From an uncultured Ruminiclostridium sp. (GTDB lineage Bacteria > Bacillota > Clostridia > Oscillospirales > Ruminococcaceae): 51,606 bases of DNA. How positions within the stretch are numbered: the stretch's first letter is position 1; each line of letters opens with the position of its first letter. Under the pieces are notes generated by a model. It was not told the origin of the DNA and did no database searches. It was given only the letters and a program-made list of their open reading frames with translations. A program made the position numbers and the translations under genes. The DNA lies in assembly GCA_947630175.1 (NCBI GenBank), contig CANRGJ010000014.1, positions 1 through 51,606 of the forward strand, written 5' to 3'. Shown piece after piece: positions 1 to 51,606 of this stretch.

Positions 1-104
1 TGTTGGCTAGTTTTTCTACTACTTTTTACCTTTCTGTGCTTTTTTGTTCTGTTTGTATAATTTGGGGCGGTTCATATAAGTCTGCTTTATTTTTTAAAAG
101 GTAC

Positions 105-139
105 AAAAGTATACAAGAAAAGTATACAATTATTGTATA
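105..139. promoter_or_regulatory. Candidate operator upstream of copA: direct repeat plus perfect palindrome
   Basis: AAAAGTATACAA occurs twice (105-116 and 118-129). The second copy merges into a perfect 17-bp palindrome, TATACAATTATTGTATA (123-139), which ends 8 bp before the copA -35 box. A TACA...TGTA core is typical of CopY/BlaI-type operators, although the spacing here (5 bp) differs from the classical cop box. The binding protein is unknown and no regulator gene is visible in the window. Confidence 0.5.
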
Positions 140-147
140 AAATTCTA

Positions 148-176
148 TTGCCAAAAGCGGACAAAAGTGGTATAAT
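148..176 (+). promoter_or_regulatory. SigmaA-type promoter of copA
   Basis: TTGCCA (148-153), 17-bp spacer, TATAAT (171-176). It lies 70 bp before the copA start and directly after the palindrome at 123-139, so a bound repressor or activator there would touch the -35 region. Confidence 0.75.
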
Positions 177-245
177 TTAGAAAAGCGATAAAATGCCTTT
201 TTCTGCAAAAGCTAATTAAAACATTTCCGAAAGGATAGCATAAAA

Positions 246-2807
246 ATGGAAACCCCCTCAAATCTGATAAAGGAACGCTATAACGTTGGCGGAATGACCT
301 GCTCCGCCTGCTCCGCCCACGTCGAAAAAGCAGTGAGCAAAGTAAACGGTGTCGCCAAAGCAGAAGTAAATCTCCTCACCAACTCTATGACCGTTCAGTA
401 CGACCCGTCAGTCTGCGGCAAAAACGACATAATCCGCGCGGTAGAGGAGGGTGGCTACACCGCCTCTCTCCCAACTCCGAAAAAATCCGAGGAAAAGCGG
501 GAAAGCCCCGCCGAGCTGCGTCAGCGCGAATTTAAGTCGATGCGTGATCGTCTTATTCTGTCCATAATATTTTTAGTTCCTCTTTTTTACATCTCAATGG
601 GACATATGCTGGGACTTCCTCTGCCCTCCTTTTTGAACGGTGTGGAAAATTCCCTTATTTTCGCCTTTACGCAGCTTCTCCTTGCCCTGCCTATCGTGCT
701 GATAAACAAGCATTATTTTGTCAACGGCTTCCGCAATCTGATAAAAGGCTCGCCAAATATGGACACGCTGATAGCCTTAGGCTCAGGCGCTGCCCTTGTT
801 TACGGCATCTTTGCGATATACCGCATAGGCTGGGGCTTGGGACACGGAGATACCGCCCTTGCCGAAAAGTATATGATGAGCCTTTATTTTGAAAGCTCAG
901 GCACGATACTCACCCTTATTTCGGTGGGAAAAATGCTGGAGGCACGGGCAAAGGGAAAAACCTCCTCCGCAATAGAAAAACTACTTGATCTTGCCCCAAA
1001 AACGGCGGTAGTGGAGCGTGACGGAGTTGAGCTTACCGTTTCACCCGACGAGATAGCAAAGGACGATATCGTAATAGTCAGAGCAGGCGAAAGCGCAGCC
1101 GTAGACGGAATTATCGTTGAAGGCAGCGGAACTCTCGACCAGTCCGCCGTCACAGGCGAAAGCATAGGCGTAGAAAAAACAGTTGGCGATAATGTTATCG
1201 CCGCCTCGATAAATAAAAGCGGCTACTTTAAAATGCGCGCCCAGCGTGTAGGCGACGACACGACGCTGGCTCAGATAATCCGCCTTGTAGAGGATGCCAC
1301 AGGCTCAAAAGCCCCCATAGCAAAGCTGGCGGATAAAATAAGCGGAATTTTTGTCCCCGTTGTGATAACGATAGCAGTAATAGCGGGAATTGCGTGGCTT
1401 ATAGCGGGAGAGACCGCCGAAACAGCCCTTTCCACCGCTATTTCGGTACTTGTCATCTCCTGTCCCTGCGCCTTGGGACTTGCAACTCCCGTTGCGATAA
1501 TGGCAGGAACAGGCAAAGGCGCTGAAAACGGTATTCTGATAAAATCTGCCGCCGCCCTTGAAACTGCTCATAAAGTCAAAGTGGTGGTAATGGACAAAAC
1601 AGGCACAATAACCACGGGCAAGCCCTCCGTCACCGCCTTAAAGCCCGCTGACGGCATAACGGAAGCTCATCTGCTCACCGTTGCCGCAAGCCTTGAGAAA
1701 AAATCCGAACACCCCTTAGCCGAGGCAGTCCTCGCCTGCGCTGAGGAAAACAAGATAACTCTTTCCCCCGCCGAGGATTTCAAGGCAGTTTTCGGCAAAG
1801 GCGTATCCGCAGTGATAAACGGAAATACCTGCCTTGCAGGCAACTCCGCCCTGCTTGCCGACAACAACGTTTCTCTCCGTGAATGGCAGTCCGCAGCCGA
1901 CAGTCTTGCAGACGAGGGCGCAACGCCCCTGTTCATCACCGAAAACGGCAATGTCATCGGCATTATCGGCGTAGCTGACACGGTAAAGCCCACCGCCGCC
2001 GAAACTATATCCGAGCTTAGATCAATGAACATTCAGGTGGTAATGCTCAGCGGCGACAACAAGCGCACTGCCGAGGCGGTAGGGAAGCGTCTGGGCATTG
2101 ACCGAGTGATCTCCGAAGTCCTCCCCCAGGACAAAGAGCGTGTTATCCGTCAGCTTCAGGAGGAAGGAAACCTTGTGGCAATGGTAGGCGACGGGATAAA
2201 CGACGCTCCCGCCCTTGCCCGCGCTGACGTGGGAATGGCGATAGGCGCAGGCACAGACATAGCCATAGACAGCGCCGACATCGTTCTTATGAAAAACAGC
2301 CTGCTTGACGTTTCAGGCGCGATCTCCCTCAGCAAAGCCGTAATGCTCAATATAAAGGAAAATCTTTTCTGGGCGTTTTTCTACAACGCTTTGGGAATAC
2401 CCCTTGCGGCAGGTGCATTCGTGCCGCTTTTAGGCTGGCACCTTGACCCTATGTTCGGTGCGCTTGCCATGAGCCTGTCCAGCTTTTGCGTAGTGATGAA
2501 CGCCCTGCGCTTAAAGCTGTTCAAATTCAAGCACAAAACCGCAGAGCAGTCATCTGCTCCTGCGGAAAATAATAAAATCACAGTGAAAGGAACAGATGAA
2601 ATGACAAAAACGATCATAGTTGAAGGAATGAGCTGCGGACATTGTGTAGCTCATGTGGAAAAAGCCCTTAACGCAATCGACGGCGTTACCGCCAAGGTAG
2701 ACCTTGAAACCAAGACCGCCGCCGTTCAGCTTTCAAAGGAGGTTTCCGACGAAACTCTCCGCAAAGCAGTTGAGGACGCAGGCTACGAGGTATCCTCAAT
2801 AAGCTGA
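246..2807 (+). CDS. copA: Cu+-exporting P1B-type ATPase with N- and C-terminal heavy-metal domains
   Basis: Membrane pump expected to export Cu+ from the cytoplasm with ATP. In order: an HMA domain with GMTCSACSAHVEKA near residues 16-29; membrane segments; the TGE actuator motif; the metal-site CPC at residues 406-408 (SCPCALGLATP); the phosphorylated Asp450 in DKTGT; SEHP of the nucleotide domain; GDGINDAPAL; then YN and MSxSS in the last helices, a pattern typical of the Cu+-specific subgroup. Unusually, a second HMA domain (GMSCGHCVAHVEKA, about residues 786-853) follows the last helix through a charged linker. The ribosome site GAAAGGA sits just before the start. It is monocistronic, with its own promoter and terminator. 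The family assignment is secure. Confidence 0.96.
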   Translation: METPSNLIKERYNVGGMTCSACSAHVEKAVSKVNGVAKAEVNLLTNSMTVQYDPSVCGKNDIIRAVEEGGYTASLPTPKKSEEKRESPAELRQREFKSMRDRLILSIIFLVPLFYISMGHMLGLPLPSFLNGVENSLIFAFTQLLLALPIVLINKHYFVNGFRNLIKGSPNMDTLIALGSGAALVYGIFAIYRIGWGLGHGDTALAEKYMMSLYFESSGTILTLISVGKMLEARAKGKTSSAIEKLLDLAPKTAVVERDGVELTVSPDEIAKDDIVIVRAGESAAVDGIIVEGSGTLDQSAVTGESIGVEKTVGDNVIAASINKSGYFKMRAQRVGDDTTLAQIIRLVEDATGSKAPIAKLADKISGIFVPVVITIAVIAGIAWLIAGETAETALSTAISVLVISCPCALGLATPVAIMAGTGKGAENGILIKSAAALETAHKVKVVVMDKTGTITTGKPSVTALKPADGITEAHLLTVAASLEKKSEHPLAEAVLACAEENKITLSPAEDFKAVFGKGVSAVINGNTCLAGNSALLADNNVSLREWQSAADSLADEGATPLFITENGNVIGIIGVADTVKPTAAETISELRSMNIQVVMLSGDNKRTAEAVGKRLGIDRVISEVLPQDKERVIRQLQEEGNLVAMVGDGINDAPALARADVGMAIGAGTDIAIDSADIVLMKNSLLDVSGAISLSKAVMLNIKENLFWAFFYNALGIPLAAGAFVPLLGWHLDPMFGALAMSLSSFCVVMNALRLKLFKFKHKTAEQSSAPAENNKITVKGTDEMTKTIIVEGMSCGHCVAHVEKALNAIDGVTAKVDLETKTAAVQLSKEVSDETLRKAVEDAGYEVSSIS
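2601..2807 (+). CDS. Possible internal start giving a free 68-residue CopZ-like copper chaperone
   Basis: Codon 786 of copA is an ATG (2601) preceded by GAAAGGA at 2585-2591, the same ribosome site used by most genes in this window, 9 nt upstream. Initiation there would release the C-terminal HMA domain as a complete CopZ-sized protein of 68 residues (MTKTIIVEGMSCGHC at its start). The preceding 25-30 codons read as a low-complexity linker, as expected if a separate copZ had fused in frame to copA while keeping its translation signals. That both products are made is inference. Confidence 0.5.
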   Translation: MTKTIIVEGMSCGHCVAHVEKALNAIDGVTAKVDLETKTAAVQLSKEVSDETLRKAVEDAGYEVSSIS

Positions 2808-2817
2808 AAAAGAAAAC

Positions 2818-2848
2818 AAAAAGGCTCGATTTTAAATCGAGCCTTTTT
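2818..2848. terminator. Bidirectional Rho-independent terminator
   Basis: Perfect 15-bp arms, AAAAAGGCTCGATTT (2818-2832 or 2833) and its complement ending in TTTTT. It separates copA from the convergent minus-strand gene ending at 2858 and can serve both. Confidence 0.9.
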
Positions 2849-2857
2849 ATTATAGTA

Positions 2858-3295
2858 TCAATCCAAAATTCTCCATAAAACCACAGCAATAAAAGCTACC
2901 GCCAGCAGCAAAAACTGTAAAATCCTTTCCTTTTTCCCCGAAACGACTTCGGCGGGAATACCGTGCAGCCTTGCCCAGATACAGAAGAGCTGTATATTGT
3001 AACAGGATAAATTCAGCCTGAAGCTTCCACACAGCTTTTTCCCGTAGCGGTCGTACAATGCCATAGACCCCTCTGTATTTACAGTCACATTGTCAATATC
3101 GTTATAGTAATATTCTTTTTTCCCGATTTTGATAGTATCGCCGTCAATAAATATGCTTTTTCCCACCTTAAATGGCGCAAGAAGACTGTTTTTCAAAATT
3201 GCGTCTATCGCTTTGGAGCTTCCTTTTCCCTTAAGCAGGTCGATCATATCCTGTATCTTTTTGTATCTTACGGCAGAGGCTTTGACAATATCCAT
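2858..3295 (-). CDS. Hypothetical protein with a C-terminal membrane anchor
   Basis: About 145 residues: a soluble part rich in Lys and beta-prone segments (IFIDGDTIKIGKKEYYYNDI) and one hydrophobic segment close to the C-terminus (LQFLLLAVAFIAVVLW). I do not recognise the family; the middle resembles small PH-like or DUF domains that carry a short tyrosine-rich hairpin, which is a weak impression. I use the ATG at 3295 and not the upstream in-frame ATG at 3316, because GGAGGG lies 8 nt before 3295 and the promoter at 3326-3353 would leave the 3316 start almost leaderless. It is a single gene, convergent with copA. Confidence 0.7.
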   Translation of the reverse strand: MDIVKASAVRYKKIQDMIDLLKGKGSSKAIDAILKNSLLAPFKVGKSIFIDGDTIKIGKKEYYYNDIDNVTVNTEGSMALYDRYGKKLCGSFRLNLSCYNIQLFCIWARLHGIPAEVVSGKKERILQFLLLAVAFIAVVLWRILD

Positions 3296-3325
3296 ATTTC
3301 CCTCCGAAATTTTCATTCTAACAGT

Positions 3326-3353
3326 ATTTTATCATATTTGACCCCAATGTCAA
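3326..3353 (-). promoter_or_regulatory. SigmaA-type promoter for the minus-strand gene 2858-3295
   Basis: Read on the minus strand: TTGACA (3353-3348), 16-bp spacer, TAAAAT (3331-3326). Confidence 0.65.
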
Positions 3354-3384
3354 CGAAATTTTTCAAAAAAATTTAAATATTGTA

Positions 3385-3421
3385 TTGACAAACAATATTA
3401 TATGATGTATAATATTGTTTG
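3385..3421 (+). promoter_or_regulatory. Perfect-consensus promoter embedded in a 14-bp-arm palindrome
   Basis: TTGACA (3385-3390), 17 bp, TATAAT (3408-3413). The arms CAAACAATATTATA (3389-3402) and TATAATATTGTTTG (3408-3421) are perfect inverted repeats around TGATG, covering the spacer, the -10 box and the start of transcription. This is the geometry of a repressor operator. The operon downstream encodes a PadR regulator (4947-5285), the obvious candidate ligand; this pairing is inference. Confidence 0.75.
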
Positions 3422-3464
3422 GAAAATAAAAATACTTGTTGAAACAAACAGAGGAACTTACAAA

Positions 3465-3944
3465 ATGCTTGGTCACATCGGCTTTTCGTACATAGGGCTG
3501 ATATTTCTTCTGCTTCTTTTTATTCCCAATATCATTTGGACTAAATGTTTACCGCAGGGTTACTCTCCACAAAAGGAAAACCGCTTTCTCTTATTTTTGG
3601 AACGGGCGGGCGAGGCGCTTACAAGCTGCTGTGCGCTGATTTTCTCCGACTTCAACCTGAACGGCTTTTCAATATGGTCGGGGTGGCTGCTTGCCGCATT
3701 TGCATTTATGCTTATGTATGAACTTTGGTGGATACGCTACTTCAAAGGTCCGCGAACCCTCTCCGATTTTTACAGCAGTTTTCTGGGGATCCCCGTTGCG
3801 GGAGCAACACTTCCCGTTATAGCATTTTTTCTTTTGGGCATTTACGGAAAAGTGATCTGGATGCTGATTGCAACTGCAATTTTGGGAGTAGGTCACATAG
3901 GCATACACCTTGAACATAAAAAAGAATTAAAAAATGAAAGGTAA
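3465..3944 (+). CDS. Small integral membrane protein of unknown function
   Basis: 159 residues with about four hydrophobic segments: near the N-terminus (GLIFLLLLFIPNIIW), residues about 65-85, and two near the C-terminus (VAGATLPVIAFFLLGIYG, MLIATAILGVGHIGIH). The start at 3465 has AGAGGAA 8 nt upstream; the in-frame ATG at 3402 lies inside the promoter -10 region and cannot be used from that promoter. I see no catalytic motif. First gene of the presumed PadR-controlled operon; its end overlaps the next reading frame by 11 nt. Confidence 0.75.
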   Translation: MLGHIGFSYIGLIFLLLLFIPNIIWTKCLPQGYSPQKENRFLLFLERAGEALTSCCALIFSDFNLNGFSIWSGWLLAAFAFMLMYELWWIRYFKGPRTLSDFYSSFLGIPVAGATLPVIAFFLLGIYGKVIWMLIATAILGVGHIGIHLEHKKELKNER

Positions 3945-4922
3945 CATACTACAAATGCACCTGACAAGAAAGCAATACATATCCTCCTGCGAAATATCCG
4001 TATTGGAAACCGCTGTATTGGGCGGTTATCCGCAGAAATTCGCCATAGAGGGCAAACATTCGGATTTACCCGTTATCCTTTGCCTGCACGGCGGGCCCAG
4101 TATGCCCATACCCTTTTCCGTAGGTTGTCGCGGACTTTTCTCAAACCTTACGGATAACGCTGTAATGGTTTATTGGGATCAGTTAGGCTGCGGCATAAAC
4201 AATCGTATCATTGACAACAGTTTCACCATTGACAACTTTGTACAGATGACGGCAGACCTTGTCCGATACCTTAAAGCCCGTTTCCCCGATAATAAGCTGT
4301 ATCTTTTCGGTATCTCGTGGGGCAGTATCTTGCTCTGCGCTGCGCACTGCTTACCCCTGAGCTTATCAGCGGCGTTGTGACAAACGGTCAGGTGCTTACC
4401 CCTCCAATGCTGTAAGACAACGCCTTTAACGCGATCGAAGCCTCGTCTGCACCTACGAAAAAGAAAATTCTCGCCCGAGAGTTCCGACAGCGGAAAACCG
4501 CCCTCTCTGCCAAAGAAACAGCGATTTTATCGGGAATTATAAGAAAGTACACCGACGGCTACAACAACCGCAATTCAAAGCCCACTCCCATAGGAAGCAT
4601 AATAAAGGGTCTGCTCACAAGTCCTGATTATCGTTTCAAGGATTTCACGGCGACAGTAAATAACGGTTATTCCAAAAATGAAAGTCTGATAAAAGAAATG
4701 ACTTCAATAGACCTGAGAGACGCTCTTACCAAAGTATCCATACCCTATCACATTTTTCAGGGCGAAACAGACATAGTGACAGACGCGAAAGAAGTAACGG
4801 CATTTTTGAATACCTGCTCAAATCCAAATATAACCTGCACTGTAATTCCCGACAACGGTCATTTCCCTTCAGAAACGGCAATGAACGAAATAATGGATTA
4901 TATACTCAAAACAGCAAAATAA
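3934..4922 (+). pseudogene. Broken alpha/beta hydrolase (proline iminopeptidase-like)
   Basis: The first part (3934-4380) carries the oxyanion HGGPSMP, a YWDQLGCG segment and the nucleophile elbow GISWGS, all typical of prolyl-aminopeptidase-like hydrolases. Near 4330 the frame is lost, apparently by one missing base after the SWGSI codons; the reading resumes in another frame (LALRCALLTPELISGVV...), meets an in-frame TAA at 4413-4415, and then stays open to 4922, including the acid-region IFQGETD and the catalytic His in DNGHFP. Two independent lesions argue for a true pseudogene and not one sequencing error. SD-like GAAAGG precedes an alternative ATG at 3955. Confidence 0.8.
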
Positions 4923-4946
4923 CTGACCCCGCACGGAGGTGATACA

Positions 4947-5285
4947 ATGACATTTCCAATATCCGCCGCACTTCTTGACGCGCTTGTCTTAGCGGTAGTC
5001 GCCCGTGAGGATACCTACGGCTACCGTATAACGCAGGACATTCGCTCCGCCGTGGAGGTGTCGGAATCCACTCTCTATCCTGTTTTGCGGCGACTGCAAA
5101 AGGAAGATAACCTTGAGATCTACGACCGCGAATTTCAGGGAAGAAACCGCCGATATTACCGCATAACGCCAAAAGGCAGAGCAATGCTGGAGCTTTATCG
5201 TGAGGAGTGGAAGCTGCACAGGCGGAAGATCCAAGACATACTTTTATCCCAAGGAGAGGAGAAAAACACAGATGAACAAATATGA
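4947..5285 (+). CDS. PadR-family transcriptional regulator
   Basis: 112-residue winged-helix repressor of the PadR family: short N-terminal helix, the diagnostic DTYGYRITQDI, ESTLYPVLRRLQKE recognition-helix segment and RRYYRITPKGRAML wing, then a C-terminal dimerisation helix. Strong ribosome site GGAGGTG 5 nt before the ATG. It overlaps the next gene by 14 nt, so the two are translationally coupled. PadR genes next to DUF1700 and DUF4097 genes are a recurring arrangement in Firmicutes and commonly act on their own operon; here the palindromic promoter at 3385-3421 is the likely target. Confidence 0.93.
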   Translation: MTFPISAALLDALVLAVVAREDTYGYRITQDIRSAVEVSESTLYPVLRRLQKEDNLEIYDREFQGRNRRYYRITPKGRAMLELYREEWKLHRRKIQDILLSQGEEKNTDEQI

Positions 5286-5904
5286 ATTTCTTTCACAGCT
5301 CAGAAACGAGCTGTCCTCCGTATCTCAGGAGGAACGTGATGCGGCGATGAGCTATTACGAGGAATTTTTCAGCGACGCAGGGGAGGAGAACGAGCAGGCG
5401 GTCATCGCAAGCCTCGGCTCGCCTCACGATCTGGCGCAGTCCATAATAAGTGAAAACAGCAAGGAATCTCAGCCGCAGACTGAATTTGCAAATGAAAGCA
5501 ACAACAGCGGCTTTACCCCTCCGCCCACACAGGCACAGCGGACGGGAATGACAGGTGGGCAGACAGCGCTGATAATTATTCTTGCCATTCTTTCGCTTCC
5601 CATATGGATAGGCTTGTTGTCCGCCGTTTTCGGCATAGTCGCAGGACTTTTCGGCGCTTTTATAGGAATAACCGCCGCCCTCGCCGCGTGCGTTGTGATA
5701 TTCCTTTCGGTAGCTGTCACCTTCTTTGTACACGGCGCATTTGAGGCGGGAATTTTCAGTCTGGGATTTTCCATTTTCTGCGCAGGACTTTTTCCACTGG
5801 CGATAGTTCCTTTATGCAAATTGCTGGTAAAGCTGGTAAAGGTCTGCTGTCAGGGAATAGCGTCGCTTTTCAGAAAGCTCACAGGAAGAAAGGGGGTAGC
5901 GTAA
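5272..5904 (+). CDS. DUF1700-family membrane protein
   Basis: 210 residues. The N-terminal third (MNKYEFLSQLRNELSSVSQEERDA and the downstream EEFFSDAG, SLGSPHDLA) is the conserved helical DUF1700 region; a Gln/Pro/Thr-rich linker follows, and then four or so hydrophobic segments. The start at 5272 (GGAGAGGAG upstream) lies inside the end of the PadR gene; an upstream in-frame ATG at 5200 has no ribosome site and would overlap PadR by 86 nt. DUF1700 proteins accompany PadR and DUF4097 proteins and are thought to act in envelope stress or membrane sensing; their biochemical role is not established. Confidence 0.88.
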   Translation: MNKYEFLSQLRNELSSVSQEERDAAMSYYEEFFSDAGEENEQAVIASLGSPHDLAQSIISENSKESQPQTEFANESNNSGFTPPPTQAQRTGMTGGQTALIIILAILSLPIWIGLLSAVFGIVAGLFGAFIGITAALAACVVIFLSVAVTFFVHGAFEAGIFSLGFSIFCAGLFPLAIVPLCKLLVKLVKVCCQGIASLFRKLTGRKGVA

Positions 5905-5905
5905 A

Positions 5906-6868
5906 ATGTGCAAGGGAGCAGTAAAATATATAGTAGGCGGCTGTATGGTGGCCGCAGGGATAATTCTTATGCTTATAGGAGCCTTCGCAGGCGGATTTTC
6001 CGTTTTTGAAGCCTTACGCGACGGCATATTTATTGATGGAAACGGAATACATTTCAGCTCCTACGAGGACAAGGAAAACAGATTACAGGAATTGTCCGCT
6101 GAGGATATAAAAAATCTTAAGGTGGAATTTGACTGGGGCGAAATGACAGTGCGCTCCGACAAAACCGATAAAATTCTTATAAACGCAGAGAACATCGACC
6201 CAAGACACTATTCCTACGAAAAGGGAAACGACGGCACGCTGAAAATAACCTATAAACGCGGCTTTGCGTTATTCAGCTTTTCTTCCGACGCAAAAATAGA
6301 GATAGTTATCCCCGAAAGCCTTTCCTTTGACAGAGCTGATATTTCAAAAGGCGCAGGAAAAATGAACATATCGGGCATTTCAGTAAATGACCTGATAATT
6401 GAGAACGGCGCGGGCGATACGACGGTCGAAAAAATAACAGCGCAAAATATAAAAATATCCAAAGGCGCAGGAAATATAGCTTTTTCCAACTCTACCGCCG
6501 ATACCCTGAGCCTTGAAAACGGCGCAGGAGAAACGACTTTGACCGGCGTTGACCTTAAAGGAGAATTTACCCTTGACGGCGGCGCAGGGGCGGTAAAAGC
6601 CGCCGACGTGACCTGCGGCGGTATGGACGTTGACCTTGGCGTTGGCGAATTTACCTTTACAGGCACGCTTAACGGCAGCGCCGACGTAGACTGCGGCGTG
6701 GGAGAGGTAAAAATGACCCTTTACGGCGATGAAAAGGATTACGATTTCCAGGTCGACGGCGGCGTAGGAAAAATAACCACCCCCGGACGCCATCAGGACG
6801 CTGAACACGTATTCAAAATAGATGCAGGCGTAGGCGCGGTAGATGTAACTGTTATTGAAGGAAAGTGA
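5906..6868 (+). CDS. DUF4097-family beta-solenoid adhesin-like membrane-anchored protein
   Basis: 320 residues: one N-terminal membrane segment (about 8-32), a short spacer, then a repetitive beta region. Glycine turns recur at roughly 15-25 residue spacing: SKGAG, ENGAG, SKGAG, ENGAG, DGGAG and then DLGVG, DCGVG, DGGVG, DAGVG. Five GAG turns are thus followed by four GVG turns, suggesting a right-handed beta-helix whose core residue changes half-way. The family is DUF4097 (LiaG-like) and is commonly linked to cell-envelope stress loci. Ribosome site AAAGGGGG; starts 2 nt after the DUF1700 stop, so co-translated. Confidence 0.88.
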   Translation: MCKGAVKYIVGGCMVAAGIILMLIGAFAGGFSVFEALRDGIFIDGNGIHFSSYEDKENRLQELSAEDIKNLKVEFDWGEMTVRSDKTDKILINAENIDPRHYSYEKGNDGTLKITYKRGFALFSFSSDAKIEIVIPESLSFDRADISKGAGKMNISGISVNDLIIENGAGDTTVEKITAQNIKISKGAGNIAFSNSTADTLSLENGAGETTLTGVDLKGEFTLDGGAGAVKAADVTCGGMDVDLGVGEFTFTGTLNGSADVDCGVGEVKMTLYGDEKDYDFQVDGGVGKITTPGRHQDAEHVFKIDAGVGAVDVTVIEGK

Positions 6869-6901
6869 AAATAGTAAATCGGGATTTACGGAGGATCAAA
6901 T

Positions 6902-7111
6902 ATGTTTCTGCCGGTACTTCTTATCAGAAAAAAGCACATAATCAAAAAACTTTTGAACAAAAATGCGGTTTCAGAAGGAAATGCCGTTACTTTTGAAGAG
7001 GCCGGCATTATAAATCCAAACGGATTTAAAATGTTTACAAAACGTTTAGTTGAGCAGGGCGTTCTTCATCAAAGAGAAGATAAGTATTATCTGGATACGA
7101 AAAAGCTGTAA
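6902..7111 (+). CDS. Small winged-helix-like protein
   Basis: 69 residues with a strong ribosome site GGAGG 9 nt upstream. Very basic start (LLIRKKHIIKKLL), then a pattern of helix, EEAGI, a second helix (PNGFKMFTKRLVEQGVL) and a short beta hairpin (HQREDKYYLD), which resembles a minimal winged-helix fold. I do not recognise a named family. It follows DUF4097 by 33 nt and probably belongs to the same transcript. Confidence 0.65.
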   Translation: MFLPVLLIRKKHIIKKLLNKNAVSEGNAVTFEEAGIINPNGFKMFTKRLVEQGVLHQREDKYYLDTKKL

Positions 7112-7310
7112 ATTTCGGTTTATCAATGGTGTGGTACTGGACAGCTTACATTGCTGTCACTTTAATATGAAGCCTTCACCCTGCAAGCGGCCGCTTTCCT
7201 TCAAAGAATTTTACCTTGATTGTCAGCCGTGGATAACCCTGATATATCCCGCTATATGCCTCCCCGTTCATAGCCTACGGAACAAAAATTATTTTTAAGG
7301 AGTAACCGAT

Positions 7311-7511
7311 ATGCCCAAAAAACTTTACAAGATCGAGCAGGGAAGAATACTCTGCGGAGTATGCGGCGGCATAGCCGAATACCTGAACCTTGACCCCAAC
7401 ATAATCCGCCTGATAACGATACTGATAGGAATCTTCACGGCGTTTTTCCCTCTGCTTATCGCTTATGTCATTATGGCTTGTATTCTTCCTGACAAATCAA
7501 TGACATTCTGA
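7311..7511 (+). CDS. PspC-domain protein
   Basis: 66 residues, the usual length of stand-alone PspC proteins. The conserved cytoplasmic start (KKLYKIEQGRILCGVCGGIAEYLNLDP) is followed by one long membrane segment (IRLITILIGIFTAFFPLLIAYVIMACILP). Ribosome site AAGGAG. PspC proteins take part in phage-shock or envelope-stress responses, which fits with the DUF1700/DUF4097 genes just upstream. It is the last gene before the terminator at 7542-7585. Confidence 0.92.
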   Translation: MPKKLYKIEQGRILCGVCGGIAEYLNLDPNIIRLITILIGIFTAFFPLLIAYVIMACILPDKSMTF

Positions 7512-7541
7512 TTTTCTTCTCATTGAACCAAAACTTTGACC

Positions 7542-7585
7542 AAAAGACTGCTGTTTTATGCTTTTTGCACAAACAGCAGTCTTTT
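7542..7585 (+). terminator. Rho-independent terminator of the PadR operon
   Basis: Fifteen-base perfect arms AAAAGACTGCTGTTT (7542-7556) and AAACAGCAGTCTTTT (7571-7585) around a 14-base loop. Confidence 0.85.
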
Positions 7586-7700
7586 ACTGTTTAAAATACT
7601 TCATTTTTATTATATATAATTACAATAATATTCAACTAAAAATTTCAAAAACTATATAATATATTCAAATTCGGATTTTTGAAAAATCGAGAGCAACAAT

Positions 7701-7729
7701 TTGCATTGTGCATTTTCACTGAATATAAT
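7701..7729 (+). promoter_or_regulatory. SigmaA-type promoter of the ECF S-component gene
   Basis: TTGCAT (7701-7706), 17 bp, TATAAT (7724-7729). The leader to the ATG is only about 25 nt, so there is no room for a riboswitch. The 110 bp before it are very AT-rich and hold nothing else recognisable. Confidence 0.75.
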
Positions 7730-7761
7730 AAAACCATACCAACCGAAAGGAAGCATCAGAT

Positions 7762-8571
7762 ATGGAACGCACAACAAACACAAAAATACTTAAGATAGTG
7801 ACAGTGGGACTTATGGCGGCGCTTGTCTATGTAGGAAACTACCTTTCGATCCCCGTTCCCAATGGGCTTTTAGTCAGCCGCATACATTTAGGCAATTCAA
7901 TGTGCCTTTTAGCGGGACTTTTGTTCTGCGGAAGTACAGGCGGTATCGCCAGCGGGATAGGCGGTGCGCTTTACGACCTGTTCAACCCCGCCTACACTCT
8001 TTCAGCCCCATTCACGTTCATTTCAAAATTTGCAATGGGATTTGTGGCAGGCAAACTGAACCGCCGCAACGCAGAGGGAAAAATCCCCGTTTCCACCGTG
8101 ATAATTGCAGCTGTTCTGGGACAGATAGCATACATTATCCTTTATCTTATAAAGTCATTCTTCACCGTCCTTATTCTGGGAGGAACGGTTGAAGCGGCAT
8201 GGATAGCCACGGGAAACAATGCAATAACTTCCTCCATAACCGCCGTTATTTCCGTCATAATAGCGGTACCTCTCTACATCGCCCTCAGAGCCGCCCTTTC
8301 CAAAACTCCCATACGCCCTCTCATAAATGAGCAAAGTCAGGGAAAAGGCTGGCTCAATCCTGTAACGGTAGGACTTATCGCTTTCGCTTTTGTAACAGTT
8401 ACCGTCTACACCCTCAACCTTTCTGCACAAACTAAGCTGGAAACACAGCAGGCTGAAGAAAAAGCCGCCCTTGAACAGCGCATAGAGGATTATGAGAACA
8501 AGCTGGACTATTTGTACGAACAGCTTGAAATAACTCCTCCCGAAACTTCGGCGGCGGAGGAAACGGAATAA
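7762..8571 (+). CDS. ECF transporter S-component with extra C-terminal helix and coiled coil
   Basis: 269 residues. Residues about 10-185 form a six-helix substrate-binding subunit of an energy-coupling-factor (vitamin) transporter: GLMAALVYVGNYLSIPVP, a conserved LGNSMCLLAGLLFG-type segment, GGIASGIGGALYDLF and FMGFVAGKL-type sequence are typical of this fold. S-components usually end near 180-200 residues; this one continues with a seventh hydrophobic segment (PVTVGLIAFAFVTVTVYTLNL) and an acidic coiled coil (QQAEEKAALEQRIEDYENKLDYLYEQLE). The substrate cannot be told from sequence. No EcfA/EcfT gene is nearby, so it probably shares a distant ECF module. Ribosome site GAAAGGA. Confidence 0.85.
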   Translation: MERTTNTKILKIVTVGLMAALVYVGNYLSIPVPNGLLVSRIHLGNSMCLLAGLLFCGSTGGIASGIGGALYDLFNPAYTLSAPFTFISKFAMGFVAGKLNRRNAEGKIPVSTVIIAAVLGQIAYIILYLIKSFFTVLILGGTVEAAWIATGNNAITSSITAVISVIIAVPLYIALRAALSKTPIRPLINEQSQGKGWLNPVTVGLIAFAFVTVTVYTLNLSAQTKLETQQAEEKAALEQRIEDYENKLDYLYEQLEITPPETSAAEETE

Positions 8572-8575
8572 AACA

Positions 8576-8602
8576 AAACACGGTTCATTTTGAACCGTGT
8601 TT
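8576..8602. terminator. Bidirectional terminator
   Basis: AAACACGGTTC (8576-8586) and GAACCGTGTTT (8592-8602) form perfect arms between two convergent genes. Confidence 0.85.
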
Positions 8603-8603
8603 A

Positions 8604-9209
8604 TTATTGCGGAATATAATATGTATCATCCCCATAAAACTGCACACAGCACCCTTTCGGCACCTGTTTGATCACCTGGACCACGTTGTATATGTCAGGT
8701 CTTGGACTTGTCAGTCCCACTGCCGCCATACCCAGCATAAGCCCGTTCAGTTCTTTAAGCTGACAGGGTGCAAGCCAGAAAACAACTATCGGTACGATCC
8801 CCAGGATCAGCGGTAGCAGCGACATCAGGATAAATCTCCCTTTTTTCATAGGATAGGAAGCAAGCACCATTGCGGCAGGCGGATTTTTGCTGAACCCTAT
8901 ATAAGCGACAGCATTTTTCGGAAAAATCACCGCATGAAGCAATTCATGGGGTACAGCCAGCAATATCCCGATAACAACGCCAATAGGAATAAACCAAAAA
9001 TTCAACGGAAACGCTTCGCTGAACATAACCTTCAAAAAAACAGAAACTGCAATCAAAATAATAAACGGCAAAGCAAAGATCATTGATTTGCTCATCATTT
9101 CATTCATATCAGACGGCATTTTCATCTTAACTGCATTTTCCGCCAGTTCACCCTTCTGATAATTCGCAGGCTCGCCCTTTATTATTCCCAGCCATTTTAT
9201 TTTGGGCAT
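8604..9209 (-). CDS. DUF3267-family putative membrane zinc metalloprotease
   Basis: 201 residues with about four membrane segments. HELLH at residues 88-92 (PHELLHAVIFP) is an HExxH zinc-binding motif at the edge of a membrane helix, as in the DUF3267 family (zincin-like membrane proteins). Peptidase activity is presumed from the motif; substrate unknown. The start has AGGAG 8 nt upstream and a perfect-consensus promoter at 9237-9265. Single gene, divergent from trmB. Confidence 0.85.
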   Translation of the reverse strand: MPKIKWLGIIKGEPANYQKGELAENAVKMKMPSDMNEMMSKSMIFALPFIILIAVSVFLKVMFSEAFPLNFWFIPIGVVIGILLAVPHELLHAVIFPKNAVAYIGFSKNPPAAMVLASYPMKKGRFILMSLLPLILGIVPIVVFWLAPCQLKELNGLMLGMAAVGLTSPRPDIYNVVQVIKQVPKGCCVQFYGDDTYYIPQ

Positions 9210-9236
9210 ATTTTTCTCCTATAAATGTTTTAGGGT

Positions 9237-9265
9237 ATTATAGCATTTTTTACCCCAACTGTCAA
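9237..9265 (-). promoter_or_regulatory. Perfect-consensus sigmaA promoter of the DUF3267 gene
   Basis: On the minus strand: TTGACA (9265-9260), 17 bp, TATAAT (9242-9237). Confidence 0.85.
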
Positions 9266-9272
9266 TTTTTCT

Positions 9273-9301
9273 TTGCAAAAATCCTCCTTTTATGTTATAC
9301 T
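9273..9301 (+). promoter_or_regulatory. Extended -10 promoter of trmB
   Basis: TTGCAA (9273-9278), 17 bp, TATACT (9296-9301), with TGT directly before the -10 box. Confidence 0.7.
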
Positions 9302-9332
9302 ATCTACATACCACTGAAAGGAAAATCCCATT

Positions 9333-10007
9333 ATGCGAATGAGAAAAAAGCGCCACCTTGACGAGCGCCTTGAGAAATGTTCAGACGTCTGCCTCGGTTG
9401 GCTCCCTGATTATACCGCCGAGCAGCGTGGCGACCCGCCTGTTCCGATGTTCGACGTTCATAAGGTCTTCGGCAACAGCAATCCCGTTCATCTTGAAATA
9501 GGCTGCGGCAAAGGCAGATTTATCCAACAGCTGGCCGAGGAAAATCCCGATATAAATTTTCTTGCTCTGGAACAGACTCCCAACGTCCTTGTCACCGCTA
9601 TGGAGCGCACCTGCGCCAGCGGCGTGAAAAATCTGAAATATTATGCGGGAAAAGCCGAATATCTGGAAAAGGTACTCCGCCCGTCAAGCGTTGAGCTTAT
9701 CTATCTGAATTTCAGCTGTCCGTATCCCAAGGAAAGCTACGCCAAGCACCGCCTTACTCACCCGCTTTTTCTGGAAATTTATTCCCACATACTTTCCGAA
9801 AACGGATATATAAAGCAGAAAACAGACAATCAGCGCCTTTTTGAATTTTCCGTTGAAAATTTTTCCCAAAACGGCTGGAGCCTGCGAAATGTTTCTCTCG
9901 ATTTACATAACAGCAATATCACGGGGAATATTATAACCGAATATGAGGAACGTTTCACAAAAATGGGACTTCCTATATATTATCTTGAAGCGTTTTTCAA
10001 AAAATAA
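9333..10007 (+). CDS. trmB: tRNA (guanine46-N7)-methyltransferase
   Basis: 224 residues, the normal size. SAM-binding motif LEIGCGKGRFI (residues 54-64), acidic ALEQTPN after the second strand, and the C-terminal TEYEERF that holds the family TxxE motif. It methylates N7 of G46 in the tRNA variable loop. Odd feature: the family motif F-x-D-P-W-P-K is here F127-S-C-P-Y-P-K133, so the conserved Asp and Trp are Cys129 and Tyr131; the rest of the fold looks intact. Ribosome site GAAAGGA. Single gene. Confidence 0.9.
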   Translation: MRMRKKRHLDERLEKCSDVCLGWLPDYTAEQRGDPPVPMFDVHKVFGNSNPVHLEIGCGKGRFIQQLAEENPDINFLALEQTPNVLVTAMERTCASGVKNLKYYAGKAEYLEKVLRPSSVELIYLNFSCPYPKESYAKHRLTHPLFLEIYSHILSENGYIKQKTDNQRLFEFSVENFSQNGWSLRNVSLDLHNSNITGNIITEYEERFTKMGLPIYYLEAFFKK

Positions 10008-10018
10008 ATAACATTCTA

Positions 10019-10047
10019 TTTACTTTTTTGGGAATTTATGGTAAAAT
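10019..10047 (+). promoter_or_regulatory. Probable extended -10 promoter of the YtxH-like gene
   Basis: TTTACT (10019-10024), 17 bp, TAAAAT (10042-10047) with TGG before the -10 box. Confidence 0.55.
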
Positions 10048-10111
10048 TATTTATAGAATATATCGTGCAAATAAAAAATGGAGCCTCGTAAGCTCCGAGA
10101 AAGGGTAACGT

Positions 10112-10690
10112 ATGAAAACATTGACAGCTATTCTGGCACTTGCAGGTGTGGCGGGAGTAGGCTATTATGTCTACAAGAAGATCAACGACAAGAAGGAAGA
10201 CGACAACACTACCGCTTACACCGAGTATAAGGAAAGCTATGGCGACAAGGTACGCAGAGCCTCCATGTACGCCGTAGGCACTATCAAGACCACCGCCGAC
10301 AAGATCTCCGAAGGAATCAAGCAGGTAAAGAGCGAGGATATGGTCAAAAAGGGTGAAGAGACCGTTGAGCAGATGAAGGAGACCACCGGCGAGATAAAGG
10401 AACACGTTAAAGAGACCACAGGCGGAATAAAAGAACACGTCAAGGAGACCGCCGCAGGACTTAAAGAGGACATAAAGGGACTTAAAAACCTTGTCACCTC
10501 AATAAACACAACTCCCGCCGACGCTCCTGAAGAGGAAGCAAACGAAGAAGAGGATTCCATTCCCGAGATAAGTGGAGAGGTCTCCGATTCCGATTCTGAC
10601 CTTGTAGCAAGGCTGGAAGAAGTTTTAGTGGACGACGATGACGATGAGAGCGAGCTTTTCGCCTCCTCCGAGCCTGAAGAACAGCTTTAA
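10112..10690 (+). CDS. YtxH-like protein with LEA-type 11-residue repeats and acidic tail
   Basis: 192 residues. N-terminal hydrophobic anchor (LTAILALAGVAGVGYYVYKKI), then a charged amphipathic helix in which three 11-residue units follow each other (KETTGEIKEHV, KETTGGIKEHV, KETAAGLKEDI), as in group-3 LEA and apolipophorin-like stress proteins. The last 60 residues are almost wholly Glu/Asp/Ser, including DDDDDES. YtxH-type proteins are membrane-bound, stress-induced proteins of Firmicutes; a role in desiccation or envelope protection is inferred. Ribosome site AAAGGG. Single gene with its own promoter and terminator. Confidence 0.8.
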   Translation: MKTLTAILALAGVAGVGYYVYKKINDKKEDDNTTAYTEYKESYGDKVRRASMYAVGTIKTTADKISEGIKQVKSEDMVKKGEETVEQMKETTGEIKEHVKETTGGIKEHVKETAAGLKEDIKGLKNLVTSINTTPADAPEEEANEEEDSIPEISGEVSDSDSDLVARLEEVLVDDDDDESELFASSEPEEQL

Positions 10691-10707
10691 TATTATCTTT
10701 CAATAAA

Positions 10708-10740
10708 AAACTTCCCGTTATAATTCACAACGGGAAGTTT
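10708..10740. terminator. Bidirectional terminator
   Basis: AAACTTCCCGTT (10708-10719) and AACGGGAAGTTT (10729-10740), perfect arms, between convergent genes. Confidence 0.88.
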
Positions 10741-10750
10741 AATTTTTATT

Positions 10751-13450
10751 TCACACATTAGAAAACAGCGGATTAGCGCTCAATATCTCCTGCTTTACAT
10801 CATCTGCGATATGAGGGATAGGCATAAGCGCAGGTCTGCCCGTATAAAATCCCTGGATATAATCCACTCCGAAATCTATTACCGTTCTCAGCTCGTCTGA
10901 CGTTTCCACGCCCTCCGCCAAAACCTTGATGTTGTTCAGCCTTGCAAATTCTATCGTGCTACGCACAAACATCTGCTTGTTGATGTCCTTGTGTATATTG
11001 GAAACAAGGAAACGGTCGATCTTGATTATCTGCGGCTCATACCTCAGCAGGTTTACGATATTGGAATGACCCGTTCCGTAATCGTCGATAGCAATTTGCG
11101 TGTTTGACTTTACTCCCAGAGCTTTTATCGCGTTCAGCTCGCCGTCCGAAATACTGTCCTGTTCGGTTATTTCAAACACGAAATAGTCGATTATGTCGGA
11201 ATATTTTTTGCTGATGAATTCAGCGTCCTCATCGTTCAGGAAATATCCCGGTATGGAATTTATAAATATCATATGCCCGCCGAAGGTGTCAAACTCCTGG
11301 GAATATCTTCTCATAACGTTGAGAATAGTGGCTCTTTCAATATCATACAGCCTGTTATAAGCCCTTGCGGTATCAAGTATCTGAAGCGGGTTCATTCCAA
11401 TACTGCCCTCGGTCCTCATAAGTGCCTCATAAGCGTATATCTCGCCATTCTTTGCATTTACGATAGGCTGAAAATGATACAAAAACAGGTTTCTTTCTAT
11501 CAGAATATTATATGCGTCGTAGAAATCCTGCTTGGGAGCCTCTCCCTTGATAACTGCGCCGGTGCCGTTCTTGATAAGGTTTGCGTAAAGCTCGATACCT
11601 GCTATCTTTGTGTAAGTGGCAAGCGTTCCATTCCAGCCCGGCTGTACCACGGTGCAGCCACAGTTTATCTCAACGTAATACGGCTTTCCTCTGCTGTTGT
11701 TGTAATGCTCGATATTTGTGAAGAAGGCGTTCGTGGCGTTGTTTATCACCTTTCCTATATCCTTGCCGTCGTTGAAATAATTCACGATGACAAATTCGTT
11801 TTCTGAAATATGGGCGATATAGCAGTCCACAGGATTAGCCAGCTTAAAGGTCTCCGCCACAAAGCACAGCACCTCCTCCACGTCCTTTATGCCGTAGTTT
11901 TCATAGATATATTTGTACTTCGGCATTGCGTAAAGGGAAACGCAGAGGGATTTTTTATGATTGTTCTCATCGGCGGAAAATTCCTCAAACCACTTTGTGA
12001 CGCCGTTAAGGTTAGGCAGCTTTGTTATGGGATTTATCAGCGACGCATTTTCAATGCTCAGCATCATAAATTTCTGCCTTATATAGTTGAGCAGGGAATT
12101 ATACGCTATGTTCACCGCCTTGGAAATTCGATTCATAGTGTGAGCGCGATTGAGGATATCGTTCGTTTTCATAGCGTAATACCCGCATACCTCGTCCGCC
12201 GCGTTGATAGCCGTCAGGATATACGCCGTATCGTCCTCCGCCCACTCCTCGGGACAGGGGATTATCTGCGATACGTCCATCTTGGTCATCATCTCTATAC
12301 TGTTGTCGTCAAATCTCGGAACTATGTAATAGGTATTGTTTGCGGAGCTTACGCCTCCGTTGACAGGCTTTCCCTCCGACGCGTTGTAAATGAAATCGGC
12401 TCTCATGCACATATACGAATCCGTCATAATGAATTCTGACAGGTTCTGCGTCAGCTTGTTTATCTCCACGTCCTCTATCAGCCTGTCTATCCAGCCGTAA
12501 ACATGCGCCTCGTGCCCCTCCATATCCTGCATCATATTGAATATGTAGGTTATATCTCTGTGGCGGCTGTCGTATTTTTCCGCACAGCCGCAGGAATGTT
12601 CGATCTTCGCCTTGTATTGCTGATAGAAAACGCCCTCTCTCATACCGCTTTCAAACGCTTTGTCAAAAACATCAAGACAAAGCCCGCAAAGAGCGTCCAC
12701 GTCCTCGGTGCAGGTGGTCAGCTTCGGCTGAAAATATTCTCCGTCGGGAACACCGTCAAAGCCAGTAACAGCCACGTCTTCGGGAACACGGTATCCCATT
12801 TCCTCCAGCTTTTCGCAGGCGGCGATAGCCATAAAGTCATTTGCGCATATAAAAGCGCGGGGAGCTTTGCCTCTTTTTTGCAGAAGCTCATCTATCGCCT
12901 TTCTGGTAGGCTCGCTCCAGTATTCGCCGTAAATAACATTGTCATAGGAAAATTCCAGTCCGTTTTCCTCCAGCACTTCCTTGTACAGCGCTATCCTGGA
13001 ATCCGAAACCTCGTCTTCCTCTTTTTTTCCCGCCACAAAGACCGTGTCAGTGAATTTATGGTCAGCAACTATATGTCTTATAACGCTTTTATATGCCTCC
13101 TCATACTGCTTGAGTATGCTAAGGCAGCCTTTGTCCGCCGAGTCCATGATGAGAACGGGAACATTTTGCGCCATTGCCCTGTCCCTGATAGCTTTGTATA
13201 CGTGCTTTCCGTAAAAATTGTCGGAAAGGATCATAAGTGCGTCTATGACGTCATAATTGATAATATCATAAATAGACTTTGAACCTTCGTCACAAGCGTC
13301 GTTCTTGAAAAAATCGACTGTGCTGTTGAATATCATCAGCTTATATCCGCGTTTGAACGCAACAGCACGCAGCTTATCCATAAAATTAGCCCTTGTTTTG
13401 TCATTTATACGGGTAAGACAAACGCCTATGACTTTTTTTCCGTTTATCAT
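10751..13450 (-). CDS. LacI-type sensor domain fused to degenerate GGDEF and intact EAL domain
   Basis: About 899 residues, with no membrane segment, so cytoplasmic. Residues about 5-290 match the periplasmic-binding-protein-like sugar-sensing domain of LacI regulators (GKKVIGVCLTRIND, FICANDFMAIAACEKLEEMG, DVAVTGFDG) but lack the helix-turn-helix. A helical linker follows, then a GGDEF domain starting at NPITKLPN whose signature is SENEF, so cyclase activity is unlikely. The EAL domain has EALMR (677-681), the E in FEITEQ, DDYGTG, the Lys of IIKIDRF, AEGVET and QGFYTGRP: a complete c-di-GMP phosphodiesterase. Start at 13450 because AGAGGT lies 7 nt upstream; a TTG two codons earlier is possible. 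Confidence 0.88.
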   Translation of the reverse strand: MINGKKVIGVCLTRINDKTRANFMDKLRAVAFKRGYKLMIFNSTVDFFKNDACDEGSKSIYDIINYDVIDALMILSDNFYGKHVYKAIRDRAMAQNVPVLIMDSADKGCLSILKQYEEAYKSVIRHIVADHKFTDTVFVAGKKEEDEVSDSRIALYKEVLEENGLEFSYDNVIYGEYWSEPTRKAIDELLQKRGKAPRAFICANDFMAIAACEKLEEMGYRVPEDVAVTGFDGVPDGEYFQPKLTTCTEDVDALCGLCLDVFDKAFESGMREGVFYQQYKAKIEHSCGCAEKYDSRHRDITYIFNMMQDMEGHEAHVYGWIDRLIEDVEINKLTQNLSEFIMTDSYMCMRADFIYNASEGKPVNGGVSSANNTYYIVPRFDDNSIEMMTKMDVSQIIPCPEEWAEDDTAYILTAINAADEVCGYYAMKTNDILNRAHTMNRISKAVNIAYNSLLNYIRQKFMMLSIENASLINPITKLPNLNGVTKWFEEFSADENNHKKSLCVSLYAMPKYKYIYENYGIKDVEEVLCFVAETFKLANPVDCYIAHISENEFVIVNYFNDGKDIGKVINNATNAFFTNIEHYNNSRGKPYYVEINCGCTVVQPGWNGTLATYTKIAGIELYANLIKNGTGAVIKGEAPKQDFYDAYNILIERNLFLYHFQPIVNAKNGEIYAYEALMRTEGSIGMNPLQILDTARAYNRLYDIERATILNVMRRYSQEFDTFGGHMIFINSIPGYFLNDEDAEFISKKYSDIIDYFVFEITEQDSISDGELNAIKALGVKSNTQIAIDDYGTGHSNIVNLLRYEPQIIKIDRFLVSNIHKDINKQMFVRSTIEFARLNNIKVLAEGVETSDELRTVIDFGVDYIQGFYTGRPALMPIPHIADDVKQEILSANPLFSNV

Positions 13451-13596
13451 TATCAATACCTCTTTTAGTAGGGGACTGCTGCCCCTGTTTTATCAAGACG
13501 CAAACTTGTCTGCACTTCAGCAGCCGAGCATAGCTGCGGAAAAATCTGCTGATATGCGCCGCAACGCTATGAGCTTTTGATATAATTATTTAATCT

Positions 13597-13625
13597 ATCA
13601 TATCATATTATTCAAAAATTGTCAA
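13597..13625 (-). promoter_or_regulatory. SigmaA promoter of the GGDEF/EAL gene, with a 140-nt structured leader
   Basis: On the minus strand TTGACA (13625-13620), 17 bp, TATGAT (13602-13597). The leader that follows (about 13590-13451) is much more GC-rich than the promoter and holds complementary CAGCAG/CTGCTG and GGGG/CCCC pairs, the latter just before the ribosome site. I could not match it to the c-di-GMP riboswitch consensus. The rest of the gap up to 13722 shows nothing recognisable. Confidence 0.75.
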
Positions 13626-13722
13626 TTGTATTTTCAAATGTTGAAAACCTTTATATAAATTATACAAATTTTTTCGTAAAATTGTCCTAAATAAGACCTG
13701 TATTCCTGCTTTTTAATAAACA

Positions 13723-13756
13723 AAATAAAGCGTCTGACTCATCAAACGCTTTATTT
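13723..13756 (-). terminator. Terminator of the flavodoxin-DUF362 operon
   Basis: AAATAAAGCGT (13723-13733) and ACGCTTTATTT (13746-13756), perfect arms followed by a T/A-rich tract on both strands. Confidence 0.8.
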
Positions 13757-13773
13757 TTTTATGCTTTGTACTT

Positions 13774-15654
13774 TTATTTTTCAAGGCAGATAAGCTCTAT
13801 TCCCTCATCTTTTCCCAGATTTCTGCTGTATTGCTTGCTCTGCGAATTATTCCAATGCTCATGCACTCCGAGATTTTCCACTTCGTTCCCGTTCCCATCT
13901 GTGTAGATTGTGCCTGACGGCGGCTCACTCACAAGTCCCGCCTCGTGAAGACAATTTTCTACATTGGGATTATTGCGGACAGCGCCGTTATTTTCAACGA
14001 CCGTGGGTTCGTTCATCAGAAAATCTATTCCTACCGAATCAATAGCCACTGGGTCTTGAGAAACGAATATGCTGGAGGTATAGTCTCCGTTAAACGGCGT
14101 CTGCTGCCACCTTGAATTTTCTGCTGTTATCGAAGCGCCCTCGCTTACAGCGCATATCAAAGCGTCCAGCATATACAATATCGTTTTTCCGCCAAGCTGA
14201 TAATTTGCAGCCAGGTCAACAAGAGGACTGTAAATCCCCATTTCGTTTTTTGTCAGCCATTGGTGCAGATTTGCTCCCTCAGGCGGACGCATAGCGTTTC
14301 CGTTTATAAAGGAGCCGAAATGATTTTTCCCGCAAAGCGTAACCCCGTAGCTATGTCCCTTTAGGTTTGCCAGATTGATGATATATTCCGCATTTGTAAC
14401 GCAGGTCGGCAGATAATTCACATTCCCGCTGAACTGACAGGACCAGTTTATTGGAGCGTCTTTGTCTGCAATTCCGTTGTTCCTGCCCACAAAGCTGACT
14501 CCCGCAAGCTCTCCTTCACTGCACATCTTTACCATATAATCGGGAAACAGTCTGGAAACATCATACACCGTAATATCCGCAGGAGGAACGCCCGCCTCCT
14601 CGACTAGCGAACGCAGAAGCGCCTTTAATAGCACAGGATTTGTATAGCTCATTTGTGTTTTGCCCGAGGTGTCGTCGTCAAATACCGCAGAGCCGTTTAT
14701 ATTTGCTTTTATGGCGATTTTTTGCCCCGCAGAATATCCGCCGCTTTTTCCGTGAGAGGCATTGTGTACGGCAAACAGTTCGTTCCACCCGTCCTTTGCA
14801 TTTTCCTTTCCACCTAATGAAGCAATGCTGTCGTTCACCATTTCAAGTATACAGTTTTCGTCAAAATTATCCGTGTTCCACCAGTAACCGTCTCCACTCC
14901 ACTCTACCGAATCAGGATCATGCGCCCACACAACACGCCCCGGCATTGCCCCTATTCCTTTTCCGTAAGGCTCATGCTGTGGAAAAACGCCGTCATAAGA
15001 CATTGAACTCACTTCCTTTTTCGCAGACAGATCAAGAACGCTCACCCACTGTTGTATTTCCGATACCTCTGTATTCTCCGCAAAGCGTTTTCCGTCAAGC
15101 CATTTCGTTTCGCCTGATACGAGGGTGTGAAGATTTTCCGCACTTGTGCCTATTCCGCTGGCATTTGACGTGCAGAAGGGAATTATGGTTTTTCCCGAAA
15201 AATCATAGCTCTCAAGAAATGTGTATATGATTTTAGGCGCCTGCCCGTGCCATATCGGGTAGCCTATAAAAACAATATCATGGTTCTCAATATCCACGTT
15301 ACCGTTTATTGCGGGACGGGCGTCAGGGTCGTTTTGCTCTCTGTCGGCACGGCAGTCGGTATAGTATTCCAGATCTTCTTTTGTATAGGGAACTTGCGGA
15401 ACTATCTCATACAGATCTCCGCCCGCTGCGTCTTTGATATATTCCGCAGCCTGCTTTGTATTTCCCGTACAGGAAAAATAAGCTACAAGAATATCTGTGC
15501 TTTCAGGCGCAGATGTGTTTTCCCCACTGCCTGAGCTTCCATTTTCAACAAATGTTGAAATTTCCGAACTGTATTCCTCACCATTTTCCATACCGCAGGA
15601 TACCGATGTAAAGCAAATGCACAGGGACAACAGCACAGCCGCCGATCGTTTCAT
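13774..15654 (-). CDS. Lipoprotein with flavodoxin domain fused to a DUF362 domain
   Basis: 626 residues. N-terminal lipoprotein signal with Cys20 (FTSVSC), then a Ser/Glu-rich spacer. Residues about 53-210 are a flavodoxin: ILVAYFSCTGNTKQAAEYI is the FMN phosphate loop, IVFIGYPIWHGQAP the second loop. Residues about 225-600 match the DUF362 family (KIAIKANINGS, NAEYIINLANLKGHSYGVTLCGKNHFGSF, FVSQDPVAIDSVGIDFL), often found with iron-sulfur centres, though no ferredoxin motif is visible. An extracytoplasmic electron-transfer role is inferred. It is last in the operon 16931 to 13774, 36 bp after the hydrolase gene, with AGGTG as ribosome site. Confidence 0.87.
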   Translation of the reverse strand: MKRSAAVLLSLCICFTSVSCGMENGEEYSSEISTFVENGSSGSGENTSAPESTDILVAYFSCTGNTKQAAEYIKDAAGGDLYEIVPQVPYTKEDLEYYTDCRADREQNDPDARPAINGNVDIENHDIVFIGYPIWHGQAPKIIYTFLESYDFSGKTIIPFCTSNASGIGTSAENLHTLVSGETKWLDGKRFAENTEVSEIQQWVSVLDLSAKKEVSSMSYDGVFPQHEPYGKGIGAMPGRVVWAHDPDSVEWSGDGYWWNTDNFDENCILEMVNDSIASLGGKENAKDGWNELFAVHNASHGKSGGYSAGQKIAIKANINGSAVFDDDTSGKTQMSYTNPVLLKALLRSLVEEAGVPPADITVYDVSRLFPDYMVKMCSEGELAGVSFVGRNNGIADKDAPINWSCQFSGNVNYLPTCVTNAEYIINLANLKGHSYGVTLCGKNHFGSFINGNAMRPPEGANLHQWLTKNEMGIYSPLVDLAANYQLGGKTILYMLDALICAVSEGASITAENSRWQQTPFNGDYTSSIFVSQDPVAIDSVGIDFLMNEPTVVENNGAVRNNPNVENCLHEAGLVSEPPSGTIYTDGNGNEVENLGVHEHWNNSQSKQYSRNLGKDEGIELICLEK

Positions 15655-15690
15655 TTCACACCTCAGACTTATTATTATTCTGTTCCGTTG

Positions 15691-16692
15691 TCACTTCAAA
15701 TATTCTGAAAAGAAACTCTCCAGTTTGTCAAAGGGAACAGCGTTTTTTCCTCCGCCGTCGTACAGATCGGTATGAACGGCGTCGGGAATAATCAAAAGCT
15801 CTTTGTTGTCCGCATATTTGCTGTCCCTTGTCATTTCAGCAAAAGCGTCCTTGGAAAAATAGCAGGAGTGCGCCTTTTCTCCGTGCATAACAAGAACTGC
15901 GCTGTGAATTTCATTGCTGTATTTCAGTATAGGCTGATTCATAAAGGACTGACAGCCGATTACGTTCCACCCGCCGTTGGAGTTAAGCGAGCGCTTATGA
16001 TAACCGCGTTTTGTTTTATAGTAGTCGTAATAATCCTTTACAAAGAACGGCGCATCATCGGGCAGCGGGTCAACTACCCCTCCTCCAAGCTGATATTCTC
16101 CTGATTTCAGATCTTCAAGCCTTTGCCTGCACATTGCCGCTTTTTTCTCATATCGTGCCTCTTCGCTGTTCTCACCGTCAAAGTAGCCGTTTGCATTTAC
16201 CCTTGACATATCGTACATTGTGGAAGCCACCGTCGCCTTTATCCTTGTGTCCAAAGCCGCCGTATTCAACGCCATACCGCCCCAGCCGCAGATACCGATA
16301 ATGCCTATCCTGTCAGGGTCAACTTTTTCGTTAAGTGACAGAAAATCCACCGCCGCCATAAAGTCCTCGGTATTTATATCGGGAGACGCCATATATCTCA
16401 CATTTCCTCCGCTTTCCCCAGTGAATGACGGGTCAAAGGCAATAGTCAGAAACCCTCTTTCCGCCATTGTCTGAGCGTACAGCCCTGAGCATTGCTCCTT
16501 TACCGCACCGAAAGGACCGCATACCGCAATTGCGGGCAGCCGCCCCTCCTTTTCCTTTGGCACGTACATATCCGCCGCCAGCGTTATCCCGTATCGGTTC
16601 ACAAATGTCACCTTGCAGTGCTCGGTTTTGTCGCTTTTCGGAAAGGTCTTGTCCCATTCCTCGGTCAGCTTAAGCTCTTCTTTTTTGATCAT
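15691..16692 (-). CDS. Alpha/beta hydrolase with cysteine in the nucleophile elbow
   Basis: 333 residues, cytoplasmic. Oxyanion region CGPFGAVKEQCSG, strand-loop FDPSFTGESGG, nucleophile elbow GIIGICGWGGMALN where Cys replaces the usual Ser, and catalytic His in PDAVHTDLYDGGG. This resembles dienelactone-hydrolase-like proteins of gut anaerobes. The substrate is unknown. It lies in an operon with the flavodoxin-DUF362 lipoprotein downstream and a 71-residue protein upstream (23-bp gap) and is divergent from a LysR gene, so it is probably LysR-controlled. Ribosome site GAAAGGAAG. Confidence 0.88.
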   Translation of the reverse strand: MIKKEELKLTEEWDKTFPKSDKTEHCKVTFVNRYGITLAADMYVPKEKEGRLPAIAVCGPFGAVKEQCSGLYAQTMAERGFLTIAFDPSFTGESGGNVRYMASPDINTEDFMAAVDFLSLNEKVDPDRIGIIGICGWGGMALNTAALDTRIKATVASTMYDMSRVNANGYFDGENSEEARYEKKAAMCRQRLEDLKSGEYQLGGGVVDPLPDDAPFFVKDYYDYYKTKRGYHKRSLNSNGGWNVIGCQSFMNQPILKYSNEIHSAVLVMHGEKAHSCYFSKDAFAEMTRDSKYADNKELLIIPDAVHTDLYDGGGKNAVPFDKLESFFSEYLK

Positions 16693-16715
16693 GATAATGC
16701 CTTCCTTTCAGTAAT

Positions 16716-16931
16716 TTATTTGTATCTTTCGGTTTGACGTATAAGATAGTCGATCCGGTCTACCCGCTTCTGGCTTTCGTGCATTTTTTCCAGCAATTCC
16801 GCACGGCATCTTTTCAAATGCCTTGTCAGCTCTTCGGGACTGTCCATAAGCCTTTTTGCGCCGTCTATATCCTCTTTTGAGCAGCCTGCGTCCGCCATTC
16901 CAGCAAGCAGATATTCTTCTTTCCCACTCAT
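16716..16931 (-). CDS. Small helical protein, first gene of LysR-linked operon
   Basis: 71 residues, mostly helical: SGKEEYLLAGMADAGCSKED, then a Lys/Arg-rich helix ending RVDRIDYLIRQTERYK. I recognise it as a type common in gut Clostridia beside redox or hydrolase genes and LysR regulators, always without known function. Ribosome site AAAGGAG 7 nt upstream. Short length and a strong operon context support it as real. Confidence 0.75.
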   Translation of the reverse strand: MSGKEEYLLAGMADAGCSKEDIDGAKRLMDSPEELTRHLKRCRAELLEKMHESQKRVDRIDYLIRQTERYK

Positions 16932-16952
16932 AAGTATCTCCTTTCTGTTTAT

Positions 16953-17022
16953 ATTGTAGCATATTGACTTTTCCTCTGCAAATAGTTATAATGAATATCG
17001 TGATATTCTTTTTTAGAATATC
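16953..17022. promoter_or_regulatory. Overlapping divergent promoters with three LysR half-sites
   Basis: Plus strand: TTGACT (16964-16969), 17 bp, TATAAT (16987-16992) for the LysR gene. Minus strand: TTGCAG (16981-16976), 17 bp, TACAAT (16958-16953) for the operon. Half-sites GAATATC (16993-16999), GATATTC (17002-17008) and GAATATC (17016-17022) alternate in orientation; the last two give ATTC-N7-GAAT, a T-N11-A LysR box. The sites begin right after the LysR -10 box (autorepression) and lie about 12-40 bp upstream of the operon's -35 box (activation). Confidence 0.75.
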
Positions 17023-17053
17023 AAATCTATGATAAAGCAAAAGGCACAGCATT

Positions 17054-17941
17054 ATGGAGATACGTTCATTAAAATACTTTCTCGCCGTAGCAAGAGAGGA
17101 GAATATGACAAAGGCGGCTGACTTCCTGCACGTTACTCAGCCTACCATTTCAAAAACCATTCGCACTTTAGAGGACGAGCTTGGAAAAAAGCTGTTTATT
17201 CGGCACAGCTTCAGTATAGAGCTTACCCAGGAGGGTCAGCTCCTCCGTGACAGAGCAGAGGACTTGCTTACAATGGCGGATAAGATCGAAAAGGAGTTTC
17301 TCTCTCTGGACAACGTTACAGGCGGAGAATTGTTCCTTGGCCTTGCAGAATCCTATCAAATAAGATACCTTGCAAGAGAAATACGAAAACTGAAAAACAT
17401 CTGTCCGGGACTTAAATATCACATTACCAGCGGCGACACCGAGCAGGTCACCGAAAAGCTGGACAAGGGGATACTTGATTTTGCCGTACTATGTGATACT
17501 CCCGACAGCCGCAAATACGAATATATCCCGTTCCCCGAGCCCGACGTCTGGGGCGTTGTTATGCCTAAGGATTTTTATCTTGCAAAAAAAGAGACCGTCT
17601 GCGTGGACAATCTTATCGGAATACCGTTATTTACCTCCGAGCAGGGCTGGGAAAACGACATAAGCAGGTGGTGCGGTGAGAGGCTGAGCGAGCTTCATCT
17701 TGAAGGCACCTTTCGCCTTGCCTACAACGCCTCGGTATTTGTAAAAGAAGGACTCGGCTGTATGCTGACTTTGAACGATCTGATAAATACCTCTTCGGAA
17801 AACGGACTTGTGTTTCGCCCGCTTTATCCGAGACTTGAAACAAAGCTGTTTCTCATCTGGAACAAATATCAGACCTTCACCCCTATCGGAGAAAGATTTC
17901 TGGCGCAGGTAAAAAACGGCTTTGCCCAATATTCTGTATAA
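17054..17941 (+). CDS. LysR-family transcriptional regulator
   Basis: 295 residues, normal length. N-terminal winged helix MEIRSLKYFLAVAREENMTKAADFLHVTQPTISKTI..., linker helix, then a two-lobed effector domain (PGLKYHITSGDTEQVTEKLDKGILDFAVLCDT). Divergent from the small-protein/hydrolase/flavodoxin-DUF362 operon and sharing a 122-bp control region with clear LysR boxes, so that operon is the likely target. The effector is unknown. The ribosome site (AAAAGG) is weaker than elsewhere, in line with low expression. Confidence 0.93.
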   Translation: MEIRSLKYFLAVAREENMTKAADFLHVTQPTISKTIRTLEDELGKKLFIRHSFSIELTQEGQLLRDRAEDLLTMADKIEKEFLSLDNVTGGELFLGLAESYQIRYLAREIRKLKNICPGLKYHITSGDTEQVTEKLDKGILDFAVLCDTPDSRKYEYIPFPEPDVWGVVMPKDFYLAKKETVCVDNLIGIPLFTSEQGWENDISRWCGERLSELHLEGTFRLAYNASVFVKEGLGCMLTLNDLINTSSENGLVFRPLYPRLETKLFLIWNKYQTFTPIGERFLAQVKNGFAQYSV

Positions 17942-17944
17942 AAA

Positions 17945-17975
17945 ATCCCCGCATTTCAAATGCGGGGATCTGTTT
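17945..17975. terminator. Bidirectional terminator
   Basis: ATCCCCGCA and TGCGGGGAT, extended by TTT/AAA, form a strong hairpin (17945-17969) followed by TGTTTT; it lies between convergent genes. Confidence 0.88.
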
Positions 17976-17978
17976 TAT

Positions 17979-19472
17979 TTACGCTGCGTCATCTTCATAT
18001 CCGTCCTGACCGTACTGCGAAATTTCGTCGAAATAATCAGTATCGGGAAAATCAAAAAGCTGACTTATAAACACAGACAAATCATTCATAAATTGAATGG
18101 CTGCAGGATCTTCACTTCCTCCCACAATGCTTTTTAGCAGACCTTCAATGTTCGTATATTCTCCCTCCGAAAGCTGAGGAAGGTCTTTATACTGCAAATC
18201 TGACGGAGAAATAACAATATCTGCGCTGCAAATATTCGGCAGGGAAATAAGCAGTTTTTTGTTTTCTCCCTCCCTGCTCAACTCCGCTTTTACTTCATAT
18301 TCTTTTATTTTTGCAGAAACCGTTCCCTCAAACAAGGAGTCCGTGACAGCTATTCCGCTGTATTCAACGGTAAATTCTTCCTCATTGTGGGAGTAAACTG
18401 CGTTCCCGCTGTGGCGAACGCCATCGGCGGTGTCCGTCACTGTAAAATATTCGTCTATGATTTTGTCTTTTCCCTCGCCGTAATAAATGACTCTGCCGTT
18501 TTCTGCGGAAATATCAAATATCCTTGTATAGATTTCGTTTCCGCTTTTTCCGTCAATCGCCGTTATATCACGTCCCATAACGGTATTGTTTTTCATATAC
18601 ACTGTCATTTCAAAGCTCGTGCCATGTTCAGCGCCGCTTATTATTTTATCCAGACTCTCAAGTTCCCATTCAATGTCCATAGCCTTAATAACGTCTTCTC
18701 TGCTTAGATCTTCTTCCGAGAATTTACCGTACAATTCGACCAAAGCGTCCATAAATGAGTCGTTGTTTATAAGATTTTCAATAAACGCTTTTTCCAGCGT
18801 TGCAGTTTGGACCTCTGACAGCTTTATTTCGGAAATATCCGCCTTGTATGTAACGCCGTTCAGATCAATATCCTTGTTTTTTTGCACCTCAACTTCGCCT
18901 ATCATCTGAAAATATTCCCCGCAGGTGTCGTCAGCCGCCCTGGCCACAGCAGTTATCAGCTTTGAATAAAGCTCTGCGTTCTGTGTATTCATGCCGCTTG
19001 TTATCATCAGATATACAGAAGAAATATCAGGAAACAGCAGAGTTATGCTTCCGTCCTCCTTGCTCCACAGCTCTGCGCTCAGCTTTTTGTCGCCCACAGC
19101 AAGATTTATGATGTTGTAAATGTTCTTTCCGTCAACAGCGCAGTCGTAGTCAAAGCTGATCTGTGAATTGCCGAGCATCTCCTGCACCTGCTGATTTGCT
19201 GCGGTAAATTGTGCGTTTATGTGCTGACCTTGCTGAGCAGCTTCCACGTTTTCAGCTATTTGCGAGAGAGCGCCGAATGTATCCGCAATATATCTTTTTT
19301 CAGCGTCCTTATAGCTCCTTTTTCCTGCCAGTATGAGCAGAACGATAACCACAGCCGCAATTATAACAACGGAAACGATAGGGATTATTACAGCGGCAGG
19401 ATTTATCTTTTTCTTCGGAGCTGGAAAAAGAGGCTGCTGATATTCCTGATAGAAATTTTGATTTTGTTCCAT
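17979..19472 (-). CDS. Membrane-anchored extracellular protein of unknown function
   Basis: 497 residues: Gln/Tyr-rich cytoplasmic start, basic KKK, one membrane segment (PAAVIIPIVSVVIIAAVVIVLLILAG) and a long extracytoplasmic part of alternating strands (YDCAVDGKNIYNIINLAVGDKKLSAELWS). The overall plan (single anchor, large beta domain, acidic tail) resembles DUF6583-type proteins of Ruminococcus, but that assignment is uncertain. Ribosome site GAAAGGAG; its own promoter lies at 19532-19560. Single gene. Confidence 0.75.
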   Translation of the reverse strand: MEQNQNFYQEYQQPLFPAPKKKINPAAVIIPIVSVVIIAAVVIVLLILAGKRSYKDAEKRYIADTFGALSQIAENVEAAQQGQHINAQFTAANQQVQEMLGNSQISFDYDCAVDGKNIYNIINLAVGDKKLSAELWSKEDGSITLLFPDISSVYLMITSGMNTQNAELYSKLITAVARAADDTCGEYFQMIGEVEVQKNKDIDLNGVTYKADISEIKLSEVQTATLEKAFIENLINNDSFMDALVELYGKFSEEDLSREDVIKAMDIEWELESLDKIISGAEHGTSFEMTVYMKNNTVMGRDITAIDGKSGNEIYTRIFDISAENGRVIYYGEGKDKIIDEYFTVTDTADGVRHSGNAVYSHNEEEFTVEYSGIAVTDSLFEGTVSAKIKEYEVKAELSREGENKKLLISLPNICSADIVISPSDLQYKDLPQLSEGEYTNIEGLLKSIVGGSEDPAAIQFMNDLSVFISQLFDFPDTDYFDEISQYGQDGYEDDAA

Positions 19473-19531
19473 ATTTACTCCTTTCGGAAAGCGGAAAATA
19501 TACCGATAAAAATGCCTTTTATATAAAATGA

Positions 19532-19560
19532 ATTATATCATTTTTATATACTTTTTTCAA
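19532..19560 (-). promoter_or_regulatory. SigmaA promoter of the minus-strand gene 17979-19472
   Basis: Minus strand TTGAAA (19560-19555), 17 bp, TATAAT (19537-19532). Confidence 0.75.
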
Positions 19561-19564
19561 TACC

Positions 19565-19593
19565 TTGCAATAAAATTCATTTTGTGATAATAT
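19565..19593 (+). promoter_or_regulatory. SigmaA promoter of the flavodoxin-type reductase gene
   Basis: TTGCAA (19565-19570), 17 bp, TAATAT (19588-19593). It is back-to-back with the divergent promoter, 4 bp apart. Confidence 0.65.
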
Positions 19594-19633
19594 AGATATA
19601 CGGCAAAACACAGTGAAAGGACGGAAACATAAT

Positions 19634-20251
19634 ATGAAAGTTACAGCCATAAACGGAAGTCCCCGCAAAAACGGCAACACCTACCTCGCTTTAAAGCGTG
19701 TGTGCGACGAGCTGGAAAAGCAGGGAATTGAGACCGAGATACTTCAGGTGGGAAGCGAAAGCTATACGGGCTGCCGTGCCTGCGGAGCCTGCGCAAAACT
19801 GGGAAAATGCGCCTTCGGCGATAAGGACGGATCAAACGAAATTGCTGAAAAGCTGGCGGCTTCAGACGGTATACTGATAGGCTCCCCGGTTTACTACGGA
19901 GACATAAACGGCACATTAAAATGCCTTCTCGACCGAGTATTTTACAGCAGGGGCAGAGATTTCCGCTTCAAGCCGGGCGCGGCGGTAGTTGCTCTTCGCA
20001 GAGGCGGCGCTATCCATACATACCACACCATCAACAATTATTTCGGAATAACCGAGATGATACAGGTCCCCTCTATCTACTGGAACGACGTTCACGGTGC
20101 GGCAGTCGGCGAATGTGAGCAGGACGAAGAGGCTATGGATATGATGTACGCCATAGGCAGAAATATGGCGTATCTGCTGAAAATGAAAGAAGCAAGCAAC
20201 GTTCAGCCTCCTGAGCCTTTTACAAAGACTAAGACCAATTTCATAAGATAA
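19634..20251 (+). CDS. NAD(P)H-dependent FMN reductase / flavodoxin-family protein
   Basis: 205 residues. FMN-binding loop INGSPRKNGNT near the start and the second loop GSPVYYGDINGTLK; between them a CxxCGxCxxxGKC cluster (GCRACGACAKLGKC) typical of iron-sulfur-flavoprotein-related reductases of anaerobes. Cytoplasmic electron carrier or quinone/nitro-reductase; the substrate is unknown. Start at 19634; the in-frame ATG at 19613 lies within the GAAAGGA ribosome site. Confidence 0.9.
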   Translation: MKVTAINGSPRKNGNTYLALKRVCDELEKQGIETEILQVGSESYTGCRACGACAKLGKCAFGDKDGSNEIAEKLAASDGILIGSPVYYGDINGTLKCLLDRVFYSRGRDFRFKPGAAVVALRRGGAIHTYHTINNYFGITEMIQVPSIYWNDVHGAAVGECEQDEEAMDMMYAIGRNMAYLLKMKEASNVQPPEPFTKTKTNFIR

Positions 20252-20265
20252 CAATTTCACATTTT

Positions 20266-20308
20266 CCCCTGCCTGTCAGCATATACTTGACAAGCAGGGG
20301 GTATTTTT
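20266..20308 (+). promoter_or_regulatory. Attenuator-like hairpin overlapping the symporter ribosome site
   Basis: CCCCTGCCTGTCA (20266-20278) pairs with TGACAAGCAGGGG (20288-20300) with a single mismatch, followed by GTATTTTTAT. The right arm contains AGGGGG, the ribosome site of the gene starting at 20309, and the hairpin plus T-run also has terminator form for the preceding gene. Either reading predicts that symporter expression depends on opening this stem. Confidence 0.65.
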
Positions 20309-21649
20309 ATGATACAATGGCTTAACGACAACATAATATGGGGACCTCCCATGCTGGTGATATACCTGCTGACAGGCGTCATATTCACCGTAAAGCTCCG
20401 CTTTTCACAGCTTACCAACTTAAAAGGGATTTTCAGATCAACTCTTTTCAGCGGAGAAAAGTCAGACGACGGGAAAAACCTTTCTCCCTTGCAGACCCTC
20501 ACCTCCGCTTTAGCAACAACTCTCGGCACGGGAAACATAGTAGCAGTAGGAGCAGCTGTTGCGATAGGCGGAGCTGGAGCAGTATTCTGGATGCTTTTGT
20601 CTGCTTTTCTGGGAATGGCTACCTGCTACGCCGAAAACGTTCTGGGAATGAAATACCGCAAAGTTCGTCCCGACGGCAGCTATTTCGGCGGAGCATTCCA
20701 CTACATAACCGCCGCCTTCGGCACAGATAAAGCAGGCAAGCTGTATGCTGTCCTTTGCGCAGTGGCGGCAATAGGTATGGGCAATATGACCCAGATAAAT
20801 GCTATGTCCAACGCCCTCAACAGCGCCTTTTCCGTTCCAAAGCCTATTATCGGCGCCGTTGCCGCCATAATCCTCGCAATTCTGATTTTCGGCGGCGTCC
20901 GCCTTTTCGGCAAGGTAACAGAAAAGCTGATACCCGTAATATCCGCCGTATACGTTCTGGGCTGTGTAGCGGTGATATTTATGAACGTCACCTCTCTCCC
21001 CACCGTCTTTCTTCGTATAGTCACAGAAGCTTTTGATTTTCGCGCCGCCGCAGGAGGAATTTTCGGTTCGGTAATGCTGAGAAGTATGAGCTGGGGCTTT
21101 CGACGCGGTATCTTCTCCAATGAAGCAGGGCTGGGCAGTACGGTAATGCTTAATACCGCCACCTCCTCCAATGACAGCGAAAAGCAGGGAATGTGGGCTA
21201 TGCTGCAAGTCTTTTTTGACACGATAGTTATGTGTACCCTGACCGCCCTTGCCTTGCTTGCAACAGGCGCGGACAAAGTTGCCACAGACGGCGTCAGCAA
21301 CGCCGTTTACGCCTTCTCAGCGGTTTTCGGTGATTTTTCCTCCGCTTTTGTAGCAATAGCGATAACAATATTCGCCATAACCACCGCCGCAGGCTGGTCG
21401 GTTTACGGCTCGTCCTCGCTGGAATACCTCACAGGCGGAAAAGGCAAAAAGCTATATCTTCTCCTTTTCGCTCTGGCGGCTCCAATAGGCGCAACGATGG
21501 ATCTTGAAACCGTCTGGCAGCTTTGCGACCTGCTGAACGGCATAATGGCAGTCCCGAACCTGCCCGCAATACTTATCCTCTCCTCGCAGGTCACCCTCCC
21601 GCAAATTTTGCGTCGTGATTTTCCCAAGCGCCAAAGAAAGCCCACATAA
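20309..21649 (+). CDS. Sodium:alanine/glycine symporter (AGCS family)
   Basis: 446 residues with about eleven membrane segments. Family hallmarks are TTLGTGNIVAVGAAVAIGGAGA, the segment with YFGGAFHYI, and SNEAGLGSTVM with its acidic residue. Imports small neutral amino acids with Na+. Starts inside the hairpin described at 20266-20308, 57 bp after the reductase gene. Ends at a terminator (21653-21690). Confidence 0.93.
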   Translation: MIQWLNDNIIWGPPMLVIYLLTGVIFTVKLRFSQLTNLKGIFRSTLFSGEKSDDGKNLSPLQTLTSALATTLGTGNIVAVGAAVAIGGAGAVFWMLLSAFLGMATCYAENVLGMKYRKVRPDGSYFGGAFHYITAAFGTDKAGKLYAVLCAVAAIGMGNMTQINAMSNALNSAFSVPKPIIGAVAAIILAILIFGGVRLFGKVTEKLIPVISAVYVLGCVAVIFMNVTSLPTVFLRIVTEAFDFRAAAGGIFGSVMLRSMSWGFRRGIFSNEAGLGSTVMLNTATSSNDSEKQGMWAMLQVFFDTIVMCTLTALALLATGADKVATDGVSNAVYAFSAVFGDFSSAFVAIAITIFAITTAAGWSVYGSSSLEYLTGGKGKKLYLLLFALAAPIGATMDLETVWQLCDLLNGIMAVPNLPAILILSSQVTLPQILRRDFPKRQRKPT

Positions 21650-21652
21650 GAC

Positions 21653-21690
21653 ACAAAGCCGTTATTTAAGATAACGGCTTTGTTTTTCAC
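21653..21690 (+). terminator. Rho-independent terminator
   Basis: ACAAAGCCGTTAT (21653-21665) and ATAACGGCTTTGT (21671-21683), then TTTT. Confidence 0.9.
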
Positions 21691-21710
21691 TAAAATTTAA
21701 CAAATTGCTA

Positions 21711-21739
21711 TTGACCCGCCGCGAAAAATGTTATATAAT
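21711..21739 (+). promoter_or_regulatory. SigmaA promoter of pckG
   Basis: TTGACC (21711-21716), 17 bp, TATAAT (21734-21739), about 70 nt before the ATG. No operator palindrome was seen nearby. Confidence 0.8.
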
Positions 21740-21812
21740 AATATTGTTATTGATTATCCAACAACTGCCTGAAAAGGCATAAAATTAAACAAAAGAAAAG
21801 GAGAAAAAACCA

Positions 21813-23621
21813 ATGCCGATGACAAACAATCAGAATGTATTGAAATGGGTAGAGGAAATGCAGGCTCTCACCAAGCCTGACAAAGTAGTCTGGATCGACG
21901 GCAGTGAAGAGCAGCTCAACGCTCTCAGAGACGAAGCCGTAGCCACAGGCGAAATGCAAAGACTCAACCCCGAAAAGCTCCCCGGCTGTCTGTATCACAG
22001 AACTAAGCCCAACGACGTAGCCCGTGTTGAGGACAGGACTTTCATCTGCACTAGCAAGAAAGAAAACGCAGGTCCTACCAACAACTGGTGCGACCCCAAG
22101 GAAATGTACGCAAAGCTGACTCCTATGTACGACGGAGTTATGAAGGGAAGAACTATGTACGTTATCCCTTATTCCATGGGACCTATCGGTTCTCCTCTTG
22201 CAAAGGTGGGCGTTGAGCTGACCGACTCTATCTACGTTGTACTGAATATGGATATAATGACCAGAATGGGCGCTCAGGCGTTCAAAAACCTGGGCGACGA
22301 AAGCAACGACTTCGTAAGAGGACTTCACTCCAAAGCAAATGTTGACCCCGAGGGAAGATACATCGTTCAGTTCCCTGAGGACAACACTATCTGGAGCATA
22401 AACTCCGCTTACGGTGGAAACGTTCTGCTGGGCAAGAAGTGCTTTGCCCTTCGTATAGCATCTTACCAGGGCTGGAAGGAAGGCTGGATGGCTGAGCATA
22501 TGCTTATCCTCGGTATTGAAAAGCCCGACGGCGACATCAAGTATGTTACTGCCGCATTCCCCTCTGCCTGCGGCAAGACCAACCTTGCAATGCTCATTCC
22601 TCCCGAGGGATACAGAAACAAGGGCTACAAGGTATGGACAGTAGGCGACGACATCGCCTGGCTGAAGCAGGGCGAGGACGGCAAGCTGTACGCTATCAAC
22701 CCCGAGAACGGCTTCTTCGGCGTTGCTCCGGGAACAAACGCAAAGTCCAACTTCAACGCTCTTGAATCCACAAAGAAGAACACCATCTTCACAAACGTTG
22801 CAATAAACAACGACGACAACACCGTTTGGTGGGAAGGACTTGACAAGAATCCTCCCGTAAACGCCACCGAATGGAAAGGCGCAAAGGTAAACGGCAAGGA
22901 ATACACTGCAGTTATCGGCGCAGACGGCAAGCCTCAGAAGCTGGCTCACCCCAACAGCCGCTTTACTGCTCCTGCGGAGAATTGCCCCTGCATTTCCAAG
23001 GAATTTAACAATCCTCAGGGCGTTCCCATTTCCGCTATGATATTCGGCGGACGCAGAGCAAAGACTGCTCCTCTGGTATATCAGAGCTTTGACTGGAACC
23101 ACGGCGTGTTTGTTGGCTCAATAATGGCGTCCGAAACAACCGCCGCCGCCGCAGGCGCAGTAGGCGTAGTACGCCGCGACCCTATGGCAATGCTTCCTTT
23201 CTGCGGCTACAATATGGCTGATTACTGGCAGCACTGGGTAGATATGGGCGTAAAGCTGGGCGAGAATGCTCCTAAGATATTCAACGTAAACTGGTTCAGA
23301 ACTGACGACGAAGGTCACTTCATCTGGCCGGGATTCGGCGACAATATGCGTGTCCTGGACTGGATAATCCAGCGCGTAGAGGGCAAGGTAGACGCAGTTG
23401 AGACCGCTATCGGCTACGAGCCCAAGCCCGAGGATATAAACATTGAAGGACTTGAGGACGACGGTATCACCGTTGACGTTGTAAAGGAACTCCTTTCCGT
23501 AGACGTTGACTGCTGGAAAGAGGACGTAAAGGGAATCAAGGAATTTTACGCCAAATTTGGCGACAAGCTCCCCGAAGAGATGAAGAAACAGCTTGCCGGT
23601 CTTGAGGAAAGACTGGGCTGA
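21813..23621 (+). CDS. pckG: Phosphoenolpyruvate carboxykinase (GTP)
   Basis: 602 residues, the usual length of the GTP-dependent enzyme. Converts oxaloacetate and GTP to PEP, CO2 and GDP; in fermentative rumen or gut Clostridia it runs toward oxaloacetate, feeding succinate formation. P-loop AFPSACGKTNLAM, PEP/CO2-binding and metal-site sequence (GDDIAWLK, ISYYG-type mobile region) and FGGRRAKTAPLVYQ are present. Strong ribosome site AAGGAG. Codon choice is strongly biased, consistent with high expression. It is monocistronic between its own promoter and terminator. Confidence 0.97.
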   Translation: MPMTNNQNVLKWVEEMQALTKPDKVVWIDGSEEQLNALRDEAVATGEMQRLNPEKLPGCLYHRTKPNDVARVEDRTFICTSKKENAGPTNNWCDPKEMYAKLTPMYDGVMKGRTMYVIPYSMGPIGSPLAKVGVELTDSIYVVLNMDIMTRMGAQAFKNLGDESNDFVRGLHSKANVDPEGRYIVQFPEDNTIWSINSAYGGNVLLGKKCFALRIASYQGWKEGWMAEHMLILGIEKPDGDIKYVTAAFPSACGKTNLAMLIPPEGYRNKGYKVWTVGDDIAWLKQGEDGKLYAINPENGFFGVAPGTNAKSNFNALESTKKNTIFTNVAINNDDNTVWWEGLDKNPPVNATEWKGAKVNGKEYTAVIGADGKPQKLAHPNSRFTAPAENCPCISKEFNNPQGVPISAMIFGGRRAKTAPLVYQSFDWNHGVFVGSIMASETTAAAAGAVGVVRRDPMAMLPFCGYNMADYWQHWVDMGVKLGENAPKIFNVNWFRTDDEGHFIWPGFGDNMRVLDWIIQRVEGKVDAVETAIGYEPKPEDINIEGLEDDGITVDVVKELLSVDVDCWKEDVKGIKEFYAKFGDKLPEEMKKQLAGLEERLG

Positions 23622-23640
23622 TAATTTTAAAGCAACAACA

Positions 23641-23673
23641 AAGCAGGCATACAAAAGTATGCCTGCTTTTTAT
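23641..23673. terminator. Bidirectional terminator
   Basis: AAGCAGGCATAC (23641-23652) and GTATGCCTGCTT (23657-23668) followed by TTTATT. Confidence 0.9.
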
Positions 23674-23683
23674 TATTGAAATA

Positions 23684-24727
23684 TTAAGCTTCTGATTTGT
23701 CCTCTTCCTTTTTTCCGCCGAAATCTGCTCTTTTATTTACATACAGCGACACCGCCATACCTGCGATTATCGCCAGATAGAAGGTGAGAAATCTCCATAT
23801 TACCGTTGAAAGGCTTACGTAGCTGCCGAATATCCTGCCGTAAAACAGCACGTAGCTTCCTTCCGCCGCACCAAGCGCTCCCGGCAGGGGAACGAACGCC
23901 GAGATCATACTAACAAACGCCTGACAGGAGATGATAGTCAGAAAATCCCAGCCGCTAAGCCCAAACGCAAGATATATAACATAAGAGATACCAAAGAAAA
24001 TAGTCAACTGTATCATGGTGAAAAAGCACATTTTCAGCAAAAGCACAGGGCGTTTTTTTATGAACTGGAAATTTTCATAGTACATTTCCATTTCATCGTC
24101 CATATATTTTATTTTAGCGTCCACGTCCTTGATGATGTGTATTTTACCCAGCAGCCTTACAATGAAGTGCGCTATCTTCGTGGTAGGCTTTCTGAAAAAC
24201 GCCAGCATAAGCAGTCCTGCGATGACCGCTGTGTTCACGATAAAACCGATTATTACCAGCGGCAGCATAAGCGGACTTGTTTCAGTGACATAATTTAGCC
24301 TGAAAATAAGTATCACTATGGAATATACCGTAAGCACCGCCTGATAAATGATAAACTTGCTCAACAGCGCCGTCAGCGCCGAGCCCAGCTTCATTCCGAA
24401 CTTCACTAAATAATACGCCTGAATAGGTTGTCCGCCCGAGGCAAAAGGAGTAATGCAGTTGAAATACTGCCCTATCATTGACGTTGTAAAGCTGTCCTTG
24501 AATTTGCACTGCGGGTAAACTTCCTTTGACACCAGATGAAGTATCAGCGACTCCAGCAGCCAGTACAGGACCATACACCCCACCGCCAACAGCAGGTATT
24601 GTAGCTTTGCGCTGCATAGCGCTTCCCATATCGCCTTCGGATCGTCCACAAAAAACAGGAAAACTATCATCACCACGAAAGCTATCCCGCAGATTATTAG
24701 ATTCAGCTTTTTGGGTTTATTGTTCAT
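23684..24727 (-). CDS. Flippase-like membrane protein (LPG synthase TM-domain family)
   Basis: 347 residues with about eight membrane helices. Conserved marks of the MprF N-terminal/UPF0104 family are FNCITPFASGGQPIQAYYLVK and FVPLPGALGAAEGSYVLFY. These proteins lack the synthase domain and are presumed to move lipids or lipid-linked sugars across the membrane. It follows the glycosyltransferase gene by 16 bp in one operon, so the pair likely makes and moves one glycolipid. Highly charged C-terminal tail (GGKKEEDKSE). Confidence 0.88.
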   Translation of the reverse strand: MNNKPKKLNLIICGIAFVVMIVFLFFVDDPKAIWEALCSAKLQYLLLAVGCMVLYWLLESLILHLVSKEVYPQCKFKDSFTTSMIGQYFNCITPFASGGQPIQAYYLVKFGMKLGSALTALLSKFIIYQAVLTVYSIVILIFRLNYVTETSPLMLPLVIIGFIVNTAVIAGLLMLAFFRKPTTKIAHFIVRLLGKIHIIKDVDAKIKYMDDEMEMYYENFQFIKKRPVLLLKMCFFTMIQLTIFFGISYVIYLAFGLSGWDFLTIISCQAFVSMISAFVPLPGALGAAEGSYVLFYGRIFGSYVSLSTVIWRFLTFYLAIIAGMAVSLYVNKRADFGGKKEEDKSEA

Positions 24728-24743
24728 TGGAAAATCTCCGTAA

Positions 24744-25775
24744 TTATTTATCTTTTAATACAGAGAGGTAAAATTCCTCCCACATCTGAAGAATATGCTC
24801 TTTCTTGTAGTATTCGTTTCCTTTTTTGGAGTCGGCGGAGCATTTTTCATAGAACGCCTTGTCGTTTTTCAGCTTTGAAAGCAGTTTTACAAATCCGTCA
24901 ACGTCCTTTTCCGCCTGATAAAAGTCAAACAGTATGTTTTCATATATCGGCAACTCTCTGAGCACCACAGGCATATTTACGCACATCGCCTCCAGCACCG
25001 TCATAGGGAACAGCTCGTCGTATGACGGCAGAAACATAACGTCAGCGGCGTTGTATACCGCATTCATATCCTCACGCTCCACAATGCCGAGAAACTTCAC
25101 GTTATGGGGAGGAGCTTCCGTCACCTTTTTCAGCTCATTGTACCCGTCGGAGATATGCCCGAAGCTGAAACCGCCCGCCCATACGAACTGCACGTCAGGC
25201 ATAAGCTCAGCGCATTTGAGAAAGTCAAAAGCGCCCTTTCTCACCTGTAATTGCCCCGCGCAAAGCACCACGAACTTGTCCTTGGGTATACCGAACCTTT
25301 CCCTCGCCTTTTCCTTTTCTACTGCGCTCAGCGGGTGGAACTGCTCTGTTGAAACAAAATTGGGTATGTATGTGACTCGCTCTCTCTTGACACCGTAATT
25401 TTCCAGTGCGTCAATAAAATACGGGTTCACCACCACTAAGTGTTCCATTATCTTATAAAATTTTATTATGTAAGCGTAAAATATCTTTTTTGCCAGCTTT
25501 GGCAGCTTTATGCTTTTTTCCATAGTTTCGGGCAATGTATGCACATAGCACACCGAAGTCCCCTTGCGGCACCGCCACGGCTTCAGCAGGAAATAGCTTG
25601 GGTTGAATGTATGATAATGAGTTATATCCGCCGCCATATGAGCGTTTTCGTAAATTTCAAACTTGTCGCTCAGACCCTCTTTTACCAGCTTCACCTGTTC
25701 CATATAGGCGGAGCCTACGCCCTGTCCTTTAACGCTGGTAGCCTGAGACACCATATTTATGGTTTTCTTTTCCAT
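24744..25775 (-). CDS. Family-4 glycosyltransferase, possibly glycolipid-forming
   Basis: 343 residues, GT-B fold. N-terminal glycine motif GQGVGSAYMEQV, a central VVLCAGQLQVRKG start of the C-terminal half, and DELFPMTVLEAM carrying the E-x7-E retaining-transferase pair. The N-terminus resembles CpoA-type glycosyl-diacylglycerol glycosyltransferases of streptococci, from memory only. A lipid acceptor also fits the flippase-like partner downstream. Strong ribosome site GGAGGAAGG and perfect promoter at 25837-25865. Confidence 0.88.
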   Translation of the reverse strand: MEKKTINMVSQATSVKGQGVGSAYMEQVKLVKEGLSDKFEIYENAHMAADITHYHTFNPSYFLLKPWRCRKGTSVCYVHTLPETMEKSIKLPKLAKKIFYAYIIKFYKIMEHLVVVNPYFIDALENYGVKRERVTYIPNFVSTEQFHPLSAVEKEKARERFGIPKDKFVVLCAGQLQVRKGAFDFLKCAELMPDVQFVWAGGFSFGHISDGYNELKKVTEAPPHNVKFLGIVEREDMNAVYNAADVMFLPSYDELFPMTVLEAMCVNMPVVLRELPIYENILFDFYQAEKDVDGFVKLLSKLKNDKAFYEKCSADSKKGNEYYKKEHILQMWEEFYLSVLKDK

Positions 25776-25836
25776 TCAATATCCTTCCTCCCAAACCTAA
25801 AATATGGCAGGGAATTTTGATACAGCAGTAAATTAT

Positions 25837-25865
25837 ATTATATCCTTTTTTGAATAATTTGTCAA
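25837..25865 (-). promoter_or_regulatory. Perfect-consensus sigmaA promoter of the GT4-flippase operon
   Basis: Minus strand TTGACA (25865-25860), 17 bp, TATAAT (25842-25837). Confidence 0.85.
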
Positions 25866-25936
25866 TCTTGCAAAGGACAGTTGCCGCCATATACAAAAAT
25901 TTTTCACCCGAAAAACCGCTTTTTGTAAAATTTTTC

Positions 25937-25965
25937 TTGCATTTTTGCACATTATAGTGTATAAT
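25937..25965 (+). promoter_or_regulatory. SigmaA promoter of the structured RNA
   Basis: TTGCAT (25937-25942), 17 bp, TATAAT (25960-25965). No reading frame with a ribosome site follows; a structured RNA and a terminator do. Confidence 0.75.
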
Positions 25966-25971
25966 AAAGTG

Positions 25972-26265
25972 TAATGACCAACAGAGCGGAACGGAAAGCC
26001 GTTCCACAAGAAATAATCAGCCTCGGACAGCTGGGTCAAATGCCGACGGCAACGGCAGTTGCCTTATTGATTTAAGCGCAGGCTATGCGCTTTGGTTTCT
26101 AATCCTTGAGGATAGGGTTAAAAATTTTCTTTGAGCGTCAGCTCTCAATATCAATAAGAGTGGTAAAAGTAATTATTTCTTGCTGTATAGACTCTGAAAG
26201 CGGTCACCCGCGTTATTTTGATATTGTATGTATGCTCAAGGGACTTTTCCTTGAGCATTTTTGTT
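25972..26265 (+). ncRNA. Highly structured non-coding RNA, possibly raiA-motif
   Basis: A self-contained transcription unit of about 290 nt with promoter before and terminator after and no credible coding frame. Nested long-range pairs: TGACC (25975-25979) with GGTCA (26202-26206); CAGAG (25982-25986) with CTCTG (26192-26196); CAAGAAATAAT (26007-26017) with ATTATTTCTTG (26172-26182), 11 bp; CTTATTGAT (26063-26071) with ATCAATAAG (26150-26158), 9 bp. Local hairpins: GGAACGG/CCGTTCC (25988-26005), GGCAAC/GTTGCC (26048-26063), AAGCGCA/TGCGCTT (26074-26092), ATCC/GGAT (26102-26113), GAGC/GCTC (26133-26144). Signature sequences of RNase P, tmRNA and SRP RNA are absent. Size, fold and a CAGCTGGGTCAAATGCCGA core (26028-26046) suggest the raiA motif to me, from memory. 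Confidence 0.7.
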
Positions 26266-26270
26266 TGTTT
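26233..26270 (+). terminator. Terminator of the structured RNA
   Basis: TGCTCAAGG (26233-26241) and CCTTGAGCA (26249-26257) followed by TTTTTGTTTGTTTT. It ends 5-12 nt before the ribosome site of the gene at 26282, so it may act as an attenuator for the following genes. Confidence 0.88.
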
Positions 26271-26281
26271 TGGAGGACGTT

Positions 26282-27145
26282 ATGGCATTTATTGGTATGG
26301 TTATCGCAGGAATAGCAGTGATAATATTTATTGTTATCCTGATAATAATGCTCGTTTTGCTTGTTACCGCCATAACGCTGAAAATCGTAGGGAAAAATAA
26401 AAACATCAAAAAAATGCGCACCGCAGGCAACGTCCTCCTTATAATCGGCATAATCTTTGCAGTCCCCGTCGTATTGATAACAGGTCTTTTGGCTTTCAAC
26501 TCAATGTATGAGCAGGTCACTCTCCCCGACGAAAGTCAGAAATATATCCTTATCCAGAATATTACAAAAATGCGTGAGCTTGCTGAAGAAGGCACAGATA
26601 GATCCATTGAAGAGCTTGACCGCCTTTTGGAAAAAGAGCCTGATCTTGTGTATTATCTTGACGTGAATAAAAAAGGCGTAATTGATTTTGGTCTGGAGCA
26701 GGGAAATGCAAAGCTCGTTGAAACAGCTTTAGCTCATGGCGCAGAGTTTGACGACCCGCACAGATATGAGAATATGGCATATTTTCACAACAGTATGGAA
26801 TATTTCATCGGTTCTTTAAGCGATCGGAAAATAACTCAGGACGATGTGAGAATAGTAGAGCTTATGTTCGAGAACAACGCTTCCACCGCATACAAGGACA
26901 CACCGTATCAGGTCTATTCCAGCCTTTTCGGAAAAGCGGTATGGGCTGTTCTTTATAACGACGGGGAAGTAACAGACACGGAGCTTGAATTTATACAGGT
27001 CTTTATCGACAACGGCCTCGGCTCTGATGAAAATTTGCTGTTGTATGACGAAAAGCCCTCTAATGTATATTTTTCGGGAAAATATTATGATAATGTCAAA
27101 CAGGACGAAAATTACAGCGCCCTTATGAAAATCATCGGAAAATAA
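26282..27145 (+). CDS. Membrane protein with ankyrin-like helical repeats, unknown function
   Basis: 287 residues. Two N-terminal membrane helices (residues about 1-30 and 48-68) around a basic loop, then a soluble helical part with ankyrin-like pieces (VIDFGLEQGNAKLVETALAHGAEFD, VRIVELMFENNA, FIQVFIDNGLGSDENLLLYDEK). Start at 26282 with GGAGG 7 nt before; an upstream in-frame ATG at 26261 lies in the terminator T-run. The first of three genes that may be reached by read-through from the RNA promoter. No known family assigned. Confidence 0.75.
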   Translation: MAFIGMVIAGIAVIIFIVILIIMLVLLVTAITLKIVGKNKNIKKMRTAGNVLLIIGIIFAVPVVLITGLLAFNSMYEQVTLPDESQKYILIQNITKMRELAEEGTDRSIEELDRLLEKEPDLVYYLDVNKKGVIDFGLEQGNAKLVETALAHGAEFDDPHRYENMAYFHNSMEYFIGSLSDRKITQDDVRIVELMFENNASTAYKDTPYQVYSSLFGKAVWAVLYNDGEVTDTELEFIQVFIDNGLGSDENLLLYDEKPSNVYFSGKYYDNVKQDENYSALMKIIGK

Positions 27146-27161
27146 ATTGAAAGGTTAAAAT

Positions 27162-27590
27162 ATGAACCCGTGGTACTTTCTTTTTGTTGAATTGTTTATT
27201 GCAGCTTTTATGATGTTAGGCATTCTTGTATGCATTATATTTTTAGTGATAGCCATAGTCAGAAAGAAACCAAAATCAAAAATAATCGTTTCGCTTTGCA
27301 TAAACATCGCAGTGATCGGCGGAATAGATTTATTCCAAGCCTCCCACAGCACATATTACGCCTACAACGACTGGGCGATACTGGGGCAGGATATAAACGA
27401 TATTCGTGAAAAATACGGAGAATTTGACGAGGGAACATTGAAACAAGGACAACAGGGCGAAGTAAGTTATTATATCTACACCGACAACGGACCTATTATG
27501 CCTGACCATTTGAAGCATTATTACCGCCTTGAATATGACGAAAACGGAATAGTTTACAACGTGTATGAATCCTGCCAAAAGGGCGGGTAA
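27162..27590 (+). CDS. Small membrane protein of unknown function
   Basis: 142 residues with two N-terminal membrane helices (PWYFLFVELFIAAFMMLGILV and a second around residue 50) and a soluble C-terminal part of beta-type (DIREKYGEFDEGTL, VSYYIYTDNG, YRLEYDENGIVYNVYES), a layout seen in small secreted-domain or lipoprotein-like immunity-type proteins. No motif gives a function. Ribosome site GAAAGG; 16 bp after the previous gene. Confidence 0.7.
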   Translation: MNPWYFLFVELFIAAFMMLGILVCIIFLVIAIVRKKPKSKIIVSLCINIAVIGGIDLFQASHSTYYAYNDWAILGQDINDIREKYGEFDEGTLKQGQQGEVSYYIYTDNGPIMPDHLKHYYRLEYDENGIVYNVYESCQKGG

Positions 27591-27621
27591 ACATTCAAAA
27601 CTTTTATTGGAGAGATACGAT

Positions 27622-28224
27622 ATGATTAAGAAACGTTTGGACAGGGACAAAAAATGGTTTTTTCAACCGTTTCCGTATTATCAGATGAGAATGGACACAG
27701 ATGATTTTCACGGACTTGTCAGTATTATAGAATTATTGGACGGAGAATACTTCTTTTGGGATATGCTTAAAGCCGGCAGAACTCCGGTATGCGGTAAAGG
27801 AATGCTATGGCTGCAGCTTATTCCCGATAATCAGCATCGTGCAATAACCGCAAAGTTTCTCCCCAAATCCCGAACCGTTCAAGGCGTAGAGTATTCAAAG
27901 TCAGTTTCATTATGGTATGTGGATGTTATAGACGGCTGGGGATATGATGAGGATAAAGTTGCTTATTTTACTGATTTGTATTTAGATGTATATTTTGATA
28001 TTGAGGGCGATATTGTTATAGATGACCGTGATGAATTGGACGCCGCCTATAACTCAGGAGAGATATCTGAAGCACAGTACCAAATGGCAATTGCGGAAGG
28101 AAACGATATTATTAAGGATTTATGTTCAGACACAGAAAAAACACAGCTTTGGTGTGAAAAAATTTTACAGCTTGCTATGCAAAGAATTGAAAGAAACGAT
28201 AGTGTATTCAAGAAGAATGTGTAA
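27622..28224 (+). CDS. DUF402-domain protein (probable nucleoside di/triphosphate phosphatase type)
   Basis: 200 residues. Conserved segments of the DUF402/FomD-like fold: WLQLIPDNQHRAITAKFLP, SVSLWYVDVIDGWGYDEDK, YFTDLYLDVYFDIEGDIVIDDRDELDAAY. The acidic cluster VDVID...D...DRDEL matches metal-binding residues of nucleotide phosphatases of this fold (Ntdp). Start at 27622 (GGAGAG upstream), inside nothing else; the in-frame ATG at 27565 overlaps the preceding gene. Confidence 0.85.
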   Translation: MIKKRLDRDKKWFFQPFPYYQMRMDTDDFHGLVSIIELLDGEYFFWDMLKAGRTPVCGKGMLWLQLIPDNQHRAITAKFLPKSRTVQGVEYSKSVSLWYVDVIDGWGYDEDKVAYFTDLYLDVYFDIEGDIVIDDRDELDAAYNSGEISEAQYQMAIAEGNDIIKDLCSDTEKTQLWCEKILQLAMQRIERNDSVFKKNV

Positions 28225-28252
28225 ATTTAATTGAGATAAATTCCAATTTACA
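28220..28252. promoter_or_regulatory. Inverted repeat before the polyamine operon
   Basis: TGTAAATT (28220-28227) and AATTTACA (28245-28252), perfect 8-bp arms, 25 bp before the speD start and overlapping the stop codon of the DUF402 gene. It could be an operator or a weak hairpin. I saw no convincing sigmaA promoter here: TTGAGA-16-TAATCC is the best, and it is poor. Confidence 0.35.
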
Positions 28253-28277
28253 TAATCCCCGAAAGGAAAAATAAAAA

Positions 28278-29048
28278 ATGGAAAATAAACTGCGCCTTTA
28301 CGGCTTCAACAACCTGACAAAATCCCTCAGCTTCAACATCTACGACGTATGCTACGCCAAGACTGAGCGTGAACAAAGGGATTACATCGCCTACATTGAT
28401 GAGCAGTACAACAGCGAGCGCCTCACCTCCATACTTATGACCTTAACCGAGATGATAGGCGCGCAGGTTCTTAATATCTCCCGTCAGGATTACGAGCCGC
28501 AGGGCGCTTCCGTTACCTGTCTCATTTCCGAAAGCTCCAAAAAGAAAAAGGGAGAAAGCGGAGAAACTGTTATTGCTCACCTTGACAAAAGCCATGTCAC
28601 TGTTCACACCTATCCCGAATACCACCCCGAAAACGCCATAGCAACATTCCGTGTTGACATAGACGTCGCCACCTGCGGAAAGATAACCCCTCTTTCCACT
28701 CTCGATTATCTTATCGGCAGCTTTGACAGCGACATCATCACAATGGATTACCGCATAAGGGGCTTTACCCGTGATATTTCGGGGAAAAAGCTGTTCACCG
28801 ACCACAGCATAACCTCGATCCAGGACTATATCGACGACAGCACCTTGAAAAAGTACGACGCTGTTGACGTGAACGTGTATCAGTCCAATATTTTTCACAC
28901 CAAAATGCTGATAAAGGAAATAGATCTGCAAAACTACCTGTTCAATCAGGACGTTTATGAACTCCCTCCCAAGACAAGACTTGATATAACAAACAATCTC
29001 CGCCGTGAAATGATAGAGATCTTCAGCGGCAGCAATATTTACACCTAA
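28278..29048 (+). CDS. speD: S-adenosylmethionine decarboxylase proenzyme
   Basis: 256 residues, the long (E. coli-type) class. Self-cleavage between Lys104 and Ser105 ([14 protein letters not shown]) creates the pyruvoyl cofactor; Cys133 in [10 protein letters not shown] is the usual proton donor. Makes decarboxylated SAM, the aminopropyl donor for spermidine synthase encoded two genes downstream. A Lys/Glu-rich insertion ([11 protein letters not shown]) precedes the processing site. Ribosome site GAAAGGA. First gene of the polyamine operon. Confidence 0.95.
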
Positions 29049-29058
29049 AGGACAAATA

Positions 29059-30504
29059 ATGAAACTTAACCAAAACAGAGCGCCTATCAAAGAGGCGCTG
29101 GAGGAACTGCAAAACAACAGGGTGGTACCCTTTGACGTACCGGGACACAAGCGTGGAAAAGGCAATCCTGAGCTTACCGAGTTTCTTGGAAAGCGCTGTA
29201 TGAGCCTTGACGTGAACTCAATGCGCCCGCTGGACAATCTCTGCCACCCCGTTTCTGTGATAAAGGAGGCGGAGGAGCTTGCCGCGGACGCATTCGGCGC
29301 AGGCTACGCCTTTTTTATGGTTGGAGGAACTACCTCTGCCGTGCAGGCTATGGTGCTTTTTGCCGCAAAGCGCGGCGAAAAAATAATCCTCCCCCGCAAC
29401 GTTCACCGAAGTGTGATAAACGCAATGGTATTAAGCGGCGCTGTACCCGTTTATGTAAATCCCGCAGTTGACAAGCGCCTCGGCATTTCTCTCGGTATGA
29501 GCGTCAGCGACGTTGAAGCCGCCATAAAGGCAAACCCCGACGCAAAGGCTATTCTTGTGAACAACCCCACCTATTACGGTATTTGCAGCGACATAAAGAA
29601 AATAACCGACCTTGCTCATTCCCACAATATGCTTATGCTTGCGGACGAGGCTCACGGAACGCATTTTTATTTCGGAGAGGACTTGCCCTTGAGTGCAATG
29701 GCGGCAGGTGCGGATATGGCGGCGGTAAGCATGCACAAAAGCGGCGGCAGCCTTACCCAAAGCAGCTTTCTCCTTACAGGTCATAACATAAACCCTGCAA
29801 GCGTCCGCCAGATAATCAACCTCACCCAGACCACCAGCGGCTCATATCTTTTTATGTCCAGCCTTGACATCAGCCGTCAGAATCTTGCCGTAAAAGGGAA
29901 GGAGATCTTCCGCCGCGTCTGCTCCCTCGCCGAATACGCAAGGGAGGAGATAAACAGGATAGGGGATTACTACGCTTATTCCCGTGAAATAATAAACGGC
30001 GACAGCATTTACGACTTTGACGCCACAAAGCTGTCCATAAATACCATAGATGTAGGCTTGGCTGGAATAGAGGTATACGACATTCTCCGTGACGATTACG
30101 ACATACAAATAGAGTTCGGCGATATGGGCAATATTTTGGCCTATATCAGCGTCGGCGACAGAGAGCGTGACATCGAGCGCCTTGTTGGAGCGCTTTCTGA
30201 GATACGCCGCCGCTATAAAAAGGACAAAAGCGGTATGCTCATTTCCGAGTATATCAGCCCCGCAGTTGAAATGACCCCGCAGGAGGCTTTCTATGCGGAG
30301 AAAGAATCCGTTCCCCTTGAGGACAGCGAGGGAAGGATATGCAGCGAGTTCGTTATGTGCTATCCTCCCGGGATACCCATTCTTTCCCCCGGCGAAAGGA
30401 TAACGAACGACATAATCCGCTATATAAAATATGCCAAGGAAAAGGGCTGCTTTTTGACAGGAGCCGAGGATATGAACATCGACAGGCTCAACGTCACACG
30501 GTAA
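29059..30504 (+). CDS. speA: Orn/Lys/Arg decarboxylase family, probable arginine decarboxylase
   Basis: 481 residues, fold-type I PLP enzyme. N-terminal VPFDVPGHKRGKGN, the PLP-binding region LADEAHGTHFYFG and the Schiff-base Lys in SMHKSGGSLTQSS; short C-terminal domain (VMCYPPGIPILSPGERI). Length matches the biosynthetic B. subtilis SpeA-type enzymes and not the 700-residue inducible ones. Arginine as substrate is inferred from the agmatinase gene two positions downstream; lysine or ornithine cannot be excluded from sequence. Starts 10 bp after speD. Confidence 0.9.
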   Translation: MKLNQNRAPIKEALEELQNNRVVPFDVPGHKRGKGNPELTEFLGKRCMSLDVNSMRPLDNLCHPVSVIKEAEELAADAFGAGYAFFMVGGTTSAVQAMVLFAAKRGEKIILPRNVHRSVINAMVLSGAVPVYVNPAVDKRLGISLGMSVSDVEAAIKANPDAKAILVNNPTYYGICSDIKKITDLAHSHNMLMLADEAHGTHFYFGEDLPLSAMAAGADMAAVSMHKSGGSLTQSSFLLTGHNINPASVRQIINLTQTTSGSYLFMSSLDISRQNLAVKGKEIFRRVCSLAEYAREEINRIGDYYAYSREIINGDSIYDFDATKLSINTIDVGLAGIEVYDILRDDYDIQIEFGDMGNILAYISVGDRERDIERLVGALSEIRRRYKKDKSGMLISEYISPAVEMTPQEAFYAEKESVPLEDSEGRICSEFVMCYPPGIPILSPGERITNDIIRYIKYAKEKGCFLTGAEDMNIDRLNVTR

Positions 30505-30522
30505 AAAGGAGATAATTTCAAA

Positions 30523-31383
30523 ATGGATCTATGGTTCAGCGAGTTTCACGCCAAAGGCGTAAAGCTCTCTATAAAGGTAACAAAACAGCTTTGCTCCGTA
30601 CAAAGCGATTTTCAGCAGATAGATGTTTTTGATTCCGAGGAATTCGGAAGATTTCTCACTCTTGACGGCTATATGATGCTCACCGAGCGTGATGAGTTTA
30701 TTTACCACGAAATGATAACCCACGTTCCAATGGCTGTAAATCCCGACATAAAAAAAGTCCTTGTGATAGGCGCAGGTGACGGGGGAGCAGTCCGTGAGCT
30801 TGCCAGATATAAGACTATCGAAAAGATAGATTTAGTTGAAATAGACGAAAAGGTGGTGGAAGTCTGCAAGGAATATCTTCCCAATATCGCCTGCTGTTTT
30901 GACGACCCAAGACTTACCGTTTATTATCAGGACGGACTTAAATTTGTTCGCAGATGTGAAAACGAATACGACCTTATAATCGTTGACAGCACCGACCCCT
31001 TTGGACCTGGCGAAGGACTCTTTACAAAGGAATTTTACGGCAACTGCTGTAAGGCTCTTACAAAAGACGGAATAATGGTGAACCAATGTGAAAGCCCGTT
31101 CTATCAGGAGGACAGAGTTGCTATGCAGCGCTCCCACAAGCGCATTGTTGAGAGCTTCCCCATAAGTAAGGTATATCAGGCGCATATTCCCACCTATCCG
31201 TCGGGACACTGGCTTTTCGGATTTGCAAGCAAGCGCTTTCACCCAATAAAGGATTACGACGGCAAACGCTGGCAGGAGCTGGGCATTTCCACTCGCTACT
31301 ACAATCCTCAGCTGCATATCGGCGCATTTGCTCTGCCCAATTACGTTCAGGAGTTACTTGAAAACGTGGAGGGAATAGTCTGA
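30523..31383 (+). CDS. speE: Spermidine synthase
   Basis: 286 residues. Aminopropyltransferase that joins putrescine and decarboxylated SAM. GAGDGGAVRELARY is the nucleotide-binding loop, YDLIIVDSTDPFGPGE carries the catalytic Asp, and the N-terminal MDLWFSE...SDFQQIDVF matches the family. Located in the operon between the decarboxylase and agmatinase genes, overlapping the latter by one base. Confidence 0.96.
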   Translation: MDLWFSEFHAKGVKLSIKVTKQLCSVQSDFQQIDVFDSEEFGRFLTLDGYMMLTERDEFIYHEMITHVPMAVNPDIKKVLVIGAGDGGAVRELARYKTIEKIDLVEIDEKVVEVCKEYLPNIACCFDDPRLTVYYQDGLKFVRRCENEYDLIIVDSTDPFGPGEGLFTKEFYGNCCKALTKDGIMVNQCESPFYQEDRVAMQRSHKRIVESFPISKVYQAHIPTYPSGHWLFGFASKRFHPIKDYDGKRWQELGISTRYYNPQLHIGAFALPNYVQELLENVEGIV

Positions 31384-32234
31384 TGAAAGAAAAGAACATA
31401 GAAACATTTATAGCCTGCGACAGCGATTACGAAGCGGCAAAAGCCGTGATATTCGGCGCTCCATTTGACGGAACCACCAGCTACCGTCCCGGCGCCCGCT
31501 TCGGCAGCAAAGCGATAAGAAGCGAAAGCTACGGAATAGAAACATACAGTCCCTATCAGGACAAGGATCTTGAGGATATCGCCGTTTTTGATGGCGGCGA
31601 GCTTGACTTTCCCTTTGGCAACACTCAGCGCGTCCTGCAAATGATAGAGGAATATACGGCTGATGTCCTGAAGGACGGCAAGCTCCCCGTTATGATCGGC
31701 GGGGAACACCTTGTGACTTTGGGAGCAGTAAGAGCCGCCGCGAAGAAATATCCCGACCTTAACATAATTCATTTTGACGCACACGCCGACCTGCGGCAGG
31801 AATATCTGGGCGAGGAACTGTCCCACGCCTGCGTTTTGCGCCGCTGTCATGACATTTTAGGCGACGGCAGGATATTTCAGTTCGGTATCCGCAGCGGCGA
31901 CCGTGAAGAATTTCGCTTTGCCGCAAATCACACATATATGAACAAATTCAACCTTGATACCCTTGATGAAATATGTGATAAATTAAAAGACAAGCCTGTA
32001 TATTTTACCATAGACCTTGACGTGCTGGATTCTTCCGTTTTCCCCGGAACAGGAACCCCTGAGGCGGGAGGGATATGTTTTAGCGAGCTTATACGGGGCA
32101 TAATCAAGGTGGGAAAAATAAATGTAGTGGCGGCGGATATAAACGAGCTTTCCCCGCCATACGACCCGTCAGGCGTCAGCACCGCCGCCGCCTGCAAGAC
32201 CCTGCGTGAGCTTTTGCTTGCAGTTGTCCGCTGA
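31383..32234 (+). CDS. speB: Agmatinase
   Basis: 283 residues, ureohydrolase family. Manganese ligands: His in GGEHLV, HFDAHADL, and DLDVLD; the final acidic VVAADINELSPPYD is also conserved. Cleaves agmatine into putrescine and urea, linking the arginine decarboxylase to SpeE. Start codon overlaps the speE stop (TGATG), so translation is coupled. Confidence 0.95.
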   Translation: MKEKNIETFIACDSDYEAAKAVIFGAPFDGTTSYRPGARFGSKAIRSESYGIETYSPYQDKDLEDIAVFDGGELDFPFGNTQRVLQMIEEYTADVLKDGKLPVMIGGEHLVTLGAVRAAAKKYPDLNIIHFDAHADLRQEYLGEELSHACVLRRCHDILGDGRIFQFGIRSGDREEFRFAANHTYMNKFNLDTLDEICDKLKDKPVYFTIDLDVLDSSVFPGTGTPEAGGICFSELIRGIIKVGKINVVAADINELSPPYDPSGVSTAAACKTLRELLLAVVR

Positions 32235-32249
32235 CCGAAAGGAGCATAA

Positions 32250-32900
32250 ATGAACCGTTTACTTGACAGACTTTCTTACAAATTCCGCCGTATCTGCATA
32301 CCAAATCTTATGCTTTATCTTGTCATTGCAATGGCGGGAGTGTATATTGTTGAGCTTTTTGTACCGAACGTATCCCTTATCAGCTATATGATATTTGACC
32401 GTGAACTGATTTTTGCGGGACAGTGGTGGCGTGTGATAACGTGGATACTTATCCCGCCGTCAAGCAGTATAATATTCATAATTTTCAGCTTGTATTTTTA
32501 CTATCTCATCGGTCTGGGACTTGAACATAGCTGGGGCAGCTTCAAGTTTAATCTCTATTATCTTGTGGGAATAATTGCAACCATAATCGGCGGCTTTATA
32601 ACAGGCACTACGGACAACACATTTCTGAACTACTCTCTCTTTTTTGCCTTTGCGATTTTGTATCCCGATTTTCAGGTCATGCTTTTCTTCATTATTCCCA
32701 TAAAGATAAAATGGCTTGCTTTGGTGGATCTGCTGTTCTTTATCATTTCGCTCATATTCTCCCCTATGTATATAAGGGTTGCGATAATCGCCTCAATGCT
32801 TAACTTTATCCTGTTTTTCTACGAGGATTTCGGCAAATTTATCAAAAATCAGATCTACTATTTCAAGCACCGCAATAAGTACAAAAATAACAAATATTGA
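32250..32900 (+). CDS. Rhomboid-like membrane protein without the catalytic pair
   Basis: 216 residues with six membrane segments. Rhomboid-type features: WWRVITWILIPPSS after helix 1 and the Gly-rich YYLVGIIATIIGGF helix. The catalytic GxSG is missing (the corresponding stretch reads LNYSLFFAFAILYPDF) and no catalytic His is evident in the last helix, so it is probably a pseudoprotease (iRhom/derlin-like) or a distant relative. Basic, Asn-rich C-terminus. It sits inside the polyamine operon, 15 bp after speB, with no obvious functional tie. Confidence 0.75.
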   Translation: MNRLLDRLSYKFRRICIPNLMLYLVIAMAGVYIVELFVPNVSLISYMIFDRELIFAGQWWRVITWILIPPSSSIIFIIFSLYFYYLIGLGLEHSWGSFKFNLYYLVGIIATIIGGFITGTTDNTFLNYSLFFAFAILYPDFQVMLFFIIPIKIKWLALVDLLFFIISLIFSPMYIRVAIIASMLNFILFFYEDFGKFIKNQIYYFKHRNKYKNNKY

Positions 32901-32916
32901 TTTTGAGAGGAATAAT

Positions 32917-33264
32917 ATGAATTGTAACGTCAAGTCATTATATGTATGTGTAAAAGACATGGAAAGAGCGATAGAGTTTTATGAAGAATTTTTTGAAAAG
33001 AAAGTTACGGAGAAAGATGATTTATACAGCGTCTTTGACATAAACGGTTTTAGATACGGTTTGTTTGCGTATGAAAAGGTGAATGAAAAACACGTTTTCG
33101 GAAGCAATTGCCTGCCAAGCATCAGTGTTGATAATATAATTGTTCTTAAACAAAAAATCAAAGACAAGGAACTATGTTTTCCTCTGACAAAAATCGGTGT
33201 CAACTGGGTGACTGAGTTTATTGACTCCGAAGGAAATCACATTGAATTAACTGCACCTGAATAA
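32917..33264 (+). CDS. VOC (glyoxalase/bleomycin-resistance) family protein
   Basis: 115 residues, one VOC unit pair: VKSLYVCVKDMERAIEFYEEFF start and WVTEFIDSEGNHIELTAPE end with the final metal-ligand Glu. The first expected ligand His is not visible (Tyr or Cys at that place), so metal binding is uncertain. AT-rich compared with its neighbours and lying between speB and the carboxyspermidine genes, so it may be a late insertion into the operon. Ribosome site GAGAGGAA. Confidence 0.85.
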   Translation: MNCNVKSLYVCVKDMERAIEFYEEFFEKKVTEKDDLYSVFDINGFRYGLFAYEKVNEKHVFGSNCLPSISVDNIIVLKQKIKDKELCFPLTKIGVNWVTEFIDSEGNHIELTAPE

Positions 33265-33303
33265 TAAAAGATAATAATTAAAACATGAAAGGAAAAACAA
33301 AAA

Positions 33304-34512
33304 ATGGGAAAATGTCTTATAATCGGCTGCGGCGGCGTAGCGGGCGTAGCTATCCACAAATGCTGTCAGAATGACGAAGTGTTTGAGGGAATAATGATAG
33401 CCAGCCGCACCAAATCCAAATGCGACAAAATAAAGGCTGAAATAGAGTCGGCGGGCAAGAGCAGGACCGTTATCGAAACCGCACAGGTGAACGCCGATAA
33501 CGTGGACGAGCTTATAGCGCTGATAAACAGCTACAAGCCCGACGTTGTGCTGAACCTCGCCCTGCCTTATCAGGATCTTACCATAATGGACGCCTGCCTT
33601 GCCACAAAAACAAATTATGTTGATACCGCAAACTATGAGCCGCCCGATACCGCAAAATTCGAGTACAAATGGCAGTGGGCTTACCGTGAAAAATTCAAGG
33701 AGGCAGGTATAACCGCCCTTTTGGGCAGCGGCTTTGACCCCGGAGTTACGGGAGTATTCTGCGCTTACGCTATGAAACACTATTTTGACGAGATAAACTA
33801 TATAGACATTCTCGACTGCAACGGCGGCGACCACGGCTATCCCTTTGCCACCAACTTCAATCCTGAAATAAATATCCGTGAAGTAAGCGCAAACGGCAGC
33901 TACTGGGAAAACGGCGACTGGGTAGAAACCAAGCCTATGGAGATAAAGCGTGTTTACAACTTTGAGGGCGTGGGTGAAAAGGATATGTACCTGCTCCACC
34001 ATGAGGAGCTTGAGAGCCTTGCCCTGAACATCAAGGGAATAAAGCGCATACGCTTCTTCATGACCTTCGGACAAAGCTATTTAACACACCTGAAATGCCT
34101 TGAGAACGTGGGAATGACTTCGATAGAACCCATAGAATTTGAGGGCAAGCAGATAGTGCCTCTGCAATTTTTGAAAGCCGTTCTCCCTGACCCCGCCTCT
34201 CTCGGTCCCCGCACCAAGGGCAAAACCAACATCGGCTGCATAATGCAGGGCAAAAAGGACGGCAAGGACGTAAAATATTATGTCTACAACATCTGCGACC
34301 ATCAGGAATGTTACAATGAGGTGGGAAGTCAGGCTGTAAGCTACACCACAGGCGTTCCTGCCATGATAGGCGCAATGCTGCTGATGAATAAAACATGGAG
34401 TGGTGCAGGCGTTTTCAACATTGAGGAGTTTGACCCCGATCCGTTTATGGACGCGCTGAACAAGTGGGGACTCCCTTGGAAAGAAACCTTCGACCCCACG
34501 CTGGTAGACTGA
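33304..34512 (+). CDS. Carboxynorspermidine/carboxyspermidine dehydrogenase (saccharopine-dehydrogenase family)
   Basis: 402 residues. N-terminal Rossmann motif LIIGCGGVAGVAIHK and the family sequence LNLALPYQDLTIMDAC, SGFDPGVTGVFCAY and YTTGVPAMIGAML. It reduces the imine formed by putrescine (or diaminopropane) and aspartate-beta-semialdehyde to carboxyspermidine (or carboxynorspermidine). The adjacent nspC, 4 bp downstream, completes the route. Ribosome site GAAAGGA. Confidence 0.93.
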   Translation: MGKCLIIGCGGVAGVAIHKCCQNDEVFEGIMIASRTKSKCDKIKAEIESAGKSRTVIETAQVNADNVDELIALINSYKPDVVLNLALPYQDLTIMDACLATKTNYVDTANYEPPDTAKFEYKWQWAYREKFKEAGITALLGSGFDPGVTGVFCAYAMKHYFDEINYIDILDCNGGDHGYPFATNFNPEINIREVSANGSYWENGDWVETKPMEIKRVYNFEGVGEKDMYLLHHEELESLALNIKGIKRIRFFMTFGQSYLTHLKCLENVGMTSIEPIEFEGKQIVPLQFLKAVLPDPASLGPRTKGKTNIGCIMQGKKDGKDVKYYVYNICDHQECYNEVGSQAVSYTTGVPAMIGAMLLMNKTWSGAGVFNIEEFDPDPFMDALNKWGLPWKETFDPTLVD

Positions 34513-34516
34513 TTTT

Positions 34517-35653
34517 ATGAACGATTTTGAACAGCTTATGAGCGTAAAGACCCCCGCCTACATAATTGACGGGGAACAGCTCAGAAAAAATCTTGAAATC
34601 CTTCATCAGGTGGAAACCGCCAGCGGTGCACATATTCTCCTTGCACAGAAATGCTACTCCGTCTATCAGACCTACCCGCTGATAGGGAAGTACATCAGCG
34701 GCTGCACCGCCAGCGGACTTTACGAGGCGCGTCTGGGTCACGAGGAAATGGGAAAGGAAAACCACATCTTCTCCCCTGCCTATTCAGATGACGAGTTTGA
34801 CGAAATACTCGACATCTGCGACCACATCAGCTTTAACAGCGTTTCCCAGTGGGAAAAGTTCAGGCATAGGGTGCAAAACTCCGCCAAAAAGCCGAGCTGC
34901 GGAATAAGGGTAAACCCTGAACACTCCACCCAGTCCCACGGGATCTACGACCCGTGCGCTCCTTTTTCAAGGCTTGGAGCCACCCGCAGCAGCTTTACAA
35001 ACGGATTGCCCGACGGAATAGAGGGACTCCATTTTCACACCCTTTGCGAGCAGAATGCGGACGTTCTGGCTGAAACGGCGAAAGCCTTTGAGAAAAAGTT
35101 CGCCGATTTTCTCCCTAAAATAAATTGGCTGAATATGGGCGGCGGACATCACATAACCCGCTATGATTACGACATAGATTTGCTTGTAAAAACCGTAAAG
35201 CACTTCACTGAAACCTACGGCGTGACCATTTATCTTGAGCCCGGCGAAGCGGTAGCGCTTAACGCAGGCTGGCTTGCGGCGACTGTCCTTGACACCGTAC
35301 ACAACGGTATGGATATTGCTATACTTGACGCCTCCGCCGCCTGTCATATGCCCGACGTGCTGGAAATGCCCTACCGACCCAATATAGTAAGCGCAGGCGA
35401 ACCAAATGAAAATCCCTATACTTACCGTCTTGGCGGGAACACCTGTCTTGCTGGGGACATTATCGGAGATTACAGCTTTGATTACCCGCTGAAATCAGGC
35501 GACCGCCTTTTCTTTGAGGATATGGCGATATATTCTATTGTGAAAAACAACACCTTCAACGGAATGGCGCTGCCCAGCATATATATTTACGAAAACGGTG
35601 AAGTCGAGCTGCTCCGTCAGTTCGGCTACGAGGATTTTAAAAACAGACTATAA
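34517..35653 (+). CDS. nspC: Carboxynorspermidine/carboxyspermidine decarboxylase
   Basis: 378 residues, alanine-racemase-fold PLP enzyme. The cofactor Lys lies in ILLAQKCYSVYQTYPL; other marks are GLHFHTLCEQNAD, NMGGGHHITRYDYD and the C-terminal GNTCLAGDIIGDYSFDYPL with the catalytic Cys. Decarboxylates carboxyspermidine to spermidine. Last gene of the polyamine operon; a weak terminator hairpin follows at 35708-35730. Confidence 0.95.
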   Translation: MNDFEQLMSVKTPAYIIDGEQLRKNLEILHQVETASGAHILLAQKCYSVYQTYPLIGKYISGCTASGLYEARLGHEEMGKENHIFSPAYSDDEFDEILDICDHISFNSVSQWEKFRHRVQNSAKKPSCGIRVNPEHSTQSHGIYDPCAPFSRLGATRSSFTNGLPDGIEGLHFHTLCEQNADVLAETAKAFEKKFADFLPKINWLNMGGGHHITRYDYDIDLLVKTVKHFTETYGVTIYLEPGEAVALNAGWLAATVLDTVHNGMDIAILDASAACHMPDVLEMPYRPNIVSAGEPNENPYTYRLGGNTCLAGDIIGDYSFDYPLKSGDRLFFEDMAIYSIVKNNTFNGMALPSIYIYENGEVELLRQFGYEDFKNRL

Positions 35654-35673
35654 AAAAGCGATATTATTTTGCA

Positions 35674-35687
35674 GATTTTGATACAAA
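35674..35687 (+). repeat. Left copy of a 14-bp inverted repeat
   Basis: GATTTTGATACAAA; its exact reverse complement occurs at 36191-36204. The two enclose about 530 bp with one disabled gene. Confidence 0.55.
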
Positions 35688-35707
35688 GCCGAGGAATAAT
35701 TGAATAG

Positions 35708-35730
35708 TGCGCATTTGCAGTGCATTTTTT
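35708..35730 (+). terminator. Weak terminator after nspC
   Basis: TGCGC (35708-35712) and GTGCA (35720-35724), one G-T pair, 7-base loop, then six T. A TTGACT-16-TACGAT promoter (35765-35792) for the next gene follows. Confidence 0.4.
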
Positions 35731-35849
35731 GCTTGCGGTGTAAAAGTGTACCGGAGCGACAACAATTGACTTATTCTCATTTTTTAATACGATTTATGAA
35801 TGAGTGGTTATTTCCGCCCGGCAAATCGGGGTCTGAAAGGTAGATATTT

Positions 35850-36175
35850 ATGACTGATTTTAGCATCAATGAAATGTTAGACATACAAAAACAACTTCAG
35901 GATAAATATAAGGATAAATGGGAAAAATTTCTTATGAAACAGGTAAAAACAAACTGCTTTGGATGATAGGCGAAATTGGCGAAGTGATTGATGTTGTCAA
36001 AAAGAACGGAGACCTTGCGGCGTGCAAGGATGTTGAATTAAGAAAACACCTTGTTGAAGAAATGGCCGATGTTCTGATGTATTACAATGATGTTATGCTA
36101 TGTTATGATATATCTGCCGACGAATTAAAGCAGGCATATACTGAAAAGTTTGAAAAAAATATGACGCGTTGGTAA
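35850..36175 (+). pseudogene. MazG-like nucleotide pyrophosphohydrolase, frameshifted
   Basis: The frame opened at 35850 (GAAAGG upstream) reads MTDFSINEMLDIQKQLQDKY and on to KDKWEK, then fails; the frame 35918-36175 continues with ISYETGKNKLLWMIGEIGEV, EEMADVLMYYNDVML and the tail EKFEKNMTRW, typical of small MazG-like proteins of about 108 residues (E-x2-E, E-x2-D metal sites). The break is in the A-run of GGGAAAAATTT near 35923-35930: one extra A would restore one frame. A homopolymer sequencing error, phase-variable slippage and true decay are all possible. Confidence 0.7.
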
Positions 36176-36405
36176 ATTCATATTTTTCTGTTTGTATCAA
36201 AATCGCAAAAGAACATAGATATAAAAACACCGAGATTGATACGATTTAATTTTTCCTCCGCCGATTTCGCCGCTTGAGGGGTAAGTTGGCGTTTGAGTGG
36301 TAAGTTGTGAAAGTCGTGGAGTCCCGGCTGTTTTTATCGGTAAAAATATTCATACATCGTCGGTATAATAAACGGTGAGAAATAGGGATTGTGTAGGTAA
36401 GCAAA
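36176..36405. other. AT-rich intergenic stretch
   Basis: 230 bp without a credible gene. It contains the right copy of the 14-bp inverted repeat (36191-36204) and a TATAAT (36365-36370 region) before the HIT gene, without a clear -35 box. Confidence 0.5.
36191..36204 (-). repeat. Right copy of the 14-bp inverted repeat
   Basis: TTTGTATCAAAATC, exact reverse complement of 35674-35687. One base either side does not extend the match. Confidence 0.55.
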
Positions 36406-36867
36406 ATGGAGAATTGTGATTGGTGCAATCTTTCTGAAGAAGATAAACGGTTTCAGGTGTACGAGAGTACATTTTGGTCTGTTTTTCTTTCGGATGAACA
36501 GGATTATATCGGGCGATGTATCTTGGTTTTGAAGCGTCACTGCGGTTCAATGACAGAGCTAACAGATGATGAATGGGAAGATCTTCGCAATCTGATTTGT
36601 AAAGTAGAGACCTGTTTGAAGACGGTTTTAGGAGCAACTTTATGTAATTGGAGTTGCCTGATGAATAGTTTTTATAAAGAATCAGAACCTAATCCTCATC
36701 TTCATATTCATGTTAGGCCAAGATATGATAAACCCGTGATGGTTAATGGAAGCACTTATATTGATAGCGAGTTCGGCCATCATTATGCAGTGAATAAAAG
36801 CGGATCAATATCTGTCAAAGATAAAGAAGAAATGTTTACTCGGCTAAAGGAATGGCTGAATCGCTAA
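36406..36867 (+). CDS. HIT-family nucleotide hydrolase/transferase
   Basis: 153 residues. The histidine triad is PHLHIHVRPR (H-x-H-x-H). N-terminal CDWC is a partial zinc site often present in HIT proteins. Probably hydrolyses dinucleoside polyphosphates or adenylated compounds; substrate unknown. Codon use is more AT-rich than in surrounding genes, as for the MazG-like gene upstream, suggesting the two share a foreign origin. Ribosome site GTAGG, weak. Confidence 0.88.
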   Translation: MENCDWCNLSEEDKRFQVYESTFWSVFLSDEQDYIGRCILVLKRHCGSMTELTDDEWEDLRNLICKVETCLKTVLGATLCNWSCLMNSFYKESEPNPHLHIHVRPRYDKPVMVNGSTYIDSEFGHHYAVNKSGSISVKDKEEMFTRLKEWLNR

Positions 36868-36893
36868 GTTTTTGTTTAAAGAGGTAACCACCC

Positions 36894-36992
36894 ATGAAGC
36901 AAATTACGAATAGAGAATACGAAGAGTGGCAGAAATATCAAAGACAGCGTCTTTATAGAACAGCCGTCCCACAAGGGCGGCTTGTTCACTGA
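36894..36992 (+). CDS. Possible 32-residue peptide
   Basis: GAGGTAA lies 9 nt before the ATG; the peptide reads MKQITNREYEEWQKYQRQRL and ends GRLVH. Charged and helical. The last codons overlap a bulged hairpin (GCCGTCCC/GGGCGGC, 36963-36981) just before the response-regulator gene, so it might be a leader peptide, or chance. Confidence 0.3.
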   Translation: MKQITNREYEEWQKYQRQRLYRTAVPQGRLVH

Positions 36993-37008
36993 AAAGAAAG
37001 GAACGAAT

Positions 37009-37680
37009 ATGTACAAGCTGATGATAGTTGAGGACGACAAGGGAATTGCCGAAGCGCTTGCCGACCTTGCAAGAAACTGGGAATTTAATGTTCACACAGT
37101 GGAAAACTTCCGTAATGTGATGAGCGAATACTCCGACTTTCAGCCCCACCTTATCCTTCTTGACATATCTCTTCCTTTCTTTGACGGCTATCACTGGTGC
37201 AGTGAGATACGAAAAATATCAAGCGTTCCCATAATATTCATCTCCTCCGCCTCTGACAATATGAATATGATAATGGCAATGAATATGGGGGCGGACGATT
37301 TCATAGCAAAGCCCTTTGACCAAAACGTGCTTATTGCAAAGATCCACGCTCTCCTCCGCCGCACATACGATTTTGCGGACAGCGTTCCGATACTTGAACA
37401 CAAAGGCGCATTTCTGAATACAGGAAACGGCACGCTTATGTATATGGATAAGCCTATCCCTCTTTCCAAAAACGAATACAGAATACTTCTCTGTTTAATG
37501 GAAAGCAAAGGCAAGGTGGTGAGCAGGGAAAAACTTATGGAACGCCTTTGGAAAACCGATATTTTCATTGATGAGAACACCTTGACTGTAAACGTGAATC
37601 GCCTGCGGAAAAAGTTGGACGCAGCGGGGCTTGCCGATTTTATCACCACAAAATTCGGCGTGGGTTACATCGTTGAATAA
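37009..37680 (+). CDS. OmpR/BceR-type response regulator
   Basis: 223 residues. Receiver domain with acidic pocket EDD (8-10), phospho-acceptor Asp52 in LLDISLP, Lys near residue 102 (FIAKPF), then an OmpR-type winged helix (LSKNEYRILLCLMESKGKVVSREKLM, NVNRLRKKLD). Cognate of the sensor kinase 12 bp downstream. Start at 37009 has AAAGGAA 7 nt upstream. Its likely target is the operator at 38686-38721 in front of the ABC transporter. Confidence 0.94.
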   Translation: MYKLMIVEDDKGIAEALADLARNWEFNVHTVENFRNVMSEYSDFQPHLILLDISLPFFDGYHWCSEIRKISSVPIIFISSASDNMNMIMAMNMGADDFIAKPFDQNVLIAKIHALLRRTYDFADSVPILEHKGAFLNTGNGTLMYMDKPIPLSKNEYRILLCLMESKGKVVSREKLMERLWKTDIFIDENTLTVNVNRLRKKLDAAGLADFITTKFGVGYIVE

Positions 37681-37692
37681 AAAGGAGCAGAT

Positions 37693-38682
37693 ATGAAACT
37701 GTTTTTTGCTTACCTCAGACAGCGAGCCGCTGTTATAATCGCTTTTCTGCTGTTTTTTGCAATATTTGCCGTTTCCTTTATTCTCTATCATCTTCCTTTG
37801 CAGGCGGTGCTGTACCCGGCTCTTTTGTGTGCAGTCCTGGGAATTGTCTTTATGATTTTTGATTATCTCAAAGTATGGAAAAATCATAAGATCCTCACCT
37901 CCGCTGCAAATTTTACAGAGGAAATGATAGCCTCACTTCCACCGCACATTACGATCAATGAGAAAGATTATCAGGATATTATAATAAAGCTGGTGGAGGA
38001 AATTGCTCAGCTTCAAAACAGCTTTCTTGTCCGTTATCGTGATACGGTGGATTATTACACATTTTGGGTCCATCAGATAAAAACTCCTATCGCGTCTATG
38101 CGTCTTACACTGGAAAACGAGGATTCTCCCCTTTCCCGCAAGCTCAATCAACAGCTTTTCAGGATAGAGCAGTATGTGGAAATGGTTTTGGCATATCTCC
38201 GCCTTGACTCCTCCTCAACAGACTACGTTTTCAAGGAACACGATATAGACGCCGTCGTAAAGCAGGCGGTGAAAAAATTCGCCTCCGAATTTATAAACGA
38301 AAAGATAACTCTTGAATACGCCACGCTACAAGGAAAAGTCATAACCGACGACAAATGGCTCTCCTTTGTAATCGAGCAGATCTTGTCCAACTCTTTAAAA
38401 TATACCAAAGAGGGAAAGATAAGAATTTATATGAAAGAACCTCTGCTCCTTTGTATTGAGGACACAGGCATAGGCATAGCGCCACAGGATCTGCCCAGAA
38501 TATTTGAAAAGGGATATACGGGACTTAACGGCAGGACCGACAAAAAAGCCAGCGGTATTGGACTGTACCTCTGTAAAAGGATTTGCGACAATCTGGGTGT
38601 AAAAATAACGGCATATTCTCAGCTTGACAAGGGAACGGCTATTTGTCTTGACCTTCGCCAGTATGAATTGAAAAAGGATTGA
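37693..38682 (+). CDS. BceS-type intramembrane-sensing histidine kinase
   Basis: 329 residues. Two closely spaced N-terminal membrane helices (about 12-34 and 36-58) with almost no external loop, as in kinases that cannot sense peptides themselves and rely on their transporter. Phospho-accepting His127 in FWVHQIKTPIASM, then ATPase N box EQILSNSLKYT, DTGIGI and ASGIGLYLCKR. Works with the response regulator upstream and the transporter genes downstream. Confidence 0.94.
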   Translation: MKLFFAYLRQRAAVIIAFLLFFAIFAVSFILYHLPLQAVLYPALLCAVLGIVFMIFDYLKVWKNHKILTSAANFTEEMIASLPPHITINEKDYQDIIIKLVEEIAQLQNSFLVRYRDTVDYYTFWVHQIKTPIASMRLTLENEDSPLSRKLNQQLFRIEQYVEMVLAYLRLDSSSTDYVFKEHDIDAVVKQAVKKFASEFINEKITLEYATLQGKVITDDKWLSFVIEQILSNSLKYTKEGKIRIYMKEPLLLCIEDTGIGIAPQDLPRIFEKGYTGLNGRTDKKASGIGLYLCKRICDNLGVKITAYSQLDKGTAICLDLRQYELKKD

Positions 38683-38685
38683 TTT

Positions 38686-38721
38686 CTTACAAAAATGTAA
38701 GATTTTATCGGGAAATGTAAG
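38686..38721. promoter_or_regulatory. BceR-type operator and activator-dependent promoter
   Basis: CTTACA-AAAA-TGTAAG (38686-38701) fits the TnACA-N4-TGTAA consensus described for BceR-like regulators exactly. A second half-site TGTAAG lies at 38716-38721, 20 bp further. Downstream is an extended -10 (TGT TAAAAT, 38751-38759) without a good -35 box, as expected for an activated promoter. Confidence 0.85.
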
Positions 38722-38787
38722 CCTTTTCTATGGTGAGCGTTTCCCGTTTCTGTTAAAATAAAGACAGAAAATTTTCGGAGGAAAAAT

Positions 38788-39552
38788 ATGAGCATATTGG
38801 AAGTAAACGCGCTGCGGAAAATATATTCATCACGCCTTGGCAGCAATAAAACGGTTGCGCTCAAAAACGTGGATTTTACAGTTGAAAGCGGAGAATATAC
38901 GGCTATAATGGGAGAATCAGGCTCAGGCAAAACTACTCTGCTGAACATTCTTGCGGCGCTTGACAAGCCGACAGGCGGCAGCGTTTTCCTTGACGGAATG
39001 GATCTGTCAAAGATAAAGGATTCAGCGGCTGCGGCTTTCCGCAGGGATAATCTCGGCTTTGTCTTTCAGGAGTTTAACCTGCTTGACACCTTTACCATAG
39101 AAGATAACATTTATCTTCCCCTTGTCCTTGCAGGAACAAGCTACAAGCAAATGCACGAATGCCTTGTTCCAATCGCTGAAAAGCTGGGAATAACAGAGCT
39201 CCTGAAAAAATATCCTTACGAGGTATCAGGCGGTCAGAAACAGCGTGCGGCGGTAGCAAGAGCCATAATCACCGACCCTAAGCTGATACTTGCCGACGAG
39301 CCCACAGGCGCCCTTGATTCAAAAGCCACCGATGAGTTGTTAAGACTGTTCAGAGAGATAAACAAAGCGGGGCGTACTATCCTTATGGTGACCCATTCGG
39401 TAAAAGCCGCAAGCTCCGCCGACCGTGTTCTTTTCATAAAGGACGGGGAAGTCTATCACCAGCTTTACAGAGGGGAACAAAGTGACGAGCAGCTTTATCA
39501 GAAAATATCCGAAACCCTCACAATGCTTGCGACAGGCGGTGAAAACAAATGA
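38788..39552 (+). CDS. BceA-type ABC transporter ATPase
   Basis: 254 residues. Walker A GESGSGKTT (42-50), Q-loop FQEFNLLDT, signature VSGGQKQR, Walker B LILADEPTGALDS, switch His in VTHSVK. MacB/LolD-like subgroup used with FtsX-type permeases. Overlaps the permease gene by 4 nt (ATGA). Expected to drive removal of a peptide antibiotic from its lipid target and to signal flux to the kinase. Confidence 0.95.
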   Translation: MSILEVNALRKIYSSRLGSNKTVALKNVDFTVESGEYTAIMGESGSGKTTLLNILAALDKPTGGSVFLDGMDLSKIKDSAAAAFRRDNLGFVFQEFNLLDTFTIEDNIYLPLVLAGTSYKQMHECLVPIAEKLGITELLKKYPYEVSGGQKQRAAVARAIITDPKLILADEPTGALDSKATDELLRLFREINKAGRTILMVTHSVKAASSADRVLFIKDGEVYHQLYRGEQSDEQLYQKISETLTMLATGGENK

Positions 39553-41606
39553 AAGCGGGATTTTATCCAAGACTTGCCCTCGACGGCATACGAAAAAACA
39601 AAAGAATGTATATCCCCTACCTCCTCACCTGTATTGGAATGATAATGATGTTTTATATCCTTGTATTTCTGCTTCATTCCAACGCCGTTTCTTATCTTGA
39701 GGACGATGAAATCATCAAAAGCGTTCTTGGTCTGGGGAGCTGGGTGGTGGCGATATTTGCCTGCTTTTTCCTGTTTTACACAAATTCCTTTATAATCCGC
39801 CGCAGGAAAAAAGAATTCGGCTTATACAACATTCTGGGAATGGACAAGCGCAACATAGGAAAAATTCTTTTTTGGGAAACGCTGATGACCTCCGCTTTTT
39901 CTCTTATTATCGGGATTTTTGCGGGAATAATCCTTTCCAAAGCGGCTGAACTTGGACTTGTGAACATAGTTCACGGCGGTATAACCTACGACCTTTACGT
40001 TTCTCCCGACTCAATATTTGCAACACTGACGATATTCGGAATACTGTTTTTTCTCATATTGCTCAACGGCTTGCGGCAGATAAAATTTTCTGGAGCAGTA
40101 TCTCTTCTTCGCAGCGACAGGACAGGTGAAAAGCCTCCAAAGGGAAATATCCTGCTTGGCATAGCTGGAGTAGTTATCCTCGCCGCCGCATATTACATCG
40201 CAATGTCTATAACACAGCCCATAGCCGCACTAATGATGTTCTTTGCGGCTGTTGTGATGGTGATAATTGCCACCTACCTTATAATGATATCAGGCTCGGT
40301 ATTGTTCTGCCGTATACTTCAGAAAAACAAAAAATACTATTATAAACCCAATCATTTCGTATCCGTTTCCTCAATGGTCTACCGTATGAAACGAAACGGT
40401 GCAGGGCTCGCCTCTATCTGCATACTTGCCACAATGGTGCTTGTTATGATATCCTCCACCACGGGACTTTATTTCGGCTTGGAGGATATGCTGTTCACCC
40501 GTTACCCCAGAGAAATGAATTTATATTTCACCTTCCCAACTGATAAAAGCTATAATGGATCAGAGCTTTCAGGAATAATTAACGTAGTTGACAGCACGTT
40601 AGAAAAGTACAGTGCCGACAAAAGGGAAGTGATAGACTGCAAATACATTCTTGTTTCTGGACTTCTGGAAAACGGTATAGTTGAAACAGACGTTACGCAG
40701 ATAGACGAATCACAGCTTGACGTCCTTACAAATCTGTATAATTTCTTTTTCGTATCTCTTGACGACTACAACAGAACGTCAGGAACAAATGAAACGCTGA
40801 ACGACGGGGAAACCATCTTGTTTATTAATCAAGGATCCTATGACGGCGATGAAATTTCCTTCAACAACGGAAATTCTTTCAGAATAACAAAGCGCCTTGA
40901 CAGCTTTATTGAAAATTACGATTCCGCCATATCTCCCGTTCCCAGCATATTCCTGATAGTCCCCGACACGGAAAAAGCCGTCAGCGGTCTGGACCAACTT
41001 GCTGATTTCACGGGCAATTCAATGTTGAGCAGACGCTGGAACTATTCCTTTGATACAGGGCTTGATGACAAAGCGCAGATCGAGCTTTATCACAGCCTTC
41101 ATGACGATGTTCTGGAATACCTTAACGAATGTAAGATCAATGAGATGGGATATTCATTCGGTTGTGACGGAAGAAAGGCAGGCGAGGCAGGCTTTTACAG
41201 TATGTACGGCGGACTTTTCTACCTCGGCATAATGCTCAGCATTGTGTTTATTTTCGCCACTATCCTGATAATTTACTATAAACAAATATCCGAGGGCTAC
41301 GAGGATCGCTCCCGCTTTGAGATTATGCAGAAGGTGGGAATGACCGAGCGTGAAATAAAAAAGAGCATAAATTCCCAGCTCCTGACGGTATTTTTCCTGC
41401 CTTTGGCGCTTGCCGCCCTGCATTTGGTATTTGCTTTCCCGATGATATACAGACTGCTTTATTTATTCCAGCTTTCCAACGTAGGGCTTTTTGCCTTTAC
41501 GTCTTTGATAAGCTATTGCATTTTTGCCTTGTTTTACACTTTGGTGTACCGAATAACCTCCAACGCTTACTTCCATATTGTCAGCGGCTCCGCCGAGCAG
41601 GACTGA
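39549..41606 (+). CDS. BceB-type ABC permease with large extracellular domain
   Basis: 685 residues, the usual length. Ten membrane segments in the BceB order, FtsX-like regions near residues 60-200 and 560-670, and a large extracytoplasmic domain (about 310-540) between helices 7 and 8 that binds peptide in this family. Characteristic FGLYNILGMDKRNIGKIL and FEIMQKVGMTEREIKKSI elbow sequences. The resistance substrate (bacitracin, lantibiotic or other) cannot be deduced. Confidence 0.94.
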   Translation: MKAGFYPRLALDGIRKNKRMYIPYLLTCIGMIMMFYILVFLLHSNAVSYLEDDEIIKSVLGLGSWVVAIFACFFLFYTNSFIIRRRKKEFGLYNILGMDKRNIGKILFWETLMTSAFSLIIGIFAGIILSKAAELGLVNIVHGGITYDLYVSPDSIFATLTIFGILFFLILLNGLRQIKFSGAVSLLRSDRTGEKPPKGNILLGIAGVVILAAAYYIAMSITQPIAALMMFFAAVVMVIIATYLIMISGSVLFCRILQKNKKYYYKPNHFVSVSSMVYRMKRNGAGLASICILATMVLVMISSTTGLYFGLEDMLFTRYPREMNLYFTFPTDKSYNGSELSGIINVVDSTLEKYSADKREVIDCKYILVSGLLENGIVETDVTQIDESQLDVLTNLYNFFFVSLDDYNRTSGTNETLNDGETILFINQGSYDGDEISFNNGNSFRITKRLDSFIENYDSAISPVPSIFLIVPDTEKAVSGLDQLADFTGNSMLSRRWNYSFDTGLDDKAQIELYHSLHDDVLEYLNECKINEMGYSFGCDGRKAGEAGFYSMYGGLFYLGIMLSIVFIFATILIIYYKQISEGYEDRSRFEIMQKVGMTEREIKKSINSQLLTVFFLPLALAALHLVFAFPMIYRLLYLFQLSNVGLFAFTSLISYCIFALFYTLVYRITSNAYFHIVSGSAEQD

Positions 41607-41644
41607 CTGCGTGTTCATCCGAATATGATTTGATTTTATTTACA

Positions 41645-41673
41645 GCGCCTTTGAAGAAAAGGCGCACTTTTTT
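41645..41673 (+). terminator. Terminator of the Bce-type operon
   Basis: GCGCCTTT (41645-41652) and AAAGGCGC (41658-41665) followed by ACTTTTTT. Confidence 0.85.
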
Positions 41674-41677
41674 ATGA

Positions 41678-41720
41678 AAAATTCCTCCCAAGGCGTTTAT
41701 ACCGCCGAGGGAGGAATTTT
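41678..41720 (-). terminator. Terminator of the minus-strand small-protein cluster
   Basis: AAAATTCCTCCC (41678-41689) pairs with GGGAGGAATTTT (41709-41720); inside it GGCG pairs with CGCC. The U-run fits minus-strand transcription. Confidence 0.8.
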
Positions 41721-41728
41721 ATCACAAA

Positions 41729-41860
41729 TTAGTTTTCGCTGTTTTGCTTTTTCTTGTTCTGCTGGCTCTGGTTGTTCTGCTTATTCTGCTGGTTCTGATT
41801 GCTCTGCTGATTTTGCTGACTTTGGTTGTTCTGCTTGTTTTGCTGATTTTTGTTGCTCAT
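41729..41860 (-). CDS. 43-residue Asn/Gln-rich protein with an exact internal repeat
   Basis: Reads MSNKNQQNKQNNQ and continues almost only with Asn, Gln, Ser and Lys to the end (SEN). Residues 5-17 and 23-35 are the same 13-mer, NQQNKQNNQSQQN, but their codons differ by several synonymous changes, so the protein sequence and not the DNA is kept. Ribosome site GGAGG 8 nt before the ATG. The opposite-strand Cys/Ser-rich frame is its shadow. Low-complexity, prion-like composition; no known family. Last gene of the small-protein cluster, 72 bp after the previous stop. Confidence 0.75.
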   Translation of the reverse strand: MSNKNQQNKQNNQSQQNQQSNQNQQNKQNNQSQQNKKKQNSEN

Positions 41861-41932
41861 GATGAACCTCCGAAGAAGAAAATATGAATAGCGTTTATCT
41901 ATTCGATAATATTTTTCCCGAAAATCCCAAAG

Positions 41933-42061
41933 CTATACAAGCAAAATATAAAGTAAAGCCAAGATAAGCTTTTGATCAGCATTTTCCTGTATAAGCACCA
42001 GCAGAAGAAGTAGTATCAGCATAGTATCGCTGTCGCTGCGCAAATCAAGCGTCCCACTCAT
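41933..42061 (-). CDS. 42-residue double-hydrophobic-segment protein
   Basis: MSGTLDLRSDSDTMLILLLL, then LVLIQENADQKLILALLYIL, LV. Two hydrophobic stretches (14-24 and 31-42) joined by a charged turn. The ATG overlaps the stop of the upstream coiled-coil gene as ATGA and has GCAGGT upstream, which argues strongly that it is translated. Very short Leu-rich proteins of this kind with a DSDT start occur in spore-forming Clostridia, from memory; function unknown. Confidence 0.7.
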   Translation of the reverse strand: MSGTLDLRSDSDTMLILLLLLVLIQENADQKLILALLYILLV

Positions 42062-42843
42062 TGACCTGCTCTTTTCTTTTGGCACTTTGGGCAGTTGCAC
42101 TGCGCCTGATTGTGTTCGTTTATGTATTGATTGAAATTTGGGGGAGTATTGCCGCCTTCCTTTTTTTCCTCTTTGCTTTTGGCAAATACGGCAGGATCTA
42201 TCAGCTCGTCAATGCATTGTTTATCATCTTCTTCAATGCAGCATTCGTCCTGTTTTTCCTCGCATTTCTCCTCACTTTTGCCGCAGTCGTTCTTCTCCTC
42301 GACCTTTTCCTCTTCGGCTTCTTTCTTTTCTTCCGCCTCAGCCTGCTTTTCAGCCATTATGCGTTCAGCCTCAGCTTTTTCTTCTGCAATCCTCTCAGCT
42401 TCAGCCTTTTCTTCTGCGATTTTCTCAGCCTCGGCTTTCTCCTTCGCAATTCTTTCAGCCTCTGCTTTCTCCTTTGCGATTCTCTCAGCCTCGGCTTTCT
42501 CTTTTGCAATTCTCTCAGCCTCTGCTTTTTCCTTTGCAATCCTCTCAGCCTCCGCTTTTTCCTTTGCAATCCTTTCAGCTTCAGCTTTTTCCTTTGCAAT
42601 TCTCTCAGCCTCAGCCTTCTCCTTTGCAATTCTCTCAGCCTCGGCTTTTTCCTTTGCAATTCTTTCAGCCTCAGCCTTCTCCTTCGCAATCCTTTCAGCC
42701 TCCGCTTGTTCTTCTGCGGCTTTTTTTGTCTCTTCGATTTGACTTGCGACAGATTTTTTCGCCATCTCCAGAGCTTCCTTTATGTAAGCCTGCTGCTGTT
42801 TTTCAAGCTCTGACTGACTGATATTGCTTTTGGTCCATTCCAT
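42058..42843 (-). CDS. Ten-residue-repeat helical protein with a C-terminal Cys cluster
   Basis: 261 residues. N-terminal 46 residues are helical; residues 47-166 are twelve tandem copies of AEAERIAKEK-type decads (nine near-identical, three variants), giving a long charged single alpha helix or coiled coil as in TolA; then an acidic Glu/Lys region, Cys-containing segments (NDCGKSEEKCEE, DECCIEEDDKQC) and the tail QCNCPKCQKKRAGQ with a CxCxxC knuckle. No signal peptide or membrane segment. Ribosome site GGAGGA. Follows the 106-residue protein gene by 15 bp. Confidence 0.85.
   Translation of the reverse strand: MEWTKSNISQSELEKQQQAYIKEALEMAKKSVASQIEETKKAAEEQAEAERIAKEKAEAERIAKEKAEAERIAKEKAEAERIAKEKAEAERIAKEKAEAERIAKEKAEAERIAKEKAEAERIAKEKAEAERIAKEKAEAEKIAEEKAEAERIAEEKAEAERIMAEKQAEAEEKKEAEEEKVEEKNDCGKSEEKCEEKQDECCIEEDDKQCIDELIDPAVFAKSKEEKKEGGNTPPNFNQYINEHNQAQCNCPKCQKKRAGQ
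42346..42705 (-). repeat. Tandem 30-bp coding repeat, 12 units
   Basis: Twelve 30-bp units encode AEAE[R/K]I[A/M].E[K] decads. Units differ mostly at third codon positions. The middle nine are most alike, suggesting slippage or unequal exchange in the centre with older edge units. Confidence 0.85.
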
Positions 42844-42858
42844 AAAAAATCCTCCTGT

Positions 42859-43179
42859 TTAAAAAAGTCCGTCCAACATACCGCTGCTTTTCAGCAGCGG
42901 CAGTATATTCATAATTTTCATCAGTCTTAAAGCGCTGTCAGCTTTTCGCTGATTTTCGGGACGCAAATGCGGCTTCAGAGCAAGGAGCAAACGTGTGCTG
43001 TCGTCATCCTTGTTCATCTGTGACATAATTTCTCCCAGCCGCATTACAGCCTGAATATCTATTCCGCCGAAAATATCGTTTTCTTCATCGGGAGGTTTAT
43101 CTTCAGATGTTGCCTCCTTGTTTTCTTCGGCTTCAAGCAGCTGTTCAAGGAGCTTTGCAAGCATATCCTCCTGTGACAT
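42859..43179 (-). CDS. Helical protein of unknown function (106 residues)
   Basis: An N-terminal amphipathic helix (MSQEDMLAKLLEQLLEAEEN), an acidic flexible linker (SEDKPPDEENDIFGGID), then helices with a conserved look: LALKPHLRPENQRKADSALR and LMKIMNILPLLKSSGMLDGLF. I recall this C-terminal pattern as frequent in Clostridia without a known function. Ribosome site AAAGGAG. Flanked by the 75-residue and the decad-repeat protein genes, 19 and 15 bp apart. Confidence 0.8.
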   Translation of the reverse strand: MSQEDMLAKLLEQLLEAEENKEATSEDKPPDEENDIFGGIDIQAVMRLGEIMSQMNKDDDSTRLLLALKPHLRPENQRKADSALRLMKIMNILPLLKSSGMLDGLF

Positions 43180-43198
43180 GAGAAAACTCCTTTCTGCG

Positions 43199-43426
43199 CT
43201 ACTCCTGCAACTTTTTCATTATTTTCTCTGCGTCGGGGGAATTGAGCATTTTCTCTTTCACAGAGGGATTTTGCATTATCGTTTTCAGCTTGTCTGCGTC
43301 CTCTTTGCGCATACTGTTCAGCATATCGTCCACGTTGCCCTTTTCCAGCGAGCGTTTTAGCACTTCAGACGAAACTCCCAGCTTTTTGCTGGCAAGCTCT
43401 ATCATTTTTTCCATATTGCTGTTCAT
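43199..43426 (-). CDS. Small helical protein, first gene of the cluster (75 residues)
   Basis: All-helical and charged: NMEKMIELASKKLGVSSEVL, then EKGNVDDMLNSMRKEDADKL and PSVKEKMLNSPDAEKIMKKL. It looks like two similar helix pairs separated by short Asn/Asp turns. Strong ribosome site AAAGGAGG. No family known to me. Directly downstream of a SigE-like promoter candidate (43442-43470). Confidence 0.8.
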   Translation of the reverse strand: MNSNMEKMIELASKKLGVSSEVLKRSLEKGNVDDMLNSMRKEDADKLKTIMQNPSVKEKMLNSPDAEKIMKKLQE

Positions 43427-43441
43427 AATTGACCTCCTTTT

Positions 43442-43470
43442 AATGTATGAAAAGCATTGATAAAATATTC
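43442..43470 (-). promoter_or_regulatory. Candidate SigmaE-type (mother-cell sporulation) promoter
   Basis: On the minus strand GAATATT (43470-43464), 14 bp, CATACATT (43449-43442), against the B. subtilis SigE pattern KMATATT-N14-CATACAMT: one mismatch. Caveat: the transcript would begin only about 10 nt before the ATG and cut into the ribosome site. A poor sigmaA alternative (TTACCG-18-TATTTT) overlaps. Confidence 0.4.
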
Positions 43471-43476
43471 TGACAA

Positions 43477-43505
43477 TTGACTTTTCGGTAATTTTCTGTT
43501 ATAAT
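43477..43505 (+). promoter_or_regulatory. SigmaA promoter of the phosphoesterase gene
   Basis: TTGACT (43477-43482), 17 bp, TATAAT (43500-43505). Confidence 0.8.
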
Positions 43506-43577
43506 TTGATAGAAAAATGTCATATTATGTACATCTTTAAAAAGTACAGCATATTATTTTATTAAGGAATGTTTGAT

Positions 43578-44042
43578 ATGAAAATCATCGTAACGGCAGA
43601 TACCCATAAAAACTTTGATATTTACAACGACGTTGTAAACCGCAATCCCGCAGATTATTATATTCATCTCGGCGACGGTGTGAACGAATTTGCCGAGGTC
43701 GCAAAGGCAAATCCCGACAAAAACTTTGTTTTTGTAAAAGGCGAACACGACTTTTGCTCTGCTTCCTCCAAGCAAATACTGGAAATAGGACAATTCAGAA
43801 TATTATGTGTTCACGGTCACGAGCAGGAGGGAATTGATGCATTGGTAGAAGAAGCAAAGAATTCCGACTGCAATATACTTCTTTACGGGCACACCCACAT
43901 TTACAAAACCGAAAAAATAGACGGCATATATGTTATGAATCCGGGAAGTCTTGGTTCTCCCAGCGTAAATACGGAAAGCTCCTACGGAATACTTGAAATA
44001 AGCGACGACGGTCAGGTGAAGATGAATATTGTAGCTTATTGA
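43578..44042 (+). CDS. YfcE/MJ0936-type metallophosphoesterase
   Basis: 154 residues. Metal-site motifs in order: ADTH, HLGDG, a GEHD where the family has GN(C/H)D, VHGHE, YGHTH, and NPGS. Cleaves phosphodiesters or monoesters with two metal ions; natural substrate unknown. Replacement of the bridging Asn by Glu is unusual. Start at 43578, with AAGGAA 8 nt upstream; the in-frame ATG at 43569 overlaps that ribosome site. Confidence 0.9.
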   Translation: MKIIVTADTHKNFDIYNDVVNRNPADYYIHLGDGVNEFAEVAKANPDKNFVFVKGEHDFCSASSKQILEIGQFRILCVHGHEQEGIDALVEEAKNSDCNILLYGHTHIYKTEKIDGIYVMNPGSLGSPSVNTESSYGILEISDDGQVKMNIVAY

Positions 44043-44063
44043 TTATTATATGCATATAAAAAG

Positions 44064-44100
44064 AAAATGTTAAATGTTTTTGCATTTAACATTTTTTCAA
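44064..44100 (+). terminator. Terminator after the phosphoesterase gene
   Basis: AAAATGTTAAATG (44064-44076) and CATTTAACATTTT (44083-44095) followed by TTC; ends 16 bp before the HAD gene start, whose ribosome site follows directly. Confidence 0.8.
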
Positions 44101-44115
44101 CTCAGGAGGATTTTT

Positions 44116-44856
44116 ATGCAATATCCCAAAATGATAATATTTGATTATGGGCATACGCTTTTGTATGAACCGGGGTGGGATCCTGTCAGAGGAAATGCAG
44201 AATTGTTGAAATATGCTGTTAAAAATCCGTATAGCTATACGCTGGAAGATGTGAGAAAAGCGGCGGAGCTAATTTTCGGAGAACATATCGAAAACATTCG
44301 CAAAATTGGTTATGACATTGGCGGTCAGATCGGCGATAAAGTGTTATACGAGTATTTGGGAATAGAGTTTTCGCTGACTCCGCTGGAAATGGAAACCGTT
44401 TTTTGGAACGGCGCATCTATGGGCGCCATTATGCCGAGAGCAGATATAATGCTTGATTACATAAATAAAAAAGGCATAAGAAGTGCGGTACTCAGCAATC
44501 TTTTATGGTCGGGCGACGCATTGTCCCAACGGCTCAACAGACTTTTGCCGATGAATAAATTTGAGTTTGTTATGACCTCCAGTGACTATATCGTGCGCAA
44601 ACCCAACCGCATTTTGTTTGATATAGCTTTACGGAAAGCAGGTCTTAGAGCCGACGAGATCTGGTACTGCGGTGACAGCATAAAAGCAGACATTTACGGA
44701 GCGAAAAGCGTCGGAATGTTTCCTGTGCTTTACGAGGGAGAAACTCCTGACGAACCAAACCCCTTTGCAGGACAGAACGACGGCATTGCGATTGACTTCG
44801 ACTATCTTCATATTCACGATTGGCAGGAGATGATAGATATTATAAGCACCCTGTAA
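44116..44856 (+). CDS. HAD-superfamily hydrolase
   Basis: 246 residues with a helical cap. Motif I reads IIFDYGHTLL, motif II AVLSNLLW, motif III with RKPNRILFDIAL and motif IV WYCGDSIKADIYGAKSVGM. The second Asp of the usual DxDxT is Gly here, which would remove the general acid; the nucleophile Asp and the DxxxD metal site remain. Substrate unknown. Ribosome site AGGAGG. The upstream hairpin at 44064-44100 may limit transcription into it. Confidence 0.88.
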   Translation: MQYPKMIIFDYGHTLLYEPGWDPVRGNAELLKYAVKNPYSYTLEDVRKAAELIFGEHIENIRKIGYDIGGQIGDKVLYEYLGIEFSLTPLEMETVFWNGASMGAIMPRADIMLDYINKKGIRSAVLSNLLWSGDALSQRLNRLLPMNKFEFVMTSSDYIVRKPNRILFDIALRKAGLRADEIWYCGDSIKADIYGAKSVGMFPVLYEGETPDEPNPFAGQNDGIAIDFDYLHIHDWQEMIDIISTL

Positions 44857-44890
44857 TATAAATACTGTAAAAATATTATATTACCGATAA

Positions 44891-44925
44891 AAAACAGGTA
44901 TGATTTCTCATACCTGTTTTTATTA
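44891..44925. terminator. Bidirectional terminator
   Basis: AAAACAGGTATGA (44891-44903) and TCATACCTGTTTT (44908-44920), TTTC loop, then T-rich. Serves the HAD gene and groEL. Confidence 0.9.
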
Positions 44926-44940
44926 TATAATGGAGAATTA

Positions 44941-46599
<1,659 letters not shown>

Positions 46600-46616
46600 T
46601 TATTGTGATTTGAGGA

Positions 46617-46913
<297 letters not shown>

Positions 46914-46936
46914 TTAAAAATATTTAACTTTAATTT

Positions 46937-46963
46937 TTAGCACTCTAACCCTTTGAGTGCTAA
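46937..46963. promoter_or_regulatory. CIRCE element (HrcA operator)
   Basis: TTAGCACTC (46937-46945), 9 bp, GAGTGCTAA (46955-46963): a perfect match to the consensus. It lies at the transcription start of the groESL promoter, so HrcA would block initiation. Confidence 0.97.
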
Positions 46964-46968
46964 ATACT

Positions 46969-46997
46969 ATTTTAGTCACTTCTGTGCAAAAAATCAA
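46969..46997 (-). promoter_or_regulatory. SigmaA promoter of groES-groEL
   Basis: Minus strand TTGATT (46997-46992), 17 bp, TAAAAT (46974-46969), directly followed by CIRCE. Confidence 0.75.
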
Positions 46998-47047
46998 GTG
47001 CTTTTTATACAATTTTATTTTTTTAGCAAAATATAACAAATACTTGC

Positions 47048-47075
47048 TTGATTGTGATAACGTTTATTGTATATT
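47048..47075 (+). promoter_or_regulatory. Possible promoter of the lipoprotein genes
   Basis: TTGATT (47048-47053), 16 bp, TATATT (47070-47075), about 100 nt before the first lipoprotein start. TTGACA at 47076-47081 with a poor -10 (TAACCT) is an alternative. Weak call. Confidence 0.4.
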
Positions 47076-47175
47076 TTGACAATTTGTGCTTGCAAAAGTA
47101 ACCTGCGGAACATTTAATGCGTTTTATATTATAGAGAGGGAAAAATGTAGGAGCAAAAATACAGGAGGATATCCC

Positions 47176-47733
47176 ATGAAAAAAAGTATTATTTTTATTC
47201 TTATTATAATAAGTATGTTCTGTCTTACCTCCTGTATGCGGCAGCAAGACATTCCTGCATATTCGGACGAAACGTCGCATAAGCCTCTTGTACAAAAACC
47301 GTCAGGTATTCAAAATAATAATACGAGCAGCTCGTCTTTGCCTTCCGTCGTTATAACGGCGGGCGAAAGCAGTGCTCAGCAAGGAACTTCGGACAAGCAG
47401 ATAGAGATAAATTGCGTTAAGCTGGATACCGAAACAGGTGAATTTGAACTTGTCAACAATAGCCTGAACGATTGGGGCTTTGGTTATACGCCGTATTTTC
47501 AAAAAGAGATGAATGGTCAGTGGTTTGACGTACAGCCTGTCACGGACATTGTCGTTCCTGAGATACACGCTTTGTTGCCTTCCAACGGCGGCCGCAATAA
47601 ATTTGTGCTGCCCATATCTCAGTGGTACGGTCGTCTTTCCGAGGGAAAATACCGCACAGGCGTAAAGCTGACAGGCGAATTGGGAGAGCAAATGCTTTGG
47701 TATGAATTTGACGTGGATCTTATCCCTGACTGA
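47176..47733 (+). CDS. Lipoprotein with a bacterial Ig-like domain
   Basis: 185 residues. Signal peptide and lipobox LTSC with Cys20; a Ser/Gln/Asn-rich linker; then a beta-sandwich-like domain from about residue 75: EFELVNNSLNDWGFGYTPYFQKEMNGQWFDVQP and YRTGVKLTGELGEQMLWYEFDV, of the kind annotated as bacterial Ig-like (Big_14-type), from memory. Start at 47176 with AGGAGGA upstream; a longer in-frame start at 47086 would bury the signal peptide. Next gene, also a lipoprotein, begins 12 bp later. Confidence 0.8.
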   Translation: MKKSIIFILIIISMFCLTSCMRQQDIPAYSDETSHKPLVQKPSGIQNNNTSSSSLPSVVITAGESSAQQGTSDKQIEINCVKLDTETGEFELVNNSLNDWGFGYTPYFQKEMNGQWFDVQPVTDIVVPEIHALLPSNGGRNKFVLPISQWYGRLSEGKYRTGVKLTGELGEQMLWYEFDVDLIPD

Positions 47734-47744
47734 CAGCAAATACT

Positions 47745-49097
47745 ATGAAAAGAAAAATACTATCATTTGTTTCACTTTTCCTTGCGGCAAGTGTTTCAGC
47801 CTGCTCGGCCGTAAGCGGCTCTGCGGGTGAAAATATGCCTTTTATAGGCAAGGACGGACCCTTTGACGGAGATATGGCAGGAGCAGAATATTACGCCTCC
47901 GAAATGGCGGAAGAGCTTGGCGGCGAACCTGTTTTTTATGATGACCTCAGCATAAACCAAATATCCGTTTCGTCGGGAAATTTTACTGCTGGCGAATGGA
48001 TAGACAATGACCACATTACATTCTGGGAAGAGCTTAACAGCCTTGATGAAACAGAATGGAACAAATTCAGCGAGATTTGGCAAAAAGACGAGACCGCCAG
48101 GACGTTTGTTTCGGTAACTCTTGACGAAAAGCCTGCTGAAAATACGGTGGTCACCGTCAAATCTTCCGACAGCCGTACTTTGTGGACGTCGGTGACTGAT
48201 AACGAGGGCAAAGCTTATCTCTTTTATACTCCTTCATCTCTTGAAAAGGGATTGACCCTGACCGCTTCCTACGAAAAAAGCTCAGGTACTGTCGCATTGA
48301 CCTCCGAAAATTATAAGAATGTTTCCATTATCCTTTCGCCAAACGTTTCTGTTCAGAAAAGCAAATCTCTTGATTTAATGCTCGTGTCGGATACCACGGG
48401 TTCAATGGGCGACGAGCTTGAATATATGCAAAAAGAGCTAAGAGATATAATAAACCGTGTTGTTTCCGATAATATGAATATTCCCGTCCGTCTCAGCGTT
48501 AATTTTTACCGTGACGACGGCGATGAATATATAGTCCGTGATTTTGATTTCACAGATAATATTTCCCGGGCAATAGCAGACCTGAAAAAGCAAAAGGCTG
48601 ATGGCGGCGGGGATATGCCCGAAAAGGTGAACGCCGCTTTGTACAGCGCCATAAATAATCACGACTGGCACAGCGACGCAACAAAGCTATTATTTCTGCT
48701 CCTTGACGCTCCTCCTCACAGAGAAGACAGCCATGCCGTTCAGGAAATGAACCAGCTTACTGCGCAGGCCGCAGAAAAGGGAATAAGGATAATTCCCATT
48801 CTTGCAGGCGGCGGCAATAAGGAAACGGAATATCTTGTGCGTGATATGGCAATGAAAACGGGCGGAACATACTTGTTCATTACAGACGACAGCAGCGTCA
48901 GTGCAGAAAGCCAGGTTCAGCCGACAATAGGGAATTACAAAGCCGAACAGCTGAACGACCTTATGGTAAGGGTGATAAACCGCTATTTAGCCGACGTTTC
49001 CGTTCCCGCACAATATATTGACGATAAGGTGGATACAATTAAAATGCCGGAATTGACCGCCGATACTCAAAATAATCAGGAAACCGTTGTCAAATGA
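47745..49097 (+). CDS. Lipoprotein with von Willebrand factor A domain
   Basis: 450 residues. Signal peptide with lipobox Cys20 (SVSAC). Residues about 118-200 form a beta-domain (VSVTLDEKPAENTVVTVKSS, TDNEGKAYLFYTP) like a carboxypeptidase-regulatory or CNA-B fold. Residues about 208-415 are a VWA domain with the metal site D216-T-T-G-S220 and a later LLLDAPPH. VWA lipoproteins mediate metal-dependent protein binding at the cell surface. The ribosome site is weak, so it may be coupled to the preceding lipoprotein gene. Confidence 0.88.
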   Translation: MKRKILSFVSLFLAASVSACSAVSGSAGENMPFIGKDGPFDGDMAGAEYYASEMAEELGGEPVFYDDLSINQISVSSGNFTAGEWIDNDHITFWEELNSLDETEWNKFSEIWQKDETARTFVSVTLDEKPAENTVVTVKSSDSRTLWTSVTDNEGKAYLFYTPSSLEKGLTLTASYEKSSGTVALTSENYKNVSIILSPNVSVQKSKSLDLMLVSDTTGSMGDELEYMQKELRDIINRVVSDNMNIPVRLSVNFYRDDGDEYIVRDFDFTDNISRAIADLKKQKADGGGDMPEKVNAALYSAINNHDWHSDATKLLFLLLDAPPHREDSHAVQEMNQLTAQAAEKGIRIIPILAGGGNKETEYLVRDMAMKTGGTYLFITDDSSVSAESQVQPTIGNYKAEQLNDLMVRVINRYLADVSVPAQYIDDKVDTIKMPELTADTQNNQETVVK

Positions 49098-49136
49098 TAA
49101 ATTGCGTTCCACGAATCCCTTCGTTTCAATATTCCT

Positions 49137-49177
49137 CGGAAAAGACTTCCCGCAAAAAGGAAGTCCTTTTCCGTTTT
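49137..49177 (+). terminator. Terminator of the lipoprotein pair
   Basis: GGAAAAGACTTCC (49137-49149) pairs with GGAAGTCCTTTTCC (49158-49171) with one bulged C; GTTTT follows. Confidence 0.8.
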
Positions 49178-49249
49178 ACGGCAAAATAAAGTGGCAATGC
49201 TTCATATTCTTTTCCGAAAATACCGCGCTTATTTTTGAAATCCACAATA

Positions 49250-49287
49250 AAAACGCTCCGATGATAAATCATCGGAGCGTTTTCTTA
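49250..49287 (-). terminator. Terminator of the hydrogenase operon
   Basis: AAAACGCTCCGATGAT (49250-49265) and its exact complement (49268-49283). U-run fits minus-strand transcription. Confidence 0.88.
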
Positions 49288-49300
49288 TATTATCACTTTC

Positions 49301-51055
49301 TTACTTATGCAGATTGGAAGCCTTGTAAGAAGTATGCAGAACCTCGTGAGCCTTGTGGCTACCGGGTTCGCCCAGGAAGTTTTCGTATACCTCCTTGATG
49401 TCGGGGCTTTCATGAGATCTTCTGAACGTTCTAACTTCAGAGTCGATATGGTACAGAGCCTTTGCTCTTTCCGCACGAATATCAGTGAAGTTGCGAACGT
49501 CTGCGGGAACGAGGACCTGACCGCCGCCGTTTACACAGCCGCCCGGGCAAGCCATTATCTCGATGAATGTGCATTCAAGCTCGCCACTCTTTACCTTTTC
49601 AAGCAGTTCCTTTGCATTTGCAAGACCAGAAGCCACAGCAACGGTTATATCCTTGCCTGCAACGTTATAGGTAGCTACCTTAACGCCTTCAACGCCTCTT
49701 ACTTCCTTGAACTCCAGAGGAGCCTCAGGATTTTCGCCTGTCAGTCTCCATACTGCAGTACGCAGAGCAGCCTCCATAACGCCGCCTGTTACGCCGAATA
49801 TAACAGCCGCACCTGTGCCGTTGCCCATAGGATTGTCAAATTCCTCGTCAGGCAGTTCTCTGAAGCAAAGACCTGCCTTGTTTATCATCTTAACAAGCTC
49901 ACGGGTGGTAATGGAAATATCAAGATCAGGATAACCCGATGCGCTCTGATCCTCACGGCCTATCTCAAACTTCTTGGCAGTGCAGGGCATTACGGAAACG
50001 CTTACGATATTTTTGGGGTCAATGCCCATCTTCTGCGCCCAGTAAGTCTTGATGATAGAACCTGTCATTTGCTGAGGAGATTTGCAGGAGGAAAGGTTAG
50101 GCAGGAATTCGGGATAATAAGCCTCGCAGTATCTTACCCAGCCGGGTGAGCAGGAGGTTATCATAGGAAGAACTCCGCCGTTCTGAACTCTTTCGATAAG
50201 CTCATTAGCCTCTTCAACAATAGTGAGGTCAGCGCCGAAGTTGGTATCAAATACGGCGTTAAAGCCCAGTCTGTGCAGCGACGCCGCCAGCTTGCCCTCT
50301 ACGTTCGTGCCCATAGGATAGCCGAAAGCCTCGCCGATAGAAGCACGAACTGCGGGAGCAGTCTGAACTACTACTACCTTTTCAGGGTCGTTCAGTGCCT
50401 GCCATACCTTATCGGTATCGTCCTTTTCATTAAGCGCGCCGGTAGGACAAACAGCGATACACTGACCGCAGGATACGCAGGAGGTATCTGCCAGATCCAT
50501 ATCGAAGGGACTTCCGATAGTGGACTTGAATCCACGGTAGTTAGGACCTATAACGCCTATGCCCTGAACGTTAGTGCATGCAGCCACACAACGGCGGCAG
50601 TTGATGCACTTGTTGTTGTCTCTGTACATATGAACGGCGCTGTAATCAATGTCATATACGTTCTTAACGCCGTCATAAGCGCTTTCATATTCAACGCCAA
50701 GCTCCTTGCACAATGTCTGGAGTTCGCAGTTTCCGCTTCTGGTGCAGTACAGGCAATCCTTCTTGTGATTGCTCAGAAGCAGTTCCAGAGTCATCTTTCT
50801 GCTTTCCTGAACGGCAGGGGAGTTTGTGAGAATGCTTTTACCTTCGTCAAACTTTGAAATGGGGTACATACAAGAAGCGACAAGGCTTCTTGCGCCGGTC
50901 ATTTCAACTACGCATATACGGCATGCGCCTATTTCGTTGATACCCTTGAGCCAGCAAAGAGTGGGGATTCTTATACCGTTCTTGCGTGCGGCCTCAAGTA
51001 TGGTGGTACCCTCTTCAACGGAACAATCGATACCGTTAATTTTAATATTGACCAT
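49301..51055 (-). CDS. hydA: [FeFe]-hydrogenase, multi-ferredoxin-domain catalytic subunit
   Basis: 584 residues, the M3 layout. An N-terminal [2Fe-2S] ferredoxin domain (Cys34, 45, 48, 62), a His-(Cys)3 [4Fe-4S] site (HKKDCLYCTRSGNC), two [4Fe-4S] sites (CINCRRCVAAC and CVSCGQCIAVC), then the H-cluster domain: TSCSPGW (300-306), MPCTAKKFE and EIMACPGGCVNGGGQ (Cys503 and Cys507). The first H-cluster motif has Ser303 where the canonical TSCCPxW has a second Cys. The gene lies 18 bp downstream of a NuoF-like gene, so the complex may be an NAD(P)-linked or electron-bifurcating hydrogenase (Hnd/Hyd type). Confidence 0.95.
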   Translation of the reverse strand: MVNIKINGIDCSVEEGTTILEAARKNGIRIPTLCWLKGINEIGACRICVVEMTGARSLVASCMYPISKFDEGKSILTNSPAVQESRKMTLELLLSNHKKDCLYCTRSGNCELQTLCKELGVEYESAYDGVKNVYDIDYSAVHMYRDNNKCINCRRCVAACTNVQGIGVIGPNYRGFKSTIGSPFDMDLADTSCVSCGQCIAVCPTGALNEKDDTDKVWQALNDPEKVVVVQTAPAVRASIGEAFGYPMGTNVEGKLAASLHRLGFNAVFDTNFGADLTIVEEANELIERVQNGGVLPMITSCSPGWVRYCEAYYPEFLPNLSSCKSPQQMTGSIIKTYWAQKMGIDPKNIVSVSVMPCTAKKFEIGREDQSASGYPDLDISITTRELVKMINKAGLCFRELPDEEFDNPMGNGTGAAVIFGVTGGVMEAALRTAVWRLTGENPEAPLEFKEVRGVEGVKVATYNVAGKDITVAVASGLANAKELLEKVKSGELECTFIEIMACPGGCVNGGGQVLVPADVRNFTDIRAERAKALYHIDSEVRTFRRSHESPDIKEVYENFLGEPGSHKAHEVLHTSYKASNLHK

Positions 51056-51073
51056 AGTAATAATTCCTTTCTG

Positions 51074-51606
51074 TTATTCCTTGATAATGGCACCGAACTT
51101 GCACTTGCTCATGCAAGCGCCGCACTTGATGCACTTGTTGGTATCAATCGAATGAGGTTCCTTGACGGTGCCGCTGATAGCTCCTGCAGGGCAGGCTCTT
51201 GCGCAGGCTGTGCAGCCCTTGCACTTGTCGGCAACTATCTTGTACTGGAGCAGATCCTTGCAGACGCCCGCAGGACATTTCTTGTCAACAACGTGAGCTA
51301 TGTACTCATCTCTGAAGTAACGCAGAGTGGAAAGAACAGGGTTGGGGGCAGTCTGACCCAGACCGCACAACGAGTTGTTCTTGATGTAGTAGCACAGCTT
51401 TTCCATTTTGTCGATATCTTCAAGAGTGCCTTTACCGCTGGTTATCTTTTCAAGCATCTCATACAGACGCTTTGTACCGATACGGCAGGGAGTACATTTA
51501 CCACAGGACTCGTCAACGGTAAACTGCAAGAAGAACTTTGCAATATCTACCATACAGTTGTCCTCGTCCATTACGATAAGTCCGCCTGAACCCATCATCG
51601 AACCGA
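51074..51606 (-). CDS. NuoF-like hydrogenase subunit with C-terminal ferredoxin (partial, runs off right edge)
   Basis: Only the C-terminal 177 residues are in the window; the reading frame continues past the end ([15 protein letters not shown] at the edge). [13 protein letters not shown] holds the NuoF-type [4Fe-4S] ligands, [17 protein letters not shown] the fourth Cys, and two ferredoxin motifs follow: [16 protein letters not shown] and [16 protein letters not shown]. This matches HydB/HndC flavoprotein subunits of NAD(P)-dependent or bifurcating [FeFe]-hydrogenases, which pass electrons between pyridine nucleotide, ferredoxin and HydA. Confidence 0.92.

Follow-up and report, generated by a model that had tools for sequence, protein, structure and literature searches.

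What five small genes lying side by side on the minus strand of a contig from an uncultured Ruminiclostridium sp. encode, and whether they form one functional unit, is the question raised by this locus. The sequence-only reading had described five minus-strand small genes and an ATGA overlap. An ORF check of the window (the whole 51,606-nucleotide stretch that was analysed) located all five, here designated A to E, at the positions it had assigned (Table 1), and the overlap of the C stop and the D start was seen at 42058–42061. Conservation of A, B, D and the two ends of C in other genomes marks the five as more than chance ORFs. Compared with a near-identical species, A carries 5 synonymous changes and 1 non-synonymous change, and B carries 4 and 0, respectively. 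The ORF divergent from A matched PF12850 with 94.4 bits against a cut-off of 27. The terminator-like stem-loop 3′ of E was absent from the list of the terminator scan, the limit of which its loop exceeds.

Table 1. Positions of the genes and candidate control elements in the window.
Feature	Position	Strand	Description
Gene A	43199–43426	−	75 aa, predicted all-helical
Gene B	42859–43179	−	106 aa; acidic linker and conserved helical core LLxALKPxL...N..K.D.A
Gene C	42058–42843	−	261 aa; MEWxxxNISxxELExxQ N-terminal, low-complexity variable middle, FNxYIxxHN...CxCxxC C-terminal
Gene D	41933–42061	−	42 aa hydrophobic hairpin; start overlaps C stop as ATGA
Gene E	41729–41860	−	43 aa, Asn/Gln/Lys-rich
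Sigma-E-type promoter, GAATATT-N14-CATACATT	43442–43470	−	15 nt before A start
30-bp tandem array encoding the AEAERIAKEK decad	42365–42711	−	11.6 copies, Tandem Repeats Finder
Sigma-F/G-type (forespore) promoter of E, GTATA-N14-GGGAAAAATA	41910–41938	−	Overlaps D stop codon
Small inverted repeat GAATAG...CTATTC, E leader	41886–41904	−	Seen by eye
Stem-loop with T-run, terminator-like, 3′ of E	41677–41714	−	Read by eye
Calcineurin-like metallophosphoesterase, divergent conserved neighbour	43569–44042	+	PF12850

Genes A to D were found together elsewhere, as the sequence-only reading needed them to be. By profile match, A and D each lie beside B in 28 of 28 loci of the genus; among the 73 named loci, A was beside B in 71 and D in 71, the misses lying at contig ends, and the gene order A-B-(C)-D is conserved. 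The D profile matched 43 of 47 distant loci, some of these matches being by construction since the profile consists of 22 segments, some of which were taken from loci later counted. The A profile, which was built from the genus, recovered 21 of the 47 distant A genes, and most distant loci show an A-like small ORF by eye. B was detected in 144 of 391 genomes of the class with profile A1 and in 209 of 391 with the broader profile A4 (43 sequences). Profile A5 was built from the window and 60 of the 69 listed B loci, and A6 from the window and 54 of the 65 listed A loci; the sequence lists omit the B picks of L061, L086, L091 and L105 and the A picks of L068 and L088. An ORF with GHTH and LGD/SDTH-type motifs is located divergently upstream of A in 61 of the 65 named loci with enough flank. 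GroES/GroEL genes, named by eye, occur near the cluster in the window and downstream of it in L263.

The relationship between C and D varies with lineage. In 29 of the 71 named loci that have D, B and D are separated by a distinct C-type ORF; in 35 a single open frame extends from B as far as the hairpin, and 7 are unclear. C is separate from D in 27 of 28 genus loci (1 unclear), and a single frame is present in 40 of the 43 distant loci with D (3 unclear). The one-frame gene of many Clostridia consists of a variable stretch followed at its end by the hydrophobic hairpin of D, and C of the window stands in place of its N-terminal part. Because C and D form one frame in many Clostridia, C appears to be a linker that has split off, with the decad "rod" as a repeat expansion of local extent. 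The decad array was found only in the closest species (L001–L006), and its length differs even between near-identical species, the relative having one 10-residue unit fewer. The decad pattern count was 0 in 24 of 29 genus C proteins (one of the 24, from L005, has a related decad by eye), and most genus loci have a middle part of C without repeats; the decad-repeat rod is not supported as a conserved part. Nor does D resemble the simple membrane anchor it had been thought to be: it is composed of a pair of short non-polar runs, with medians of 12 and 11 residues, joined by a 7-residue polar turn, and no run of at least 18 non-polar residues was present within the profile match in any of 132 loci, near-duplicates included.

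No model of Pfam or NCBIfam reaches its cut-off with any of A to E, in agreement with the earlier statement that no known system matches. None of 61 B proteins matched Pfam at E ≤ 0.001, and E matched no Pfam and no NCBIfam family at E ≤ 1, hence no family model of small acid-soluble spore proteins. The occurrence of B in 209 of the 391 sampled genomes without a Pfam or NCBIfam family constitutes an annotation gap. In PHROGs, A, B, D and E had no match at E ≤ 0.01, and the low-complexity part of C gave two weak matches (E 0.0011 and 0.0025). The AF2 models of A (all-helical; mean pLDDT 66) and B (helices at residues 3–19, 42–55, 60–71 and 74–98; mean pLDDT 67) are of low confidence and matched no PDB fold at E ≤ 0.001. 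Profile searches against PDB sequences gave weak matches for B (best E 0.074) and entry 1jjr for A (best E 0.0011), and two distant A proteins matched ATAD3_N below its cut-off (E 4e-5 and 8e-5); all of these were judged to be chance or generic helix similarity.

The region upstream of A contains a sigma-E-type site. Beyond the ATA core of the −35 element, the sigma-E consensus was used in its generally accepted form. The scoring weights were set by hand from the Bacillus subtilis consensus sequences, after the sites of the window had been seen; the clade of the window is thus no independent promoter test, and the distant loci are independent. The site is identical upstream of A in L001–L004 and L006, and L005 carries GAATAAA at unchanged spacing and with an unchanged −10 sequence. 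An ATA-core −35, as described for clostridial sigma-E in PMC3789822, a CATACA-type −10 and a conserved spacing are all found in the window's clade. The pattern GNATATN-N14-CATACANT has a single exact match in the 2.70-Mb genome, namely the site before A, and a relaxed sigma-E pattern was modestly enriched (14 matches versus 6 in reversed controls). In the window, only 15 nt separate the end of the −10 sequence from the A start, which would place the start of the transcript within the ribosome-binding site; the corresponding distance is 26–67 nt in L004–L006.

Scores of at least 10 for sigma-E were obtained for 10 of 28 A upstreams in the genus (six of them in the window's clade), 7 of 30 distant ones and 0 of 70 control ORFs, and only 6 of the 30 distant A upstreams beat their own shuffles at p < 0.05. 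The distant scoring covered 30 of 35 loci (L171, L179, L187, L189 and L196 were left out), with A starts chosen by eye. As a positive control, spoIIIAA showed an N14-spaced site with a CATA −10, 22–35 nt upstream, in 9 of 16 loci. The spoIVA start could be placed in 15 of 20 loci (the genome of the window is among the other 5), and what precedes it there resembles by eye the tail of another gene; spoIID upstreams were mixed as a promoter control.

The co-distribution of B with sporulation was examined using SpoIVA presence as a stand-in for sporulation; the host genome itself encodes SpoIVA elsewhere. Over 391 genomes, 192 had both, 17 B only, 88 SpoIVA only and 94 neither, which gives an odds ratio of 12 and a Fisher p of 2e-22 without phylogenetic correction. 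The association is strong but does not amount to a clean rule, given the 17 and 88 discordant genomes. Of the 280 SpoIVA-positive genomes, 88 lack a B match, which makes the cassette dispensable for sporulation in general; six of the 17 genomes with B and no SpoIVA match are at least 90% complete. A 98%-complete relative (G010) gave no match for B, SpoIVA, SpoIIIAA or GPR; it is a single case, and retains two below-cut-off SpoIID-type matches. G006 and G020 have B and SpoIVA and no GPR match.

In all 9 loci read from families f31 and f77, the same-strand gene that follows D encodes SleB (TIGR02869, above cut-off). Of the 35 distant loci drawn initially, 4 showed the adjacency, and these all belong to the two families; five further loci were chosen because of it, so that 9 of 25 B-positive f31/f77 genomes were read. 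SleB was not noticed beside the cluster in families other than f31 and f77, nor next to that of the window. This arrangement suggests that SleB, a spore cortex-lytic enzyme, and A-B-D share a process. SleB, the partner of which is YpeB (PMC8745062), is linked to the cassette by gene adjacency; searches of Pfam and NCBIfam found neither a peptidoglycan-binding nor a hydrolase domain in A, B or D.

The sigma-E-type site, the co-occurrence with SpoIVA, the joint absence in G010 and the SleB adjacency in two families together argue for a sporulation role of A to D. At a probability of roughly 0.58, we consider A-B-C-D to be a sporulation cassette without a family name, expressed in the mother cell under sigma-E, in which hairpin D and tether C would carry an A/B scaffold at the cortex/coat boundary. 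The mother-cell role, which the sequence-only reading had raised as one hypothesis, thereby gains in silico support as the best reading, through the site before A kept in the window's clade. For the window's species, we infer that A to D would be made in the mother cell from the sigma-E promoter. Hairpin D would dip into one membrane leaflet, most likely of the outer forespore membrane, and carry a long disordered tether, which is in the same frame in many Clostridia and would be the co-translated partner C here. Small helical A and B would sit on the tether, forming a thin scaffold that may help to place or hold spore-envelope factors such as SleB. A broader version is tentative: that A-B-(C)D is an unrecognised Clostridia-wide spore membrane scaffold, in which a monotopic hairpin and a disordered tether might recruit A and B to the outer forespore membrane and position enzymes such as SleB. 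If true, the scaffold would be the equivalent in Clostridia of a morphogenetic layer described in Bacillus, with unrelated proteins as its parts.

The spore structural genes of Clostridia have largely been inferred from Bacillus, and spore formation governs the survival and spread of many gut bacteria. The proposed cassette would resemble the SpoVM/SpoIVA coat basement layer in having a very short membrane-associated peptide with a cytosolic partner, a proposed location at the outer forespore membrane and predicted mother-cell expression. It differs in that D is a two-segment hydrophobic hairpin and in that no Pfam or NCBIfam model, those of SpoVM, SpoIVA and known coat families included, scores above its cut-off with A to D. 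The reading draws on sporulation sigma promoters and on joint distribution with core sporulation genes, as do the clostridial sporulation gene catalogues (PMC3533761, PMC3789822), in the consulted portions of which, unnamed genes in their tables left aside, no mention of the cassette was noticed. If the spore-assembly role holds, the cassette would offer a target that can be tested directly and might serve as a marker of sporulating lineages, with the SleB linkage as a concrete entry point.

A rather unlikely alternative is that A to D form a membrane-associated housekeeping cassette of vegetative or stationary-phase cells, which may be connected to the divergent metallophosphoesterase, and that the overlap with SpoIVA reflects the shared ancestry of Clostridia. 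That neighbour's presence in 61 of 65 named loci, the GroES/GroEL genes, the 17 genomes with B and no SpoIVA match, a sigma-A-like site with 11 of 12 positions on the strand of A (43684–43657) and the 10 sigma-70-type sites in the region, versus 3.4 expected, would all accord with it. Against it stand the sigma-E-type site kept in L001–L006, the position of SleB directly after D in two other families, and G010, in which B, SpoIVA, SpoIIIAA and GPR all lack a match. We regard as unlikely a forespore or germination module under sigma-F/G control that would position SleB at the inner spore membrane, in place of a mother-cell scaffold. Although the 9 of 9 SleB adjacencies, the forespore-type promoter before E and the description of C. 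difficile sleB as sigma-F-controlled (PMC3789822) point in this direction, the A upstreams in the clade of the window are consistent with sigma-E, those of A and sleB in f31 and f77 show no clear sporulation promoter, forespore type included, and named A upstreams were similar to controls for a sigma-F-type motif (9 of 66 scoring at least 8.5, versus 67 of 411 other ORFs).

Very improbable is the single self-assembling structure of the sequence-only reading, in which a coiled-coil rod, a membrane anchor, helical adaptors and a prion-like Asn/Gln polymeriser would act together: the composition of C and E and the joint travel of A to D agree with it, but most genus C proteins show no decad pattern, and E has its own promoter-like site and was found at 15 of the 73 named loci. 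A phage-derived or mobile cassette, to which small unnamed proteins with repeats and the two weak PHROGs matches of C might point, has almost no weight; the class-wide conservation with the same divergent neighbour and the absence of PHROGs matches at E ≤ 0.01 for A, B, D and E run against it, and the conserved context already disfavours it.

Alongside the proposed mother-cell cassette A to D, E looks like a separate unit with its own conserved forespore-type promoter. By composition, an E-like ORF lies beside 15 of 73 named clusters, and 11 of these 15 loci have a full-scoring forespore-type site, as expected for the sigma-F/G regulon, for which the consensus used was G(Y/A)ATA-N14/15-GGNNANAATA. 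In a single genome, the pattern is not significant (2 matches versus 3 in reversed controls). The gpr positive control was weaker than E: its upstreams could be resolved in 20 of 30 loci, of which 12 score at least 8.5 and 2 at least 9.7. In three loci, D and E are separated by a gene of amylase type, so named by eye. Given its own promoter-like site, its limited distribution and this intervening gene, E is not supported as a prion-like polymeriser within the A to D unit. It would instead be a small, separately transcribed forespore protein. Like the minor-type small acid-soluble spore proteins, E is very small, Asn/Gln/Lys-rich and preceded by a forespore-type promoter; it differs in having no Pfam match, the resemblance being one of composition only. 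The inverted repeat in the E leader recurs in several leaders with paired changes by eye, and its fold z-score is only −1.1.

The small genes A to E are carried by a genome of 2.70 Mb in 46 contigs (completeness 100, contamination 0.17). The start of D overlaps the stop of C, a gene for a calcineurin-like metallophosphoesterase (PF12850) lies divergently upstream of A, and a gene for an FtsX-type permease on the opposite strand ends beyond E. When the window was compared with a near-identical species, 5 synonymous and 1 non-synonymous changes were found in A, 4 and 0 in B, 2 and 0 in the first 35 codons of C, 3 and 0 in its last 40 codons, and 47 and 12 in full-length C; the near-identical species also lacked a single 10-residue unit of C's decad array. 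The best B segment of L034, a MAG of an uncultured Ruminiclostridium sp., was 100% identical with the window B. The cluster ORFs are real genes under selection.

Positions in the window of the cluster, of promoter-like and repeat elements, and of other genes mentioned in the text
Feature	Position	Strand	Basis
A (75 aa), B (106 aa), C (261 aa), D (42 aa), E (43 aa), consecutive	43426 -> 41729	minus	ORF reading
Sigma-A-like site on the strand of A, 11 of 12	43684-43657	minus	
Sigma-A-like promoter TTGACT-N17-TATAAT, 11 of 12, TG before -10	43477-43505	plus	
Short inverted repeat before E	41886-41904		
GroES/GroEL	44941-46901	minus	by eye
Response regulator, histidine kinase, ABC ATPase, 685-aa FtsX-type permease, in a row	36982-41606	plus	domain matches; response regulator by eye only
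Polyamine-synthesis-like run: SpeD-like, arginine decarboxylase-like, spermidine synthase-like and agmatinase-like genes, ending with carboxynorspermidine dehydrogenase- and decarboxylase-like genes	28278-35653	plus	by eye

We favor, at a probability slightly below 0.6, the reading that A to D form a mother-cell, sigma-E-driven scaffold that helps to place envelope factors on the forespore; the way the SleB loci were sampled and the sigma-A-like site on the strand of A lowered that probability a little. Which genes are present, their order, how C and D are split, and where promoter-like sites lie were read directly from the loci. B was present in 49 of the 60 genomes searched (own genome counted), and of 30 fetched loci, which included the own genome and one near-identical genome, 29 yielded a C-type ORF following B. 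By profile count, A, B, and D were all found in the 28 genus loci (L003-L030). Of the 391 class genomes, 144 matched a B profile built from the genus and 209 matched a broader one. Across the phylum, 26 of 299 genomes matched: 3 from the window's order, 9 others with E below 1e-7, and 14 with E above 1e-6. A small hydrophobic-hairpin protein was seen by eye after B in six of eight loci drawn from those nine and inspected in context. A and D were each found in 71 of the 73 named loci, the misses being at contig ends, and D was found in 43 of 47 distant loci; the named loci are nearly all MAGs, Ruminococcus sp. Marseille-P6503 (L103) being one exception. The divergent metallophosphoesterase was kept in 61 of the 65 named loci with enough flank. 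Spore formation has been reported for Ruminococcus bromii strains (PMC5814915).

The sporulation marker SpoIVA (PF09547) was found in the own genome, in 55 of the 60 genomes searched, and in 280 of the 391 class genomes. In the class, 192 genomes had both B and SpoIVA, 17 only B, 88 only SpoIVA, and 94 neither, which gives an odds ratio of 12 (Fisher p 2e-22) with shared ancestry ignored. Because 88 SpoIVA-positive genomes had no B match, the cluster seems to be an accessory of sporulation and not part of its core, unless divergent B proteins escape the profile. One chief rival takes A to D for a vegetative cassette and the overlap with SpoIVA for an ancestral one. Within the genus, B, SpoIVA, SpoIIIAA, and GPR are all without a match in a single case, G010 (98% complete), which retains two SpoIID-type matches, both below cut-off. 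Other genomes fit less well: a match for B without one for SpoIVA was seen in G017 (88% complete), the opposite in G016 (76% complete), and matches for both B and SpoIVA without one for GPR in G006 and G020.

The other chief rival places A to D in a forespore or germination module around the cortex-lytic enzyme SleB. In the clostridial families f31 and f77, 9 loci were read, out of 25 B-positive genomes, and in all 9 D was followed on its own strand by SleB (TIGR02869 above cut-off) as the next gene, at gaps of roughly 60 to 690 nt. Four of these loci came from the initial draw of 35 distant loci, and five were fetched because of those four. In the other families that were read, no SleB gene was noticed next to the cluster.

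The mother-cell reading draws on the sequence GAATATT-N14-CATACATT immediately upstream of A. Clostridial sigma-E promoters reportedly have an ATA -35 and are similar to those of B. subtilis (PMC3789822). The pattern GNATATN-N14-CATACANT, picked only after the site had been seen, had a single match in the genome, the site before A, and 0 in the reversed control; a looser sigma-E-type pattern gave 14 genome hits versus 6 in controls. The GAATATT-type site precedes A in L001-L004 and L006 of the window's clade (L001 and L002 being near-identical genomes), and L005 has a GAATAAA variant. In the spoIIIAA positive control, 14-nt spacing and a CATA -10 were found 22-35 nt before the start in 9 of 16 loci. 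Scores of at least 10 were obtained for 10 of 28 A upstreams in the genus. Outside it, 7 of 30 A upstreams reached this score and none of the 70 control ORFs did (Mann-Whitney p 1.7e-5), but no more than 6 of these 30 scored better than shuffled versions of themselves at p<0.05. Two points count against the sigma-E reading: the sigma-A-like site on the strand of A, and a predicted sigma-E start that would sit within the A ribosome-binding site. The strong sigma-A-like promoter directed towards the metallophosphoesterase lies back to back with the sigma-E-type site.

A separate C is missing in many Clostridia, where the gene after B consists of a variable hydrophilic stretch, often opening with MYRRY, and the D hairpin at its end. 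D was present in 71 named loci: 29 of them had a separate C-type ORF between B and D, 35 had a single open frame leading from B to the hairpin, and 7 were unclear; the single-frame group takes in some short D proteins that lack a long tether. The 43 distant loci with D had 40 single frames and 3 unclear cases, and the 28 genus loci had 27 separate C genes and 1 unclear case. Since many loci carry both as a single frame, C and D are most simply read as split halves of one membrane-attached protein. An N-terminal helix-like motif of C is conserved, and FNxYIxxHN and a Cys-rich end occur in many loci; the middle is variable, with decad repeats in some loci and Pro/Glu-rich or Val/Glu-rich stretches in others. 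The decad pattern count was 0 in 24 of 29 genus C proteins, including that of L005, in which a related decad can nevertheless be seen by eye. In the D hairpin, two non-polar runs with median lengths of 12 and 11 residues flank a 7-residue turn, and no non-polar run of at least 18 was found within the D profile match in 132 loci. Being short for two ordinary membrane-spanning helices, the runs fit a hairpin entering one leaflet. We infer the compartment, membrane, binding, and task of A to D as follows: they would be expressed in the mother cell from a sigma-E promoter, D would be inserted in the membrane as a hairpin, a flexible tether would be provided by C or, where C and D share one frame, by the N-terminus of that protein, A and B would be helical cytosolic partners, and the assembly would help to position envelope factors on the forespore.

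The sequence-only reading had joined E to A to D as parts of one structure; E now appears to be a unit of its own. In three loci, D and E are separated by a gene that by eye is of amylase type. The element G(Y/A)ATA-N14/15-GGNNANAATA upstream of E was classed as sigma-F/G-like by the forespore consensus. Of the 15 loci with E, 11 reached the full score of 10.2, three scored 9.2, and one scored 7.2, and 67 of 411 other ORF upstreams scored 8.5 or more. A sigma-F/G promoter is put forward for E as a suggestion, because the match in the own genome alone was no better than chance (2 hits versus 3 in controls) and the gpr control for the forespore motif was weaker than E. Inverted repeats occur before E in the window and in several E leaders among L034-L041, L043, L046, and L049, with paired changes (GAATAG/CTATTC, GAACGG/CCGTTC, GATAG/CTATC); they may represent an operator, a leader hairpin, or chance.

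No Pfam or NCBIfam model matched A, B, C, D, or E at cut-off, or those A, B, and D proteins of distant loci that were scanned, and 0 of 61 B proteins had a Pfam match. No description of the cassette was found in the titles and abstract openings of the papers that literature searches listed, a kind of search that unnamed genes escape. In several other families, the small neighbors upstream are peptides rich in Leu or in Gly/Cys. Just upstream of A in L181, L198, L200, L201, L202, and L255-L257, which span several families, lies a peptide of 53-69 aa that carries a SEILFFILxFLLLFYD-like motif twice (no family above cut-off for the one scanned), and small Gly/Cys-rich hydrophobic proteins lie upstream of the cluster in L182, L196, L204, L252, and L253 (no Pfam/NCBIfam family above cut-off for the two scanned). 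GroES/GroEL genes, near the cluster in the window, were also seen by eye in L263, from another class, where they lie downstream of a cluster that includes B, and a ferritin-like gene (by eye) is divergent upstream of B-D clusters in another class (L262, L265). Elsewhere in the window, a polyamine-synthesis-like run is present, and the row from response regulator to permease resembles a Bce-type peptide-sensing and resistance module.
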